Assembly (NCBI GenBank): GCA_016200355.1
Contig: JACQEY010000078.1
Coordinates: 1-58,987 of the forward strand
Source: Nitrospirota bacterium
GTDB lineage: Bacteria; Nitrospirota; Nitrospiria; Nitrospirales; Nitrospiraceae
Reading direction: 5' to 3'
DNA length: 58,987 bases
Each line of letters starts with the position of its first letter. Position 1 is the stretch's first letter. Position numbers and translations under genes: made by a program. Positions 1-58,987 of the stretch are shown here, one piece after another. The notes under the pieces are model-generated. The model ran no database searches. It saw nothing but the letters and a program-made list of their open reading frames with translations, and was not told where the DNA came from.

Positions 1-3000
1 CGTCCTTCCGCACGGCGGCGGCGCGGGTCCATGAGGGCACGGAGATTGTCGAAGCCGTCAGCCGTGACTAAGCCGGCGGCCACGAGTTCCCAGAGTCCTT
101 CTTCTACTTCTGTCGGAAGATGGTTGGTCATCCGCACAAGGTCGGCAAAGAAGCTCGCACCTCGCTCGTGTAAGACACGACGCAGGTCTTGCGCCACGGA
201 ACTCAACTGGGCAAACAGGTCAGGCCCGTATGATGCGGCATCATCGTGGGAAACAGCCCTCAACCATTCGCTCTCCTCTCGTGGAAAGACACTAATTGGC
301 GCCACACTCGTCGGAATGATCCGGCGTCGTTCAAGATCGCCGACACGCGCGAGCCGAGGATGAGGAGACAGCCTACCCCAGCTGACTGCCCCGCTCAGAC
401 AGAGTCGGTCCATCCACTCCGGCTCATATTTCGCCAGCCGCGTCCGGAGCAGATGCGGCTCCCAGGCCGAGGCTGCAGCTTCAAATCCGGCCAACTGCGC
501 GACGACATTCAAGAGACCGGCCTCGCCATGGAGACGCGACCCAGGGGAAACATGTTGCCATTGAAATAAAAATCGCATGAACTCGGCTGCGGTCACCGGC
601 TCAACTTCTTTTCGCAATCTGCCAATGGTTAAACGATGAATGCGGGCTAACAGACGGCGATGACACCATTCGGGCACGCCGGTGCCCGACAGTTCTGAGT
701 GCTGAGTTCTGAGTGCTGAGTTAGGTCGAAACTGGCCGCGGAGAACTTGGCCTGATGCTTCGAGGCGAACCAATGATTGATCGATCGCCTGAGTCGAACG
801 ATGCAATCGCGTCGCGAGTTCGATCGCCGTCGTTGGGCCAATAGATTCCATCCACCCTTGGACAATGGCATCGAGTGTCGCCTCGTCGCCATTCGCCAAC
901 ATCGTTTCAACTCGGACCTGATTTTCCTTGGCCACCCACCCCCTTGCCTCTCGCCCCTCGCCTCTCGCCACCAATTCAACCGCGCGCCCCTCGTTGATTA
1001 AGCGCGGCAAGTAGATCGCCCAGTCCTGTGCCTCCTCGACCGGCAGCCAAAGCAACGTGAGCAACGCATCATGCAATTCATCCGGATCGCGCACCACGGG
1101 CCATGACTCCCGTTGTACCTCTTCAATCGCTGCCGGGTCCAATGCCCCGGCCTCGCCGGCCAGCTGAACCGGAAGCGTGCGCCGCATTTCCACCGCCCGC
1201 GCACGCCGCTCTTCCAACGGTGCATCGTCGAGAAACGCATAGGGGTTGGCATTCAAGATCTCGTGCGAGAACGGAGACGGCATCGGCGTATCGACCGCCA
1301 CACAGTTGATGGCCCCGGCTTCAATCAGCTTGAGGAGCGCAGTCAACCCGTCGAGATCCATCGCCTCGGTGAAACAGTCCCGCAACGTCTCGTTCACGAG
1401 CGGATGATCCGGGATCTGGCGAGTCCGCTCGCCGACGATATTGTCCTGACAGGCCATCGCATCAGGGAAGACGGCGCCCAGAAGATCCTCCGCCTTCATC
1501 CGTTGAATCTGCGGGGGAACCTTTTTGCCATGGGAGAAGCGCGGCAACACCAACGCGCGGCTGACATTCCAGCGCCAGCGCGTCACAAACATCGGCGCCT
1601 GGAGCACGGCGGGAAGCAAGATCTCGCGAAGCGTATGGCTGTGGAGGAATCCGAATACCAAATCGAGGGGGAAACTGTGCTTCTCGCCAAGCGAAATGAC
1701 GATCCCGTTGTCGGTCGCCGCAGCCTGCAATTCGAAATCGAAGGTCACGCAGAACCGCTTCCGCAAGGCGAGACCCCAGGCCCGGTTGATCCGGCCCCCG
1801 AACGGCGTATGCAAGACCAACTGCATCCCGCCGCTTTCATCGAAGAACCGCTCCGCAACGATCGTCTGTTGCGTCGGCACGGTTCCAAGCACCGCCTTGC
1901 CTGTCAGCACATACTCGATAGCCTGCTGTGCTCCGCGCTGATCCATGCCACACTCTTGTTGGAGCCAGCGAAGTGCTGAGTGCTGGGTGCTGAGTGAATT
2001 GCCGGAAAACAACAGACCATCGAGATCGCCCCGCAGGCGGGCCACCTCAGCCGAAAGCTCCGCCGTGCGCGACGGCGCTTCGCCACGCCAGAAGGGAATG
2101 TTGGGTGGTGCTCCATGAGCATCTTCCACTCGCACCTTGCCCTTTTCCACGCCCTTGATCCGCCAGGACGTGTTGCCCAGCAGCATGATGTCGCCGGCCA
2201 GACTCTCCACCGCAAAGTCTTCATCGACCGATCCCACGACCGTACCTTCAGGTTCCGCAACCACGGCATAGTTCGCAGTGTCCGGAATGGCCCCGCCGGA
2301 GGTGATCGCCGTCAGCCTCGCTCCTCGCCGGCCTTTGACGCGGCGATTGATCCGATCGTGATGCAGATAGGCCAGACCCCGCCCGCGATTCGTCGCAATC
2401 CCATCCGCCAACATCCGCAACACCTGATCGAACTCCGAACGAGCCAAGGCCCGATAGGGATCGGCCCGTCGACAGAGATCGAACAGGTCGTCTTCCTGCC
2501 AAGTCTGCGTCGCCGCTGCAGCCACCAATTGCTGCGCTAGAATATCGAGCGGGGCCGGCGGCACAGCAATGCAATCCAAGATTCCTATCCGAATTGCACG
2601 TATCAGCGCTGCGCATTCGAGCAAGTCATCCCTCGTCATCGCAAACAGACGGCCCTTGGGAATGGCCTTGATCCAGTGACCGGCCCGGCCAACCCGCTGC
2701 AGACAGGTAGCGATCGCGCGAGGCGAACCGATCTGACAGACAAGATCCACGGCGCCGATATCGATGCCGAGTTCCAACGAAGCCGTGGCAACGACGACGC
2801 GCGTCTTGCCGCTTTTGAGCCGTTCCTCAGCCGACAAGCGAATCTGGCGCGAGAGGCTGCCATGGTGCGCCGCGACGGCATCGGCGCCTAAGTCCCGCAG
2901 CCGCTCTTCCAGGGAGTGCGATACTCGCTCAGCAAGACGCCTCGTATTGACGAAGACCAAGGTCGAACGATGTTGCCGGACCAGTTCGGCGACGCGATCA

Positions 3001-3809
3001 TAGATATCGGCCCAAATGGCGTTCGTGGCCACGGCACTCAGTTCATCCTTCGGCACTTCCACAGCCAGATCCATCTCACGCTTATGCCCCACATCGATGA
3101 TGGTGCAGGGAGCCGTGAGGGGTAAGGAGTAAGGGGTAAGGGGTGAAGGCTCGCGATTCCCGACGAGGAACTGCGCGATGGTTTCGATCGGCCGTTGGGT
3201 CGCGGAGAGCCCGATGCGCTGAGGTTTCGTGAGCGTCAGCGCTTCCAATCGCTCCAGCGACAGAGCCAGATGGGCGCCGCGCTTATTCGGCGCAACCGCG
3301 TGGATTTCGTCGACGATGACGGTTCGGACCGTCTGCAGTATTCGGCGGCTCTTCTCTGCCGTCAATAAAATAAAAAGCGACTCCGGCGTCGTGACGAGAA
3401 TATGGGGTGGCCGTTTGAGCATCTGCTGGCGATCGCTCATCGGCGTGTCACCGGTGCGGACCAATACACGGAGTTCCGGCATCAAGAGCCCGGCAGACAA
3501 CGCTGCGGTACCGATCTCAGCCAGCGGCTGCTGGAGGTTTTTCTGGATGTCGTTGCTGAGCGCTTTCAGCGGCGACACATAAAGCACCTGCGTGTGGTCG
3601 TCGAGTTCACGCGCAAGAGCTTGTGTGAAGAGGTGATTGATGCAGGAGAGAAATGCTGCGAAGGTTTTACCGGAACCGGTCGGCGCGGCAATCAGAACGT
3701 CAGTTCCCGATTGAATGGCCGGCCAAGCCTGAGATTGAACATTAGTAGGTTGACCAACCTGCCGGTGAAACCACTCGGCAATAACCGGATGAAAAATAGA
3801 GAGGGGCAT
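1..3809 (-). CDS. lhr: Lhr-like ATP-dependent superfamily 2 helicase (3' end outside window)
   Basis: This is a long open frame of about 1269 codons with no stop, read on the minus strand from an ATG at 3809 to the window edge, so the C-terminus is missing. It shows a DEAD/DEAH-type helicase core: Walker A APTGSGKT at residues 42-49, a DEIH box at 167-170 and an SAT motif near 196. A C-terminal half typical of the Lhr family follows, ending in the window with LVTADGFDNLRALMDPRRRR. Lhr proteins are 3'-5' helicases linked to nucleic-acid repair; that role is from family knowledge. Four stretches of low-complexity repeat DNA (near 3112-3150, 1972-2000, 938-972 and 686-726) are read through in frame as extra residues such as SPLTPYSLPLT and NSALRTQHSELS. 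Despite these inserts the frame stays open, so it is probably functional. Confidence 0.9.
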   Translation of the reverse strand, partial: MPLSIFHPVIAEWFHRQVGQPTNVQSQAWPAIQSGTDVLIAAPTGSGKTFAAFLSCINHLFTQALARELDDHTQVLYVSPLKALSNDIQKNLQQPLAEIGTAALSAGLLMPELRVLVRTGDTPMSDRQQMLKRPPHILVTTPESLFILLTAEKSRRILQTVRTVIVDEIHAVAPNKRGAHLALSLERLEALTLTKPQRIGLSATQRPIETIAQFLVGNREPSPLTPYSLPLTAPCTIIDVGHKREMDLAVEVPKDELSAVATNAIWADIYDRVAELVRQHRSTLVFVNTRRLAERVSHSLEERLRDLGADAVAAHHGSLSRQIRLSAEERLKSGKTRVVVATASLELGIDIGAVDLVCQIGSPRAIATCLQRVGRAGHWIKAIPKGRLFAMTRDDLLECAALIRAIRIGILDCIAVPPAPLDILAQQLVAAAATQTWQEDDLFDLCRRADPYRALARSEFDQVLRMLADGIATNRGRGLAYLHHDRINRRVKGRRGARLTAITSGGAIPDTANYAVVAEPEGTVVGSVDEDFAVESLAGDIMLLGNTSWRIKGVEKGKVRVEDAHGAPPNIPFWRGEAPSRTAELSAEVARLRGDLDGLLFSGNSLSTQHSALRWLQQECGMDQRGAQQAIEYVLTGKAVLGTVPTQQTIVAERFFDESGGMQLVLHTPFGGRINRAWGLALRKRFCVTFDFELQAAATDNGIVISLGEKHSFPLDLVFGFLHSHTLREILLPAVLQAPMFVTRWRWNVSRALVLPRFSHGKKVPPQIQRMKAEDLLGAVFPDAMACQDNIVGERTRQIPDHPLVNETLRDCFTEAMDLDGLTALLKLIEAGAINCVAVDTPMPSPFSHEILNANPYAFLDDAPLEERRARAVEMRRTLPVQLAGEAGALDPAAIEEVQRESWPVVRDPDELHDALLTLLWLPVEEAQDWAIYLPRLINEGRAVELVARGEGREARGWVAKENQVRVETMLANGDEATLDAIVQGWMESIGPTTAIELATRLHRSTQAIDQSLVRLEASGQVLRGQFRPNSALRTQHSELSGTGVPEWCHRRLLARIHRLTIGRLRKEVEPVTAAEFMRFLFQWQHVSPGSRLHGEAGLLNVVAQLAGFEAAASAWEPHLLRTRLAKYEPEWMDRLCLSGAVSWGRLSPHPRLARVGDLERRRIIPTSVAPISVFPREESEWLRAVSHDDAASYGPDLFAQLSSVAQDLRRVLHERGASFFADLVRMTNHLPTEVEEGLWELVAAGLVTADGFDNLRALMDPRRRRAEG
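686..726. repeat. In-frame TCAGCAC-type low-complexity repeat in the Lhr gene
   Basis: A degenerate tandem of the units AGTTCTGAG and TGCTGAG is inserted in the helicase coding sequence without breaking the frame (read as NSALRTQHSELS on the minus strand). The same repeat type is seen at 1972-2000 in this gene and in the spacer at 12225-12250. Confidence 0.75.
938..972. repeat. In-frame CCTCTCGCC-type low-complexity repeat in the Lhr gene
   Basis: A run of the units CCCTTGCCTCTCGCC and CCTCGCCTCTCGCC lies inside the helicase gene and is read in frame as ARGEGRGG. The same units occur in the spacer around 32148-32221. Confidence 0.65.
1972..2000. repeat. Second in-frame TCAGCAC-type repeat in the Lhr gene
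   Basis: The units GTGCTGAG and TGCTGGG are repeated and read on the minus strand as NSLSTQHSALR. This lies between the helicase core and the C-terminal domains. Confidence 0.7.
3112..3150. repeat. In-frame GGGGTAAGGAGTAA-type repeat in the Lhr gene
   Basis: This purine-rich run (units GGGGTAAG, GAGTAAG and GGGGTGAAG) lies inside the helicase core after the SAT motif. It is read as SPLTPYSLPLT. Related runs occur at 24533-24565 inside a glycosyltransferase gene and at 31378-31410 in a spacer. Confidence 0.7.
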
Positions 3810-3853
3810 AGCGCCCTGCATGTTACCACAGAGATGGCAAAGCCATCAGTTGC

Positions 3854-6037
3854 TCAGAACCGCCCGACTGTGGTGATCGAAGAGGGATTGATGCCCGAGA
3901 GGAAGGGGGATCCCGCCACTGCGCTTAACACGCCGGTCGTTTGATCAATGGCGAAGGCCGACACATCGTTGTTCGGAAATCCGTTGGCGACGTAGACAAA
4001 CCGACCAGACAGATCCACGGAGATCGATTGAGGGGACGCGGCGGGAACCGATGAACCGATCGCCAAAAGCACACCAGTTGCTTGATCGATGGCGAAAGCC
4101 GACACATCGCTTGAGGTCTTGTTTGCGACGTAAAGAAACCGACCGAGAGGATCGACAGACAACGAAACCGGACCAATGCCGGGTGCGGCAGAAAATGGCG
4201 AGCTGCCAACCTCTGTTAACGAGCCATCCGCGGCATTGATAAGATAGGCGGATACGGTAACTGTAGTGGTACCGTTATTCGCCACGTAGAGAAACCGACC
4301 TGTAGGATCGGTCACGATCGCCCACCGCGCCGCTGTGGCGGCCAGCGGGAGAACCACTCCAACGCCCAGCGCTCCGTTCGGCTGAATAGAAAACAGGCTC
4401 ACATCATTCGACGTGGCATTCACGACATAGGCAAAGCGCCCCGAGGGTTCTACCGCGACTGCACGCGGCCCGGTCCCCCCAGTTGAAAAGGGCGACCCAG
4501 TCACGGTGGTGAGGATTCCGGTCCCAGATGCGATAGAGAACGCCGACACGTTGTGACTGCCCTGGTTCACAACGTACAGATGCCGCCCTGAGGGATCGGT
4601 CGCCACAGATTGTGGGCTCGTGCCCGGGGTCAAAGAAAACGGCGAGCCGGTAATTCCAGTCAGGCTCCCCGTTGTGTTATTGATCGTGAACGCCGACAGG
4701 CTATCCGTTCCGCTGTTCCCAACAAAGACAAACCGGCTGAAGGGATCGGCGGACAACGCGACTGGAGCGGCGGGTGCAACTGAAAAGGGCGAGCCGACGC
4801 CGACGAGTTCTGTCAAGAAGCCGGTAGCAGGAGTAATCGCAAAAGCCGACACAGTATGATCACCGGCATTCGCGACATAGGCGAAGGTGGGCGTGGGCGT
4901 GACAGCGGCAGTTCCGCTGACGAATGCCAAGGCGGCAGAGCCGTCCCTCATGGCTCTCGTTCCAGCCGGCGTGAGTGGGCCCGCCAAGGGATCGACGGAG
5001 AAGAAAGACACCAGGTTCGAGGTACTGTCTGTCGCGTACAATGTTCTTCCTGCTGGATCGATCCGGATAAATTGCGGGTTGGCCACCGTCGCAGCTGTAC
5101 CGCCCGCGCTCAATGTGCCAGTCACTGGGTCGATGGGAACCCATCCGATGGTCCCTGTGCCGGAATTGGCAACATAGAGGAATTGTCCTCCAGGACCAAC
5201 CACGACACTGGAAGGTGCCGTGCCGTTGGGAAACGGCTCGGTATCGAACAGCGACAGATCTCCGGTATTTTGATCCACCGAAAAAGCCGAGATGCTATGG
5301 CCTCCTTTGTTTGCCACATACACAACGGTCCCGGTTGCGTTCAAGGCGAGGGCTTGCGGATTGAGTCCAACCGGGAAGGGAGATCCAGCAACCGGGGTCA
5401 GAGAGCCGATCGATTCAATAATAAAGACTGACAACGTCCCTGGGCTACCGTTGTTATTGGTCACGAAGAGTAGGTTGCCGGACGGATGGACGGCTATAGC
5501 AGTGGGACCCACTGCCGACAGCTGTGAGAAAGGGGAACCGAAGATTTCTGCCAATGCGCCGGTCGTTTGGTTGATGGAGAGCACCGAAACGTTACTAGTG
5601 GTTTGATTTGCGACAAACAGAAATAAGCCGTTAGGTGAAACAGCCACTGCGGTTGGGCCGGTTGCGCTGGTAAGGGAAAAGGGGGAACCAGTCACGGTAG
5701 TCGCCAGTCCGGTCGACGAAATGGTATGCGCCGAAACGTCATTGGATACGCCGTTGATCGTGTAAAAAAAATTTCCGGATGGATGCACCGCGATGGCACG
5801 AGGACTCGCCCCTGAGACGACATACCCGCGGGGCCTGAGCCGGCCGTTCGCATCATCGACCAAAAACACGGACACAGTATTGTCCGTCTGATTCGGCACT
5901 AACGCAACCCGTGTGAACGATCCACTTGCGGTTCCAGGTCCACTAGCCCCGCCGCCTCCACCGCTGGGACAGCCTAAGAGTCCGAACCCGAGGGCGATGA
6001 TTGACAACAGTGACGCAATGGATTTCATAGGAGGCAT
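3854..6037 (-). CDS. Secreted beta-propeller lipoprotein (lactonase/YVTN-like repeats)
   Basis: The 727-residue protein begins with a lipoprotein signal ending in the lipobox LLGC near residue 23, followed by a Gly/Ser linker. The rest is a tandem series of roughly 45-50-residue repeats of the form GRFLYVAN..S..VSAF.ID..TG.L....GSPF. This is the pattern of 6-phosphogluconolactonase-like and YVTN beta-propeller proteins. The repeat number (about 14) suggests two seven-bladed propellers. The family is usually extracytoplasmic and often of unknown ligand; I would not assign lactonase activity. The gene stops 45 bases before the Lhr start and lies in the same direction. A run of eight A/T bases at 5765-5772 inside the gene is a possible slippage site. 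Confidence 0.85.
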   Translation of the reverse strand: MPPMKSIASLLSIIALGFGLLGCPSGGGGGASGPGTASGSFTRVALVPNQTDNTVSVFLVDDANGRLRPRGYVVSGASPRAIAVHPSGNFFYTINGVSNDVSAHTISSTGLATTVTGSPFSLTSATGPTAVAVSPNGLFLFVANQTTSNVSVLSINQTTGALAEIFGSPFSQLSAVGPTAIAVHPSGNLLFVTNNNGSPGTLSVFIIESIGSLTPVAGSPFPVGLNPQALALNATGTVVYVANKGGHSISAFSVDQNTGDLSLFDTEPFPNGTAPSSVVVGPGGQFLYVANSGTGTIGWVPIDPVTGTLSAGGTAATVANPQFIRIDPAGRTLYATDSTSNLVSFFSVDPLAGPLTPAGTRAMRDGSAALAFVSGTAAVTPTPTFAYVANAGDHTVSAFAITPATGFLTELVGVGSPFSVAPAAPVALSADPFSRFVFVGNSGTDSLSAFTINNTTGSLTGITGSPFSLTPGTSPQSVATDPSGRHLYVVNQGSHNVSAFSIASGTGILTTVTGSPFSTGGTGPRAVAVEPSGRFAYVVNATSNDVSLFSIQPNGALGVGVVLPLAATAARWAIVTDPTGRFLYVANNGTTTVTVSAYLINAADGSLTEVGSSPFSAAPGIGPVSLSVDPLGRFLYVANKTSSDVSAFAIDQATGVLLAIGSSVPAASPQSISVDLSGRFVYVANGFPNNDVSAFAIDQTTGVLSAVAGSPFLSGINPSSITTVGRF

Positions 6038-6114
6038 TCTAATTCGATTTCCTTACTGAGACAACAGTTGTGTCATTATACGCGACTGTGAAAAGATGGC
6101 CCAGCCGTACAGAT

Positions 6115-6123
6115 GGGGGGGGG
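6115..6123 (+). repeat. G9 homopolymer before the SDR gene start
   Basis: Nine consecutive G bases end 6 bases before the GTG start of the SDR gene. Length change here would alter the spacing of the ribosome-binding region, or the reading frame if translation starts at 6070. Confidence 0.6.
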
Positions 6124-6129
6124 TATCGA

Positions 6130-7020
6130 GTGACGCGACAGGCAAGATCACCGCTCGTGGTGCTGGGGTCCGGCTATACGGGACGTGTGTTGCACAAAAC
6201 GGAAGCCTCCCAAGGCAGGACTGTCCATGCCACCAGCAGGAATCCCCCGCACAATCTCGCAAGTATCCCCTCCGAACAGCAACTGAAGTTCGATTTGGAG
6301 GACCCCTCGACCTGGCAGAACATTCCTGCAGACGCCGATCTCATCTGGTGTTTTCCGGCCACACCGCTCGAACAGGTGCGGGCCTTCGCACGCACACTCG
6401 ACGCGCCGTCTCGGCGCATTGTCGTCTTAGGAAGCACGTCAGCTTACGATGCACCGAGTCACTCGACTGCATATCCTCCACCCTGGATTGACGAATCAGC
6501 CCCGATCAACCTGACCAAGCAACGAGTTCAGGGAGAAGAGTTCTTGCGTACCAACTGTGGCGCGATCGTCCTTCGTGTGGCAGGCATCTATGGTCTAGGC
6601 CGCAATCCCATCGACTGGATCAGAACCGGCCGCGTCGGCCCATTGCACAAGTACGTCAACCTGATTCATGTGGAAGACTTGGCCGCAATCTGCCTCGCAG
6701 CATTGGAGCACGGGACGCCTGGCGAGACCTACAACGTCAGCGACGGCACGCCTTATCTTTGGAGTGAGATCTGCGCAACTGCGCAGCAGCGATGGGGTGT
6801 GGTAGCAACAGCAGTAAAAGAAGACCGCTTATCGGGAAAACGGATCAGTAACGCCAAGCTTCGAGCAGGGCTCGGCTATACTCTGAGGCACCCAGAATTA
6901 TACGAGGCTCTTGCGTTGATCGAGTCAGCGGGCGGAGTAGAAGCGCAGGATGGTCAAAATGGTTTCCAGCAAGGCCCGAGGCGAGAAGGAACCGGAGGCG
7001 TACCCTCAGGGGTACGTTGA
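6130..7020 (+). CDS. NAD(P)-dependent epimerase/dehydratase-like SDR protein
   Basis: This extended SDR-fold protein has a nucleotide-binding loop GSGYTG near its N-terminus, a conserved STSAY segment, and a C-terminal NVSDGTPYLWSEI motif typical of the YeeZ/nucleoside-diphosphate-sugar epimerase group. I chose the GTG at 6130 because the Rossmann strand begins just after it and a G9 tract (6115-6123) provides a purine-rich site upstream. An ATG at 6070 in the same frame would add 20 unlikely residues. The usual YxxxK catalytic pair is not clear (NLTKQ at the expected place), so the protein may bind NAD without standard catalysis. The last 25 or so codons and the stop lie inside a palindromic repeat (6945-7070), so the native C-terminus has been replaced or extended. 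Confidence 0.75.
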   Translation: MTRQARSPLVVLGSGYTGRVLHKTEASQGRTVHATSRNPPHNLASIPSEQQLKFDLEDPSTWQNIPADADLIWCFPATPLEQVRAFARTLDAPSRRIVVLGSTSAYDAPSHSTAYPPPWIDESAPINLTKQRVQGEEFLRTNCGAIVLRVAGIYGLGRNPIDWIRTGRVGPLHKYVNLIHVEDLAAICLAALEHGTPGETYNVSDGTPYLWSEICATAQQRWGVVATAVKEDRLSGKRISNAKLRAGLGYTLRHPELYEALALIESAGGVEAQDGQNGFQQGPRREGTGGVPSGVR

Positions 7021-7070
7021 GGATTCCGCCGAGCCGAGAACGACGCTGGAAGGCATTTTCACCATCCTGC
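6945..7070 (-). repeat. Palindromic ~127-bp interspersed element, copy 1
   Basis: The element starts with GCAGGATG and ends with CATCCTGC. It has long inverted arms around the centre GTACCCTCAGGGGTAC. It matches copies 2 (54078-54204) and 3 (56548-56674) in reverse orientation. It separates convergent genes and is read into by both: the SDR gene stop (7018-7020) is inside it, and the protease gene ends at its right edge with the TAG of CTAGCAGGATG (minus strand). Confidence 0.85.
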
Positions 7071-8569
7071 TAGCGGAGGAGGGCCATTACTGCTAAGCAC
7101 ACCAACAAATTGTTGATCGCATGGGCGAGAATGCCGGGCAGGAGGCTTCCAGTCTTTTCGTAGATCCAAGCCCAGAGCACGCCGCTCCAACAGACACTCA
7201 GTAACCCCACCAATCCATAGCCATGGGCGACACCAAAGATACCGGCACTGATCAACGCAGCCGGTAGAAAGCGGAACTTGCGGCGGAGAATCGCGAACAG
7301 CAATCCACGAAACGCGAGTTCCTCGAACAGCGGCGCAAAGACCACGTATTCGACTAAACTGATGGCCGTCAGGGAAGGCGTAGCCCAGACGAGATCTGCG
7401 TCGAACCATTCGACCCAGTGACTCGTGAGATGGAACGGTTCCGACAACCGATCCATGACCCACCCGCCCCACAAACCGGCTGCCACCACCGCCAACACCG
7501 CGGCCACCAGACGCCCGACATTGGCCCATCCGATTTCCAGCCCAAAGCCGGCATCGAACGTCATGCCGGATGGCCGGAAGAGATGATAGTAGGCCAAGAG
7601 AAGCAATGGCACATTCGACAGCGGAATAGCCAGCGCCCGGAGCGAGGCATTGTCGGGCGGTGCGTAGAGTAAAAACACCGCCGTGACCATAGCGCCGATC
7701 GCGCCTCCGCGCAGCAACACCGCTGCGCCGATGCCGCCAGGCCACGGCGGCGGCACACCCGGTTCATGCAGGCGAATGAAACTGGACGGCTCATTCCGTC
7801 TGAGCCAGAGCAGCACGCACACCACAGTGCCGACGGTCATCGCGCCAAGTTCAACAAGCGTCAAGCGATGCGACTGGGTAAACTGGCGATCGACACGCAC
7901 AGCGGCCTGTTCTTGAACCCTGGCCAGGAGTGCGGCATCGTTGGCACGGCGTGCCAGGCGTTCAGCCAGGCGATCGTAAAACCAGCCGGCAGGCAACGCA
8001 TCTGCCAGCTCTGCTTGCCACAAGACATACTTGTCCGCGTCATGCACCGGTCCTTCGCCATAAGCGGCCATCACCAGATCGGCGAACAGAGGAAGCGGGT
8101 CTTCTGCCTTGGCCCATTCATGCGCCGAGAGGAGTGCCTGCGAGATATGGCCGGCCTCGGCTTGGAGGATCGCCAACTGAAGTAGGACCAATGGGTCCTC
8201 GGAAGTCTTCGCCAGTTCTTGATACCATTCAATTTCGTGCGCCCGTTCAGCCTCGTCGCCGCTGGAAGCCCAAGCCAAGAGCTGCTGTTCCCACTGAGGC
8301 GTATGCTTGAGTCCCTCCTCCACATCCCTGGTCCGACTGACCATCAGGCTGAGCGCTTGCTCGGGTGACTCGATCCGATCCAGTTTAGATCCCGATGTCG
8401 ACAGCCCCACCACCGACCCCAGAGCCACCGTGAGAAAGAGCGCGGACAACAGTGTGACCATGGGCGAGAACCGCCCGGAATAGACCCCGACCGTCGGCGG
8501 CACATCTGTGGCTCGCCACCAGGACTTGGACTGCTGCGGATCATTGAGAGCGAGCGTGGCAGGTTCCAT
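7070..8569 (-). CDS. CPBP-family intramembrane metalloprotease with large periplasmic N-domain
   Basis: The 499-residue protein has one membrane segment near residues 36-55 and a helical, repeat-like soluble part at about 60-215 (motifs such as LLQLAILQAEAGHISQAL resemble TPR helices). Several membrane segments follow from about 225 and carry the CPBP (Abi) signature: EELAFRG near 415, a conserved His in FGVAHGYG near 447, and LLPGILAHAINN at the C-terminus. CPBP proteins are Rce1-like membrane proteases, and this one keeps the metal-binding Glu and His residues. The start ATG follows AAGGATT. The TPR-like extension is longer than in common family members and could bind a substrate. The gene ends in palindromic repeat copy 1. 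Confidence 0.85.
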   Translation of the reverse strand: MEPATLALNDPQQSKSWWRATDVPPTVGVYSGRFSPMVTLLSALFLTVALGSVVGLSTSGSKLDRIESPEQALSLMVSRTRDVEEGLKHTPQWEQQLLAWASSGDEAERAHEIEWYQELAKTSEDPLVLLQLAILQAEAGHISQALLSAHEWAKAEDPLPLFADLVMAAYGEGPVHDADKYVLWQAELADALPAGWFYDRLAERLARRANDAALLARVQEQAAVRVDRQFTQSHRLTLVELGAMTVGTVVCVLLWLRRNEPSSFIRLHEPGVPPPWPGGIGAAVLLRGGAIGAMVTAVFLLYAPPDNASLRALAIPLSNVPLLLLAYYHLFRPSGMTFDAGFGLEIGWANVGRLVAAVLAVVAAGLWGGWVMDRLSEPFHLTSHWVEWFDADLVWATPSLTAISLVEYVVFAPLFEELAFRGLLFAILRRKFRFLPAALISAGIFGVAHGYGLVGLLSVCWSGVLWAWIYEKTGSLLPGILAHAINNLLVCLAVMALLR

Positions 8570-8704
8570 AATCCTTGAGACTATAACATGCTGTTTTTCT
8601 AGCTCGAAACCCCCTCGAAATGACTAGGCGACGAAGGAGACCCTTCAGAATACCCGTGGCCGAAAGCGATTGAACTCCGCTATACTGAGGAACTTTCTTA
8701 AAGG

Positions 8705-8785
8705 GCTCGGTCTGTCTGGTCTATCTGGTCGGATTAGTTGATTACAACCAAACAAACCAGACAAACCAAATAGACCAAATGAACT
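8705..8785. repeat. CTGGTCTATCTGGT-type low-complexity inverted repeat
   Basis: In the spacer between the divergent protease and aminotransferase genes, GGTCTGTCTGGTCTATCTGG is followed after a short loop by its approximate inverse AACCAGACAAACCAAATAGA. It may form an imperfect hairpin just upstream of the aminotransferase ribosome-binding site. The rest of the 230-base spacer shows no gene. Confidence 0.6.
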
Positions 8786-8799
8786 AGATTCGGAGTGAT

Positions 8800-9987
8800 A
8801 TGCCAGTTCGGAACTTTATCCCCCCACGCCGGTTGCTCCTTGGTCCAGGGCCGAGTATGGTGCATCCGCGAGTCCTGCGTGCCCTCTCCACTCCTCTGCT
8901 CGGCCATTTGGACCCAGCCTTTCTTGCACTTATGGACGATATCCAAGCCTTGTTGCGCCTCGTCTTTCAGACCGAAAACCGCTTCACTATCGCAGTCTCC
9001 GGCACCGGCTCAGCCGGAATGGAGGCTGCGATCGTGAATATCGTTGAGCCGGGCGATGCGGTGATCGTCGGAGTCAATGGCGTGTTCGGCACACGCCTCG
9101 CCACTATGGTTGAACGCTGCGGCGGCAAAGCTATCCGGATTGAAGCCCCCTGGGGACAGATCATCGAACCAGAGGCCATTGAGACGGCATTGCGACGATC
9201 CAGCCCGGTCAAAGCTGTGGCCATCGTCCATGCCGAAACCTCGACCGGCGCCTGGCAGCCGCTTGAGCCGATTGCCCGCCTTTGCCGCGACCATGACACG
9301 CTCTTCGTCGTCGATGCCGTGACCTCGCTGGGAGGCGCGCCGGTCGAGATCGATCGTTGGGGTATCGATGTCTGCTATAGCGCCACGCAGAAATGTTTGA
9401 GCTGTCCGCCTGGGTTGTCTCCTTTCACCCTTAGCGACCGTGCATTGGGCGCCATCAAAGCCCGGCGTACCCCCTGCCAGAGTTGGTACTTGGATATGGC
9501 CTTGATCGCGGACTATTGGGCCGAAGGCGCCAGGGCCTACCACCACACAGCGCCGATCTCCATGCTCTATGCCCTGCGGGAAGCGTTACGACTCGTCGAA
9601 GAAGAGGGATTGCCCGCCCGCTTCGCTCGCCATCAACTCAATAGCGAGGCCTTGGTCGCGGGCTTGACCGAACTCGGACTCATTTCCCTTCCCCCGGCGG
9701 GGCATCGGTTGCCGATGTTGACTTGCGTCACAATCCCCCCTCCTATTCCTGAAACCGAGGTACGAGCGAACTTGCTCTCGACCTATGGCATTGAAATCGG
9801 CGGCGGGCTCGGTCCACTCAAGGGGAAGGTTTGGCGCATCGGCTTGATGGGTGAATCATCGACCGAAGCTCATGTCTTGACCCTGCTCAATGCGCTGGAA
9901 AAACTGTTTATCCGCGGCGGCGGGCTTTCCACTCCCGGAGTCGCACTCCAGGCAGCCTCACGGGTCTATAGCCGTAGACCCTCTTGA
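8800..9987 (+). CDS. PLP aminotransferase, alanine/serine-glyoxylate aminotransferase family
   Basis: This fold-type I class V aminotransferase has 395 residues, the usual length. Visible features are LLLGPGPSMVHPRVL at the N-terminus, the SGTGSAGMEA phosphate-binding loop at 67-76, VDAVTSLGG around 171-179, and the PLP lysine K198 in SATQKCLSCPPG. The family moves amino groups from serine or alanine to glyoxylate or pyruvate and is cytoplasmic. The exact donor cannot be told from sequence. The start ATG follows GGAGTGAT. A small membrane protein gene and an amidohydrolase gene follow on the same strand with short gaps. Confidence 0.9.
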   Translation: MPVRNFIPPRRLLLGPGPSMVHPRVLRALSTPLLGHLDPAFLALMDDIQALLRLVFQTENRFTIAVSGTGSAGMEAAIVNIVEPGDAVIVGVNGVFGTRLATMVERCGGKAIRIEAPWGQIIEPEAIETALRRSSPVKAVAIVHAETSTGAWQPLEPIARLCRDHDTLFVVDAVTSLGGAPVEIDRWGIDVCYSATQKCLSCPPGLSPFTLSDRALGAIKARRTPCQSWYLDMALIADYWAEGARAYHHTAPISMLYALREALRLVEEEGLPARFARHQLNSEALVAGLTELGLISLPPAGHRLPMLTCVTIPPPIPETEVRANLLSTYGIEIGGGLGPLKGKVWRIGLMGESSTEAHVLTLLNALEKLFIRGGGLSTPGVALQAASRVYSRRPS

Positions 9988-10007
9988 CAGCAGAGGACAT
10001 CGATCGC

Positions 10008-10163
10008 GTGAAGAACAAACCATCACTCTGGATGATCGCTGCCGGGATCTTTGCCTTTCTCGCCATGGCTGCCTACTTGTTCTTCGCCCTGACGCTGGCT
10101 GATCACATGCAACCGGCACCCGTCCCTCAGGACAAAACCCCAACGACAAATCCGGCAATGTAA
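10008..10163 (+). CDS. Small single-pass membrane protein (51 aa)
   Basis: A GTG start (10008) preceded by GAGGA opens a 51-codon frame ending at TAA. The product has a short basic N-terminus (KNKPSLW), one hydrophobic segment at about residues 8-32, and a Pro/Thr-rich tail ending PTTNPAM. It lies 20 bases after the aminotransferase stop and 34 bases before the amidohydrolase start, on the same strand, so it is likely co-transcribed. I do not recognise the family. Confidence 0.6.
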   Translation: MKNKPSLWMIAAGIFAFLAMAAYLFFALTLADHMQPAPVPQDKTPTTNPAM

Positions 10164-10197
10164 GGAGCCTCCTCATCACCCGTCTCCTCGATATGCC

Positions 10198-11409
10198 ATG
10201 ATAAAGTCCCTTGCCATTCGCTCAGTGCGCGTCATTGACGGGACCGGTCGGACGATCGAACGAGCCACGGTTGTCGTTCGCGGCGCCACGATTGCCGCTG
10301 TCGGATCGGGTCGAGACCTCTCCATCCCACATGGTGCGACCAAGATCGATGGCCGAGGACTGACTCTATTACCAGGCTTAATCGACTGTCACGTGCATCT
10401 CTGCCTCGGTGCTGAACCGGATGTCGTCGAGGCGATCGCCAAAGAGACGCCCGCGCTGACATTGCTGAAATCGAGCCAGGCGGCGCGACAGACCTTGGAG
10501 GCAGGGTTTACCACCGTGCGCGACGTAGGGTCGCGAGACCACTCTATCTTTACGTTGCAACGGGCTATCGATACAGGTCTCGTTCCCGGGCCTCGCATTG
10601 TCGGAGCAGGCCTGGTGATTTGCATGATTGGCGGCCACGCCCGCTTTATCGGTCAGGAAGTGGAAGGGACAGAACAAGTTCGTTCCGTCGTACGCGCGCA
10701 AATCGCCGCCGGGGCCACCGTCATTAAAATCATCGCGTCAGGCGGCGTCCTCACGCCCGGCACCTCGCCGGACCAGGCGCAAATGACCGTGGAGGAACTC
10801 CAGGCCGCCGTGGATGAGGCACAGCAAGCCGGGAGGAAAGTCGCCGCCCATGCCCATGGATCGTCGGGGATAAAGAATGCTATCCGTGCCGGAGTCCATT
10901 CGATCGAGCATGCCACGCTCATGGACACAGAAGCCGCGGCCATGATGAAACGGCAGGGTGTCTTCATGGTGCCGACACTCTCTGCACTAGCCACCACTGC
11001 CGCCTGCCGACTCGGATGCGGCATTCCCCAAAGCGCCTTGGACAAAGCAAAATCCATGACGAAGCGCCATCAGGTGAGTTTCAAGAAAGCCCTGCGGGAC
11101 GGCATCCAGATTGCGATGGGGACGGATGCGGGGACGCCTTTTAACTTTCACGGAGAGAATGCCCAGGAACTCGAGCGGATGGTCGCCTTCGGGATGAGCC
11201 CGATGCAGGCGATTCTCGCCTCGACCTCCACTGCCGCACGCTTGATCGGGATTCAGGACCAAGTGGGAACGATCGAGAAGGGGAAACTGGCGGATCTCCT
11301 GTTGTTCGAGGGAAATCCGCTTCGTCGCATTGACCTGCTCCGCGACCGCAGCAGAATTATGGGAGTAATGCAGGCAGGGAAGTGGGTGGCGGGACCACTC
11401 TCGAAATAA
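10198..11409 (+). CDS. Metal-dependent amidohydrolase (imidazolonepropionase/prolidase-like)
   Basis: The 403-residue protein has the amidohydrolase-superfamily layout. A small beta-sandwich precedes LLPGLIDCHVHL (metal ligands H65 and H67). A probable bridging Lys lies in VIKIIASGG near 176, with His in AAHAHG near 217-219 and SIEHATLMD near 237, and the catalytic Asp in MGTDAGTP near 308. The C-terminal sandwich closes with GTIEKGKLADLLLFEGNPL. The set of residues is complete for a binuclear-zinc hydrolase. Its closest group is probably the Xaa-Pro dipeptidase/imidazolonepropionase-like cluster whose substrates vary widely, so the substrate is left open. No signal peptide is seen. Confidence 0.88.
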   Translation: MIKSLAIRSVRVIDGTGRTIERATVVVRGATIAAVGSGRDLSIPHGATKIDGRGLTLLPGLIDCHVHLCLGAEPDVVEAIAKETPALTLLKSSQAARQTLEAGFTTVRDVGSRDHSIFTLQRAIDTGLVPGPRIVGAGLVICMIGGHARFIGQEVEGTEQVRSVVRAQIAAGATVIKIIASGGVLTPGTSPDQAQMTVEELQAAVDEAQQAGRKVAAHAHGSSGIKNAIRAGVHSIEHATLMDTEAAAMMKRQGVFMVPTLSALATTAACRLGCGIPQSALDKAKSMTKRHQVSFKKALRDGIQIAMGTDAGTPFNFHGENAQELERMVAFGMSPMQAILASTSTAARLIGIQDQVGTIEKGKLADLLLFEGNPLRRIDLLRDRSRIMGVMQAGKWVAGPLSK

Positions 11410-11490
11410 CGTCAATGGTCATTCGTCAAACGTGAAGAGCACTTTCCCATCTATCCATCGGTTGGCGGTTGACCAATGACGATTGACGCC

Positions 11491-12132
11491 CTATCTCCTC
11501 TCGTAGAACAGCTCCAGCGCGGCGGAAAAACCCTTCATCCGTCCTCTACGGAACACCTCCTCAAGCTGTCCGCGTAGCGATTTGACGCCTCCCTCATCGT
11601 CTCGTTTAACCACACCTTGGGACAGCAACATCTCCGTCGCCACTTCGACGAGCCGCTGCTTGCGCCTCTCCATCTCAGCTGTGACAAGCTCCGCCATGAC
11701 TTCCGATGCCCTCTCCCGAATGGTCTCTTCCTTAAACGTGTCGTACCCTTGATCTGCCACGGTCCGCTCACGAATCACAGCGAGTTCGGCTTTGATCCGC
11801 TTCATGTCTTTCATCAAGACCGCGAACACTTCCTTGCGCCCTTCATCGAAGAGCTTCTTCTCCATCTCGTCGAGGATGACGGCTGGGTCGGCAGCTTCAT
11901 CCCGCGCCGGTTCATCTCCCCAATTGAGCCGGTCATAGCTCCGGCGCTTCTCCGGATCGCCGACGACTTCGTAGGCGGCATTGAGATCACGGATCTTGGC
12001 TTCGGCCTGCGTGCTATCGGGATTACGGTCAGGATGGTGCTGAAAGACCAGCTTCCTGTAAGCCTTCTTGATCGCATCGTCGGACGCGTCGCGCGAGACC
12101 CCCAACACTCGGTAGAAGTCGATTCGTGCCAT
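11491..12132 (-). CDS. DnaJ-domain co-chaperone-like protein
   Basis: The protein has an N-terminal J domain (residues about 5-66) with an intact HPD motif at 33-35, so it can be expected to stimulate a DnaK ATPase. It lacks the Gly/Phe region, zinc finger and C-terminal substrate domains of true DnaJ. The remaining 145 residues are charged and helical, with basic patches such as [12 protein letters not shown]. It is a type III J-protein of unknown client. It is convergent with the amidohydrolase gene. Confidence 0.85.
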
Positions 12133-12224
12133 AGCGGGCGACTATAGCATGGGGCTCCAACAGGCTTCACCTTGACTCCCAGGCAGAAGCTCCTTAGCCT
12201 GGCGCCATCCATGCTGTCACTCGC

Positions 12225-12250
12225 GACTCAGCACTCAGCACTCAGCACTT
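12225..12250. repeat. Spacer copy of the TCAGCAC-type repeat
   Basis: Three and a half units of ACTCAGC lie between the divergent DnaJ-like and MFS genes. The unit is the same as in the inserts at 686-726 and 1972-2000. Confidence 0.8.
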
Positions 12251-12284
12251 ATCCGTTCCGGGCTCCTCGATACGAGAGGCCCTC

Positions 12285-13550
12285 GTGAGCAAACAGTCTT
12301 GGCGACAGGGCGTCACACGCTACCAGTGGCTCGTCCTCTTCGTTGCCTGGCTCGGATGGGTCTTCGATGCGATGGACGCGACCATCTACGCGATCGTTCT
12401 TCACCCGGCGCTGCACGATCTCCTCCACTCAGCGAGCGGGCCACCGACAACGGAACAAATCGGCTGGTACGGCGGGATCATCTTTTCGATTTTTCTTATC
12501 GGCTGGGCCATCGGCGGAATTACATTCGGCATCCTGGCCGACCGCTTCGGTCGGACCAAGGTCTTGATCGCGACCATCATCATCTATGCCGTTTTCACCG
12601 GAGCTGCTGCGTTATCAGAGACCTGGTGGCACCTCGCCATCTATCGATTCCTGACGGCGCTCGGCATCGGCGGTGAGTGGGCGGCAGGCGCGGCGATCGT
12701 CGCGGAAACCTGGCCGGAAGAAAAGCGAGCGAAGGCTGCAGGGATTCTCCAATCCGCCTGGGCCGTCGGGTTCTTTCTGGCCGCCACATTCAATCTTACG
12801 CTCAAAGAAACGTACGGATGGCGAGGGCTCTTTCTCGTCGGCATCCTGCCTGCATTTGTGGCCCTCTTCGTTCGCTGGTGGGTGAAGGAACCGGAACGCT
12901 GGACTCATGCCCATACGCAAGAAACCATTCCACTCTCCGCGATTTTTGAGGGCAATTTACGGCGAGGAACCTTGGTGGGTTCGGCCTTAGCGTTCGTGGC
13001 CGTATTTGGCCTCTGGGGTGCGACGAACTGGGCACCGACACTCATCCGCGAGCTGCCAGATTTGAAGGGACAGGATCCCGCTGCCCTGACGAAATACGTC
13101 AGCTACGCCATTATGGCTCTGAATGCGGGGGCGATTTTCGGCTATCTGGGCTTCGGCCCGCTGGCGGATCGCTTCGGCCGCCGGCCTGTCTTCGCCTTCA
13201 TGTGCGTGGGCAGCTTCGTGATGCTGCCGATCACCTTTCTCGTACCAACCAGCTACAGCGGCGTGCTCACGCTGCTGCCGATCCTCGGCTTCTTTAACAA
13301 CGGCATCTTTAGCGGGTTTCCCATTTATCTTCCCGAACTCTATCCGACCAGACTTCGTGCCACCGGCGCCGGATTTTGCTTCAATGCGGGACGTCTCCTA
13401 GCCTCCGCCTCGCCATTCCTGACAGGCTGGCTTGTCACAACGCTGGGCACATTTGGCCGAGCTGCCAGCACCGTGGCATTGATCTATCTGGCAGGATTGG
13501 CGGTCTTATTCTTTGCACCGGAGACCAGGGGCAAACCACTGCCGGAATAA
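12285..13550 (+). CDS. Major facilitator superfamily transporter (metabolite:H+ symporter-like)
   Basis: The 421-residue protein has twelve predicted membrane segments. The signature between TM2 and TM3 (GILADRFGRTKVL) and its counterpart in the second half (GPLADRFGRRPVF) are typical of the sugar/organic-acid porter branch of the MFS. The RFLTALGIGGEWAAGAAIVAE segment in TM4/5 is typical of the sialate/benzoate/MHS-type porters. It probably imports an organic anion or sugar with protons. The GTG start is supported by GAGAGG upstream. No transported compound can be inferred from the neighbours. Confidence 0.88.
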   Translation: MSKQSWRQGVTRYQWLVLFVAWLGWVFDAMDATIYAIVLHPALHDLLHSASGPPTTEQIGWYGGIIFSIFLIGWAIGGITFGILADRFGRTKVLIATIIIYAVFTGAAALSETWWHLAIYRFLTALGIGGEWAAGAAIVAETWPEEKRAKAAGILQSAWAVGFFLAATFNLTLKETYGWRGLFLVGILPAFVALFVRWWVKEPERWTHAHTQETIPLSAIFEGNLRRGTLVGSALAFVAVFGLWGATNWAPTLIRELPDLKGQDPAALTKYVSYAIMALNAGAIFGYLGFGPLADRFGRRPVFAFMCVGSFVMLPITFLVPTSYSGVLTLLPILGFFNNGIFSGFPIYLPELYPTRLRATGAGFCFNAGRLLASASPFLTGWLVTTLGTFGRAASTVALIYLAGLAVLFFAPETRGKPLPE

Positions 13551-13617
13551 CTGATTCTGAGTCAGCGTCAAACGTACCAGCCCTTGACATCCCACTAAAG
13601 AGGCTTATTTTTATAGC

Positions 13618-14289
13618 ATGACTAACACACCACCACCCAAAGCTTTGACCCACGACGAGAAGAAAGCCGCCGAAGCAGCCTTCGGGGGCCGCCCCTTCAA
13701 TGAGGCCTGGTCTACTTCAGCCCGAGCGGTCTACGACGGTATCGTGAAAGCCTTGCCTTACACAGACGTCGCGATTCCCACTCCTTCCAACATCGAAGAA
13801 CCAGCGGAGGTTCTTTCCGCACAGCGCAAGCCTCTCCAGGCTCAAGAGCCTCTCGCACTAGAGCACGCAGGTGGGCAGGAATTAATGGAGGGGACTGCGA
13901 TGCCTCCAGCCCTTCGCGACAGGGAAGCGGCGATTCAGGCCGGGATCTTGATCGACGTGACACCCACCGCCTTACAACTCGGCATCTCATTCCCCGTCAC
14001 GATCACCCGACCGCTCTGGGAAGTGGGCATTGTTACAACCCACGCGCTCCCGGAAGAAGATCAAACCAGTCGGTTGCGCGACATTCTCATGGCCTTTCGT
14101 CTTCGCCTGGCCAGTCTGACGACGGTGTCACCGCTGCTCGACTTTCCGGTTCTACTGACCTTGCCGCCGAGCAACGTACCTCAGCCAGTGCCGCTATTTG
14201 CCCTCATTCAACCGGACCCCACGCACCAGGCGAACGTGACGCTGTTGCTGCCGAACGAAGTGTCTCTCTCCATCACCTCCCTGAATTAG
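13618..14289 (+). CDS. Hypothetical protein, 223 aa
   Basis: I do not recognise a named domain. The N-terminal 40 residues (LTHDEKKAAEAAFGGRPFNEAW) look like a short conserved helix pair also seen in uncharacterised proteins. A Pro/Glu-rich linker follows (about 45-95). The C-terminal part (residues 100-220) is predicted alpha/beta with the segment GISFPVTITRPLWEVGIV. No signal peptide or membrane segment is seen, so it is probably cytoplasmic. It follows the MFS gene by 67 bases on the same strand. Confidence 0.65.
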   Translation: MTNTPPPKALTHDEKKAAEAAFGGRPFNEAWSTSARAVYDGIVKALPYTDVAIPTPSNIEEPAEVLSAQRKPLQAQEPLALEHAGGQELMEGTAMPPALRDREAAIQAGILIDVTPTALQLGISFPVTITRPLWEVGIVTTHALPEEDQTSRLRDILMAFRLRLASLTTVSPLLDFPVLLTLPPSNVPQPVPLFALIQPDPTHQANVTLLLPNEVSLSITSLN

Positions 14290-14344
14290 GCAGGATGCGC
14301 GCTCGACAACCGTGAAGCGTTGTTCGTTCCCGGATTCGTACACT

Positions 14345-15685
14345 TTACGAGATACGATCGACGAGGATGGACTTTTTGAGCAGCCTGTATGCTAGAGCGC
14401 GTTCGTCCGCCTCGGTTGTGATTATTCCATCAATGCGCGCGTCCAATAGTTTTTCCAAGATGGTCTTGTACTCTGGCCCAGGCTCCAAACCCATCGCCTG
14501 AAGATCTCGCCCGGTCAGTGCCGTCTTAATAGTCCTGTTCTTCATATAGGCCACCAGGCGTCGTTTCAGCAGGTTCAATCCAACCCTCTGCTGCTTACTA
14601 ACCTGCTTCGCGAGAAGCAGCACGAGGACCTCGTCCGAGAAATCTGCCAAAAGACGATAGGCCTGCGATGGCCGTGCTGTCCCTTTATCAGTAAGTCGTT
14701 TCAGCGCGTAATCGACCCGACGTCCTCCAGTGTTCACCCTCTTCGCCTGCTCACGTGAAAGCGCTAATCGCCGGATCATCGTGGCCACCACGGCCGGGCC
14801 GGACTCGCTCGACAAGGCCATCAGATAGACGATCGGCCTGTCGATCGCAGAATCCGGGAATCGACGCGCCCACCAGACGAGCGCCTTGGGAACGGCAGCG
14901 ACCATTCGCTTCACGTTCTTCGTGTAGCACAAGCGACGGTGGAGGAAGCGAAGCAACTTCAACTGTCCTAGCCGTGCAATTGCGCGAACCGGATCGTGCT
15001 CGGCGCACAGCAACAGGATTTCGTTCTTCAATCGAGGACCAGAAAGTTGCTGGATCAGATTCGTGGCGGCCGCTTGCGCAAGCAGTCGCACTGTGGCGCG
15101 CTCAAGGCGGAAACCGAACCGTTGTTCGAACCGGATCGCTCTGAAGATGCGCGTGGGATCGTCTTGGAAACTACCCGCATGCAGCACGCGGATCATGCGC
15201 GCTCCAAGATCGCGTTGCCCTCCGTAGGGGTCGAGCAAGCGACCGAACTGCAGCGAATTGAGTTGCATTGCTACGGCATTGATCGTGAAATCCCGCCGAG
15301 AAAGATCCTCTTCGATCGAGGCTGGCTGAACCGTCGGCAGAAGAGCGGGCTGTGCATAGGATTCTCGCCTGGTCGTCGCGATATCCATCTTGAGCCCATC
15401 AGGGAACGCGAGCCGCGCCGTCGCAAACCGTTCAAACACCGCCAGCCCAGCCCGATACCGATCAGCCACCAGCCGCGCAAAGGCGATCCCGTCGCCTTCC
15501 ACTGTGAGATCGAGATCCCAGTTCTCCCGCTTCAGCAGGAGATCGCGGACGACTCCGCCGACGAGGTACAGCGCGACACCCTGTTTATCCGCCAGCGCCC
15601 CAACCTGACGCAAGAGCCGCAGAATCTTCTTCGGGAGTCTCTGTGTGAGATGTGCACGCAAGGACTGGTTCCTCATTGCACACAT
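14345..15685 (-). CDS. CCA tRNA nucleotidyltransferase / poly(A) polymerase family protein
   Basis: This is a class II nucleotidyltransferase. Counting from the chosen start it has the GG motif at 43-44 in LYLVGGVVRD, the catalytic DLD at 57-59, RRDFTINAVA, and the DPTRIFRAIRFEQRFGF motif that binds nucleotides. The C-terminal half is the helical tRNA-binding body. The family adds CCA to tRNA 3' ends or A tails to RNA; sequence alone does not separate the two. I chose the ATG at 15685 because GGGAG lies nine bases upstream; the frame itself opens earlier at 15733. Confidence 0.85.
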   Translation of the reverse strand: MCAMRNQSLRAHLTQRLPKKILRLLRQVGALADKQGVALYLVGGVVRDLLLKRENWDLDLTVEGDGIAFARLVADRYRAGLAVFERFATARLAFPDGLKMDIATTRRESYAQPALLPTVQPASIEEDLSRRDFTINAVAMQLNSLQFGRLLDPYGGQRDLGARMIRVLHAGSFQDDPTRIFRAIRFEQRFGFRLERATVRLLAQAAATNLIQQLSGPRLKNEILLLCAEHDPVRAIARLGQLKLLRFLHRRLCYTKNVKRMVAAVPKALVWWARRFPDSAIDRPIVYLMALSSESGPAVVATMIRRLALSREQAKRVNTGGRRVDYALKRLTDKGTARPSQAYRLLADFSDEVLVLLLAKQVSKQQRVGLNLLKRRLVAYMKNRTIKTALTGRDLQAMGLEPGPEYKTILEKLLDARIDGIITTEADERALAYRLLKKSILVDRIS

Positions 15686-15915
15686 TGTAGCAATCTCCCT
15701 ACAGCAGAGACAGTCATATGGATGGAAAATCATCCCCTACTTAATTTCCTGTTTACGAAACCACCGCAGAGCCGTCTTATCTCGCAGTAGTTCACCAGCC
15801 ATGTCTCCGCCGACCCGAACCACGTTTTCCTTGGTTCTTGGGACGCGTCGCTGAGGGAGGTCAACGACGAACGCGTGGAAGGACTATGGCACTTATCCTA
15901 AACGGAGGTCCTATC

Positions 15916-16329
15916 ATGAAGGTTTCACAGACTATCGCGGTTTCAGTCAGTAGCGTTTTATTCCTCGGCATGATGACCCTATCGACTGGATTAGCCCTCG
16001 CCCAGAGCGGAGAAGTCCGCCTCAGCGCCAAGATGGTGTCCGGCGCGGCATCAGGCAAGGCAGACTATCGGGAGCGTAGCAACCGTCGGCGCCTCAATGT
16101 GGAAGCCGAGGATCTTCCGAACACGACCCCGTCACCCCAGACCGTCTTCGTGAACGGTGCCTCGGTGGGGAACATGACACTCGCGGCTTGTCCGGTTCCG
16201 GCCACGCAGCTCCTCTGTGGTGAATTGGAATTGAACACGCAGGATGGGCAATCAGTTCCCGTGATTGTGCGTGGCCAGATCGTGAGCATCGGCTTGAGCC
16301 CCGCCGTGCTCGCTGGCACGTTCAGATAA
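15916..16329 (+). CDS. Small secreted protein, 137 aa
   Basis: The ATG at 15916 follows GGAGGTCCTATC, a strong ribosome-binding site. The N-terminus is a Sec signal peptide (VSVSSVLFLGMMTLSTGLALAQ) with probable cleavage after ALAQ. The mature part of about 107 residues is beta-rich, contains two Cys residues (in AACPVPATQLLCGE) that could form a disulfide, and has a basic stretch RERSNRRR. The family is not recognised. Confidence 0.7.
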   Translation: MKVSQTIAVSVSSVLFLGMMTLSTGLALAQSGEVRLSAKMVSGAASGKADYRERSNRRRLNVEAEDLPNTTPSPQTVFVNGASVGNMTLAACPVPATQLLCGELELNTQDGQSVPVIVRGQIVSIGLSPAVLAGTFR

Positions 16330-16349
16330 TTCTCTCCACTGCAACACAG

Positions 16350-16377
16350 GGCCAGCCGCCCTCCCGCGACTGGCTCC
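16350..16377 (+). terminator. Probable rho-independent terminator
   Basis: GCCAG and CTGGC flank a 14-base loop, followed by TCCTTTTATT. It lies 20 bases downstream of the secreted protein gene. Confidence 0.45.
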
Positions 16378-16547
16378 TTTTATTCGTGCAATACATACAG
16401 AGCGTTTACCTTTTCCTTCTCTCGTCGTCTTACTCAGTGACAGGTTGATTGGAGCAGACCATCAGATGAGAGAGCCGGTTGGTCCCGCCCAATAACAGCC
16501 GCACCTCGCACTTATTCCCACTCTCTCACAAAGAAGGAGCACGCATC

Positions 16548-16850
16548 ATGAAGAAGAATCTGTTGAAAGTCGGAACGATTGCCGGCTTGGTCATGGCTAT
16601 AGCGGCCCCGGCCGTCCTGCCAAACGTGGTATTCGCCCAGGCGGATATCCGACAGGAAGATCGCCGGGTTGATCGGCAAGCAGATCGGCAGGCAGACAGA
16701 CAACAGGATCGACAGGCGGACCGGCAGCAAGATCGCCAAGCTGACAGACAGCAGGATCGACAGATGGATCGGCAGCAAGACCGGCAAATGGATCGCCATG
16801 CAGATCGGCAAGTAGATCGTCACACCGATCGCGGCGGTCACGGGCGGTAA
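16548..16850 (+). CDS. Secreted D/R/Q tandem-repeat protein, 100 aa
   Basis: The ATG at 16548 follows AAGGAGCACGCATC. A signal peptide (residues about 1-32, ending VVFAQA) is followed by ADIRQEDRR and then about 15 tandem units of the form DRQ(A/Q/M/V), encoded by 12-base DNA repeats. The mature protein is almost only Asp, Arg, Gln and Ala with alternating charge and is probably disordered or helical. The start of the mature part (DIRQEDRR) resembles DVRQEDRREGR in the secreted protein at 21440-21946. No function is known to me. Confidence 0.75.
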   Translation: MKKNLLKVGTIAGLVMAIAAPAVLPNVVFAQADIRQEDRRVDRQADRQADRQQDRQADRQQDRQADRQQDRQMDRQQDRQMDRHADRQVDRHTDRGGHGR

Positions 16851-16871
16851 GTTCCGCTGGCTGAAAGAAAC

Positions 16872-16903
16872 GAGGGGCCCACGACTCGAGTCGTGAGCCC
16901 CTC
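16872..16903. terminator. Bidirectional hairpin terminator
   Basis: A near-perfect hairpin, GAGGGGC then CACGACTCGAGTCGTG then GCCCCTC, lies between two convergent small secreted protein genes. It is flanked by A-rich sequence on the left and TCTTGCTT on the right. Confidence 0.75.
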
Positions 16904-16929
16904 ATCTTGCTTCAATCGCAGACTTCGTT

Positions 16930-17256
16930 TTAATGATGCCGCTTCAATTGACGATCGTGTTTCTCACGGGCGATATGGCGTGAAGCACGATTCTGTGCCG
17001 CGCCGATCCTGGCCCGTTCCTTTTTCGTCATGACACCGTCGGACTTTGTCCTATCTTCCATCTTGTTGACGTGTTCCTGCTGCTTGTTCAGCCGGTTTGC
17101 TTCTCGCTCATTCAGCTGCCCACTCGCAATCCCCTGATCGATCCGCTGCTCCTGATTCGCCTGGCGCTGATCGATCACGGTTGTTTCGGCCTCGGCAAGG
17201 GCCATCCCAGCCATCAACATGGTCATCGCACTGACTACTAACAATATTCTCTTCAT
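16930..17256 (-). CDS. Small secreted charged helical protein, 108 aa
   Basis: The ATG at 17256 lies five bases after GGAGG. The signal peptide ends at MALAEA. The mature protein is charged and helical (QRQANQEQRIDQGIASGQL, then LNEREANRLNKQQ) and ends with RASRHIAREKHDRQL. It resembles a family of small periplasmic proteins with a repeated 'Q.QRI..G..SG.L...EA.RL..QQ' pattern; the function is unknown. Confidence 0.75.
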   Translation of the reverse strand: MKRILLVVSAMTMLMAGMALAEAETTVIDQRQANQEQRIDQGIASGQLNEREANRLNKQQEHVNKMEDRTKSDGVMTKKERARIGAAQNRASRHIAREKHDRQLKRHH

Positions 17257-17388
17257 CCTGACCTCCATGAAGTGTGAATGTAATATTCCCTGGCGCCTAA
17301 ACACGAGACATGCGCAGCCCGCTGGAGCCAACATCCGTACTGTACTAGGATTTGAGAGAATAGAATGGAATGGAAAAGAAGAAAATAT

Positions 17389-18258
17389 TTAGTGATCGCG
17401 CCCGCCGTGGCCGCCACCCCCACCACCGTCTGATCGCCCGCCGTGATCACCGCTGCGATCATCCCGCCCACCGCGATCCGAGTCTCTGCCCCGATCCATC
17501 CGGTCCCCGCCTCGATCCCCGCCGCCCGATCTACTGTGATCCTGATCGCGGAACAGCCGATCGCTCCGTTCACCTCTGGAAATCTGGTCGCGAATGGATT
17601 CCGTGGTGATGCGTCCCTCTCGGAAATCTTGTCCATGCCGTTTTATCTCACGCGCCAGGTCCGCCAGTTCGGCTGGACGAAAGCCCTGCCGCATGCCCTC
17701 TGCCACGACCGCTGCGCCGTCTTTCGAGGGAATCATGGCTTCCTTGATCACCGCCAAACTTTTTGCGCCGACTCCCAGCGTGTCCGGACTCATTTTTTGC
17801 CCTTGGTGTTGCCCGCTTCTCGCCAAATCACGCACCTCATCGGCCGTGGCGCCGCGGCCAAATGCTTCGGCCAACGACTCCATTGCTCGCTGACGGTTCC
17901 CTTGATCCTGATCGACCATCCCTTTCGCCACCGACTCTTGCAAAACCTCTCGGGCCGACTCGAAGTTTCCCACCATCTGTTTCAACACCGGATCGATCCG
18001 CTGGGGTTCAACCCCCTTCGCCAGCCCTTCTTTCACTTTATTGGCCAATGCCTCTGTCGGAAGGCCTCTTTCGCCGGCCTTGTTCACCTGTTCGACAAGC
18101 CTGTTGACATCCTCAGCAGCAAATCCGCGCATTGCCCGAAGCCGGCCAATCTCGTCACGATCTTGCGTCGAGAGGGGTTCGGCCCAGGAGGTTCCCGCGC
18201 CCAACAAGAAGAGCAGCGCCACCACAACCAGCCTGTTCTGCGACATTCGAATCAGCAT
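17389..18258 (-). CDS. Secreted helical protein with Gly/Arg/Asp-rich tail
   Basis: The 289-residue product starts with a signal peptide ending GTSWAEP. Residues 30-215 form amphipathic helices with motifs like LVEQVNKAGERGLPTEALANKVKEGLAKG, a pattern in uncharacterised envelope proteins. The last 65 residues are low-complexity (Gly, Arg, Asp, Ser, His), ending GGHGGRDH. I chose the ATG at 18258 because AGGTAGGC lies just upstream and the previous gene stops five bases before. It is the last gene of the ECF sigma factor operon (19946 to 17389), so it is a candidate product of that regulon. Confidence 0.7.
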   Translation of the reverse strand: MLIRMSQNRLVVVALLFLLGAGTSWAEPLSTQDRDEIGRLRAMRGFAAEDVNRLVEQVNKAGERGLPTEALANKVKEGLAKGVEPQRIDPVLKQMVGNFESAREVLQESVAKGMVDQDQGNRQRAMESLAEAFGRGATADEVRDLARSGQHQGQKMSPDTLGVGAKSLAVIKEAMIPSKDGAAVVAEGMRQGFRPAELADLAREIKRHGQDFREGRITTESIRDQISRGERSDRLFRDQDHSRSGGGDRGGDRMDRGRDSDRGGRDDRSGDHGGRSDGGGGGGHGGRDH

Positions 18259-18262
18259 ATGC

Positions 18263-18622
18263 CTACCTGACCACCACAATGCCGTTGGTGTTCCCAAATC
18301 CGTCCGTCACAAAATCCTGGGCCAGCGGAGGCGCGATCCACCTGGTGCCGTCGATCAGATACATGAACGCATGCTCGCCTTCCGGCAACGGCACCACAAC
18401 AGACCAGAGCCCGTTCGACCCGACCGGCTCCATCCGATGGGCCGATGGAGACCATCCGTTGAAAGACCCTACCAGCGAAACCGACTTCGCCGCAGAAGCT
18501 GACACCAAAAACCTGGTCCCGCCTGAAACGGACTTGGGCCGCTCCGGCTTGAGAGTCGCCGAACAGGCAAAACACCAAAGCAGCAGGCTCGCGACTGTTA
18601 CTATCCGCATCACATGGCGCAT
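18263..18622 (-). CDS. Lipoprotein with glycogen-binding (CBM48/AMPK-beta type) domain
   Basis: The N-terminus is hydrophobic and has a lipobox-like LLLWCFAC. The following 80 residues form one carbohydrate-binding module with the family marks VSLVGSFNGWSP, GLWSVVVPLPEGEHAFMYLIDG and W-I-APPLA-DGFG-N. The same domain is present at the C-terminus of the upstream anti-sigma-like protein. The start is uncertain; an ATG at 18658 is in the same frame. The product is probably anchored on the outer or inner membrane and exposes the domain outside the cytoplasm. Confidence 0.7.
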   Translation of the reverse strand: MRHVMRIVTVASLLLWCFACSATLKPERPKSVSGGTRFLVSASAAKSVSLVGSFNGWSPSAHRMEPVGSNGLWSVVVPLPEGEHAFMYLIDGTRWIAPPLAQDFVTDGFGNTNGIVVVR

Positions 18623-18675
18623 CAGACCCAGCGTACCGGAGCACAAGAAGTGATGCAAGACTGTCTGCGTATGGC

Positions 18676-19359
18676 CTACAGCGTCGTGACATCGAGTACC
18701 GCATTGTTTGAACCGAATCCGTCGCCGGCGTCTTCCCTCGCCAGAGGATCAGCGATCCACTGTTTTCCGTCGATGACAAACATGTATTGATAGCGGCCTG
18801 GCTTCAGTTGAATGGTCGTAGTCCAGACACCGCTATCCGATCGATCCATCGTGGTCATACTCGGATTCCACCCATTGAAATCTCCTGCAACCGAGACGGA
18901 GTGCGCCCCCGGCTGCAACAGCACCAACCGCACATACACCTTCGTGGCTTGCCCCGCCTCTAACGAAGCCGTTTGTGCCGGCGTGGTCGTGACCGGCACT
19001 TCCACGATCCGTTCCGGCGCGAATTGCATGAAGCCGACAACCGCGACAACCGCGACACAGACCGCGGCCATGGCACTGACAAAATTCCATTCCAGAGTCC
19101 GTGGCGCCGTGATCGCCGCACGTAGTCTATCCCACAAACTGGTGGGCGAAAGCGCTAACTTGCCCTGCACCTGCGCGAGGAATCGCGCAGACGGCGCGAG
19201 ACGGGGCAACTGCGCCGCCTCCGCCACAACCAATTCAAGATTGAGCCAGTGCCGCCGCAACGACGGATCGGCATCCACAGCTTGGAGAAAGGCCACCCGT
19301 TCCTCCGGCGTCAGGTCGTCATCGAGAAAACGTTGAATCAGTAGATCCTGTTCGCGCAT
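18676..19359 (-). CDS. Putative anti-sigma factor with periplasmic CBM48 domain
   Basis: The 227-residue protein starts three bases after the stop of the ECF sigma gene. Residues 1-60 (QDLLIQRFLDDDLTPEERVAFL) look like the helical N-terminal segment of anti-sigma factors, but without a zinc-binding HxxxCxxC. One membrane segment lies at about 92-115. The periplasmic part ends in a glycogen-binding module (VSVAGDFNGWNPSMTTM, GRYQYMFVIDGKQWIADP). The layout suggests an outside carbohydrate- or glycan-sensing domain linked to a cytoplasmic sigma-binding domain. This role is inference from order and fold. Confidence 0.65.
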   Translation of the reverse strand: MREQDLLIQRFLDDDLTPEERVAFLQAVDADPSLRRHWLNLELVVAEAAQLPRLAPSARFLAQVQGKLALSPTSLWDRLRAAITAPRTLEWNFVSAMAAVCVAVVAVVGFMQFAPERIVEVPVTTTPAQTASLEAGQATKVYVRLVLLQPGAHSVSVAGDFNGWNPSMTTMDRSDSGVWTTTIQLKPGRYQYMFVIDGKQWIADPLAREDAGDGFGSNNAVLDVTTL

Positions 19360-19361
19360 CC

Positions 19362-19946
19362 CTATGTCTCTTTCAATTCCACCAACTCCCGGCTCAATTG
19401 CAGCCGCCCCTTATAGACTCGCATTTTCAACGTATCCGCATTCACGTTGAGAATCTCCTGCATCTCCTCGTAACTCAGTCCTTCGATATGCTTCAGCACA
19501 AAGGCTTCCCGGTAGAGCGGCGGCAATCGTTGGATCGCCCGATCCAACTGCGCTGCGACTTGCTGCTGCGACAGAAGCCGCTCCGGGGTTCGCTCCTCCA
19601 CCACTCGGTCATCGAGCACGTCCTCCACATCGACGTCACGGACACTCTGCCCAGGCCGTTTGGCTCGAAGCCAATCCTTACACTTATTCGCGGCGATCCG
19701 GTAAAGCCAAGTGGAAAATTTCGACTCAGCCCTGAACGTCGGCAGCGACTTGAACGCCGCGACGAATGTCTCCTGTGCCAGATCTTCGGCCTCAGTCCGG
19801 TCACCAACCATTCGATAGGCCAAGTTCACAATGACCGTCGCGTATCGTTCGACCAACTGCCCGAACGCATCGGGATCTTGCCTCAGGCTCCGCGCAATCA
19901 GCTTGGCTTCATCGTCCGACCCGCGGTGATCTACCGGCATGACCAT
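19362..19946 (-). CDS. ECF-type RNA polymerase sigma factor
   Basis: The 194-residue protein has sigma region 2 (AYRMVGDRTEAEDLAQETFVAAFKSLPTF, then STWLYRIAANKCKDWLR) and region 4 (RLPPLYREAFVLKHIEGLSYEEMQEIL, then LKMRVYKGRLQL). It is the sigma-E/RpoE-like ECF type. Region 2 is intact, including the -10-binding helix. It is the first gene of a minus-strand run with the anti-sigma-like protein and two further envelope genes, the usual context of self-regulated ECF operons. Confidence 0.9.
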   Translation of the reverse strand: MVMPVDHRGSDDEAKLIARSLRQDPDAFGQLVERYATVIVNLAYRMVGDRTEAEDLAQETFVAAFKSLPTFRAESKFSTWLYRIAANKCKDWLRAKRPGQSVRDVDVEDVLDDRVVEERTPERLLSQQQVAAQLDRAIQRLPPLYREAFVLKHIEGLSYEEMQEILNVNADTLKMRVYKGRLQLSRELVELKET

Positions 19947-20042
19947 GCTCGCTGATCCGACATGGCCATCAGTCGCCTGCTTGTGCTGCGTATCTGTACC
20001 ATTGGACGCATCGTCGGGCGGCGTGTAAACACCCTAAAAGGG

Positions 20043-20951
20043 TTAGAAGCGGTAGCTGGTCCCCAAGCTGATCCCATAGTCAGGCGCTCCATTGGAGACC
20101 CCCACCGTCACCCCTCCGGTGAACCGCCAAGCCGAGGAGGCCTTATAGTTCATTGCAAAAAAGACATCTCGGATATTTTGCCGCCCGGACACCAGCGACC
20201 GATACTCCTCGAAATAGACGCTCCCGAGAAGATTATTGGTCACGTAATAACCAACCCCCGCGTCATGCCACCATTGGTTTCTAAGGTTGAGTCCATCGGG
20301 TCTGCCGATCACATTGAATCCGCCGTCGAGGAACGTGATCCATCTATCCCCCAAGCGCTTCGACACCTCCATGCCCACGCCCTCGTCCATCTCGCCGGTA
20401 CCGAGACCTTGCGAGGCACTGGCCGTCGGAAGTTTGAGGCGTCCTGTCACGGCAATCAGAGGAATCCAGTCTTTTTCATCAACGAGGTAGTACCGCCCCC
20501 TTAGGATGATGTCGCCGAGACCGGACGTCGTCACTTTTTGACCGGTCGTGCGGCCAGTCAGGCAGGATGGTTTGTCTTCACCTAGCTCACAGCGACCTCC
20601 TCCTCCTGGCCCGCTATTACTGCCGCGGTTATCTTGGACTTGAACGGGGTTTCCTCCCACGAAAGTCGATCGTCCATCTGTTGTTGCCATGACAAATGGA
20701 ATAACCAACGTCACATCGCCGTCCCTAAATAATCTCCGAATCGATAAAGGCGCGTAAAAAAATGTGCTCGTCGTATTCGTCCCAAAATTCCCGCTGCTAT
20801 AGCTGGGAGTGGATCCTATTTGCCAATTCTGTTCCGACGCAACAGACCCTTGCTCGCTCCTCGGCTTGTCTTGCGCATCGCTTACTAAAGGCATCAGACT
20901 AAGCGAAAGAAGAAACATTACACCTACACACAGACATTTCCACACTCTCAT
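20043..20951 (-). CDS. Outer-membrane beta-barrel protein (phenol-degradation/MetA-like transporter family)
   Basis: The 302-residue protein has a signal peptide ending VSDAQ and then alternating beta-strand segments (for example YSSGNFGTNTTSTFFYAPLSI, GLGDIILRGRYYLV). It ends in SYRF, with the C-terminal Phe of outer-membrane proteins. It fits the 'transporter' barrel family often found in environmental bacteria. A Cys-containing loop (GGGRCELGEDKPSCLTG) lies in the middle. The start follows GGAAGGGCGAG. Confidence 0.75.
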   Translation of the reverse strand: MRVWKCLCVGVMFLLSLSLMPLVSDAQDKPRSEQGSVASEQNWQIGSTPSYSSGNFGTNTTSTFFYAPLSIRRLFRDGDVTLVIPFVMATTDGRSTFVGGNPVQVQDNRGSNSGPGGGGRCELGEDKPSCLTGRTTGQKVTTSGLGDIILRGRYYLVDEKDWIPLIAVTGRLKLPTASASQGLGTGEMDEGVGMEVSKRLGDRWITFLDGGFNVIGRPDGLNLRNQWWHDAGVGYYVTNNLLGSVYFEEYRSLVSGRQNIRDVFFAMNYKASSAWRFTGGVTVGVSNGAPDYGISLGTSYRF

Positions 20952-21439
20952 GACTCGCCCTTCCTCTGCCGACTTACCCCAGCCAAATTATCGTGTCAAC
21001 AATGCTTCCGGTCACTGCCTTCTTCGCCTGGCTCGCATCTCGTTCCGCACCAGTTGTACTTCACTGACAACCATGCCCAGATTGAAGCCGAGAGATCTTG
21101 GAATCTCCCCCCAGCCCATCTTCTGGGATGAATGTCGCAGACTATCCAAGCGGCTCCGTCATCGTGGAACAATTTTTTGGTTTGTCTTCGTCAGTTCCTG
21201 TGCCAAGCTGAGACGGATTGCGATATCCCACAACCTGGTCTCGTGTCATACGATTTTCGACCATTCGCAGTTTGACGTTGAATTGCTTGGTCAACGTGTC
21301 GGCATGGCTCTTTCATGAAGAGTAACTGGAGCCGCGTGACCGGTTCAACCATGCGCACGTGACCGCAATTCACAATGAGGTCGGCGCCGAGCCATTCTCG
21401 GCGCTGCCCGCGCGCGCTTACGGTCTCGCTGACACCAAA
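20952..21439. other. Spacer of 488 bases, no gene recognised
   Basis: No frame here has a convincing start, ribosome-binding site or protein-like composition. A small perfect stem, GCGCCGAG with CTCGGCGC, at about 21387-21407 lies 33 bases after the stop of the R/P/E-repeat gene (minus strand) and could help to end its transcript. Otherwise I see nothing. Confidence 0.5.
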
Positions 21440-21946
21440 TTAGTGGCGTCCGGACCGTTCCGGTCTCTCCGGCCGCTCCGGTCTCTCCGGCCGCTCCGGT
21501 CTCTGTGGCCGTTCTGGTCGCTCAACACTCTCCTGTCTGTTTGGTCGATCCATTTGTGCCGCACGGGCATTGTCTCGCCCCTCCCGGCCATGTTCACCAG
21601 CCACTTGATCGGCTCGATCAAGCCCGCGGAGATCACCGCCAGTATTCGCACGGCGATCCTCCCGCCGATCGAGATGACGGCCCTCGCGACGATCTTCCTG
21701 CCGTACATCACCCGCCTGCGCCACACGAATATCATCTCCACTGCGTCGACCACTGTGTCCATCCGGTCCGCTGCTCACCGACCCTGGGCCACTATTGAGA
21801 GAACCGGGCCCTCTGTTATCCATTCGCGCTGCCGGATCTCCGCTTGGCTCACTCGATTGGCCAACCGCCGGGACACTGACCAAGAACAGGCCGGCCACCA
21901 TACCAGCCGCCACTTCTTTCCAGCTCACAGATCGTACATGTTTCAT
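21440..21946 (-). CDS. Secreted R/P/E tandem-repeat protein, 168 aa
   Basis: The start is supported by GAGGAGTTCGACC. A signal peptide ending PAVGQ is followed by a low-complexity region with Gly/Ser/Pro, then the segment DVRQEDRREGRHLDRREDRR shared in style with the D/R/Q protein at 16548. The C-terminus has six RPE units (ERPERPQRPERPERP) encoded by a 9- or 18-base DNA repeat. It is probably disordered and extracytoplasmic. It lies 36 bases after the stop of the DUF5666 lipoprotein gene on the same strand. Confidence 0.7.
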   Translation of the reverse strand: MKHVRSVSWKEVAAGMVAGLFLVSVPAVGQSSEPSGDPAARMDNRGPGSLNSGPGSVSSGPDGHSGRRSGDDIRVAQAGDVRQEDRREGRHLDRREDRRANTGGDLRGLDRADQVAGEHGREGRDNARAAQMDRPNRQESVERPERPQRPERPERPERPERPERSGRH

Positions 21947-21982
21947 GGTCGAACTCCTCTACCTTGCTACAGGCCTTACGGT

Positions 21983-23464
21983 CTAACGTCCATCTTCCAG
22001 CTCTGCTTCGCGCCACGTCACCACACTACCACTCAATCGGCCATTCATCTTGACGAGCGTTCCCACCTTCACGGCATTGAAGAAGGCTGCTCGTCCGATC
22101 GTTCCGTCATCAAGTCCTTTGAAGTTTGCATCGGCAATGCCGGAGGTATCTACGGCAACCCCCAAGATCGTGAGAGTCGGATTCGATGGCGCCTGCACTG
22201 GACCCTGGAGATCGACGTCGTCACCCGCCGAGCGTTGCTCGACGCGTGTGGCGAGCACCGAAGTACTGCCTCCCACACGACTGCGCACACGCACGTGATC
22301 GCCGACCAGCAGATCGTTCAGATCGATGATCGTATTCCCGCCGTTTGCCTTGAGCTCGGTCTGGCTGTTCACGCTGACCGTCACTCCCGGGAGGCCGGTG
22401 ATCGTAAAGGTTTTCGATACAAGATTGATCTCCGCAATGTTGCCTTCCAGCTTCACGCTGTCTTCGAACTTTACTTCCTTCGCTGTCAAGACACCGTTCG
22501 TCAATCGTCCCTCGGCAGACAGTTTCGTACCTAAGACGATCTCGTCGATCATGCCGCCACGAAATTCCGTCGCCGACGTGGTTTGAACATGGGTGTTGCC
22601 GATGAAGAAATCTCCGGGGCCGAGCACCTGTTTCACAAACCCCTCGATTTCAAATTCATCCGAATCTCCGACAGCCGGATTCTCCGGTTCGACCATGGTG
22701 GCCACCAAGGTGCCTTGTGTTTGCACGTTGGGACCTGGCGTAAAATTCGTACCCTTCGCTTCGATCAGCAATCCGTTCCAGCTATTGCCGGCTGGATTCG
22801 GCATGTCACCGATGTTCGCAGTCTTATAATCCACCGTGAGGTTACCGATCTGAAAGGTTTTGGCCCCATCGTTGTGATTGTTGACAAAGCCCCGAACCTC
22901 CGGCGTCACTGTCCCAACCGCCTTCTTCTCGATGAAGGTCGCCTGGATGACACCGTCTGGCTTGATAAACCCATTCACCTCAACCGAGTCTGTCCCGGCA
23001 ATGAGCTTTCGGATGTCGCGATTTTCCTTAGGAAGAGTCGAATCTATGCTGTCGTCAATTCTCGTGCTGGAATCAAGCTGAACCAATTGGCCCAGCACCA
23101 CAAGACTCAGCCCGTCTGCCGCAACCAACTGCACCAACCCTTCCACCGCATCCTTCTGCCGTACTGAGCTGGCAGACCGATCATTGCCACTGAACGATCC
23201 CCTGACTTCGACCATCATGCCGAGTTTGAGATCGTTCTGACTCCCTGGTTGATCGTCCACGATGAACGAAGCCTTGCTCGTTTCGAACTTCTTGCCGTTC
23301 ACAAACACGCTGCCGAACCCGGTGATTATCCCAGAGGCCGCAGCCGATCCGCTGGCAACTCCAGTTCCAGGGGAAGCTCCGCCCCCTCCACTGCCGCAGC
23401 CGCCTAGTAACCCGGCTAACCCGACCGTACCAAGAAAATAGAAAAGGATGGATGACCGTCTCAT
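21983..23464 (-). CDS. Lipoprotein with DUF5666-type repeats
   Basis: The 493-residue protein has a lipobox LLGGC at about residues 19-23 and a Gly/Ser linker. It then has repeated beta domains of about 70 residues, each with a pattern such as VEGLVQLVAADGLSLVVLGQLVQLD or IEGFVKQVLGPGDFFIGNTHVQT. This is the DUF5666 (OB-fold-like) pattern, with around five or six copies. The function of this family is unknown. GGAGGTTGTTCC precedes the ATG. Confidence 0.75.
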   Translation of the reverse strand: MRRSSILFYFLGTVGLAGLLGGCGSGGGGASPGTGVASGSAAASGIITGFGSVFVNGKKFETSKASFIVDDQPGSQNDLKLGMMVEVRGSFSGNDRSASSVRQKDAVEGLVQLVAADGLSLVVLGQLVQLDSSTRIDDSIDSTLPKENRDIRKLIAGTDSVEVNGFIKPDGVIQATFIEKKAVGTVTPEVRGFVNNHNDGAKTFQIGNLTVDYKTANIGDMPNPAGNSWNGLLIEAKGTNFTPGPNVQTQGTLVATMVEPENPAVGDSDEFEIEGFVKQVLGPGDFFIGNTHVQTTSATEFRGGMIDEIVLGTKLSAEGRLTNGVLTAKEVKFEDSVKLEGNIAEINLVSKTFTITGLPGVTVSVNSQTELKANGGNTIIDLNDLLVGDHVRVRSRVGGSTSVLATRVEQRSAGDDVDLQGPVQAPSNPTLTILGVAVDTSGIADANFKGLDDGTIGRAAFFNAVKVGTLVKMNGRLSGSVVTWREAELEDGR

Positions 23465-23493
23465 GGAACAACCTCCTGGTTATGAAATGATGG

Positions 23494-23934
23494 CTAAGAT
23501 TGTGGTTTTGAATGATCGTCTGTCGGCGACCCAGCCGGCCGTGGCCCATCGGCCAGCACGTCTGCCGACCAAGTCACATGAGCCGGGCACCACTGCCACA
23601 CGCCGAGGGTGATGATTCTGGTGAGGCCAGCCGGAATGCAGGCCATCGTGTTGACAGACACATCGCGATTGACAACCCGTGTCGAAGCCCCGCAACGACT
23701 CAGATAGGCCTCGCTGGAGACTTTGTGCAGATCGAAATGAGGCACGAAGAAGGCGACGACTGGAACCGGCAAGATCGCGAGCGACGAATTGTCCGCCCAC
23801 TCGCTCCCAGCACAGTGACCGTCCAATCCTGCCGTCCGTTTCACATCGTCGCGAACCAGCGTCGACGTGCAACCCGATACCAGTAGAGTGATGGACAGAA
23901 GTAACGCGCCCGTCTTCGAATAGACCTGTTGCAT
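23494..23934 (-). CDS. Small lipoprotein, TRL-like
   Basis: The 146-residue protein has a clear lipobox LVSGC near residues 18-22, after AGGAGGGTTCT. The mature part contains four further Cys residues (GHCAGSEW, LSRCGAST, MACIPAG, WQWCPAH), likely paired in the periplasm. The pattern NRDVSVNTMACIPAGLTRIITLGVWQWCPAHV resembles the TRL/BhsA-like small lipoprotein group, but I am not sure. It lies 29 bases before the DUF5666 gene on the same strand. Confidence 0.65.
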   Translation of the reverse strand: MQQVYSKTGALLLSITLLVSGCTSTLVRDDVKRTAGLDGHCAGSEWADNSSLAILPVPVVAFFVPHFDLHKVSSEAYLSRCGASTRVVNRDVSVNTMACIPAGLTRIITLGVWQWCPAHVTWSADVLADGPRPAGSPTDDHSKPQS

Positions 23935-24009
23935 AGAACCCTCCTTCCAGCCTCATCTGATGGGTTAGACGGAGGAGAAGAAGAAAGGTAAATAGGGAAG
24001 GCGGGCGCC

Positions 24010-24720
24010 CTACCGGACGTCCTGGAAGAAGGCGCGGGGCAGCACCGGCAGGCGAAATTCGACGTAGAGAATGATAAGGAGTACGCGGAAAAAGCTGCGC
24101 CAGACGCCCATCTTCAGAAACTTTCTGGCGTCGGTCACGACGGAAGGCGAGAGCAGGAGCGGCGTAGTTACGGCTATAAGGCGCTCGCAAAAGGCTACAT
24201 CTTCGAGGATGGGTCGATTGGGGAACCCGCCGAGTTGCTCGAATAGTACGCGGCGGACGAAGAGGGCTTGATCGCCGTAAATGATCCGGCTGCGGATGCA
24301 ACGAAAATTATCCAGGAACGAGATCAGCTTGAGCCGCCAGTCGTCGCCGGAGAACTGATGCATGAACCCACCGGCCTGGATGGTCTGGTCCGCCTCCATC
24401 TCATTCAGCCGCTGAATCGCACCGGATGGCAAGACTGTATCGGCATGGAGAAAGAGGAGCCAGTCGCCGTTCGCCTGCTTTGCTCCAGCGTTCATCTGGA
24501 AGGCACGGCCTTTGGGAGCGGTCAATAGCAGACGTGAGGGGTGAAGGGTAAGGAGTGGGGGGGTCTCGAAATCAAACTCGGGAAGCGCGGCGAGCGTGCG
24601 ATCGGTACTGCCGCCATCGACGACGAGGACTTCGTAATCGCCTTGTTGAGTAAAGAGCGCGCGCAGTGTCGCAGGAAACGCTTTCTCCTCATTATAGGCG
24701 GGAATAACAACTGAAACCAT
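24010..24720 (-). CDS. TIGR04283-type family 2 glycosyltransferase
   Basis: The 236-residue GT2 enzyme begins VSVVIPAYNEEKAFP, has DGGSTDRT at about 36-43, the nucleotide-sugar loop KGRAFQMNAGAKQANGDWLLFLHADT (with the HAD form of the DxD motif), and GGFPNRPILEDVAF. This matches the TIGR04283 family ('arsenosugar biosynthesis-associated' by name only). It ends the four-gene operon 27176-24010. A low-complexity run at 24533-24565 is inserted in frame between DGGSTDRT and the KGR loop (residues about 52-63, LLTLHPSRLL). Confidence 0.85.
   Translation of the reverse strand: MVSVVIPAYNEEKAFPATLRALFTQQGDYEVLVVDGGSTDRTLAALPEFDFETPPLLTLHPSRLLLTAPKGRAFQMNAGAKQANGDWLLFLHADTVLPSGAIQRLNEMEADQTIQAGGFMHQFSGDDWRLKLISFLDNFRCIRSRIIYGDQALFVRRVLFEQLGGFPNRPILEDVAFCERLIAVTTPLLLSPSVVTDARKFLKMGVWRSFFRVLLIILYVEFRLPVLPRAFFQDVR
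24533..24565. repeat. In-frame GGGGTGAAGGGTAAGGAGT-type repeat
   Basis: A purine-rich tandem of degenerate 7-8 base units sits in the glycosyltransferase gene and is read through. It is the same type as at 3112-3150. Confidence 0.7.
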
Positions 24721-24733
24721 CGTTCATTCCCCG

Positions 24734-25390
24734 CTATACGCCATTAGGCATCGACTCTTGTGAGAGCCACTCCGGCAGAAATGTCCGCACATCCTGTGCC
24801 CAAGCCGTAGGGTCTTCGGCGATCGATTCGAATAGATCGCTTAATTTCAGTACCATCTGGTCCGCCAGCGCGAGATAGTCCTGCGCGCGGTAACGTAACG
24901 TCTCCGCGTCAATCCGTCCCTCGGCCATCGCCCGTTCGAGCATGCGCCGACCAAAGCCATGATGAGCTTCCTCTTGCTGAAGCAAAATTCGTCGCAGTTG
25001 ACCGAACGGCGCCGCACGCTTGACCAATCCTTCTTCGATGCGCGTCAGAATCGCTTCGCCCAGTCCTTCAAGAATGACCTGCTCAGCCAGGAATGTTTCA
25101 AGCACATCCTGCCGGGCCAGCGCATCGTCGAGAAGCTGCCGATACTCTTCGAGCGCGGGCAGAAACGGCGTATCACCGAGGTGCCTCGGCGCCAGCCAGG
25201 CAATGGCCCCTTGAAACGCCAAGGCATGCGCAGCCTCCTGACGAGCCTGGCTGAGAAGAAATCGCCGCGACCTGAAATCCGACGCCAACCTGGCCTGTGC
25301 CTTGGCGCATTCATTCGCCAAGCGCTCGCCATGCTCAAGAAATGTCAACAGTCGTGCGATCGGCACTTTCTCGTCATAATGCACCAACAC
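24734..25390 (-). CDS. Ferritin-like diiron-domain protein
   Basis: The protein (218 aa) is helical with two Glu/His pairs typical of a four-helix ferritin-like bundle: SQARQEAAHALAF and ILLQQEEAHHGFGRRML, plus EQVILEGLGE between. This is the metal-ligand pattern of the ferritin/ribonucleotide reductase-like superfamily, so an oxidase or hydroxylase role is possible. I chose the GTG at 25390 because AAGGAG lies seven bases upstream and the frame then overlaps the DUF547 gene end by 17 bases, indicating translational coupling. The frame is open further upstream to 25507, but that part overlaps DUF547. Confidence 0.7.
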   Translation of the reverse strand: MLVHYDEKVPIARLLTFLEHGERLANECAKAQARLASDFRSRRFLLSQARQEAAHALAFQGAIAWLAPRHLGDTPFLPALEEYRQLLDDALARQDVLETFLAEQVILEGLGEAILTRIEEGLVKRAAPFGQLRRILLQQEEAHHGFGRRMLERAMAEGRIDAETLRYRAQDYLALADQMVLKLSDLFESIAEDPTAWAQDVRTFLPEWLSQESMPNGV

Positions 25391-26168
25391 GAGTGATCTC
25401 CTTGGGCGGAATACCGTTAAGACTCCAGTCATAGTCGAGATACTCGATGCCGTAGCCCGGCTGTGCGAGTTCCTTGGCCAATTCAGGATCATCGACATAG
25501 CAAGCAATATAGGCCAGCACCGACCCGGCGGCAGCTGAAAAATCAGATTCGAACCATTTGAAGATCATCGACAGATACGCCACCTTCTTTTCGCGGTCGA
25601 ATCGATTGCGGGTCGGATCATTGATGAAGGCGCGTGCGACTTCGGCCAGCTGCCGATCAAGCTTGTGTCCTCGATAAGTCCAGGGCTGCAATTTGGGACA
25701 GGACGCGGAGGCACAGACGATGGCAAAATGCATCAGTGGCTCGTGGAACTGGGCGATCAAGATCAATCGCTCAAGATCATAGAGATTCACCGTCCGCCCA
25801 CCGACCTGATACTCCCGACCGATGAAATAGCGATAGCGCCCCCAGAGGCTCGTGGGTGAATAGCCGTCGAGGATACCCTTCACCGCGAAAGCATTATAGG
25901 CATTAATCCAGAACGCGAACCGGTCATGTGTCGACAGCTGATTCGGATCGACACGGTCCAATAACGCAACATAAGAAAGAAACCTGCCGTCACCCTCAAT
26001 TTCCGGGTAGTCGACAGCTCCATCGCGCACATGTGCATTCAGGACCGCTTCCCACTGATCCTGCGAAAAGTGATGAGCCGGAAGAGGATTCGTTGGGGAG
26101 AACGAACCGGGGAAGACCGTGCATGCCGTCACACTCAGCAGTAGAACCAACGGCCACAGATTCCGCAT
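25374..26168 (-). CDS. DUF547 lipoprotein
   Basis: The 264-residue protein has a lipobox (LLSVTAC) and a complete DUF547 domain: RFAFWINAYNAFAVKGILDGYSP, NLYDLERLILIAQFHEPLMHFAIVCASASCPKLQPWTYRG and FINDPTRNRFD. The family has a papain-like fold; the conserved Cys-containing HFAIVCASASCP segment and His are present. It is exported and probably attached to a membrane. It sits 12 bases after the radical SAM gene and overlaps the ferritin-like gene start. Confidence 0.88.
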   Translation of the reverse strand: MRNLWPLVLLLSVTACTVFPGSFSPTNPLPAHHFSQDQWEAVLNAHVRDGAVDYPEIEGDGRFLSYVALLDRVDPNQLSTHDRFAFWINAYNAFAVKGILDGYSPTSLWGRYRYFIGREYQVGGRTVNLYDLERLILIAQFHEPLMHFAIVCASASCPKLQPWTYRGHKLDRQLAEVARAFINDPTRNRFDREKKVAYLSMIFKWFESDFSAAAGSVLAYIACYVDDPELAKELAQPGYGIEYLDYDWSLNGIPPKEITRVGAL

Positions 26169-26180
26169 GCTCCCCCCTTA

Positions 26181-27176
26181 CTACAAAGACGCCGTTGTCC
26201 GCCAAGCAGTGATCGGATGGCGCAGGATTGTCCCGACGACCCGGCCATCGAGCCTGTTGCACGACGATCGATCGGAACATGCTTGAATCTCTTGTCGGTT
26301 GAATCGAGCCAATATTTCACTGAGCGACGATTCGAGCAAGTTCCCCACGGAAGGGAACGCCAGACAGGGTGACACATTTCCAGAAGCATCGATAGCAACA
26401 CTGTACCGCCCGGCATCGCAGGGTTCCAGCTTCTGTCCGCGCAACCAGCTCACATTGTCCTCGACGAATTTTCTGAGGTACCCGGATGGAATCAGCTCGT
26501 CGTCGAGGAGTCCGTTGAACACAGCTGCGGCGCTCGATCGATCATACATGAGCAACTCATCAGGTCTGCCATAGGTTCCGACGTTCCAATGATAGGCGCC
26601 CAGCACCGGCAAGAATCCCTGCTCCCGCGCAAATCGCACAACCGCCGGCGCCTCGGTGCGATTGACCTCGCTCACAATGCAGGTGAGAAATTTAGGATGG
26701 GGAAACGTCTTCAGCAGCGCGATCCCTTCCAGCACGTGCTCCAACTGATCGGCGCCGCGAATCTGCCGATACTTCTCTCGATCCAACGTGTCCAGGCTCA
26801 CCGAGATGGCAACCGGCAGCCGGCCCAGTCGCTCGATAAATTGCGGCGTGACCTTCGTGCCGTTCGTAATCAGCGTGAGATGAAAGCCGATCGCTGAGAG
26901 GTCTTCGAGGATCTCCACCAAATCTCGCCGCAACAGCGGCTCGCCTCCCTGTACCAGCACAAACCGCACACCGTCATGATAGAGACAGGAAAAGACTCCC
27001 TGGATTTCTTCCCGGGTCATCTCGTACCGGCCGACATTGAGCGGCAGATCGCAATACCCGCAGGCAGAATTGCACCGGAGATTAACCTGAAATGTGGCCA
27101 GCACCGGCTGGCCGGCTATGAGGTTGGTGAAGAGTTTGAGCCCGTTGCTCAAGATCGTGAAGGGGACTGTCATCAT
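26181..27176 (-). CDS. Radical SAM enzyme with C-terminal Cys cluster region
   Basis: The 331-residue protein has the radical SAM motif CxxxCxxC at residues 35-42 (CNSACGYC), GGEPLLRRD, and ITNGTKVTPQ. The C-terminal part has further Cys residues (EPCDAGRY, SPCLAF, QACSDRSSCNRL), as in SPASM/twitch domains that bind an auxiliary Fe-S cluster. It is the first gene of a tight four-gene run with a DUF547 lipoprotein, a ferritin-like protein and a glycosyltransferase. The substrate is unknown. The start could be residue 1 or 2 (ATGATG); no strong ribosome-binding site is visible. Confidence 0.85.
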   Translation of the reverse strand: MMTVPFTILSNGLKLFTNLIAGQPVLATFQVNLRCNSACGYCDLPLNVGRYEMTREEIQGVFSCLYHDGVRFVLVQGGEPLLRRDLVEILEDLSAIGFHLTLITNGTKVTPQFIERLGRLPVAISVSLDTLDREKYRQIRGADQLEHVLEGIALLKTFPHPKFLTCIVSEVNRTEAPAVVRFAREQGFLPVLGAYHWNVGTYGRPDELLMYDRSSAAAVFNGLLDDELIPSGYLRKFVEDNVSWLRGQKLEPCDAGRYSVAIDASGNVSPCLAFPSVGNLLESSLSEILARFNRQEIQACSDRSSCNRLDGRVVGTILRHPITAWRTTASL

Positions 27177-27375
27177 CTATTCTCATATCGATAGATACGG
27201 CCATATTTGGACAGGCTTGTGCCGTTTTTTTTCTGTCTTCTTTGTATCTCAAAGGCCTTTTCTCGCCCACGCCTCTAACCTGCTGAACTTCCTAGATCGA
27301 TTTCGCGCTAGGCCCGGCACATGCCTTGCTGAGTGGTTCATGGTTGACAGTGACTCTCACCCTGCAAGGAGGTGC

Positions 27376-27735
27376 ATGATGCAGAAGGCAACAAAGAAGA
27401 TGCTCCCGGTGCTGGTGAGCACCCTGGCCATCGTGGCATTGGCGATGACCCCGGCGCTGGCCAAAGACTCAAAAAGCAAGAAGCCCAGCCATTCGTCTTC
27501 AAAGGCGGCGGCTGAAGCAGCCGGCCATCACGATGAAAAACCGGGACCGGCCTGGATGACGCTCGGCGGCACAGTGAAAAAGATCGAGGGCAACGCCTAC
27601 ACCGTGGAAGATTACGAAGGCAACCGAGTCAAGCTGTACGTGGGTCAGGGCACGAAACAGATCAAGCAAAAGAAGGTCGGGGACACCGTCCGCGCGGAAA
27701 TTACGCGAGGCGGCTTCGCCAATTCCATTCAGTAA
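27376..27735 (+). CDS. Small secreted protein with OB-fold-like C-domain, 119 aa
   Basis: The ATG at 27376 follows AAGGAGGTGC. A signal peptide ends at TPALAKD. The mature protein has a Lys/Ser/His linker and then about 60 residues, LGGTVKKIEGNAYTVEDYEGNRVKLYVGQGTKQI, with the look of an OB-fold or DUF5666/BON-like beta domain. The family is not named by me. It ends before a strong terminator. Confidence 0.75.
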   Translation: MMQKATKKMLPVLVSTLAIVALAMTPALAKDSKSKKPSHSSSKAAAEAAGHHDEKPGPAWMTLGGTVKKIEGNAYTVEDYEGNRVKLYVGQGTKQIKQKKVGDTVRAEITRGGFANSIQ

Positions 27736-27782
27736 CCCCTACTTCGAATCCGCGCACCCACCTCACGCGCGGTGGTGTCCTT

Positions 27783-27815
27783 GAACGGGCCGGCCCTGAA
27801 CAGGTCGGCCCGTTC
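27783..27815 (+). terminator. Hairpin terminator
   Basis: GAACGGGCCG pairs perfectly with CGGCCCGTTC across a 13-base loop. It lies 47 bases after the secreted protein stop and is followed by ATTATG. Confidence 0.7.
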
Positions 27816-27850
27816 ATTATGTACCGCATGTACCGCCACGCAGCACGGTG

Positions 27851-28603
27851 TCATCGAGACAACGCCTTCACCGATTTTTGAAAGACAATATCGCCATAAT
27901 AGGCTGTGGCTTGTTCCTTGGTATTGTCCGTATCGCTCATGATCGCGATGCCGTTGATCATCGGTGGCTCCTCCCCAAACGCCTTCATGTAGTCTTCGTA
28001 AATATTCCGCTCTTCGTCGATCCAGATACCCACATTCTGAGTGCCGCTCTCAACGACCACCATCTTGGCAAAATCGGTATAGGCATTCTCGACAATGGTG
28101 CCGACAGGCGTCTTCGTTTCCCAGATATAGTTCAAGGCGGCGATTGGAATATCGCCGAACAGAGCCTGCCCGGCTTTGAACTTGAGCTTCTTGCCAAAGC
28201 TGACCCTGTCGGGATCGTATTCGAAGGTAATGTAAATCCTGGCAGGAAAGTCGTCGCCCTCCTTAAGTGCCACGTCGCTGTGCTGAAGCACGTTGTCTAT
28301 TTTCCAGCGCCATCGGACAATCGGATATTCCTTCGGGTCAATGGCCACCGACTTGATCAGGCCGGAAGCCGAGGCCTCGCTCACCGCCTTCACGATCGCC
28401 ACCCCTCCATCCTTCACCACTTCATAGGAAGTATGCTTGGGTATCTTCTTAAAAGTGAGCGGCTTCCACCCATCGGGCATCGTCTGCCCGACCTGGCTGG
28501 CCGAGAATTTGCCCACCTCAAGGACCATCTCGTCCTGTGCCCAGAGACAGGCTGGAGCCAACAACATCCACGTCGCCAGGAATACGCCCGTCGAAACCAG
28601 CAT
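27851..28603 (-). CDS. DUF3047 secreted protein
   Basis: The 250-residue product (from the ATG at 28603) has a signal peptide ending ACLWAQ. A single DUF3047-type domain follows: YPIVRWRWKIDN, DDFPARIYITFEY, LNYIWETKTPVGTIVENAYT and ATAYYGDIVFQ. DUF3047 proteins are periplasmic and uncharacterised. I chose 28603 because a hydrophobic signal starts there, with GAGGG upstream; the frame is open to 28792, overlapping the flavoprotein gene, but that part looks non-genic. It lies downstream of the flavoprotein on the same strand. Confidence 0.75.
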   Translation of the reverse strand: MLVSTGVFLATWMLLAPACLWAQDEMVLEVGKFSASQVGQTMPDGWKPLTFKKIPKHTSYEVVKDGGVAIVKAVSEASASGLIKSVAIDPKEYPIVRWRWKIDNVLQHSDVALKEGDDFPARIYITFEYDPDRVSFGKKLKFKAGQALFGDIPIAALNYIWETKTPVGTIVENAYTDFAKMVVVESGTQNVGIWIDEERNIYEDYMKAFGEEPPMINGIAIMSDTDNTKEQATAYYGDIVFQKSVKALSR

Positions 28604-28716
28604 CCCACCATTTCCCTCTTTGAGGGCGGGCGTGGTTCGACTTCGACTGCGCGCATCGAACGAGCACCGCTTCATCGTGCGCGTTCTGCGAGCAAGGAAG
28701 TCAACCACGTCTGCCC

Positions 28717-30273
28717 TCATCTCCGTCGCGCCCAAGCAAACAGCTTCATCAGCAGGGCCTTCGTGCGCGGGGTAAAGTGTGCCTTGCGCCAAAGATTCAC
28801 GACCTTCTTATTTACCTCGGCTTGCGTCGGATAGGGATGGATCGTACCGGCGATCGTCTTTGCTCCGGCGCCGGCTTTCATCGCAACTGAAAACTCGCCG
28901 ATCATATCGCCGGCATGAGCCGCCACGATCGTCGCGCCCACAATTTTGTCTGTGCCCTTCTGGATATGGATCCTCGCAAAACCCTCGTCTTCCCCGTCGA
29001 GGATCGCACGATCGACCTCATCAAGCTTGAAGGTATAGGTTTCGACCTCGATGCCCTTCTCCTTGGCATCCTTCTCATACATCCCGACATGCGCCACTTC
29101 CGGCTCTGTGAAAGTACACCAGGGCATGATCAAGGATTCGACGCTGGCATAGCCCAGGCCGAAGGGATGTGGGAATAGGGCGTTCTGAATGACGATCTGC
29201 GCCATGGCATCGGCGGCATGGGTAAACTTGTAGCGCGAGCAAATGTCGCCAGCCGCAAAGATCCTGGGATTTGTCGTCTGCAGCCGCGCATTCACCTTGA
29301 CCCCGTTTTTGTCGTACTCGACACCGCCCGTTTCCAATCCGATGCCTTCGACATTCGGGGTACGGCCGACACCGACAAGAATCTCGTCGACCGTCACATC
29401 GAACTGCTGATCGTGCGAATCTACGGTGAGACGCTTGCCGCCAGCGGTCTTGTTGACTTTCAAATCCTTTCCGCAACAAAGCAGCTTCACCCCGTCGCGC
29501 AACATCTGCTGTTCGACGATCTCAGCTGCGTCTCGGTCTTCATTCGGCAGAATGCCGTGTATCGCTTCAATGAGGCAAACCTGGCTCCCGAAACGGGCAA
29601 ACGACTGCGCTAACTCGCAGCCAATGGGGCCGGCACCGATCACCCCAATGCGTGGCGGCAGTTCCGTCAGCGAGAACACCGTTTCATTGGTGAGATAGCC
29701 CGCCTCTTTCAATCCAGACGTAGCAGGCGCCGACGCTCGTGCTCCGGTGCAGACAGCTGCCTTCGCAAAGATGAGGGTACGATTGCCGGACGTCCCTTCG
29801 ACTTGAATGGTGTCGGCGCCGGTAAAGCGCCCGCTGCCGATGTAGACGTCCACACCCAACTTCGTATAGCGATGAACCGAATCGTTGTGACTGATCTGCG
29901 CCCGCAGTTTTCTCATGCGCGCCATCACTGCTCCAAAGTCGTACTTGACCCCCGGAGGAATATGCAGGCCGAACTCCTCGGCATTCCGTACATCGGCCCA
30001 CGCCCTCGCCGCGCGGATGATGCCTTTTGAGGGCACACAGCCGACATTCAAGCAGTCGCCGCCCATCAAATGTTTTTCGATTAAGGCCACTTTGGCCCCT
30101 AGACTTGCAGCAACGACCGCCGTGATCAATCCCGCGGTTCCAGCCCCTATGACCACAATATTATAGCGGCCAGCCGGTTCGGGATTGACCCAGTTCGAGG
30201 GATGCACGTTGCTGACGAGCATGCGGTTATGCTCATCATCCGGCAGCACGAGACCCTCTTCATGCTGACGCAT
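28717..30273 (-). CDS. Pyridine nucleotide-disulfide oxidoreductase (mercuric-reductase-like)
   Basis: The protein has the FAD-binding GAGTAGL near residues 43-49, the redox-active disulfide CLNVGC at 74-79, a second Rossmann motif GAGPIGCEL, and the C-terminal dimerisation domain with HPYPTQAEVNKKV. The layout matches the MerA/lipoamide dehydrogenase class. It lacks the N-terminal HMA domain and the C-terminal Cys-Cys of true mercuric reductase, so detoxification of Hg(II) should not be assumed. The start ATG at 30273 follows AGAGGA; the frame opens at 30306. It lies 81 bases after the TVP38 gene. Confidence 0.85.
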   Translation of the reverse strand: MRQHEEGLVLPDDEHNRMLVSNVHPSNWVNPEPAGRYNIVVIGAGTAGLITAVVAASLGAKVALIEKHLMGGDCLNVGCVPSKGIIRAARAWADVRNAEEFGLHIPPGVKYDFGAVMARMRKLRAQISHNDSVHRYTKLGVDVYIGSGRFTGADTIQVEGTSGNRTLIFAKAAVCTGARASAPATSGLKEAGYLTNETVFSLTELPPRIGVIGAGPIGCELAQSFARFGSQVCLIEAIHGILPNEDRDAAEIVEQQMLRDGVKLLCCGKDLKVNKTAGGKRLTVDSHDQQFDVTVDEILVGVGRTPNVEGIGLETGGVEYDKNGVKVNARLQTTNPRIFAAGDICSRYKFTHAADAMAQIVIQNALFPHPFGLGYASVESLIMPWCTFTEPEVAHVGMYEKDAKEKGIEVETYTFKLDEVDRAILDGEDEGFARIHIQKGTDKIVGATIVAAHAGDMIGEFSVAMKAGAGAKTIAGTIHPYPTQAEVNKKVVNLWRKAHFTPRTKALLMKLFAWARRR

Positions 30274-30354
30274 CGACAACGTCCTCTCTAATGCACGGGT
30301 AATCATCCTGCGACCTTCTTGTACTGTTACGCCTCTCGTTCGCAGGATTTGCGG

Positions 30355-31092
30355 TCATGCTGGTTTCCCAGACCACTTCTTGTACAGGGTAGGCACAAGC
30401 GCCAGAAGTCCCAGCAACACAAATGCGCCAATCACTCCGGGAGAAGCAATGTCTTGCAATGAATTGATTGTTCCAAGTTGCCGACCCGCGTAGGCATAGA
30501 CAAAGGAGCCCGGGATAATTCCGAGTGCCGTAGCTGCGACATAGGTACCGACATTCATTCGAGTCAGGCCGGATACTAGATTCACCACAAAGAACGGAAA
30601 GAGGGGAATCAGCCGGAGGGTCATGAGATAACTGAACGCATTGCTCGCAAAGCCTTGCTGAACCGGACCCAGCCACTTTCCAAACTTCCGCTCCACCCAA
30701 TCGCGCAGCAAGTAGCGGGAGGCAAGAAACGCGAGCGTCGCACCTGTCGTCGCCCCCAGATTCACGAAGAGCGTACCCCACACAGCCCCGAACAGGAATC
30801 CGCCGGCCAGTGTCAGAATCACCGCGCCGGGAAGCGAGAGCCCCGTCACGGCCACATAGGCCAAGACGAACAACGCAGCGGCTACGGCAGAATGTGTTTC
30901 GGTGAACGACAGCAGGTAGTCGCGATTGTCCTTTAATGACTGCAATGAGAGAACGCGGCCCAGGTCAAAGTAGAAAAATGCGGCCACCGCAACTCCGATC
31001 GCGAGGACCACTGCAATTTTCCCGACACTCAGCCCACTCTTTGCTTGAGAAGATGGCATATCGTTCGTCATGGCGGTTTGCTCGCTTATCAT
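30355..31092 (-). CDS. TVP38/TMEM64 family membrane protein
   Basis: The 245-residue protein has about six membrane segments and the SNARE-associated/DedA-like core: LSLPGAVILTLAGGFLFGAVWGTLFVNLGATTGATLAFLASRYLLRDWV, then LRLIPLFPFFVVNLVSGLT. The family (DedA-VTT superfamily) is linked to membrane lipid distribution in other organisms. TVP38 proteins are often encoded next to a MerA-like flavoprotein, as here. The ATG at 31092 lies five bases after AGGAG. Confidence 0.85.
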   Translation of the reverse strand: MISEQTAMTNDMPSSQAKSGLSVGKIAVVLAIGVAVAAFFYFDLGRVLSLQSLKDNRDYLLSFTETHSAVAAALFVLAYVAVTGLSLPGAVILTLAGGFLFGAVWGTLFVNLGATTGATLAFLASRYLLRDWVERKFGKWLGPVQQGFASNAFSYLMTLRLIPLFPFFVVNLVSGLTRMNVGTYVAATALGIIPGSFVYAYAGRQLGTINSLQDIASPGVIGAFVLLGLLALVPTLYKKWSGKPA

Positions 31093-31125
31093 GGGGACTC
31101 CTATTCCGACTGTCAATGTGGACAA

Positions 31126-31688
31126 CTGCCTTCAGTCCGTATTATTCACAAGGGTTCGTGACAAAACCGCTGAGACGCCAGGCGAGCCCGCCCGCCGTCA
31201 GGTGCATCGCCACCGCGCTTGCGAGGTCGAGCGCCCTTTGTATGATTCCTGGCGCGAAGAAAGAATACCGCAATGAGTTCTGATTTTCGTATCGGCGGTT
31301 GCAGTAAAAACCTTCGTGAATTATGCGGGTTAGTCGTCAGAAGTCCCCTGGCCTTACAGCGGCCATTCCAGAAAACCGTGAAGGGTGAGAGGTGAAAGGT
31401 GAAACGTAGGACTGCGGCGTCCGCATTATTCAGGGCGGTTCATGCCCCCCCTCCCTCACCCTCCCCCATGCTATGGGGGAGGGTGAGGGAGGGGGGAGGC
31501 ATTCCGTGTAAAGCGTCCCTCGTTCAAGCGTTTCTAGTTTCAAGTTTTCGTGTCGGATTACTGAAATTCCGAGGTCAAACGTGAAATCTGAAACTAGAAG
31601 CCAGCCGCTCCCGAACGAACGACGCTTCACACGCAAGAACAGCGGATCAGCGTTTGCAGCCGAAACGTCATGCGTAATGCTAGTTAGG
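31126..31688. other. Repeat-rich spacer, no gene
   Basis: There is no convincing gene. It holds a TGAATTATGCGGG motif (31315-31333) and its inverse (31421-31432), a GGTGAGAGGTGAAAGGTGAA-type run (31378-31410), a long hairpin at 31442-31502, and the run GTTTCTAGTTTCAAGTTTTC with a near-inverse copy near 31580-31600. Confidence 0.55.
31442..31502. repeat. Long near-perfect hairpin of C/T- and G/A-rich arms
   Basis: The left arm ATGCCCCCCCTCCC...CCAT pairs with the right arm ATGGGGGAGGG...GGCAT over about 28 bases with a 3-base loop and a 2-base bulge. It lies in a spacer without a gene. Confidence 0.8.
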
Positions 31689-31934
31689 TCAAGCTGCCCG
31701 CCTAATGAATGACTCTGCTCCAAGGTGAACTTCGTCATCCTGATAGTTCCGCTCACCACTTGAAGGCACCAAAACCTTCTCCTGTCGGGCCAGGCGATTC
31801 TGCTCGATTACAGAGTCCTGGATACGACCACAATTCACACAACGCAGGCTAGTCGTCCACATCTGCCCATATCCGCCCTCCATGTCTAGCAATTGGTCTT
31901 TTACCATGAGACCCTGGCAACGTAAGCAATGCAT
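31689..31934 (-). CDS. Small zinc-ribbon protein, 81 aa
   Basis: The ATG at 31934 lies directly after AAGGAGGATTATC. The protein starts MHCLRCQG and has a second pair RCVNCG at about 34-37, giving CxxC...CxxC for one zinc atom. The charged tail follows. It looks like a small cytoplasmic Zn-ribbon regulator or adaptor; I cannot assign a partner. Confidence 0.7.
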   Translation of the reverse strand: MHCLRCQGLMVKDQLLDMEGGYGQMWTTSLRCVNCGRIQDSVIEQNRLARQEKVLVPSSGERNYQDDEVHLGAESFIRRAA

Positions 31935-31997
31935 GATAATCCTCCTTGCTGTAGGCCTTGGCACTTGTCTCTCATGAAAAAGGATAGCGCTCGCCAC

Positions 31998-32291
31998 GGC
32001 CGACGACAGACCAATAGGAAGTACCCCGGAAGTAGGGCTCCTAGCCCGGACTATTCATGAATAATCCAGCCGGGTATAGAAGGAAGGATGGTCTCGGAGT
32101 GTTGATCAACTCCTTGATGATTTGTCACGAAATCGCTTGGAAGCCAGGCGAGGGGCACGAGGCGAGAGGAAAGACCTACCTTCTGGGCACCCCCCTAGCC
32201 TCTAGCCCCTGCCTCTCGCCTGAACATCAGACTTGCGACAGACGCGCTCATGAATAATGTGGGTAAGAACCGAAGGAGGTAACAGAGGCGG
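31998..32291. other. Spacer with low-complexity and TGAATAAT motifs
   Basis: There is no gene. It has a palindromic TATTCATGAATAAT (32053-32066) before CCGGGT, a CCTCTCGCC-type tandem in both orientations (32148-32175 and 32200-32221), and a second CATGAATAATGTGGG (32249-32263). Confidence 0.5.
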
Positions 32292-32855
32292 CTATCGTGG
32301 CCGGCGATCGTAGCGATCGCGATCCATATCGGGCCGGCCGAATGTTCGCTCAACTGGATCGATCGTCCCATCCTGGTTGCGATCGAGCTCTTGGAAGTGG
32401 TCGTGGGTCAATTCAGGATTATATGGATCCGGAATGCCCGCACCAAGATGATTTCGGCGAGGATCATAGCGCTGCGGACTTTCCAGCATGCCGTGGTACA
32501 TGAGGTCGGTTCTCGGCTGCACGACGGCTATTGGCGCCCTCTTCCTATGAACTTTCATACGTCGAGGGCTCTTCGGACTTGTCTGTTTAAGCTCAGCCGG
32601 TACCGGCTTGGCCTGTTTCTGAACGGCCTCCGGTTGTCGCTCCGTGGCGGCGGGGACAGAACTCTTCTTGGCACGCTGGATCGACGGGGCTTGCCCTTGG
32701 TCAGATTGTTGCGGGGTGGGTTTAGCTGTGAAGACGACCGGAGCCGCCTCTTTTTCTTTCTTGGCTGCCGCAGATCCATCTCTTACGGCAGTCCACGTGA
32801 AGGCCACCAAACAGGCACAGACGACGGCCCTCAAACTGCAGCGCACCCTCATCAT
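32292..32855 (-). CDS. Secreted Pro-rich protein with one EF-hand-like loop
   Basis: The 187-residue protein has an N-terminal hydrophobic signal (VVCACLVAFTWTA). A Lys/Pro/Gln-rich linker follows to about residue 105. The C-terminal part contains the calcium-binding-type loop DRNQDGTIDPVE, as in EF-hand/dockerin-like repeats, and ends RDRYDRRPR. It is probably periplasmic. The start is one of two adjacent ATGs after GGGAGGGG. Confidence 0.65.
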   Translation of the reverse strand: MMRVRCSLRAVVCACLVAFTWTAVRDGSAAAKKEKEAAPVVFTAKPTPQQSDQGQAPSIQRAKKSSVPAATERQPEAVQKQAKPVPAELKQTSPKSPRRMKVHRKRAPIAVVQPRTDLMYHGMLESPQRYDPRRNHLGAGIPDPYNPELTHDHFQELDRNQDGTIDPVERTFGRPDMDRDRYDRRPR

Positions 32856-32982
32856 ACCCCTCCCACCCAAGAACCCTTACAAGTGTAGCAGGTCATATGA
32901 GAGTCCGCGCACTGAACTGCGGATGGAACGTGATGACGCTTTCCGAGTGCCAGCTCAGGCTAAGAAAGCCTCATCGAACTGC

Positions 32983-33312
32983 TTATCGGATTGTCTGGCA
33001 ATATTGCTCGAGCTGCTGGGCGAAGACTAGAAATTCGTCTCCCCCTTGCTGACGATATTCTTCTTTCGGTACCCGCTCTTGCCGTTCACGCCGAACCCGT
33101 TCGCAGGCCTGTCGTTCTGCCCGCTGGATTTGTGGTTGTAACCGCGTCTGCTCTTCAAGAGAACGTCCTGCCAAGCTTTCTTGCATACGCTTGAGGGAGA
33201 GATAGTGGTCGTAGAGCTTCGGCTCCGCTGTCTGAGCCCGCGGCGGTTCGGTTTCCGCTGAATACACGACAGCAGGGCACAGCAAGAACACAAGTAGAAC
33301 AAACTTTTTCAT
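32983..33312 (-). CDS. Small secreted Gln/Glu/Arg-rich protein, 109 aa
   Basis: A signal peptide ends at VVYSAE. The mature part of about 90 residues is helical and charged (QPQIQRAERQACERVRRERQERV) with two Cys residues. The ATG at 33312 follows AGAGGCATACG. It starts 11 bases after the DUF362 gene ends, on the same strand, so it may be co-transcribed. I do not recognise the family. Confidence 0.65.
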   Translation of the reverse strand: MKKFVLLVFLLCPAVVYSAETEPPRAQTAEPKLYDHYLSLKRMQESLAGRSLEEQTRLQPQIQRAERQACERVRRERQERVPKEEYRQQGGDEFLVFAQQLEQYCQTIR

Positions 33313-33323
33313 CGTATGCCTCT

Positions 33324-34349
33324 TCATGCAAGTCGGATGTCCTGTTGAGCCGGAATCGTGTCGATGAGGTTGAAGTTCGTTCGCACCGATGCAATCGCTT
33401 CGCCGCGCTGCTGAATTGATCCCTCGCCAATCGGTCCCAGCCAGTTATCGGCCTTCTCCAGATGGGGGATTTTATAGGGGTCGATGCCCATAATCCGACA
33501 GCAGGTCGCATCAACCGCGGCAAGATTCCGGCCCATCACCAGGACACCGACTTGTTTCGGATCGCCCATGATCGGCCCGTCGCCATCCATTCCGACAATG
33601 CCATCGACAATGGCAAAGTGCGGCTTCAATGTCGCATTGATGTCGAGAATCGAATTTTCGATCCCGGCATGGTGCAACACATTTTTAGGCCAGCCATAGT
33701 ACATGCCTGGCATGACACCGAACAGGTTCTTCATCGAGAGTGTGGCGCCAGTTATATGGTGCGTCTTCATCTTTGCCGCTGACACAATCCAGTCGACTTC
33801 CTTGAAAAGGGAGGGAAACGTCAGCGTCCGCATGGAAGACTGGCGACCGGCATTCGGCAACTCATAGCCTGTAATGTAGTTAAGGTCGTGAAACCGGATG
33901 CGATCTTCCGTCAGCACATCCGCCATGCCGGACTCTTCATAGACTGCTAACGTGTCACGGCGATGGCCCGGCCCCTCTGCGACCATCACGGAGGAAGCTC
34001 CCAGACGAAGAAACGCCTCAATCGCCCCACGTAGAACGAGGGGGTGGGTGTTGATGTGAGGCGCTCCCGAAGCGGTTTCGACCAGATTCGGCTTCAGGAG
34101 GATGCGCTTACCCTTCAATTCCTCGGGAGCGATACCCAGCTCCCGAATACCTTTCGTAATCGCATCGGCAATATCCAACTGATAGTGGGCCACCTTGGTC
34201 ACAAATGTCTGCGCCTGCTGCGGCATCCGATAATACCGTTTCGGAACCAGGAGCAAGCCTGAGCCGAGCAAAAGGCCGGCTGCCCCTGCTAAAAGCAGAT
34301 CGCGGCGCGTGAGGCCTCCAGCCGATTTGGGGTCCACGTGATCTGACAT
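33324..34349 (-). CDS. TAT-exported DUF362 protein
   Basis: The 341-residue protein has a twin-arginine signal (TRRDLLLAGAAGLLLG) and a DUF362 domain: KRILLKPNLVETASGAPHINTHP, VMVAEGPGHRRDT, SAAKMKTHHITGATLSMKNLFG and VDGIVGMDGDGP. DUF362 proteins are uncharacterised and often linked to redox or Fe-S genes. Here the gene follows a squalene-cyclase-like gene by 8 bases. The start is supported by AAGGAGTGCT. Confidence 0.85.
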   Translation of the reverse strand: MSDHVDPKSAGGLTRRDLLLAGAAGLLLGSGLLLVPKRYYRMPQQAQTFVTKVAHYQLDIADAITKGIRELGIAPEELKGKRILLKPNLVETASGAPHINTHPLVLRGAIEAFLRLGASSVMVAEGPGHRRDTLAVYEESGMADVLTEDRIRFHDLNYITGYELPNAGRQSSMRTLTFPSLFKEVDWIVSAAKMKTHHITGATLSMKNLFGVMPGMYYGWPKNVLHHAGIENSILDINATLKPHFAIVDGIVGMDGDGPIMGDPKQVGVLVMGRNLAAVDATCCRIMGIDPYKIPHLEKADNWLGPIGEGSIQQRGEAIASVRTNFNLIDTIPAQQDIRLA

Positions 34350-34357
34350 AGCACTCC

Positions 34358-35284
34358 TTACTGAGTGAGGGCAGCTGGCGCCTGCTTGCGACTCGTGTGT
34401 AAGAACAGATTAGTCTTCGTATCCGTCTCTCCTGCTAATGCGCCCAAGAATAGAAGACAGAGCGCAGACGTATCGTATTCACCGTAACGAGACTGATTCG
34501 CCAAACAGCGTTCGACCAAAGCCGCGCCATTTGGCGGCCACAGATCCCACGCCGCAAGACCAAGCAAGGCCCAACCCAACGAAACCGGTGTGCGTAATCG
34601 ATCGACCTCGCCTTGAAGGTACGAAATACTCCGGGCGACCTTCTCTTGATCGACGACTCCAGCTAATCCGGTTAACGCTGCGCCTGTACTTTCCGGCATG
34701 GGGTGAAGCTCTCGCCCAAACACCAGCGTATTTCCATAATTCCATCCACCGTGGGGCAGCTGACGGTCGAGAATCATTCGAATGGCCTCACGAACGCGAT
34801 CATGCTGTCCATGCCCCGCATCCTTCAGCGCGATCACAGCCAGCGCAGTGGGCTCGATCCAGGAGTGCGTGCCACCGACCCAAGGCCATCCCCTGAGGAG
34901 CGTATCATGCCCGGCCGGTTCATCGGATTGACGGGGACGATGAGCACCGGTCGTTTCGAGAAGAAAGCGGATGGCGCGGCCCTGAGCGGCTTGGCTCGGA
35001 GGGGAGTTCTGCCATGCAAGTATGGCTAATGCTGTAGGCCAATACGATTCAGAATGTTCCCGATGTACCCACACACGACCGTCTTCGCCCTGTTCACGAA
35101 TGAGACGCGCACGGTGCTTCTCAAGGATATCCTGCTCCCCCCCAGCCCCACGGAAGGCAAGAATTCCCCAAGCAGTTGAGTCAACTTGGAATGTACCTCC
35201 GAGCCTGCCGACAAAGCCTCCATCAGGCAGCAAGCGGCGCGAAAGGGATGTCTCTGCAATCTTCCCGAGAGATGAACGAGACAA
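34358..35284 (-). CDS. Prenyltransferase/squalene-hopene cyclase-like alpha-barrel protein
   Basis: The 308-residue protein contains repeated helical motifs of the terpenoid-cyclase/prenyltransferase alpha6-alpha6 barrel: GTFQVDSTAWGILAF, HSESYWPTALAILAW, SWIEPTALAVIALKDAG and LPHGGWNYGNT. The DxDD catalytic motif of cyclases is not seen, so it may not be an enzyme. The start is TTG at 35284. Its start lies 18 bases after the stop of tadC and 8 bases before the DUF362 gene, so the three may share a transcript. Confidence 0.7.
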   Translation of the reverse strand: MSRSSLGKIAETSLSRRLLPDGGFVGRLGGTFQVDSTAWGILAFRGAGGEQDILEKHRARLIREQGEDGRVWVHREHSESYWPTALAILAWQNSPPSQAAQGRAIRFLLETTGAHRPRQSDEPAGHDTLLRGWPWVGGTHSWIEPTALAVIALKDAGHGQHDRVREAIRMILDRQLPHGGWNYGNTLVFGRELHPMPESTGAALTGLAGVVDQEKVARSISYLQGEVDRLRTPVSLGWALLGLAAWDLWPPNGAALVERCLANQSRYGEYDTSALCLLFLGALAGETDTKTNLFLHTSRKQAPAALTQ

Positions 35285-35302
35285 ATAAGATCCCCATTAA
35301 TG

Positions 35303-36259
35303 TTAATGGCCCGTCATCGCAGGGAATAGCACCCGAACCATTTTGATGCAGGCCGGGCCAATAACGACCATAAACATGCTCGGGAAGATAAAGAAAATGA
35401 GAGGCAACAGCAGTTTCACCGGCAACTTTGCGGCCAACTCCTCTGCTTTGAGTCGACGAGTGGTGCGCATGGAATCGGCGTGCACCCGAAGGGCTTGACC
35501 GATACTGGTCCCGAACCGGTCCGTCTGTATGAGGAGCGCGACCAGATTTCTCACCTCTTCCAAGTCCGTGCGATGCGCAAGATTCCTGAGCGCTTCCTGT
35601 CTGGACACGCCGGTTCTCAATTCCAATGCCAAGATGTTCAATTCATCACTCAATTCTGGGTGAGCCCGCTTGACCTCTTCACCGACTCGACCGATAGCTT
35701 GATCCAACCCCAGCCCTGCCTCCACGCAGACGACCATCAAATCCAAAGCATCCGGGATGGCTCGCTGCAGCTTGTCCTTGCGAACAGCGATGGCCCTTCG
35801 CAACCAGTATGCTGGAGCATAATAGCCACAAGCTGCAGCCAGGACATAGAAAAATGTCAATTTTGAAGCACTAGGAAACCCCAACACCTTTGCGGGAATC
35901 ATCGCCAACAGGCAGACGATGACAATGGCCAACAAGAGCTTCGCGCCAACGAAAATGACGGAAGACTTCCCGGAGCGATAGCCCGCGTTGATCAAGAGGC
36001 GACGAGTCGCCCGAACCTTCTCGACATTGGATGGCTGATTGAACTTCCCAAACCATTCCAGCAAAGCCTGCAATTGCGCCTTGAGCACTTCGGCCATTCC
36101 GACAGGAGCCGCTTCAGATTCGGTGGCACCACTGGGTCCGTTAGCCCTGCGCCGCCACGCCTGCAAGGCTTCACGGGAATTGAAATAGAGAAAGACTGCT
36201 GAGCTTGCCAGCATGACTGTAAGAAATGTGACCAGCGCGACGATCAGAGGGACATCCAT
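35303..36259 (-). CDS. tadC: Tad pilus inner-membrane platform protein TadC
   Basis: This GspF/PilC-type protein (318 aa) has the F-domain motif LDLMVVCVEAGLGLDQAIGRVGEEV followed by LALELRTGVSRQEALRNLAHRT and terminal membrane segments (MVVIGPACIKMVRV). It forms the base of the Flp pilus machine with TadB. The ATG at 36259 is preferred because AAGGAG lies six bases upstream; the frame opens at 36286, overlapping tadB. Confidence 0.88.
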   Translation of the reverse strand: MDVPLIVALVTFLTVMLASSAVFLYFNSREALQAWRRRANGPSGATESEAAPVGMAEVLKAQLQALLEWFGKFNQPSNVEKVRATRRLLINAGYRSGKSSVIFVGAKLLLAIVIVCLLAMIPAKVLGFPSASKLTFFYVLAAACGYYAPAYWLRRAIAVRKDKLQRAIPDALDLMVVCVEAGLGLDQAIGRVGEEVKRAHPELSDELNILALELRTGVSRQEALRNLAHRTDLEEVRNLVALLIQTDRFGTSIGQALRVHADSMRTTRRLKAEELAAKLPVKLLLPLIFFIFPSMFMVVIGPACIKMVRVLFPAMTGH

Positions 36260-36269
36260 GGGTAACTCC

Positions 36270-37235
36270 TTAGACCTTGATAGCAACCATGCGCTTCATG
36301 ACGATGGCTCCTGTCACCATCAGAAAACTCCCGACCATGACCATATTCTGCCCCATAGGGTCCGTGAACAGCGTCGACATATAGTCAGGATTCATCACAT
36401 AGAGGGCACCGCCGACAACCAGGGGGAGGCAGAATAAAATAATCCCGGAGAATCGCCCTTCGGCCGACAAGGCATTCACTTTCAGTTGCAATTCGAATCG
36501 CTTGCGGATCAAGCTTGCGAGCGAATCGATGATTTCGGCCAAGTTTCCGCCGGTTTCCCGCTGAACTAACACAGCCGTGACAAAGAATCGTAAATCGACA
36601 CAGTCCAGTCGATCTGTCATATTTTGGAGCGCCTGCGGGAGAGCCACCCCCATAGACGCCTCATCGGCAACACGCTTGAACTCGATACCGATGGGGTCGG
36701 CGGCTTCATCTCCCACCAGCTTCAACCCGACCGAGAAGGCATGGCCGGCGCGGAGAGCCCGCGAGACCAATTCAAGCGCTTCCGGCAATTGACTCTCAAA
36801 CTTCGCCATCCGTTGACTCTTCAGCCAGTAGAGATAGCCGTAAGGAAGGGTGCCGAGTACGGCGGCCATGAGAAGAGCAAACACCCAGGTCTGATGCATC
36901 GAAAAGGCAAGCAGCAGCGCGCCCAGCGCCAAAAGCGGCGTGGCCAGCACAAAGATGCCCAAGGGCACACGACAATCGGCCTGTCGGTGAAGCACACGGA
37001 GCGGTTGGAAACGCCGCACCTTCATCAAGAGATCGTTCAGCCAAGGAATGTCGCTGAATGAGTCCTTCCGCATGATCTCCATTTGCGCAACCGCCTCAGG
37101 GGCCGACCACTTCTGCAGCCGTTCGACCACGCGGTCTGTTCCACGCGGCGACATCACTCGGTAGGCCGCCGCAGAGGCGTACATCACCAAAAGAATCGTT
37201 CCGAAAATGCCGAGTGCGATCAGACCGGTCAACAT
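36270..37235 (-). CDS. tadB: Tad pilus inner-membrane platform protein TadB
   Basis: The 321-residue protein has the GspF-type segment [28 protein letters not shown] and the [23 protein letters not shown] motif. Membrane helices are at the N-terminus and around 85-130 and 250-320. Its ATG overlaps the tadA stop (ATGTTGA), and it stops 10 bases before the preferred tadC start, so the three are coupled. Confidence 0.88.
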
Positions 37236-38542
37236 TCGTACACCTTTTGCGAATCAAACAGATCGGGCGAAAGAGCCACACCTTTGGCAGTCAGTCGCTC
37301 AGCAAACTTTGGGCGAACACCGGTCGCCTTGAATCGGCCTTTGACGTTCCGATTCTCATCGAGACCGGTCTGCTGGAAGGTAAAGAGTTCCTGCAAGGTA
37401 ATGATGTCCCCCTCCATGCCGACGACTTCTTGCAGACTGATCAATTTCCTCGTCCCGTCAGATAGCCGCGCAATCTGGATAATCACGTCTAATGCGGATG
37501 AAACATAATGCCGCATCGCCTTCGCCGCCAGATTGAACCCTGCCATCGACACCAAGGTCTCAATCCTGGTCAGAGCATCTCGACAGGAATTGGCATGGAC
37601 CGTCGTCAAGGATCCGTCGTGACCGGTGTTCATGGCTTGGAGCATATCCAAGCTCTCTGCACCACGAACCTCGCCCACGATGATCCGATCCGGACGCATA
37701 CGGAGGGCATTTTTCACCAAGTCACGCTGCGCGATCTCGCCCTTTCCTTCGAGATTGGCTGGGCGTGTTTCCAGACGGACCACGTGATCCTGGCGTAATT
37801 GCAACTCGGCTGCGTCCTCGATCGTCACGATCCGTTCATTATTCGGGATAAACCCAGACAGCACGTTCAAGAGAGTGGTTTTCCCGGAGCCGGTTCCGCC
37901 TGAAATCAGCACGTTCAGCCGAGCTTGCACAATCGCCTTCAACAACTCGCCGACTTCCGGCGTCAGCGATCGCTTTTCAACCAGGTGATACAGCTGCAAT
38001 GGATCCTTGCTGAACTTTCTGATCGAGAGCGATGGCCCGTCGATCGCAAGCGGAGGAAGAATGGCATTGACGCGGGATCCGTCCGCGAGCCTGGCATCCA
38101 CCATCGGCACTGACTCATCGATGCGCCGCCCGACGCGCGAGACGATCTTTTCAATGATTTTTTTGAGATGGGCATCGTCCTTGAACTGGATAGGTGTCAG
38201 CTCCAGGCGTCCAGATCGCTCAACGAAGACCTGTTTGTGCCCATTCACGAGGATGTCGTTGACGGTCTCGTCCGCCAACAACGGCTCCAACGGCCCCAAC
38301 CCCAGCACCTCGTGCAGAATGTCCTGCGTGATTTGTGTCCGTTCCCGTTGATTGAGCGAGACCGATTCCTCTTGCAGCAATTGCTCGATCAGCTTGGTCA
38401 ACTGGGCAGTCACAGCATCCTGCGACATCGTGCTCAACGCAGTGAGATCGAGCAACTCGATCACACGTTGATGCAGCCGATCTTTTAACTCATGATAGTG
38501 GGCTGTGACCTCAGCCCCGTTGGTCTGTTTCACTGTGAGCAT
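37229..38542 (-). CDS. tadA: Tad pilus assembly ATPase TadA (CpaF family)
   Basis: The 437-residue secretion ATPase has Walker [15 protein letters not shown] near 217, the Asp box, and the Walker B/His region [30 protein letters not shown]. Its N-terminal region ([17 protein letters not shown]) is CpaF-like. It powers Flp pilus assembly on the cytoplasmic side. It is the first of tadABC; a 120-base repeat-containing gap separates it from tadZ. Confidence 0.93.
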
Positions 38543-38562
38543 AGTGTCTACGTGCCCTCCTC

Positions 38563-38632
38563 TACCCGTGAAGCGTGAATCGTATCCTGAAGATCGACGT
38601 ATCTCGTGAAGCGTCGTTCGTATCTCGTCTCA
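38563..38632. repeat. GTGAAGCGTCGTTCGTATCTCG-type low-complexity repeat
   Basis: Degenerate units of CGTGAAGCGT and GTATCTCGT repeat in the gap between tadZ and tadA. Related words occur near 14311-14330 and 31613-31632. Confidence 0.6.
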
Positions 38633-38662
38633 GATCAGACCTACCGAAGGAACGAATGACGT

Positions 38663-39886
38663 CTATACGACCGACGGCTTTCCTTTTGTCTCAGGCCCGA
38701 AGCTCGGGAGATATCGCCCGAAGAATGAAGCCGACTTACTCCGCTCTTTCCCTGAGGGCGTCCCGTTGACTGCAGCCTTCTCGCCGATGAGCTGATCGGT
38801 CCCTCGCAAGTACCATTGTCCGATCGTCGTCCTCGACGCCATGATCGTGAGCGGCTTCCCATGGTCGAGAGCCTCCTTGGCCGTCCCATAGTCGTTCGGA
38901 ATGAGTCCCGCCATCCGCAGGCCCAACAGGTCTTCGGTCTCGTTCAACAAGTCCTTCTGATCGTTCACGTACCGATTGACGACCAGCAACACCTTGCCGG
39001 CTGGGTACTGCGCGGCGCCCAAGGCCTCCAGCAACCGCTTGGTTCGACGGATGGCCGGCAACGAGAGTGTCGTGACGACGATGATCTGATCGGAACAATC
39101 CAGCGCTTCCTTGACCGCCGACTCCAGCACATGTCCGCAATCCACGAAGACATGCCGGTGCATCGATCGGAGGAGACCGATCACACGCATCGTGCTGCCG
39201 GCCGACGGCTCGGCTTCATCAAACCCCTCATAGCCAGACGCGAGAAGATGGAGCCCGGACGCATGTTGCGCCAAGCTGCTCCGGACGATCGTTTCATCCA
39301 GCCGCGAGATGTCTTTCGCAAGATGCTTCAGCCCTTGAGCCACATGGAGGTCCAAGAACAATCCGAGATCTCCGCCGTGCATGTCGAGATCCATCAAGGC
39401 CACCGACTCATGTTGCCGCGCATGCTGGACGGATGTCGCAAGATTCGTGGCCACCGTGCTCGCGCCCACCCCGCCTCTCGCCCCAATCACGCTGACGACT
39501 CTGCCTGGCTGCATCTCCGCACCGGACCCTCGCCCGGTGAATCGCTCTTCGAACCGCGCAAGGGCCGGCTCCACCTCTTGGCGGGTCAGGGGCTGAGGCA
39601 AGAACTCCTTCACCCCGAGCCGGAACGCTTCCAAGAGCATCTGTGGGTCTGTCCGCGAGGCTGTAAGAAACACTTCGAGGTCAGGCGATGCGTTCAGCAG
39701 TTCACGGATGTGGCTAAACGTCTGTTGCGGGCGCGATTCGTCCAATTCGAGCAACAACATGTCCGCCGCGCCGGTCCCCTGCCCTTTGGTGACCAGATAG
39801 TCTCGCCGACGCGAGACGATCTCCTCAAAAGTCTGCCGAGCCGCTTCATTTCGACAGTCAATCGACACTGCAATCAATCGAGCCAT
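38663..39886 (-). CDS. tadZ: Tad pilus localisation ATPase TadZ (CpaE/MinD-like)
   Basis: The 407-residue protein has an N-terminal response-regulator-like domain (residues about 1-115) without an obvious phospho-acceptor set. A MinD/ParA-type ATPase follows with deviant Walker A GARGGVGASTVATNLA near 134, LMDLDMHGGDLGLFLDLH, and VFVDCGH. TadZ places the Tad machine at its site in the cell. The ATG follows GAGGAGACTTGC. Confidence 0.88.
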   Translation of the reverse strand: MARLIAVSIDCRNEAARQTFEEIVSRRRDYLVTKGQGTGAADMLLLELDESRPQQTFSHIRELLNASPDLEVFLTASRTDPQMLLEAFRLGVKEFLPQPLTRQEVEPALARFEERFTGRGSGAEMQPGRVVSVIGARGGVGASTVATNLATSVQHARQHESVALMDLDMHGGDLGLFLDLHVAQGLKHLAKDISRLDETIVRSSLAQHASGLHLLASGYEGFDEAEPSAGSTMRVIGLLRSMHRHVFVDCGHVLESAVKEALDCSDQIIVVTTLSLPAIRRTKRLLEALGAAQYPAGKVLLVVNRYVNDQKDLLNETEDLLGLRMAGLIPNDYGTAKEALDHGKPLTIMASRTTIGQWYLRGTDQLIGEKAAVNGTPSGKERSKSASFFGRYLPSFGPETKGKPSVV

Positions 39887-39913
39887 GCAAGCAAGTCTCC
39901 TCAGTTGCGCAAT

Positions 39914-40987
39914 TTATTGGACAAGACCAGGCACCGTGGTGAACACCCCAAACGCAGGCCCGCCACCCACCCCTCCCGACTGGAACAGTGGGCATGAGAC
40001 ATTCCCTACAATCGTCGCGCCTGGCTGGCCATGGACATTGGTAATCGCGATGTTGGCGTACCCGACGATCGGGATCGCTCCGCTCGGGTGACAGGAGTTG
40101 CCTTGATAGACCGGCACCAAGGCGTCCCACACGCCACTCGCATCTTTCTTTGCATTGAACAGATTCACCAACGCAGTCCAGGTTGGATTGCTCAAGGTTC
40201 CATTTGTAAAGTTGAGTTGCGTCTGGCCTGCCGTAGTGGGCGGCGCCTGATATGTTCCATTAATCATGCCGTTGATGATGTTTCTCATAGCAATATCATT
40301 TGATGGAGACTGATTAAACGTTGTAAACCCGGCACAAGATTGCGGAGTCCCGTTGCTGGGGTACAGCATGATCGAATCTCCGCACCCATACTGACTAAAG
40401 AACAATTGAGAGATGGCTAGCGGTAGATCCAGCGCACCAGGAGGAGTTGATCCGAGGGCGGTGAGTTCCGCGGTGGCCACCGCGCTCACATTCACACTCG
40501 TCATACCGACGACGCCGGCCAAGAAGGTGCTGATCGGACCATTCGCGCTGCCGTCGCGATGGGTCACGACATTCACAGCCCGAGGCTGATTGGCTGTCAC
40601 AGCAAACGTTCTGGTCGCCGAATCCCACAGGCCGATCCCAACGTCAGCGGCATTCACCGTCACATTCACAGCTGCCGCTTGATTCAGGACTGCCGCCGCC
40701 TGCGCATCAGCCACGATCGCTGCATGGTCTCCGCCAGTGAGGGTATAGGCCGCCATCGCAGCGGGCGTCATCCCTTCATAGGCGACCCCCAACGTCCTCG
40801 CGCCGGCCAATGCGGCGGCATCCGCCGCATTCTGCAGCTCATTCCTCGCCACCAAGGCGTGGCCGACATCGATCGCGGCCGCCGCCATGGCCAGTAACAC
40901 CGTCAACGAGAGCGCCACCATCACCGCGGTGGCTCCGCGAGAATTATCGAGCGGCTGTCTAAGCCGTTTCACAACTGTGATACTCAT
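39914..40987 (-). CDS. tadG: TadG-like pseudopilin/minor pilus protein
   Basis: The N-terminus has the Tad domain hydrophobic helix after RGATAVMVALSLTVLLAMAAAAIDVGHALVARNELQNAADAAALAGA. The rest (residues 70-357) is a beta-rich extracellular part with several Cys residues, ending in a Gly/Pro-rich tail. The ATG at 40987 is preferred because AGGAGTGGCACC precedes it; an ATG at 41023 overlaps the tadE end. Confidence 0.83.
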   Translation of the reverse strand: MSITVVKRLRQPLDNSRGATAVMVALSLTVLLAMAAAAIDVGHALVARNELQNAADAAALAGARTLGVAYEGMTPAAMAAYTLTGGDHAAIVADAQAAAVLNQAAAVNVTVNAADVGIGLWDSATRTFAVTANQPRAVNVVTHRDGSANGPISTFLAGVVGMTSVNVSAVATAELTALGSTPPGALDLPLAISQLFFSQYGCGDSIMLYPSNGTPQSCAGFTTFNQSPSNDIAMRNIINGMINGTYQAPPTTAGQTQLNFTNGTLSNPTWTALVNLFNAKKDASGVWDALVPVYQGNSCHPSGAIPIVGYANIAITNVHGQPGATIVGNVSCPLFQSGGVGGGPAFGVFTTVPGLVQ

Positions 40988-41015
40988 GGTGCCACTCCTT
41001 CGGTCGTTCATCGGC

Positions 41016-41420
41016 TTATTCATGGCGCATCGCCGTCGTCATCGTAATCGGAAGAGGACTGGGCAGGCCCAGCACTGTCGGGATATAGGGAATCAACCAG
41101 GGATAGCGATAGGTCGCCGTCACCGTCAGCGATGCAGGGCGCGCCCCTCCCGCTCCTGCCACGGTAACCGTTACATCTGATAGGTTAATCCCCGTTCCAG
41201 TGAGATAGGTCGTGGCAATCGTCTCAATTTCCCCCGCCGTCGGCTTGGGAGTTACCAGGACGATCCCCGCCCGCGCCCCTTCCCTGCTCGCATTGGTGAC
41301 GACTTCGCGGCCATACATAATCATGCCGAATTCGATGATTCCGAAGAGGAGTGTCAAGAGCACCGGCAACAGAAGCGCAAATTCCGCCGCCGCCGCGCCA
41401 CGCTCGTTTAGTTTTTGCAT
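41016..41420 (-). CDS. tadE: TadE-family minor pseudopilin
   Basis: The 134-residue protein begins KLNERGAAAAEFALLLPVLLTLLFGIIEFG with the TadE motif: a short basic leader, processing Gly, AAAEFALLLP hydrophobic helix and the E of EFG. A beta-rich tail follows. TadE is cut by TadV. The ATG at 41420 is placed after GGGGATGTATCCC. Confidence 0.88.
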   Translation of the reverse strand: MQKLNERGAAAAEFALLLPVLLTLLFGIIEFGMIMYGREVVTNASREGARAGIVLVTPKPTAGEIETIATTYLTGTGINLSDVTVTVAGAGGARPASLTVTATYRYPWLIPYIPTVLGLPSPLPITMTTAMRHE

Positions 41421-41441
41421 GGGATACATCCCCTTAGCGGA

Positions 41442-41717
41442 CTACCTGGTTTTTACGCCACTGGACACAATCGATCTATCGAAGTTCGCATCAGGCTTCT
41501 CGAAGTCTTTCCGATAGGCCTCCATCGCGGTCGCATTCACTTTCCCGTCTTGGCCCTCAACCTGGCCGAGCTGTTCGCCAGCCGCGGGATTCAGCGCCTG
41601 CTTGGCCCGCATATTCTGATAGGACGTCCCCCAGTTCGGGCTGATCGTCGTAGGAGCACAGGCCCCGACCACCAGACCCACGCTCAACACCGCTAAGATC
41701 CCTTTCTTGATTCTCAT
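41442..41717 (-). CDS. Small Tad-locus lipoprotein (91 aa)
   Basis: A lipoprotein signal ends at GLVVGAC. The mature 70 residues include PNWGTSYQNMRAKQALNPAA and a Gly/Glu-rich centre. Similar small lipoproteins occur at the same place in other Tad loci, between the secretin and tadE genes; a pilotin-like role for the secretin is a guess. The start follows GAGGAGAATGCA. Confidence 0.75.
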   Translation of the reverse strand: MRIKKGILAVLSVGLVVGACAPTTISPNWGTSYQNMRAKQALNPAAGEQLGQVEGQDGKVNATAMEAYRKDFEKPDANFDRSIVSSGVKTR

Positions 41718-41765
41718 TGCATTCTCCTCTTCATTTCTCAGTCAACGACGTTCAACCTGTCTCGT

Positions 41766-43019
41766 TTACGGCACGATATGTCCGACCTGTCCCTCCATGG
41801 CGCCGACTCTGGTCACACGGTTGGAGAGTACTTCGGCCGCTGGCGACTTTTGGCCGGCCTTTCCTCCAAAGTACCCTTTTTCCGAGAACCCCAGCAGATA
41901 GATGAGTCCGCCGATCGCAAAACTCTGCCCGTCGGCCAGCTCGATCGTCGTCGCGGCCCGCCTTGTCGTGATGGCCGGCACCACAAAACCCTGCAGCCGC
42001 AGCGCATTCTGAAAATCCAGTTCCGATACTTCCGGGGCGACAGTCAGACTGATGTGCTTGCTGTTTATGATGTTCGGCGTGAACACCAACCCGACCCCGA
42101 ATTTCTTGAACTGGACCGTGACCAATCCAAATGCCTGCGGAACGGGAATGGGAAACTCCCCGCCGGCAAGAAAGGCTGCTTCCTGGCCGTTCAAAGCCAC
42201 CAGCGTCGGCTTGGCGAGCACCTTGATAAGATTCTCTTCCTTGAGCGCGTCAACAAATCCGGTCCACGACAGGCTCCCGGTATCGAACCCGAATGCCCCT
42301 TGGATGGCCTGTGTGACCGCAGTAGTCACCGTAGCCGCCCCGCCGCCAACACCGGGGTTGGTGAAGCCTGCGAGGCTGGTGAGGCCTCCGAGCAATGACA
42401 CACCAAACTCATTTGAACCGATCACATTGAAATTGACCCCGAGCCGCCTGATCAATTCCCGGTTCATTTCTGCGACTCGCACTTCGAGCATGACCTGTTG
42501 AACCCCTCCCACCTGCATGGCATTGACAACCTTCTTCGGCGCGTAGGCTTCGGCCATGCTCAACGCACGGGTCAGATTGTTGGCATTCGACGCTGTTCCG
42601 GACAGGGTAATGTGATCATGGCTGGAGGTGACAAGGATGTCCTTTTCCTCCGACAACGTTTTGTGGATATTCTCTTTCAGGCGGCTCAAGTCGGGCACAA
42701 TGACCACGTCGTACATGCTGATCATCTTGCCGCTCTCATTCCAGAGCATCAGATTGGTGACCCCGGTCGTCTTGCCGGTGAGGTAAATCTGCGTGGGGGA
42801 CAACACCACCGTATCCGCAACATCGGGGTTCGCCAGCGACGCCCGCTTGATGGCCACCGGCAAGTCCAACACTTTCGACTTGCCCGAGGTCAATTCAAGT
42901 TTCTGACTGTCGTGCTGCTCGACAGCCCCTGTCGCAGAGTCCTGCGCAGCATAGGATGCGCTCGTTGAAGAGATCCCCACTATAAGGCCTAGAATCATCA
43001 TCACGTCACGTTGTTTCAT
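41766..43019 (-). CDS. rcpA: Tad pilus secretin RcpA (CpaC family)
   Basis: The 417-residue protein has a signal peptide ending ASYAAQ and then the CpaC N-domain (LPVAIKRASLANPDVADTVVLSPTQIYLTGKTTGVTNLMLW). A BON/secretin N1 domain and the secretin C-domain follow (LAKPTLVALNGQEAAFLAGGEFPIPV, FKKFGVGLVFTPNI). It forms the outer-membrane channel for the Flp pilus. The start is either ATG at 43025 or at 43019; the second has GGAGG at good distance. Confidence 0.9.
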   Translation of the reverse strand: MKQRDVMMILGLIVGISSTSASYAAQDSATGAVEQHDSQKLELTSGKSKVLDLPVAIKRASLANPDVADTVVLSPTQIYLTGKTTGVTNLMLWNESGKMISMYDVVIVPDLSRLKENIHKTLSEEKDILVTSSHDHITLSGTASNANNLTRALSMAEAYAPKKVVNAMQVGGVQQVMLEVRVAEMNRELIRRLGVNFNVIGSNEFGVSLLGGLTSLAGFTNPGVGGGAATVTTAVTQAIQGAFGFDTGSLSWTGFVDALKEENLIKVLAKPTLVALNGQEAAFLAGGEFPIPVPQAFGLVTVQFKKFGVGLVFTPNIINSKHISLTVAPEVSELDFQNALRLQGFVVPAITTRRAATTIELADGQSFAIGGLIYLLGFSEKGYFGGKAGQKSPAAEVLSNRVTRVGAMEGQVGHIVP

Positions 43020-43088
43020 CGCCATATTCCTCCAGGGTCTTGGTAGCCAATCTTCTTGCCGCCGGATACGAACCGCTTTTTCGACACT

Positions 43089-43715
43089 TCAAAACTTCAA
43101 AGAGTTCACAGTCGTACCTTTGATTACTTCCACCGTGACCGTCTGTACATCCGGCGGAGGGTCTCCGATCGGGCTGGGATAGAGCTTGAGAAAATTCAGG
43201 ACCTTCTTCGGCGCATAGGCTTCCACCACAGCCAACACTTGACTGCGGTGCGACTCGCTCGACACCGTCCCAAAGATCGTCACATGATCATGCGTCCCCC
43301 TCAGTCGAAGATTGGTTTCATCCGGCAACAATTCGCCGAGATGCCGCTTCAACCGAGTGAGGTCGACCCCCACATCCAGATCGAATACAGCGAGAACCTG
43401 ATCGTCTTGCCCCCACAGCGTGAGGTTGGTCGTGCCATAGCCCTTCCCAGTGACATAGATCTGCTTCGGGCTCAGCACGATGGCATCGGCGATCTGCGGA
43501 TCAGCCAGCGACGCCCGCTTGATGGCGACCGGCAGATCTAAGACCGTGGACTTTCCCACGACAAGATTCACTTGTTGGCTCTCTGGCGCTTTCGCCACAA
43601 GAGCGATGCCCTTCTGCATCGCCATGGCTGCCGTGGGTCCCATCATGGCCCCACTGAGCACCAAGGCAACCCCCCATCGATAGCAATAGCCGGCTTGGTG
43701 ATGTATCATCTGCAT
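43089..43715 (-). CDS. Secretin N-domain-only protein (RcpA paralogue, no channel domain)
   Basis: The 208-residue protein repeats the N-domain of the neighbouring secretin: LPVAIKRASLADPQIADAIVLSPKQIYVTGKGYGTTNLTLW. It then has the BON-like region (HDHVTIFGTVSSESHRSQVLAVVEAYAPKKVLNFL) and stops before any secretin channel domain. It has a signal segment ending AMAMQKG. It may assist or cap the secretin. The ATG at 43715 lies after GGAGGCACGACA. Confidence 0.85.
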   Translation of the reverse strand: MQMIHHQAGYCYRWGVALVLSGAMMGPTAAMAMQKGIALVAKAPESQQVNLVVGKSTVLDLPVAIKRASLADPQIADAIVLSPKQIYVTGKGYGTTNLTLWGQDDQVLAVFDLDVGVDLTRLKRHLGELLPDETNLRLRGTHDHVTIFGTVSSESHRSQVLAVVEAYAPKKVLNFLKLYPSPIGDPPPDVQTVTVEVIKGTTVNSLKF

Positions 43716-43734
43716 TGTCGTGCCTCCATGAACC

Positions 43735-44571
43735 CTAGAACTTGATTTCCTTGCGGACATCGCCCTTGATGATCTCAACGCGAATGCCATCTTCCCCGTC
43801 TTGCCCCCCGTGACTCTTGGGTGCCGGCTTCGGACGCAACGAACTCATGAGCGCCCCCACATTGGCTCCCTTGGTCAACACCCGCGCACTGTTGAGCGGG
43901 TTCCGGAGCGCCAACCTCAGTTTGCCCTGGGTCGAGGCCAAGGCCAGCTTCTCCGCTTCTTCCACCGCCACTTCCACCGTAATCACCTGCACCGGTTTCG
44001 GCTCTTCGTCCTTGCCCTTCCGCTCCATCTGCGTGCCGGCTGCCAGAACTCTCACGTTATCCAAGATCATCTTCGCCATCGCATGTCCCTGTTTGCCGGC
44101 CTCCGGCTCAATGGTCACCATGACATCCACGCGATCGTTCGGCTTGATGAAGCCGGCCACGCCGATGACGTCGTCTACCTTCACCGACATGGCACGCTTA
44201 TTAGGATCGGTCACCGCCGCCACCCCGCCGTTCGTCGTGCCGAGTGGGGCCAGTTTTGACTCCAGGAGCAGTTCGTTCCTCTTGAGATCGACCAAAATCA
44301 CCCGGTCCTTGATGGCCTCCAAGCTGGTGAAGTGGCCTTCGGGGATCGCCCCCGAAGGGAACTCCTGCAGCTGCAACATTTCCGGCGTGAGCTTCGTTCC
44401 CCAGGAGAGATCCGCATTGGACACCAGCACCTGCACGTTCTTGTTCAAGGGAATCGGCGCCGCCATCAACCGGTTCTTTTCGTTCTGCAGCCAGGAGAAC
44501 ACAAAAAAACTGGTTATCAAGCCGAGTAACAATGCCGCACCAAGAAATGCCAGAGGCCGGTACCGCTTCAT
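43735..44571 (-). CDS. rcpC: Tad pilus periplasmic protein RcpC/CpaB
   Basis: The 278-residue protein has one N-terminal membrane anchor, then the CpaB/SAF domain (QVLVSNADLSWGTKLTPEMLQLQEFP, AMSVKVDDVIGVAGFIKPNDRVDVMVTIEP) and the C-terminal region VITVEVAVEEAEKLALASTQGKLRLALRNP. It is a periplasmic partner of the secretin. The start follows GAGGAGACGAAACC. Confidence 0.9.
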   Translation of the reverse strand: MKRYRPLAFLGAALLLGLITSFFVFSWLQNEKNRLMAAPIPLNKNVQVLVSNADLSWGTKLTPEMLQLQEFPSGAIPEGHFTSLEAIKDRVILVDLKRNELLLESKLAPLGTTNGGVAAVTDPNKRAMSVKVDDVIGVAGFIKPNDRVDVMVTIEPEAGKQGHAMAKMILDNVRVLAAGTQMERKGKDEEPKPVQVITVEVAVEEAEKLALASTQGKLRLALRNPLNSARVLTKGANVGALMSSLRPKPAPKSHGGQDGEDGIRVEIIKGDVRKEIKF

Positions 44572-44675
44572 GGTTTCGTCTCCTCTTCTGTCTTCGCGAA
44601 CTGTCTCATGTCTGATCGTATCGTTATCTGTCTCAACCCCATCTGTCGCAGTCTAGACCGAGGCCCGTCGGATAC

Positions 44676-45200
44676 CTATTCTCCAAATGGATGGAGCCCG
44701 AGCACAAAAAGTAGGGTGCCGCCCGCGACCGCCAGCCCGTACCGCAGACGAAACGGGAGTTGTAATTCTTGGCCCCAGGCCTTTCCCCCCGTCAGGAAGG
44801 CTCCATGAGCGGCAAAGGCCAGCTTTCGGCCTGTGGCGGCAAATCCCCACTGGTAGCACATGGCGCCAAGGGCATAGACTCCACCTATCACTATTGCAAG
44901 CATCCCGGACAGGAGCGCGCCGGAAGGGCCGAGCATCGCTCCGACGGCTGCCATCAGTTTCACATCACCTGCTCCGATGTGTCCCGAAAGATGAATGATC
45001 AAAAACAACGCCAAGCCTGCGCCGAAGCCGACCAAGCTGAACACCATGCCCGCCACGCCATTCGTCCACGTATGTGCGCCAAGAGCTATGGTCATAGCTG
45101 GAAAGGTAAGCCAGTTAGGAATACGCGATAACCGAAGATCTGTCACAACCGCTGTGCCAAGTACGATCGCCAACAGCACAATGATGATGGCCGACTCCAT
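44676..45200 (-). CDS. tadV: Prepilin peptidase TadV (CpaA family)
   Basis: This type IV prepilin-peptidase-like aspartic protease has about 174 residues and six membrane segments. The two catalytic Asp residues are at 21 (VVTDLRLSRIPN) and 79 (HIGAGDVKLMAAVG, the GxGD motif). It cuts the Flp prepilin and TadE/TadG leaders. I chose the ATG at 45200 because GGAGG lies seven bases upstream. Confidence 0.9.
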   Translation of the reverse strand: MESAIIIVLLAIVLGTAVVTDLRLSRIPNWLTFPAMTIALGAHTWTNGVAGMVFSLVGFGAGLALFLIIHLSGHIGAGDVKLMAAVGAMLGPSGALLSGMLAIVIGGVYALGAMCYQWGFAATGRKLAFAAHGAFLTGGKAWGQELQLPFRLRYGLAVAGGTLLFVLGLHPFGE

Positions 45201-45337
45201 GATCATGCCTCCACTTCACTCATGACACGACTGGCCCACCCTTCGTTGCGAATCTTGCTTGTGAGTCATCCGCCTTCCCGATCTTGCCCTGAACACATCA
45301 TCTTTCCGGTTCGTCGCCGATAGCTCGCCGGGAGAAA

Positions 45338-45368
45338 CGGGCTGGTCCGCTACTCGCAGACCAGCCGT
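45338..45368 (-). terminator. Hairpin between flp pilin and tadV
   Basis: GCTGGTC and GACCAGC form a perfect stem 29 to 59 bases after the pilin stop, followed on the minus strand by CGTTTCTC. It may act as an attenuator that allows high pilin output relative to the machine genes. Confidence 0.5.
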
Positions 45369-45396
45369 CCACCACGAGCTACGGAATAGCTTCGGA

Positions 45397-45564
45397 TTAG
45401 CTGGAAATCACGCCCGCGGCAGCCCTGATCGCGGCGTCGATGTTGGTGCCCAGAAGCGTCACTGCCCCAACAATGAAGAGGGAGATCAACGCCAACAGCA
45501 GGGCGTACTCAGCAGCCGAGGCACCTTCTTCTTCCTTCACAAACCGACGAATGGCGTTCAACAT
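45397..45564 (-). CDS. flp: Flp-type major pilin
   Basis: The 55-residue prepilin MLNAIRRFVKEEEG/ASAAEYALLLAL has a short charged leader, the Flp cleavage site after Gly14, and the EY pair followed by one hydrophobic helix. It is the structural subunit of the Tad pilus. The start ATG lies after AAAGGTGACTACC. It is the promoter-proximal gene of the locus. Confidence 0.93.
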   Translation of the reverse strand: MLNAIRRFVKEEEGASAAEYALLLALISLFIVGAVTLLGTNIDAAIRAAAGVISS

Positions 45565-45734
45565 GGTAGTCACCTTTCTGTTGTGTACCGTGAATCATTA
45601 TGTCTCTAGAAACTTCTTGCACATTCAGCGCGTCCAACTCTCATCCGTGACCGATCACACCAATCGGGAATTTCCTCACCTCCTTCACCCGGATTGTCAC
45701 GTCTGACAGTTGTCTCCGCATTGTCACAGGACAG

Positions 45735-45750
45735 TGCAAAGCGGCAGCCA
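45735..45750 (-). promoter_or_regulatory. Candidate sigma-54 promoter for the Tad locus
   Basis: On the minus strand the sequence TGGCTGCCGCTTTGCA has GG and GC with exactly ten bases between, as in -24/-12 promoters (TGGCAC-N5-TTGCA). It lies about 170 bases before the flp start. A sigma-54 activator gene lies about 2 kb away. Confidence 0.5.
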
Positions 45751-46134
45751 GCCAGCATGATTCTCTAACCAGCTGTTAATCTTGACCGGTTCAATTCTCG
45801 ACTCTCCTGGCTGCGGCTAGCAGACCTCAGGCAATAGCCCCAGGCTCCTTCTCCTGATGCGGCACAAGAGCCGCACTTCGGGATGAATAATCCGTGATCT
45901 TGACCGTTAATCATGGGCCGAGATGTATGACGCTCCCCGCAGTAAGCTGCGGGGTATCCTGCGAAATTCTCAGAAGCCGCTACCCTCCGTAGCCACTTCG
46001 GCTACGAAGGCCAGAAGCTACGGGCTATGCGGCGAAGGAGAATCAAGGAATGCGTTTTGTTTTGACCATCCGGCGGGGTTGACGTAATCATGAACCATCA
46101 CAACCCGGTCCCAAAGCCGCACGTAAGGAGATGT
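45751..46134. promoter_or_regulatory. Divergent regulatory spacer between flp and tadD-like genes
   Basis: No gene is seen. Two ATCTTGACCG words at 45779-45788 and 45897-45906 lie upstream of the sigma-54-like site and could be activator sites. TGCGGC-N6-GCCGCA at 45858-45875 has GG-N10-GC spacing too, but a poor -12. A small hairpin CCCCGCAG/CTGCGGGG lies at about 45944-45963, and an AGGAG precedes the tadD-like start. Confidence 0.4.
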
Positions 46135-47139
46135 ATGCTCATTCAGCCGTCCCACGGAACACAGTTCGTTGCCGGTCTACTTATCGGTGGATTTCTGCTC
46201 ACCGGGTGCGCTGGCTCTAAAGACTCCACCTCTCCGTCGTTCGACATGTCGGAATATCGGCAGATGATGGAACGTCAGAAGGGAGCGCAGGGAAGCTTCG
46301 AGGACCCTGCTTCCTCGGTCCCTGAGATGACCCCAGAAGAACACGAACGAACGGGGGATATGGACGCGCAGCGGCGCAACTTTCCATTGGCAGGTGTCCA
46401 CTACGGCAAGGCGCTGAACGCAGATCCGACCCGCCACTCCGTTCGCCTCAAGCTGGGACGGATTTATCTGCAGCAAGGAATGTTGGAGCCCGCGCTGACG
46501 CAATTCCAGGATCTGCAGACCAGGGAGCCCAATTCAGCGCCGGCGCATCAGGGGATCGGGCATGTCTATCTGCTCCAAGGCAAGTTGCGAGAGGCTGAGG
46601 CCGCCCTCACCAAGGCCATCGCGCTGGATTCTTCCAGTTGGCTGTCCCACAACCTGCTGGGTCTCGTACAGGACCAGGAGCAGCGTCATGCCGAAGCGAT
46701 CACGGCCTACAAAGCGGCCCTGGCCCTCCATCCACGCGAACCGGGCGTCTTGAACAATCTCGGCCTCGCCTATGCCCTGAGCGGAGACCACGAAGCCGCG
46801 ATTCAGGCCTATGAACAGGCTGCGGCCACCGGTTCCGCTCCCCCCAAGCTCTATAACAATCTGGGAGTCGCCTATGCGCATCGCCAGCGGTATGCCGATG
46901 CGCTTGACGCCTTCAAGAAAGCGACGGATGAGCCCCGGGAATACAACAATCTCGGGGTGGCCCTGCTCGGTATGGGCCGTGCCACACTCGCCGTTGCTTG
47001 CTTTGAGAAAGCTATTGAATCGAATCCACAGTATTACGAAAAAGCCACGGAGAATCTTCGGCAAGCCCGCCAAGCTCTTGGGAACTCCGCGAATGGGACC
47101 TCTGCATCCGGCTCGACCAAGAGCGTCGCATGCCCATGA
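46135..47139 (+). CDS. tadD: TadD-like TPR lipoprotein
   Basis: The 334-residue lipoprotein has the lipobox LLTGC. About six TPR units follow (for example AHQGIGHVYLLQGKLREAEAALTKAI, LNNLGLAYALSGDHEAAIQAYEQA, YNNLGVAYAHRQRYADALDAF). In Tad loci such a protein (TadD) acts as a pilotin-like periplasmic factor. It is divergent from the pilin gene. The ATG at 46135 follows AAGGAGATGT. Confidence 0.83.
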   Translation: MLIQPSHGTQFVAGLLIGGFLLTGCAGSKDSTSPSFDMSEYRQMMERQKGAQGSFEDPASSVPEMTPEEHERTGDMDAQRRNFPLAGVHYGKALNADPTRHSVRLKLGRIYLQQGMLEPALTQFQDLQTREPNSAPAHQGIGHVYLLQGKLREAEAALTKAIALDSSSWLSHNLLGLVQDQEQRHAEAITAYKAALALHPREPGVLNNLGLAYALSGDHEAAIQAYEQAAATGSAPPKLYNNLGVAYAHRQRYADALDAFKKATDEPREYNNLGVALLGMGRATLAVACFEKAIESNPQYYEKATENLRQARQALGNSANGTSASGSTKSVACP

Positions 47140-47313
47140 TCTGCCGCAGGTTGTTGGGAGAGTTCGCCGGCGTTATGGAAGGTGGGCGTCCCTCGGCTCG
47201 GGGCTCTGAGTCCATCGAAGGGTCGAACCGTGAAGCGCGAGACATGCGAGAAAGGCGCGACGTGGACAGATCGGATTCCCACCTCGTCTCGCCAGTCTCG
47301 CTCGGCTATCCTG

Positions 47314-47607
47314 TTAATGAAAGCTCGACTGGCTCTGGAGAAACTGCCTTAGCGCGTACTGGCGGTTCTGGTTCAATCCATAGAGGGTGCGGCCTGCAGA
47401 GCCTTCCGTTGCCGTCAACCATTCCCGCTTCACCAGATAGGCGAGGGAGCCACGAACCACGTTTGTAGCGGCATCGATCCCCTCGCCACGCAGCCACCAT
47501 CTTTCAATGCCCTCTGCCGTATCTTTCGCATCCGGGTAGGAACAGAGGTAGCCGAGGATCAGCCACGCCACGACGTTGTTGTCCTGAAGAAAATCCGGCT
47601 TGTTCAT
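47314..47607 (-). CDS. Small winged-helix-like protein
   Basis: The protein (about 97 residues) has helix-rich sequence VVAWLILGYLCSYPDAKDTAEGIERWWL and then LVKREWLTATEGSAGRTLYGLNQ, as in small winged-helix proteins. No name is assigned. A sigma-54-type site overlaps its start region. If that site is used, translation may start at the GTG at 47571, which has AGGA upstream. Confidence 0.6.
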   Translation of the reverse strand: MNKPDFLQDNNVVAWLILGYLCSYPDAKDTAEGIERWWLRGEGIDAATNVVRGSLAYLVKREWLTATEGSAGRTLYGLNQNRQYALRQFLQSQSSFH

Positions 47608-47621
47608 ACCCGGCAAGGCCG

Positions 47622-47637
47622 AGCAACTTTAATGCCG
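47622..47637 (-). promoter_or_regulatory. Second candidate sigma-54 promoter
   Basis: CGGCATTAAAGTTGCT on the minus strand matches YGGCAY-N6-TTGCW with ten bases between GG and GC. It points at the small winged-helix-like gene and lies downstream of the activator gene. Confidence 0.5.
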
Positions 47638-47728
47638 AATTTGTCTCACGCGCAAATACGTGTAAACATTAAATGCTGACGTTTATGCGTTTCTCTGCTG
47701 TGGTCGGCGCGCCTCAGGAATGCTGCCC

Positions 47729-48739
47729 CTACGCCGCAGAAAACATCCGCCGATCCAGCCCATGCTTCCGCAGGAGACGCTGGAATGCCCGTCGCTCTTT
47801 CTTCGCGGCTCGGGCAGCTCGAGAAATGTTGCCGTGATGAGTTGAGAGTAACTCACTCAGAAACGCCATCTCGAATTCCTCAATGACTTTCTCCTTCATC
47901 TCTTGAAAACTGCTCGCGCCGGGTATTACTCCTCGAGACAACAACGTCATTGTGGGCCCCATAGACTCAGGCCATTCATTCTCCGGCATATCAAGATCCT
48001 GGGCTTCGAGCAGCTCTCCCGATGCCATCGCCACGGCACGATGCACGACACCCTCCAGTTCTCTCACATTACCGGACCAGGCATAGCCCATCAGCTTGGC
48101 CTTGGCTGAATGTCCTAGCGTCATAGCCCCCCTGCCGAATTCTTTCGCGTAGACTTTCAGAAAGTGGCGCGCCAGCAGAAGAATATCCTCCTTCCGGTCG
48201 CGCAAAGGTGGCAGGACAGCGGACAATACATTCAGCCGGTGGAAGAGATCCTCCCTGAATTGGCGAGTTTCAACCAAGTAGCGCAAATCCGTATTGGTCG
48301 CAGCCAGGATCTTCACATCGACCTTTCGGTTTTTCGTCGAGCCCAACGGTCGGAACTCTTGATCTTGAAGGACGCGTAGCAGCTTGCTCTGCACCGTCAT
48401 GCTGAGCGAATTGATCTCGTCGAGAAACAGGGTGCCACCGTCGGCTTCATGGAAGAGGCCTGGTTTCTCAATGAGCGCGCCTGTAAAGGCTCCCTTGCTG
48501 TGGCCAAACAGTTCATTTTCAATCAAGAGGTCCGGCAACGCCGCACAGTTCACCGGAATAAAGGGCTTTCCTCGACGCTCGCCGGAATAGTGAATGGCCC
48601 GGGCAAACAGTTCCTTGCCCGTTCCCGTCTCTCCGGATATCAACACCGTGGATTTGGACTTGCTCAACAGCGGGATCATCCCCGTCACCTGGAGAAAGCA
48701 TCTGCTTGTACCGATCAACTCTCCGACACAGCTGGGCAT
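47729..48739 (-). CDS. Sigma-54 enhancer-binding protein without receiver domain
   Basis: The 336-residue AAA+ activator has Walker A GETGTGKE, the sigma-54-contacting GAFTGA loop, Walker B GGTLFLDEI, the arginine-finger region FREDLFHRLNVL, and a C-terminal Fis-type helix-turn-helix (HHGNISRAARAAKKERRAFQRLL). It has no N-terminal receiver or sensor domain, as in PspF. It follows bcsS on the same strand by about 60 bases and may regulate the cellulose and/or Tad genes. The ATG at 48739 lies after AGGAGATACTCAC. Confidence 0.9.
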   Translation of the reverse strand: MPSCVGELIGTSRCFLQVTGMIPLLSKSKSTVLISGETGTGKELFARAIHYSGERRGKPFIPVNCAALPDLLIENELFGHSKGAFTGALIEKPGLFHEADGGTLFLDEINSLSMTVQSKLLRVLQDQEFRPLGSTKNRKVDVKILAATNTDLRYLVETRQFREDLFHRLNVLSAVLPPLRDRKEDILLLARHFLKVYAKEFGRGAMTLGHSAKAKLMGYAWSGNVRELEGVVHRAVAMASGELLEAQDLDMPENEWPESMGPTMTLLSRGVIPGASSFQEMKEKVIEEFEMAFLSELLSTHHGNISRAARAAKKERRAFQRLLRKHGLDRRMFSAA

Positions 48740-48803
48740 GTGAGTATCTCCTACCATCATTACCGAATTACCGGCGGGATCGACATGGTTTTTGAACAGC
48801 CGG

Positions 48804-49508
48804 CTAGAAAGGAAAATATAGTTCTACTCCCCCATACACTCCGTTATGAAATATTTGCGTGTACTGATAGCCGCCTTTGAGCGTCAGGTAAAAGCGATCG
48901 ACCGGCACTTGAACCAGCGGGCCGGTTTGGACTGCATAGAAATCCTTGTTCCCCATGCCTGCGAGGTCCCAACCAAGGTAGGTGGAACAGCAGCCCTGTT
49001 CGCTCTTGTGGACCAGCCTGGTGGCTCTGAGGCGGCTCCAGACAAAACTATCTAGATCCGTGTATGACGCAATGGCATGAAACGTTCCTTTCTCATGCCA
49101 GTGGAAGGCCTCTCCCTGGAGGTACACGCCAACATCGTTCTCGTTGGTCCTGCCCCCAGTTGAGCGATCCTGTTGTTTCCACCGAAACTGAGGACCGGCA
49201 AACCCAATGAAGTTCCATGGCCCCTGAATAAATTTGATTCCCACCGACGGGGACGCAAACTGAACCTCGGCGTCGCGCTTCGCTCCGTTATCTTTAAACG
49301 AGTAGCCGAGCCCGGCTCCCATGACTTGAATGAACGGTTGGAGATTCGACTCTCCCGATGTGAGCGGTGTCCGAACGCCCAAATACGTGTAGTACTGGCC
49401 CTGATGGTCGATTTGATAACCGGTAAAGACGTCCCCGGCTATCCCGGCACCGGGCCACATCAAAGCCGCACACAACGCTATGCCGCAAGAGACGTGCGTT
49501 CTCGCCAT
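48804..49508 (-). CDS. bcsS: Cellulose biosynthesis protein BcsS
   Basis: The 234-residue outer-membrane barrel-like protein has a signal peptide (ending AGIAGD). It resembles the BcsS family: DVFTGYQIDHQGQYYTYLGVRTPL, GPWNFIGFAGPQFRWK, FYLTLKGGYQYTQIFHNGVYGGVELYF, ending in PF. The role is unproven in this organism. It overlaps the end of bcsA by 31 bases, so the two are coupled. Confidence 0.8.
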   Translation of the reverse strand: MARTHVSCGIALCAALMWPGAGIAGDVFTGYQIDHQGQYYTYLGVRTPLTSGESNLQPFIQVMGAGLGYSFKDNGAKRDAEVQFASPSVGIKFIQGPWNFIGFAGPQFRWKQQDRSTGGRTNENDVGVYLQGEAFHWHEKGTFHAIASYTDLDSFVWSRLRATRLVHKSEQGCCSTYLGWDLAGMGNKDFYAVQTGPLVQVPVDRFYLTLKGGYQYTQIFHNGVYGGVELYFPF

Positions 49509-51748
49509 TGGTCTGCTCCCTTATCCACCTGTTCGATTGTAAAACCGGCCAGCACGGTTCCTTCACACTGCATTGCCCATATCCGGCGAACCTTCAACGC
49601 ATAGAATTCCATATACAGGGTCCCATTCTCGCCGACAAGATCAACCGTTCCAGGAATGTTCACCGAAAGACCAGTCGTTGAAATCTGCTCAACTGTGCCT
49701 TCCAAGGTACGGTCTGGCAACACCAGGACACAGTTCTCCCGATAGGGGAGGCGAAGGTCGCTCCGATGTGACTTTCTCGATGTCTTGACGACTTTTCTGA
49801 ACACACGCAGGAGAGACCACAGGCTCTGGAATATTCCCGGTTCGACTTCAGGCTGATTCCAGGCACGGGAGTCGGAAAATGCGGCAACGATCAACGAATC
49901 GGCAGTCTTCTCGTCCACATCGATAAATTTCAGCCCGACCTCGACGGCGTTGGATGAAACCTCCTCCTGACGACAGATTCGGCCTTTGACGGTAAACCGG
50001 TCGCCCACCGGGTTTTTGACGATGCATAGTATTGGCCCGTCTCCTTTCAAGAATTGCTTGTTCACCCGAATGAGTGCGCCAGTCTCATTGATATCTTTCA
50101 CGATGCCGTTGAGCCGGTCCTTTCCCCTGACCAATTGACAGGACAGACGATGCCTGATGCGAAATGTTCTTCGCCACTCTGGCACTTCTGCGGCCGCTAA
50201 AATGGCCACGCCAACCAGAATGAGGTTGACCGAGCCCCAGAACAGACTGACCTCTAGTCCCGGCAGGGGGATCTGCGCAATCCAAAGACGTATCCCCGTC
50301 ACCAATCCCGCGATGAGCAGCCCCACGATGATCAGGTGGGGCAAGATGTAGGAGAACCGTGATAACCCGTGCCGTTCTTTAGCCACTCCTTTTGGGGTGA
50401 TGACGAATGGCCGTTTCATCCAGGGCCTTATCGCGGTCTTGAGTGTGGCCCAACTCAGAGCAATGCTGCCAGCCGTTTCATAAATGTCCGACCAAAACGC
50501 ATTGCGCGTACCTCGGCTGACTGTTCTCAGCATCACGAGCGTAGCCAGGTAATAGGATCCAAAAAAATTGACGAGCGAGGGGACATCAGCCGTGACGGGA
50601 ATAATCCCGAACAGCAGGGCAAAGAGCGGGGCGACGAGGCAGACGATCCGAGGAGTCCCATGAAGAAAGTAGAAGATGGATGAAAAATAGCCGAGTCGCT
50701 GGGGTATCGTGAGGCCGCGCATGGTGAACGGATTCGTCTGGAAGAAAATTTGCACGTGGCCCGTCGCCCACCGTACCCGTTGCTTCATGGAACGCTCGAA
50801 TGTTTCCGGCATGAGTCCTGCTGCCAGCACCTTGTTCAGATAGCATGACCGATAGCCCTTCGCATGGATAACCATGCTCGTGTGAATGTCTTCGGTCACG
50901 GTCTCGGTTTGAAACCCGCCGATCTCCATCAAAACACTACGGCGAAACAACCCGCAGCTTCCGGCAAAGAACGCGCTATTGTGGCGATCGCGACCAGGCT
51001 GAAGCACACGATAGAACAGCTCTTGCTCATTCTTGAGCGATCCCTCGAGTTGAAGATTCCTCTGAAACACATCCGGATTGTAGAAATGATGCGGCGTCTG
51101 TACAAATGCGACTTGTTCATCTTGGAAAAATCCTACCGTATCCTTCAAGAAACTGCCGGTTGGGACGTGATCGACGTCGAAGATCGCAATGACTTCTCCC
51201 GAGGTTTCTTGCAAAGCATGGTTCAGATTCCCAGCTTTCGCGTGTTGTCGATCTGCCCGACGGATGTATCCACAGTTCAACGACGCAGCTAATGTTTTAA
51301 TTTCGTCCCGCTGGCCATCGTCGAGCACATGCACCAGGTAGCGGTCCTTGGGATAGTCTTGGTTGACACAGCCGATCAGCGTGCGGCGAAGAATGCTCAG
51401 AGGCTCATCAACAACCGTGACGAAGATATCGACGTGCGGATAGCGGCACAGGGGCACTGGTTGGCGTTCGAGCGGCGACCAGGCGTGATAGGCAAACAAT
51501 AGGATCTGCACAAAGGCGTAGGCTTCTGCCGTGTAGACCGTCCAACTCGCCAGGAGGCTCACCCAATCGTCGGTGTTGAGAGTGTAGAGGCCTCTCCATA
51601 ACAGGTACCGTGCATACAAGAACAGGGTCAGCGCCAAGATGACCTGATGCCCTCTTTTCCTCCAACTGAGTACGCTAATCACGGCCAGGGTACAGAGCGC
51701 CAGCGGTATGGCCACCGAGGAACTATAAAAATGATTGAGCCATGTCAT
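49478..51748 (-). CDS. bcsA: Cellulose synthase catalytic subunit BcsA with two PilZ-like regions
   Basis: The 756-residue membrane GT2 enzyme has the catalytic D, DxD, TED, QxxRW set: DVDHV near 193, TEDIHTS near 285 and QRVRW near 325. Membrane helices flank the GT domain. At the C-terminus are two PilZ-like regions: RHRLSCQLVRGK...DINETGALI and RSDLRLPYRENC...QISTTGLSV, which could bind c-di-GMP, although the [DN]xSxxG motif is altered in each. No bcsB or bcsC was found next to it. Confidence 0.88.
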   Translation of the reverse strand: MTWLNHFYSSSVAIPLALCTLAVISVLSWRKRGHQVILALTLFLYARYLLWRGLYTLNTDDWVSLLASWTVYTAEAYAFVQILLFAYHAWSPLERQPVPLCRYPHVDIFVTVVDEPLSILRRTLIGCVNQDYPKDRYLVHVLDDGQRDEIKTLAASLNCGYIRRADRQHAKAGNLNHALQETSGEVIAIFDVDHVPTGSFLKDTVGFFQDEQVAFVQTPHHFYNPDVFQRNLQLEGSLKNEQELFYRVLQPGRDRHNSAFFAGSCGLFRRSVLMEIGGFQTETVTEDIHTSMVIHAKGYRSCYLNKVLAAGLMPETFERSMKQRVRWATGHVQIFFQTNPFTMRGLTIPQRLGYFSSIFYFLHGTPRIVCLVAPLFALLFGIIPVTADVPSLVNFFGSYYLATLVMLRTVSRGTRNAFWSDIYETAGSIALSWATLKTAIRPWMKRPFVITPKGVAKERHGLSRFSYILPHLIIVGLLIAGLVTGIRLWIAQIPLPGLEVSLFWGSVNLILVGVAILAAAEVPEWRRTFRIRHRLSCQLVRGKDRLNGIVKDINETGALIRVNKQFLKGDGPILCIVKNPVGDRFTVKGRICRQEEVSSNAVEVGLKFIDVDEKTADSLIVAAFSDSRAWNQPEVEPGIFQSLWSLLRVFRKVVKTSRKSHRSDLRLPYRENCVLVLPDRTLEGTVEQISTTGLSVNIPGTVDLVGENGTLYMEFYALKVRRIWAMQCEGTVLAGFTIEQVDKGADQWRERTSLAA

Positions 51749-52313
51749 AGGCGTATCCTTTGTGAGTCTCCCTATTCAGAGTCGTCTCGCTCACGTGCCC
51801 GCTTCGATCCACGAGGCTCCACGCCGCAGCAATCGATCGCCATGATTGCTGCTTCTGACCGAAGTGCCGCGCCATTGATCGGTGATTTTCTGTCTTGCCC
51901 GAACCAGGATTTCTGCGACTGTTTTCCCTCAGCGGCGTGCATGACGCAGTCTAGGATGGAATGCCTGTTCAGCCTATACCGAGGATGGAGGGACCCGCCA
52001 TACAGGCAGGGTACTTCTTTGGGGGGGGCAGGAATGCCGCACGCGATTCTACGGAGTTGTTACTTGCTGCGGACTAGCCCGCATTATTCCTGAGCGCTTC
52101 TACTGCAATCGCCGATCCGCTGCTACGATGGGCCTTCGGTCAGCGGGCTCGCGACACGGCTCAGCCATTTCGCAACGAACCGTCATGAATAATGTGGGAT
52201 AGGAGCCGTAAGCCAGGCGTGGGTTATCAAGAAATCATGGATTTTCGAGGGTGGTCTGCTATGGTTTTCAGGAGATATCCCGGTCATCACATGGCGCCAC
52301 AGCCCTCTACCAC
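51749..52313. other. Spacer upstream of bcsA and the DsbA-like gene
   Basis: There is no gene. It includes a G8 tract (52021-52028) and an inverted pair of the TGAATAATGCGGG motif (52078-52092 and 52182-52200). No clear sigma-54 site was seen upstream of bcsA. Confidence 0.5.
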
Positions 52314-53360
52314 ATGACAACGATACCAACCTTCAGAATCCTGATCGCCCTTGGCTTCCTCGTCCTGTTCGCCGCTCTCTACAGTATCCGTTGGCCATTC
52401 CAAGCGTATGAGCAGAAGCCAAGCATATCCGGGAATCCGGTTGTCGCCACGGTAGGAACAGACTCGATCACCTTGCGAGAGGTTGAGCAGGCTGCGGCCC
52501 TCTCCCTCTACCAAGCAGACCAACAGCGCAATCAACTGCTACAGCACGCGCTTCAACGGAAAATCGAGGAGACCCTGCTGGCGGCGGAGGCATCCCGAAA
52601 GGGTATGAGTGTCTCACAGCTCCTAACTGAGGCTTCACAATCGGAATCCATCGCCCGGCTTGCAGACCTCCCAGATCCTGTCAAACGGCTGAGCCTCGGC
52701 ACGACACAGGACAGCCCGAGCCATGGCGCATCGCAAGACCTTCAAGAGCAGGCCAGAATTCGGCAAGCACTGCTGGTCTCCCTCCGCCGTAAGACTGATA
52801 TTCACATTACCCTTCCGCCCACGGAGCTGCCAATCCTCTCGGTCAACGTAGACGACGATCCTTCGATCGGGCCTGTCGATGCGTCGATCACCATCGTAGA
52901 GTTTTCAGACTTTCAATGCCCCTACTGTCAAAAGAGCGTGGCAGTGTTGAAGGAACTTCGCCGTCTCTACGGTGAGAAGATTCGACTGGTCTATCGAGAC
53001 TATCCTGGTCCCAACCACCCCTATGCGTCACAAGCCGCCGAAGCCGCCCAATGCGCGGGAGAGCAACGCAAGTATTGGGAGTACCACGACATCCTGTTTG
53101 ACCGGCAAGCCCCAGGAAAGGGGTGGGACTTTCCTGCTCTGGCAAAGGAACTGGGCCTTCAGCCGGACAGCTTTGCGACCTGTTTGAATACAGGACGCTA
53201 TCGCGAAGAGGTGGCCAAGGATCTTCAGGATGGCCTCACGCTCGGCATTACCAGCACGCCGACGTTCTTCATCAACGGCCGTCCATTGGTTGGCGCTAAA
53301 CCGCTTGCTGAGTTTCAAGCTGTGATCGACAGGCTTCTCAAACAACAGCCCTCTTCATAA
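52314..53360 (+). CDS. Membrane-anchored DsbA-like thiol-disulfide protein
   Basis: The 348-residue protein has an N-terminal membrane anchor and a SurA-like helical stretch (TLREVEQAAALSLYQADQQRNQLLQHALQRKIEETLLA). The thioredoxin-fold DsbA domain follows, with CPYC in SDFQCPYCQKSVAVL and cis-Pro region TSTPTFFINGRPLVG. It may fold periplasmic proteins. The start is uncertain (ATG 52314; the frame opens at 52251). Confidence 0.82.
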   Translation: MTTIPTFRILIALGFLVLFAALYSIRWPFQAYEQKPSISGNPVVATVGTDSITLREVEQAAALSLYQADQQRNQLLQHALQRKIEETLLAAEASRKGMSVSQLLTEASQSESIARLADLPDPVKRLSLGTTQDSPSHGASQDLQEQARIRQALLVSLRRKTDIHITLPPTELPILSVNVDDDPSIGPVDASITIVEFSDFQCPYCQKSVAVLKELRRLYGEKIRLVYRDYPGPNHPYASQAAEAAQCAGEQRKYWEYHDILFDRQAPGKGWDFPALAKELGLQPDSFATCLNTGRYREEVAKDLQDGLTLGITSTPTFFINGRPLVGAKPLAEFQAVIDRLLKQQPSS

Positions 53361-53423
53361 TCCTGCTTTTCCTGCTTGTAAGCTCTCCGTCTCCTGTCCT
53401 ACTCTGTATGTGGAGGCCGATCT

Positions 53424-54068
53424 ATGGATGAATCTAGTCGCTTAACCAAGACAAAAGAGCAGTGGGCGAAGGCCCGGCGTGGCGGTGAAGAGCGGGAAGT
53501 GTTTTACGATGGGGATGCCCGCCTGCCACCAGGACAGCATCTCGTCGAAACCTGGCCCGTGCTGGATCTGGGATTCAAGCCTGACATTCCCTTGACCGAA
53601 TGGAGCCTTGCCATCGGCGGGTTCGTGACCACTCCCGTCACCTGGACATGGGAGCAATTCTTGGCGCAGCCCCAATTCAAGGACCTGTCGGATTTCCACT
53701 GTGTGACGAGCTGGAGCCGGTTCGACAACGAGTGGGAAGGGGTCAGTTTCAAACACATCCTGTCCGTGGTGAAGCCGCTGTCTTCGGCGAAGTTTGTTCT
53801 CTTCAAGTCGTTCGACGACTACACCACCAATTTGCCGCTTGAAGCCTGTGACGATCGAGACGTGCTCCTGACGTACAAATGGAACGGCAAACCCCTCACG
53901 AAGGAACACGGAGGCCCGGTTCGCGTGATTGTCCCGAAGTGCTATGCCTGGAAAGGCGCCAAGTGGGTGAAGGAGATCACCTTTTCTGATAAAGATGAAA
54001 AGGGGTTCTGGGAAGTGCGGGGCTACTCGAACAATGCGTTCCCCTGGGAAAACGATCGATATGGGTGA
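53424..54068 (+). CDS. Sulfite-oxidase-fold molybdopterin-dependent protein
   Basis: The 214-residue protein has the SUOX fold and the molybdenum-binding Cys93 in DFHCVTSWSRFDNEWEGVSF, then LLTYKWNGKPLTKEHGGPVRVIVPKCYAWKGAKWV. This is the YedY/plant sulfite oxidase type without heme domain. No signal peptide is seen, so it is probably cytoplasmic or exported with a partner. The substrate is unknown. A palindromic repeat starts 9 bases after its stop. Confidence 0.82.
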   Translation: MDESSRLTKTKEQWAKARRGGEEREVFYDGDARLPPGQHLVETWPVLDLGFKPDIPLTEWSLAIGGFVTTPVTWTWEQFLAQPQFKDLSDFHCVTSWSRFDNEWEGVSFKHILSVVKPLSSAKFVLFKSFDDYTTNLPLEACDDRDVLLTYKWNGKPLTKEHGGPVRVIVPKCYAWKGAKWVKEITFSDKDEKGFWEVRGYSNNAFPWENDRYG

Positions 54069-54077
54069 ACCCGTCTA

Positions 54078-54204
54078 GCAGGATGCTGAAAAAGCCCGCC
54101 AGCTTCGTTCTCGGCTCATCGAAATCCTCAACGTACCCCAGAGGGTACGCCTCCGGTTTCGACTCGCCTGCGGCCTTGCTGGTCGGCCTTTTTGAGCATC
54201 CTGC
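54078..54204 (+). repeat. Palindromic ~127-bp interspersed element, copy 2
   Basis: The element starts GCAGGATGCTGAAAAAG and ends with GAGCATCCTGC. It has inverted arms around a centre with GTACCCCAGAGGGTAC. It stands directly after the sulfite-oxidase-like gene, preceded by CTA. Confidence 0.88.
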
Positions 54205-54259
54205 GCGGTATTCTCCCGTTACTCCAAACGTGTAGGTCAGTGAAGTTCTGGTCTTTCCA

Positions 54260-55366
54260 ATGCACGACATGTCAGGCACCATACGCAGGGTGGAATTCTG
54301 GCCCATCGATATCCCCATCACGGACCCCTTCGTCGTCGCCACCGGCGCACGAACGGTTGCAGAGAATGTCTTCCTGCGAGTCACGCTGACCAATGGCGCA
54401 CAGGGTTATGGCGAAGCGGCGCCGTTTCCTGAAGTTGGGGGAGAAACTCGTGAGAGCTGTCTTTTCGCACTCCACGAACTTAGCAAGGCCGTCCTTGGTC
54501 GTTCAGCCGCAGGCTACAAGGAAGTTGGGCACTTACTGTCTGAACAGGCGCTCACCTATCCAGCAGCACGTTGCGGACTCGAAACCGCTGTCATCGATGC
54601 CTACTGCCGTGCGTCGAACATCCCGATGTGGCAGCTTTGGGGTGGGGCGGATGTGCGAGCGCGGGAGACGGACATCACCATTCCCATCGCCGACATCGAC
54701 AAAACCGTCGCCCTCGCGCGCGGATGGTATGCGAAGGGGTTCCGACTCTTCAAAATGAAGGTCGGCAAGGATGTCGAGAGTGATATCCGGCGTCTGGAAG
54801 CTGTACATCGCGCATTCCCCGGCATCTCGTTCATCGGCGATGGCAACCAGGGCTTTTCACGTCAAGACTGCCTGACCTTTGCACAAGGGGTAAAGAACTT
54901 TGGCGGAACGATGGTGCTGCTTGAACAGCCTGTGGTACGGGACGACCTCGACAGCATGGCGGCGATTCGTCGAGAAACCGGCATTCCCGTTGCGGCGGAT
55001 GAGTCGGTCCGCTCGCTCGCGGATGCACAAGAGGTTGTCGGCCGAGGCGCGGCTGACTACATTAACATCAAGATCATGAAAACTGGCGTCGTCGAAGCAG
55101 TGGAAATCGCCTCCTTCACCAAAGCATCCGGCCTCAAGTTGATGATCGGCGGGATGGTCGAAACACGCATCGCGATGGGCTGCTCCTTCAGCCTAGTCCT
55201 GGGGCTCGGAAGCTTCGAGGTGCTTGACCTCGATACCCCGCTCTTGCTGGCCGGCGATCCTGTGACAGGGGGCTATCGATATGACGATTCTCGCCTACAA
55301 CCCTGGTTAAGACCAGGCCTCGACATGACAACAGCCCTTTCTCCGAACACCACCACTATCGAATAG
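54260..55366 (+). CDS. Enolase-superfamily enzyme (dipeptide epimerase-like)
   Basis: The 368-residue protein has the muconate-cycloisomerase subgroup residues: KxK at 165/167, Asp194 in DGNQG, Glu222 in LLEQPV, Asp247 in ADES and Lys271 in NIKIMK. This matches L-Ala-D/L-Glu epimerases and related dipeptide epimerases. The real substrate needs testing. The start could be residue 1 or 4. Confidence 0.85.
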   Translation: MHDMSGTIRRVEFWPIDIPITDPFVVATGARTVAENVFLRVTLTNGAQGYGEAAPFPEVGGETRESCLFALHELSKAVLGRSAAGYKEVGHLLSEQALTYPAARCGLETAVIDAYCRASNIPMWQLWGGADVRARETDITIPIADIDKTVALARGWYAKGFRLFKMKVGKDVESDIRRLEAVHRAFPGISFIGDGNQGFSRQDCLTFAQGVKNFGGTMVLLEQPVVRDDLDSMAAIRRETGIPVAADESVRSLADAQEVVGRGAADYINIKIMKTGVVEAVEIASFTKASGLKLMIGGMVETRIAMGCSFSLVLGLGSFEVLDLDTPLLLAGDPVTGGYRYDDSRLQPWLRPGLDMTTALSPNTTTIE

Positions 55367-55367
55367 A

Positions 55368-55568
55368 TTACACTGTCGCTTCGTCACACTTCTTACAGTT
55401 CAACGTCTCTCCGAGATGCTGGCTCCGCCCTTCCTCTGTCAGGACCCAAGGCCGATTTGTCATCGGTGGCTGATGGCGCACATGCTGACCATGGCCACAG
55501 TGTAGATCGGCCACCCAATCGCCATATTCGTCCAAATGAAATCCAACAATGGGTTGATGCATGCACAA
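55368..55568 (-). CDS. DUF3565 protein
   Basis: The 66-residue protein has the DUF3565 pattern: PIVGFHLDEYGDWVADLHCGHGQHVRHQPP and a C-terminal CKKC. The Cys/His residues suggest a zinc site. It is convergent with the epimerase gene, with no spacer. Confidence 0.82.
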   Translation of the reverse strand: MCMHQPIVGFHLDEYGDWVADLHCGHGQHVRHQPPMTNRPWVLTEEGRSQHLGETLNCKKCDEATV

Positions 55569-55648
55569 ACCGCCCTTACACCCTCGTGATCGACTCCATA
55601 GGCGTATGCTACACTCGCGCGCATGTTAGCACGAACGGAGGAGCACAC

Positions 55649-56548
55649 ATGATGGGGCAGCCTGCGAGGATCGGCTTCGTGGGAGTGGGACGGATGGGGG
55701 CCAACATGGCCCGGCGTTTGAGAGATCGACAGGAAACAATCGTCGCCCTATACGATCAAGATCGCTCCATCACCACCACCCTTGCGACCGAGCTAGGCTG
55801 TGAGGCAGCCGCATCTCCTGCCCGCGTTGCAGAACTCGCAAGTATTATTTTCACTGTCGTGTCCGATGACGCTGCGATGCGCCAAATCTTTTCCGCGACC
55901 GACACCGAAAGTCTTCTCCGCCATGCCAAGGACCGGCTCTTCATAAACTGCGCCACCCTCTCGCCGGCTGTGCAGGTCGAGGTCGAAACCCTGGTGACGC
56001 AGCGTGGAGGCCGGAGCCTCGAGGCCTGCATGGCCAGTAGCATCACGCAGGCGCGCCAAGGCACCTTATACCTCATGTGCGGCGGGCGTTGGGATGCGTT
56101 CGAGTCGGCGACACCGCTCTTGGAAAAATTAAGCGCGCACCTCCGCTATATCGGATCGGCAGGAGAAGCTGCGAAGGTCAAAGCCCTCGTCAACATGGTG
56201 ATGAACTGCAATACGGCCGCACTGGCAGAAGGGCTTGGGCTTGGAGCGGCACTTGGCCTCGATCTGACGATGTTGCTAGACATCTTTGCTCAAACGGGAG
56301 CCGCATCGCGAGTATTAGAGACCGATGGCGAGGATATGCAGAACCGAGCCCATGACTGCTACTTCTCAGCTGCCCATGCAGCAAAGGACTCGGGCATCGC
56401 CCTCGCGTTAGCAAAGACCGTCGAGCTCTCTGTCCCGTTAGCTCAAGCGACCTACGATCAATACCTGCGGCTGGTCGAACTCGGTAAAGGCGAGCTGGAT
56501 AAGTCCGCCGTCTCTGAGCTGACCTTCAAAGACCGAAGTTCGCGCTAG
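55649..56548 (+). CDS. NAD-binding beta-hydroxyacid dehydrogenase (6-phosphogluconate dehydrogenase family)
   Basis: The 299-residue protein has the GVGRMGANMARRL nucleotide loop, the FINCATLSPAVQVEVE segment, and the catalytic Lys in AAKVKALVNMVM (a K followed by N). This is the tartronate-semialdehyde/3-hydroxyisobutyrate dehydrogenase type. The ATG at 55649 follows GGAGGAGCACAC. The stop TAG overlaps the start of palindromic repeat copy 3. Confidence 0.88.
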   Translation: MMGQPARIGFVGVGRMGANMARRLRDRQETIVALYDQDRSITTTLATELGCEAAASPARVAELASIIFTVVSDDAAMRQIFSATDTESLLRHAKDRLFINCATLSPAVQVEVETLVTQRGGRSLEACMASSITQARQGTLYLMCGGRWDAFESATPLLEKLSAHLRYIGSAGEAAKVKALVNMVMNCNTAALAEGLGLGAALGLDLTMLLDIFAQTGAASRVLETDGEDMQNRAHDCYFSAAHAAKDSGIALALAKTVELSVPLAQATYDQYLRLVELGKGELDKSAVSELTFKDRSSR

Positions 56549-56674
56549 CAGGATGCTGAAAAAGTCCGCCAGCGGCGTTCTCGGCTCATCGAAATCCTCA
56601 ACGTACCCCTGAGGGTACGCCTCCGGTTTCGGCTCGCCTGCGGCCTTGCTGGACGGCCTTTTTGAGCACCCTGC
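56548..56674 (+). repeat. Palindromic ~127-bp interspersed element, copy 3
   Basis: It has the same form and orientation as copy 2. Its leading CTAGCAGG supplies the stop codon of the dehydrogenase gene. Its end is GAGCACCCTGC. Confidence 0.88.
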
Positions 56675-56781
56675 CAACTATCCATGCACTTTCACTCTAC
56701 GTACCACACAACAGCGTATCGCACAAAAACGAGTTATTCCGAAAACTGCGGGAACCTGCCCAACGTTGTCATCCCTCTCCC

Positions 56782-57237
56782 TCACCGTTTCTCAAAGGGA
56801 AGTTCTGACCGCTGACTAGCGGGAAAGTAGGTCCAGAGCTTCTGCTCGTTCTCATCAAAGCTGCCGAGGAACGTCACGTAGCGATCGAGGGTGCGAAACT
56901 CCGCCAGTGTGACCGTGCAGTGAGGCACATCGATCACACGGGCATCGAACTGCCCCACCACATAGAGCACACCCACTCCTGCTTGATAGAGATTCCGCCG
57001 GCTCGCGTATCCCGTATTGGGGAACAGATCGACATTGAGGGAACAGCCCCCAGGCCCTGTCAGCGTGAGCAGAAGATCGTGCCGCGAGAGGAAGGGACTG
57101 GTGGCGGTTCGGGTAATTGTCAAACGCACCTGATCTACCGAGAACTCGACGGAGGCCGGCACCGGCCCTTGGTTGTTACAGGCAACCAGAAGCAGGAACA
57201 GGCCGGCCAGGCACCTTGCCGGATATGCTCCAATCAC
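56782..57237 (-). CDS. Small lipoprotein, 151 aa
   Basis: The protein starts with GTG at 57237, overlapping the stop of the GlcG-like gene by four bases (GTGA), so the two are coupled. It has a lipobox LLLVAC near residues 16-20. The mature beta-rich part has two Cys (GGCSLNVDL, PHCTVTL). I do not recognise the family. Confidence 0.65.
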   Translation of the reverse strand: MIGAYPARCLAGLFLLLVACNNQGPVPASVEFSVDQVRLTITRTATSPFLSRHDLLLTLTGPGGCSLNVDLFPNTGYASRRNLYQAGVGVLYVVGQFDARVIDVPHCTVTLAEFRTLDRYVTFLGSFDENEQKLWTYFPASQRSELPFEKR

Positions 57238-57761
57238 TTGGTTGCTGGAACTTTCGACGCAGCGCCAATCGCATCCAGCCCCGCTTGAGCACAGGCATCG
57301 TCGAGATGCGCGCCGGGAGCCCCACCGACGCCAATCCCTCCGACGATCTCACCGCCGATCTCGATCGGGAGTCCTCCCCCCAGCATCAGCACCTGATCGT
57401 TCATATCGCGAAGCGCCTGCAAGGTCGGAACCTTGTTAATCAGCTCAGCCAGCTCTGTCGTAGGACGGCGGAGACTGGCAGCCGTATAGGCCTTCTTCCT
57501 GCTGCTATCGACCGTATGGGGCCCGGCCCCATCGGCTCGGACCATGGCGCGCAGCACCCCGGCTCGATCAACAACCGACACGCTCACCCGGTAGCCATCT
57601 TTGTTGCAGGCATCCAACGATGCATGGACCGCCTTGCCGGCCAGCGACAGTGGCAACACCGACTCTTTCGGCAGGTCGTCAGAAGCCAGCACCATATTCG
57701 GCGTCAGTATCACAAACGCCGTTGCAATCATGAGCCGATACGCTATAGGCACAGCACGCAT
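57234..57761 (-). CDS. Secreted GlcG/HbpS-family protein
   Basis: The 175-residue protein has a signal peptide ending MVLAS. A complete GlcG/HbpS domain follows: GKAVHASLDACNKDGYRVSVSVVDRAGVLRAMVRADGAGPHTVDSSRKKAYTAASL, and GGLPIEIGGEIVGGIGVGGAPGAHLDDACAQAGL. Family members bind heme or cobalamin in some cases. The start is uncertain (frame opens at 57785). Confidence 0.85.
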   Translation of the reverse strand: MRAVPIAYRLMIATAFVILTPNMVLASDDLPKESVLPLSLAGKAVHASLDACNKDGYRVSVSVVDRAGVLRAMVRADGAGPHTVDSSRKKAYTAASLRRPTTELAELINKVPTLQALRDMNDQVLMLGGGLPIEIGGEIVGGIGVGGAPGAHLDDACAQAGLDAIGAASKVPATK

Positions 57762-57900
57762 TTGAAGAAGACAAACGCATACCATCGCTGTGTCTCCTGA
57801 TTACAAATAAGATGTGCGGGGACAAGCCTACGAAGGCGCGAGAGGGCCTGTCAAGATGGCGGATTTGGATTAAGGGTCCAGGAGAGGAAAAACGCGATCG

Positions 57901-58086
57901 TCAGCTCCAGACGACGCGCTCTTGATTGAGCAGGTAATCGATCACTTCGATGCTATTACGCATCTGGATCTGGGCCTTTTCTGACATGGGGAGAACAGCT
58001 CCGACCAGCTTGCCTGACTCGACGTCGTCGAGCGATGGAATACCGTCAGGCCCTCGCTTCTCCAGCTCCTGTCGGTAACTTGCCAC
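57901..58086 (-). CDS. Small hypothetical protein, 61 aa
   Basis: A GTG start follows AGTAGGCAAAC. The sequence has no signal or membrane segment (ASYRQELEKRGPDGIPSLDDVES). I see no recognisable family. Confidence 0.5.
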   Translation of the reverse strand: MASYRQELEKRGPDGIPSLDDVESGKLVGAVLPMSEKAQIQMRNSIEVIDYLLNQERVVWS

Positions 58087-58242
58087 GTTTGCCTACTGTT
58101 TCTCTGACGCGTAGATCAGCAATTCCTACGCCAGAGACTCATCGCCTATCGTAGTACCGGCGTACAGGTAGCATAGCACATGGAAGTCAATGCTCCTGTG
58201 TGAGCATGCCAACTTATTGATTAAAAACAATTTTTTAGCCTG

Positions 58243-58987
58243 TCACTGTGCTGCGATTGAGGCAGGAGCAAGGGCGCCGAGGTATGGAAAGTGACCGATT
58301 TTGAGAAGCGGCGTATCGAGACGCAGGCGGAAATCATCATGCTCTGGGTCAACAAAGTAGGGGTCCCCGGTAATATCTGACTGGGCTTTCAGCTCCGGGG
58401 CCGGTTGGTTCGGATTCCCCCCTCGCACATAATCACCATCCCGGTTGTAGAGCGCATTGAGAGAAGTGGTGGTCCGGCTGGACGGGGCGATCACAAAACC
58501 CACTCGATTCAGCCCGACCACGTTGCCGGTCACATCACTCTGGGACTGCCCGAGAAACGCCGCACCACCACCATTCTTGACCAAAGTATTACTCACCAGC
58601 ACGGCTCGGGCACGGTCGCTGACAACGACGGCTTCAAAAAGACTTCGGGTAATCACGTTTCGCTCCAACCACACATTCGACTTTCCGGCAATCGAGACGC
58701 CATGATCGTTATCATGGATAAAATTTCCGATGAGGACGGCTTCTGAATCGGCAAACTGAACGCCGGTCGTCTCGCTTCCCCCAATGACACAATCTTCTAT
58801 CCGCACATCGTGGACTTGCTGGCTGAATAACATGCCATTGATCGTGATCCGGCGGAGAACAATCCCTTGCCCATTGAAGAGACCGACCGCATGCCCCCCT
58901 TGGTCATTGATGGTCATATCGCTGATTTCAATGTCCGTCGCCCCATAGGGCCACTTGCCCACATGGAGAGCGCCCACCACAATATCA
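58243..58987 (-). CDS. Right-handed beta-helix protein (start outside window)
   Basis: The frame runs off the right edge, so the start is not in the window. It shows repeated short beta-helix units (IEISDMTINDQGGHAVGL, VHDVRIEDCVIGGSETTGVQFADSEAVLIGNFIHDNDHGVSI) as in NosD/pectate-lyase-like parallel beta-helix proteins, and ends in a carbohydrate-protein-like tail (DPYFVDPEHDDFRLRLDTPLLKIG). It is probably secreted. Confidence 0.82.
   Translation of the reverse strand, partial: DIVVGALHVGKWPYGATDIEISDMTINDQGGHAVGLFNGQGIVLRRITINGMLFSQQVHDVRIEDCVIGGSETTGVQFADSEAVLIGNFIHDNDHGVSIAGKSNVWLERNVITRSLFEAVVVSDRARAVLVSNTLVKNGGGAAFLGQSQSDVTGNVVGLNRVGFVIAPSSRTTTSLNALYNRDGDYVRGGNPNQPAPELKAQSDITGDPYFVDPEHDDFRLRLDTPLLKIGHFPYLGALAPASIAAQ

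Follow-up and report, generated by a model that had tools for sequence, protein, structure and literature searches.

A compact operon and its neighbors

What would an operon make that joins a radical SAM protein, a DUF547 lipoprotein, a ferritin-like oxidase and a glycosyltransferase, and do these genes travel together beyond the genome in which they were noticed? The window, by which we mean the whole 58,987-nt stretch of Nitrospirota DNA that was analyzed, had been predicted to carry them as one compact operon, and this layout was borne out, with all four ORFs found on the minus strand and packed tightly. The gene for the radical SAM/SPASM(Twitch)-type protein (331 aa; positions 26181 to 27176) is followed after a 12-base gap by that for the DUF547 protein, a predicted lipoprotein (264 aa; 25374 to 26168). 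The latter overlaps by 14 bases the ORF of a ferritin-like protein, which its motifs and predicted fold mark as a putative ADO/R2lox-like oxidase (217 aa; 24734 to 25387) and whose GTG start overlaps the DUF547 stop. A 13-base gap then leads to the gene for a family-2 glycosyltransferase (236 aa; 24010 to 24720). A scan for promoters and terminators gave none of the former and a single terminator-like site, fewer than the mean of 3.9 in shuffled sequence.

Three associated genes lie upstream, also on the minus strand. They encode a DUF3047 protein (27851 to 28792, given as ORF bounds with an uncertain start; PF11249, 265 bits), a MerA-like FAD-containing oxidoreductase (28717 to 30306; NF004991, 782.5 bits against a cut-off of 620) and a VTT-domain (TVP38/DedA-like) membrane protein (30355 to 31125; PF09335, 92.7 bits). 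The oxidoreductase scored 366.7 bits against the mercury(II) reductase model, below its cut-off of 454, and the VTT protein gave a weak match to UptA (27.6 bits, cut-off 250).

Co-inheritance and synteny of the core genes

We examined the co-occurrence of the four families in 295 sampled Nitrospirota genomes. The oxidase and the window-type glycosyltransferase subfamily were present in an identical set of 45 genomes; the matching DUF547 subfamily was confined to this set, with 44 of the 45 having it, and the radical SAM gene was found in 37. The DUF547, oxidase and transferase genes were contiguous in nearly every copy with sufficient flanking sequence, including that of the cultured Nitrospira moscoviensis, so that synteny extends to other species. 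With short-flank loci dropped from each denominator (flank limits of 1.5 to 7.5 kb) and the oxidase-paralogue loci L063, L064, L156 and L157 kept where their flanks sufficed, the transferase lay on the oxidase strand in 40 of 42 eligible genome loci (median gap, −4 bases) and DUF547 in 38 of 40 (median gap, 3 bases). Same-strand counts on contigs from the genome collection were 69/71 for the transferase and 71/74 for DUF547, in a series that overlaps in part with the genome-derived one and is thus not independent of it. Because the three core genes adjoin almost wherever the flank is long enough to show it, the arrangement is not a product of chance, and the existence of the module as a unit is well supported. 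Nine of 39 eligible loci, the paralogue locus L064 among them, lack the radical SAM gene, which we therefore regard as accessory. The N. moscoviensis module (L145) has no radical SAM gene nearby. Of 39 eligible genome loci, 29 have an upstream DUF3047 gene on the same strand, 28 the FAD oxidoreductase and 23 the VTT gene, several of the other loci ending with the stretch before the VTT position.

The wider locus collection comprised at least 79 loci and was gathered with peptide patterns that favor close relatives. Not all of its members are Nitrospirota by title: L150 is labeled Verrucomicrobiota (72% identity), L169 Nitrospinota (53%), and L128 and L134 Nitrosospira (72%). These four may be misbinned or misnamed. 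Two oxidase-like matches were set aside, that in genome G034 as weak (40.7 bits) and unaccompanied by matches to the other three module models, and that in G292 after a re-scan of its stretch returned no match. A search of plasmids gave no oxidase match at E 0.1.

Predicted properties of the encoded proteins

Residue conservation was read from hand-picked alignment subsets (oxidase, 33 and 45 rows; radical SAM, 24; DUF547, 24 and 37; transferase, 23). The conservation script left out any protein whose extended match contained an in-frame stop. In the oxidase, the motif residues E21, E51xxH54, E102, E107 and E139xxH142 were invariant across 45 rows; these are putative metal-binding residues of what would be an oxygen-using iron enzyme. 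By sequence, the oxidase matched nothing in Pfam at 0.001, Phenol_Hydrox alone at a limit of 0.1 (E 0.069), and just a sub-threshold RNR-beta model in NCBIfam (E 0.024); there was no ADO match in Pfam at 0.1 or among PDB sequences at E 10. The best PDB match of its predicted model (pLDDT 87.3) was the aldehyde-deformylating oxygenase 5ux2_B (Z 24.1, rmsd 2.3 over 202 residues). ADO chains scored Z 21.3 to 24.1, followed by R2lox and RNR R2 at about 19 to 21, with R2lox 3ee4 at Z 20.7 (rmsd 2.6 over 211 residues). Foldseek matched the model to 4rc6_A (E 3.2e-4, TM 0.79) and also to 4kvq, an entry whose title states that palmitic acid is bound. In predicted fold, the oxidase is thus closest to ADO, then to R2lox and RNR R2. 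Long-chain acyl compounds are substrates or bound ligands of ADO and R2lox, and fold similarity at 10 to 22% identity suggests that the substrate of this oxidase may likewise be lipid-like.

The radical SAM protein matched Pfam Radical_SAM (83.6 bits) and SPASM (31.1 bits), and its cysteines, which form a CX3CX2C motif (C35, C39, C42), a C253-x12-G-x4-C271 segment, C300 and C306, were invariant in all 24 rows. The nearest NCBIfam model was MoaA, at 82.6 bits, far under the equivalog cut-off of 325, and the protein scored under the cut-off of all 25 models listed of the 73 matched. PDB sequence matches were 7tol, 6efn, 2fb2, 7vob and 6c8v. Assignment of this gene as ArsS was rejected, as the single over-cut-off ArsS of the genome lies on contig C237, outside the window.

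The glycosyltransferase matched TIGR04283 at 209.8 bits, above the curated cut-off of 182. In a tree of the family, the eight window-type copies formed a clade of their own, with a stem of 1.44, support of 100/99 and no other row inside, and the other TIGR04283 protein of the same genome (contig C71) grouped with L185, L188 and L189 (93/96), three plasmid copies of which two are ArsS-linked. This tree does not resolve its deep branches or the placement of the long rows L184, L190 and L191; the window transferase falls outside the clade of those ArsS-linked plasmid copies that are resolved. On this phylogeny, it represents a deeply diverged TIGR04283 clade.

The DUF547 protein matched PF04784 at 91.0 bits (gathering cut-off, 27), and the cysteine of its lipobox-type motif (SVTAC16) was invariant in 37 of 37 rows. 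The original prediction had called this protein papain-like, a label that the structural comparisons did not confirm: its model (pLDDT 91.8) had no PDB match at E 0.001 in Foldseek and no confident fold match in either Foldseek or VIA-align. The weak Foldseek matches were four adenovirus-protease chains (E 3.7 to 4.9 over 59 to 60 columns), and the best VIA-align match was a 14-3-3 protein (Z 4.7). In L194 and L196, DUF547 is fused behind a GH15/trehalase-like hydrolase, a domain arrangement that ties it to sugar chemistry elsewhere. Our literature search, which covered few subscription journals, returned no paper that names TIGR04283 and none that links DUF547 with arsenosugars or with Nitrospira.

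Kinship with ArsS neighborhoods

Part of the gene families in and around the operon carry the name "arsenosugar biosynthesis" at NCBI. In Acinetobacter, a run of genes reads ArsS-VTT/FAD-DUF547-TIGR04283-TIGR04282-methyltransferase-PiT; in Burkholderia glumae, TIGR04282/TIGR04283, ArsS and a radical SAM-DUF547 pair all lie within 14 kb; and in Hymenobacter, DUF547 adjoins TIGR04283 with ArsS about 3 kb off. Burkholderia and other Nitrospirota families have the same gene families some kilobases from ArsS. The Nitrospirota locus L192 brings together VTT, TIGR04169, DUF3047, an ArsM-type gene, ArsS and DUF547, with the DUF3047 gene abutting the arsenite-methyltransferase-type gene, and in both L192 and L194 these families cluster with the TIGR04169 peroxidase-like gene. 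The DUF547-TIGR04283 pairing had been proposed to define a new biosynthetic system. Since DUF547, TIGR04283 and VTT/FAD genes cluster near ArsS elsewhere, the pairing alone does not do so; distinctive here are the ADO/R2lox-like oxidase, the MoaA-like radical SAM protein and the diverged TIGR04283 clade. The DUF547 gene and the VTT/FAD-oxidoreductase pair, and in one case DUF3047, are now tied to ArsS neighborhoods in several phyla, and these ties, together with the hydrolase fusion, make later arsenosugar/arsenolipid steps testable gene by gene.

Proposed role of the module

We tentatively favor, with slightly less than even confidence, the reading that the substrate of this co-inherited Nitrospirales module is a small, hydrophobic, lipid-like molecule, which is oxidized, glycosylated and handed on to the envelope. 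The cytoplasmic ferritin-like oxidase would bind a long-chain or other hydrophobic substrate in its core and oxidize or trim it, and the radical SAM/SPASM protein, where present, would carry out another demanding change at a C-H or C-C bond. The diverged TIGR04283 transferase would then add a sugar, with the VTT protein and the FAD oxidoreductase serving membrane passage and redox state, and on the periplasmic side the DUF547 lipoprotein may hold the glycosylated product or act on it. These genes belong to families that surround ArsS elsewhere, and the product may therefore relate to, or build on, organoarsenical sugars. The suggestion that the operon encodes a pathway building a modified glycan or lipid with an exported part is plausible for what is a conserved multi-enzyme operon. 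Nitrospira are key nitrifiers, and the co-inherited three-gene core with its ADO/R2lox-like oxygenase points to a Nitrospira product undescribed in the literature searched.

A somewhat unlikely alternative is that the product is a glycosylated envelope component of lipid, isoprenoid or wax type that has nothing to do with arsenic; the ADO-like enzyme would take a fatty aldehyde or acid as its substrate. The closest folds to the oxidase, ADO and R2lox, the divergence of the transferase clade and the weak UptA match of the VTT protein, a family that includes undecaprenyl-phosphate transporters, are consistent with such a product, as is a Pseudoalteromonas VTT/FAD-DUF547 run, beyond which come ABC-transporter genes and then genes for a CDP-alcohol phosphatidyltransferase and a protein of sterol-desaturase type. 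However, sequence searches match the oxidase to no ADO model, and the ten neighboring ORFs scanned (window positions 20043 to 31125) include no acyl reductase, acyl carrier or lipid synthase.

It is unlikely that the module forms a late branch of arsenosugar/arsenolipid biosynthesis, in which it would glycosylate the precursor made by ArsM and ArsS, oxidize it or couple it with a lipid, and have VTT and DUF547 deposit the product in the envelope. ArsM and ArsS make a dimethylarsinoyl-adenosyl precursor. Neither ArsS (TIGR04167) nor ArsM is encoded in the operon; both are on another contig of the genome, C237, where an arsenite-methyltransferase-type gene (226 bits, below the cut-off of 263) is followed by ArsS and PiT is also found, and a canonical TIGR04283-TIGR04282 pair is on C71. 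These genes, the clustering of the same families with ArsS in other phyla and families, and the presence of ArsS in all 45 module genomes argue for this branch, but ArsS presence does not discriminate, because of the 39 genomes in the same family that lack the module, 36 have it too. Also in favor of the branch, genome G282 has ArsM-ArsS-PiT on the oxidase strand, 5 to 7.5 kb upstream. ArsM-ArsS lay beside the module in only 1 of 121 loci scanned (L039), some of these loci being duplicates and some short-flanked. Against the branch stand the placement of the window transferase outside the resolved ArsS-linked plasmid clade, the at least 14 genomes with TIGR04283-like matches and no ArsS, and G119, in which the VTT, FAD and DUF547 families lie near each other in a genome that lacks ArsS. 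Very unlikely is a scheme in which an ADO-type diiron oxygenase, the radical SAM protein and a dedicated glycosyltransferase would build an arsenosugar-derived lipid or hydrocarbon that VTT and DUF547 display or store at the envelope; if true, the module would be a candidate, genetically defined route to arsenolipids in nitrifying bacteria.

SPASM-type radical SAM proteins often modify peptides, and an MbnB/TglH-type enzyme with a DUF2063 partner adjoins the module in L068, L069 and L098, the first two of which also carry a small Cys-rich protein beside it. A modified-peptide (RiPP-like) or metal-chelate system, in which the radical SAM/SPASM protein would act on a small peptide, is nonetheless highly improbable, as the radical SAM gene is dispensable and an MbnB-type gene was found in 8 of 121 loci, of which L034 and L110 (the same place) have just a 42% match on the opposite strand. 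Equally improbable is an ordinary stress-response lipoprotein operon of genes co-transcribed without a common pathway, for although VTT, DUF3047 and radical SAM genes come and go between lineages, the three core genes have ORFs that overlap or abut and show joint gain and loss, being present in 44 or 45 of the 295 genomes.

Comparison with known systems

Cyanobacteria make alkanes with aldehyde-deformylating oxygenase. The predicted model of the oxidase resembles this enzyme in its full-length fold, its size and its two ExxH motifs plus carboxylates, but shares 15 to 22% identity with ADO chains in fold alignments, and no acyl-ACP reductase is among the ten neighboring ORFs scanned around it. 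R2lox, in which a Tyr-Val crosslink forms beside the metal site, is alike in fold and ferritin-like metal motifs, whereas the oxidase is shorter (217 residues versus 266 to 309 in the matched chains); RNR R2 chains score nearly as high against the model (19 to 20). With MoaA and other SPASM-Twitch enzymes (Tes, SkfB, PqqE and BlsE), the radical SAM protein has in common the CX3CX2C core and a half-SPASM cysteine pattern. The arsenosugar neighborhood (ArsM, ArsS/TIGR04167, TIGR04169, TIGR04282 and TIGR04283) and the module share TIGR04283, DUF547, VTT and the FAD oxidoreductase, DUF3047 once, and often another radical SAM gene, and the window genome does encode an ArsM-type protein and ArsS. 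Unlike that neighborhood, the window operon is without ArsS and ArsM, carries a different radical SAM gene and a transferase of a separate clade, and adds the ADO/R2lox-like oxidase.

Operon layout and genomic context

The module lies on contig C173 of a genome that groups with Nitrospirota relatives and comprises four open reading frames (ORFs), all on the minus strand: a radical SAM gene (27176-26181; families Radical_SAM and SPASM), a DUF547 gene (26168-25374; PF04784), a ferritin-like oxidase gene (25387-24734), whose product had no Pfam match at 0.001, and a TIGR04283 glycosyltransferase gene (24720-24010). The radical SAM and DUF547 genes are 12 bases apart, DUF547 and the oxidase gene overlap by 14 bases, and 13 bases separate the oxidase gene from the transferase gene; this bears out the tight packing described in the original prediction. 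Upstream, and also on the minus strand, are genes for a DUF3047 protein, a VTT membrane protein and a MerA-like FAD oxidoreductase that scores above the NF004991 cut-off and below that for mercury(II) reductase.

Three ORFs follow downstream of the transferase gene, at 21440-23934: one of 146 aa, one for a four-stretch DUF5666 protein and one with a Pro/Arg/Glu repeat. The 146-aa and DUF5666 ORFs were seen again downstream in several relatives. As judged by eye from translations, a further gene run at 35303-45206 resembles a Tad/Flp pilus set (prepilin peptidase, CpaB, secretin, CpaE-like, TadA, TadB and TadC).

Co-inheritance and synteny of the module

All four module proteins were searched against one set of 295 genomes spread over the phylum Nitrospirota. 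The oxidase was found in 46 genomes at E < 1e-30 (48 at the search's own limit), one of which (G153) holds only a diverged copy, leaving 45 with a true oxidase. Transferase matches fell into two classes, with at least 381 bits in 45 genomes and at most 179 in all others among the matches listed; the 45 high-scoring genomes are the same 45 that carry the true oxidase. DUF547 matches also split (at least 416 bits in 44 genomes, all within the 45; at most 180 in the rest), G125 being the one module genome without DUF547, and every one of the 37 genomes matched by the radical SAM model is inside the 45. Because these genome sets coincide or nest, the module is gained and lost as a unit. A scripted count from the search listings placed it in 40 of the 79 genomes from the window's family and in 5 of the 18 from its sister family. 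The operon is a genuine module whose genes are co-inherited; within the phylum sample it is restricted to Nitrospirales.

Gene order is conserved in other species as well, with the core genes (DUF547, oxidase and transferase) adjacent in nearly all eligible loci. In one series of 42 oxidase-bearing genome loci, a same-strand transferase gene was found in 40 (within 150 bases in 38; median gap -4), DUF547 preceded the oxidase in 38 of 40 eligible loci (no more than 150 bases away in 35), and eligible loci held radical SAM (30/39), DUF3047 (29/39), FAD oxidoreductase (28/39) and VTT (23/39) genes. A second, overlapping series of 79 genome-collection loci gave, by eligible locus, 69/71 for transferase, 71/74 for DUF547, 51/62 for radical SAM, 45/55 for DUF3047, 41/51 for FAD oxidoreductase and 29/51 for VTT. 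The syntenic set includes Nitrospira moscoviensis NSP M-1 (L145), although there the radical SAM gene is missing from the locus. Oxidase relatives at 82-88% identity are titled mostly Nitrospira sp., plus one Nitrospiraceae and one Nitrospirota bacterium.

The transferase-free exceptions are L063 and L064 (genomes G153 and G085), L156 and L157, where the oxidase is 60-63% identical to that of the window and neither DUF547 nor transferase was found beside this diverged copy; in L064 it adjoins an 876-aa PPDK_N/PEP-utilizers protein. In G018 (L099, L182) the match to the oxidase gene is split in two, and some 35 residues (94-128, including E102 and E107) are absent, reflecting either decay or an assembly error.

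Additional genes accompany the module in some lineages. A same-strand molybdopterin oxidoreductase gene (Oxidored_molyb and Mo-co_dimer domains in L070, the locus scanned) immediately precedes DUF547 or the operon, 1.5-3.6 kb upstream of the oxidase, in L041, L042, L062, L065, L066, L070, L160, L171, L174, L175 and L177. In three sister-family Nitrospirales loci, an MbnB/TglH/ChrH-type enzyme and its DUF2063 partner (Pfam scan of L069) stand beside or inside the module (L068, 3262-5418; L069, 6368-8570; L098, 7880-9500), joined in L068 and L069 by a small Cys-rich exported protein; we take this set to be bufferin-like.

Relationship to arsenosugar neighbourhoods

Several of the same gene families surround the arsenosugar enzyme ArsS elsewhere. 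The order on an Acinetobacter portensis plasmid is ArsS, VTT/FAD fusion, DUF547, TIGR04283, TIGR04282, methyltransferase and phosphate transporter. Burkholderia glumae has TIGR04282/TIGR04283 and MTA phosphorylase genes some kb away from both ArsS and a radical SAM-DUF547 pair, and in Hymenobacter DUF547 adjoins TIGR04283 on opposite strands, with ArsS about 3 kb away. Roseomonas and Pseudoalteromonas have VTT/FAD-DUF547 but no annotated ArsS within the stretch examined, and the unannotated Cupriavidus stretch yielded VTT/FAD, TIGR04283, TIGR04282 and MTA phosphorylase by tblastn. Altogether, ArsS is annotated in three of the six DUF547-bearing plasmid stretches examined. Thiodictyon has ArsS and TIGR04282 without DUF547, and none of these neighbour families lies beside TIGR04283 on a Gloeothece plasmid.

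In other Nitrospirota families, L194, L195 and L196 combine ArsS with VTT, FAD oxidoreductase and DUF547, and L192 holds VTT, a TIGR04169 peroxidase-like gene, DUF3047, an arsenite-methyltransferase-type gene, ArsS and DUF547. Among 29 genomes carrying the other DUF547 type, at least 4 place it no more than about 10 kb from ArsS (in G032 as the GH15-fused form only; a lower bound that makes no call for G111), so the DUF547-ArsS link is real, yet not the rule.

That the module's own product bears arsenic is possible, though we consider it unlikely. The window's genome does carry clustered ArsM-type (methyltransferase), ArsS and PiT-like genes on contig C237 (the PiT assignment read from its sequence), and contig C71 has a canonical TIGR04283-TIGR04282 pair; at one of 121 loci scanned, the module locus L039 of G282, ArsM-ArsS-PiT genes are found on the module's strand, 5-7.5 kb upstream. 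However, ArsS occurs in 45/45 module genomes and in 36/39 module-free genomes of the same family, and its presence therefore does not discriminate. Window-type transferases form their own clade (stem 1.44 changes per column, support 100/99), whereas the C71 copy clusters with plasmid copies L185, L188 and L189 (93/96), the latter two ArsS-linked, in a tree with several long branches, an unresolved deep order and an arbitrary root. Moreover, TIGR04283-like matches occur without ArsS in at least 14 Nitrospirota genomes, and G119 has VTT, FAD oxidoreductase and DUF547 families close together with ArsS absent. By naming the window protein "arsenosugar biosynthesis glycosyltransferase", NCBI may be over-annotating it.

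Module proteins and proposed pathway

An AlphaFold2 model of the oxidase built from 45 rows (pLDDT 87.3, pTM 0.84) was closest to cyanobacterial aldehyde-deformylating oxygenase (ADO), both by Foldseek (4rc6_A, E 3.2e-4, TM 0.79) and by VIA-align (5ux2_B, Z 24.1, 202 residues at 2.3 A). The top 21 VIA-align rows were all ADO chains (Z 21.3-24.1), followed by R2-like ligand-binding oxidase (R2lox) at about Z 20-21 and RNR R2 chains at 19-20, so these last two folds are inseparable for this protein. Helical bundles below about Z 13 may share merely a common arrangement; the values here far exceed that level, and the alignments span the whole chain. Residues E21, E51, H54, E102, E107, E139 and H142 are invariant, and a PDB profile search aligned the first ExxH stretch with an ExxH stretch in an RNR R2 chain (E 0.0035-0.0044).

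The DUF547 model was confident (pLDDT 91.8) but without a convincing solved-structure match (best VIA Z 4.7), four adenovirus-protease chains matching weakly at E 3.7-4.9 only. These fold comparisons do not confirm the papain-like label of the original prediction, which stands as a candidate. Its lipobox-type cysteine is invariant in the alignment. The fusion of DUF547, as C-terminal domain, to a GH15 and trehalase-like protein in two other Nitrospirota loci that also have ArsS and VTT/FAD genes (L194, 10511-13168; L196, 4097-6745) hints at a role with sugars. More DUF547 matches sit in frames of 726-928 aa, domain content having been read for the L194 and L196 fusions. The radical SAM protein carries CX3CX2C and a half-SPASM pattern, C-x12-G-x4-C; it is not ArsS, an identity we rejected.

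We tentatively favour a tailoring pathway, a plausible though far from secure reading in which the ADO/R2lox-like enzyme would oxidise a hydrophobic substrate, the diverged transferase would glycosylate it, and the VTT protein and DUF547 lipoprotein would handle the product at the envelope. The original prediction that the DUF547-TIGR04283 pairing, if widespread, would define a new system does not hold in that form: the pairing was found again in several phyla, but the neighbourhood type is already partly named in databases. It is the oxygenase-containing variant that looks new; we recognised no published description of it in the literature searched, which mostly excluded subscription papers. 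Set against known enzymes, the modelled oxidase resembles cyanobacterial ADO in fold and motif and no further, being unlike it by sequence models, none of which it matched, and the radical SAM protein is similar to Tes, SkfB, MoaA and PqqE chiefly in its core.
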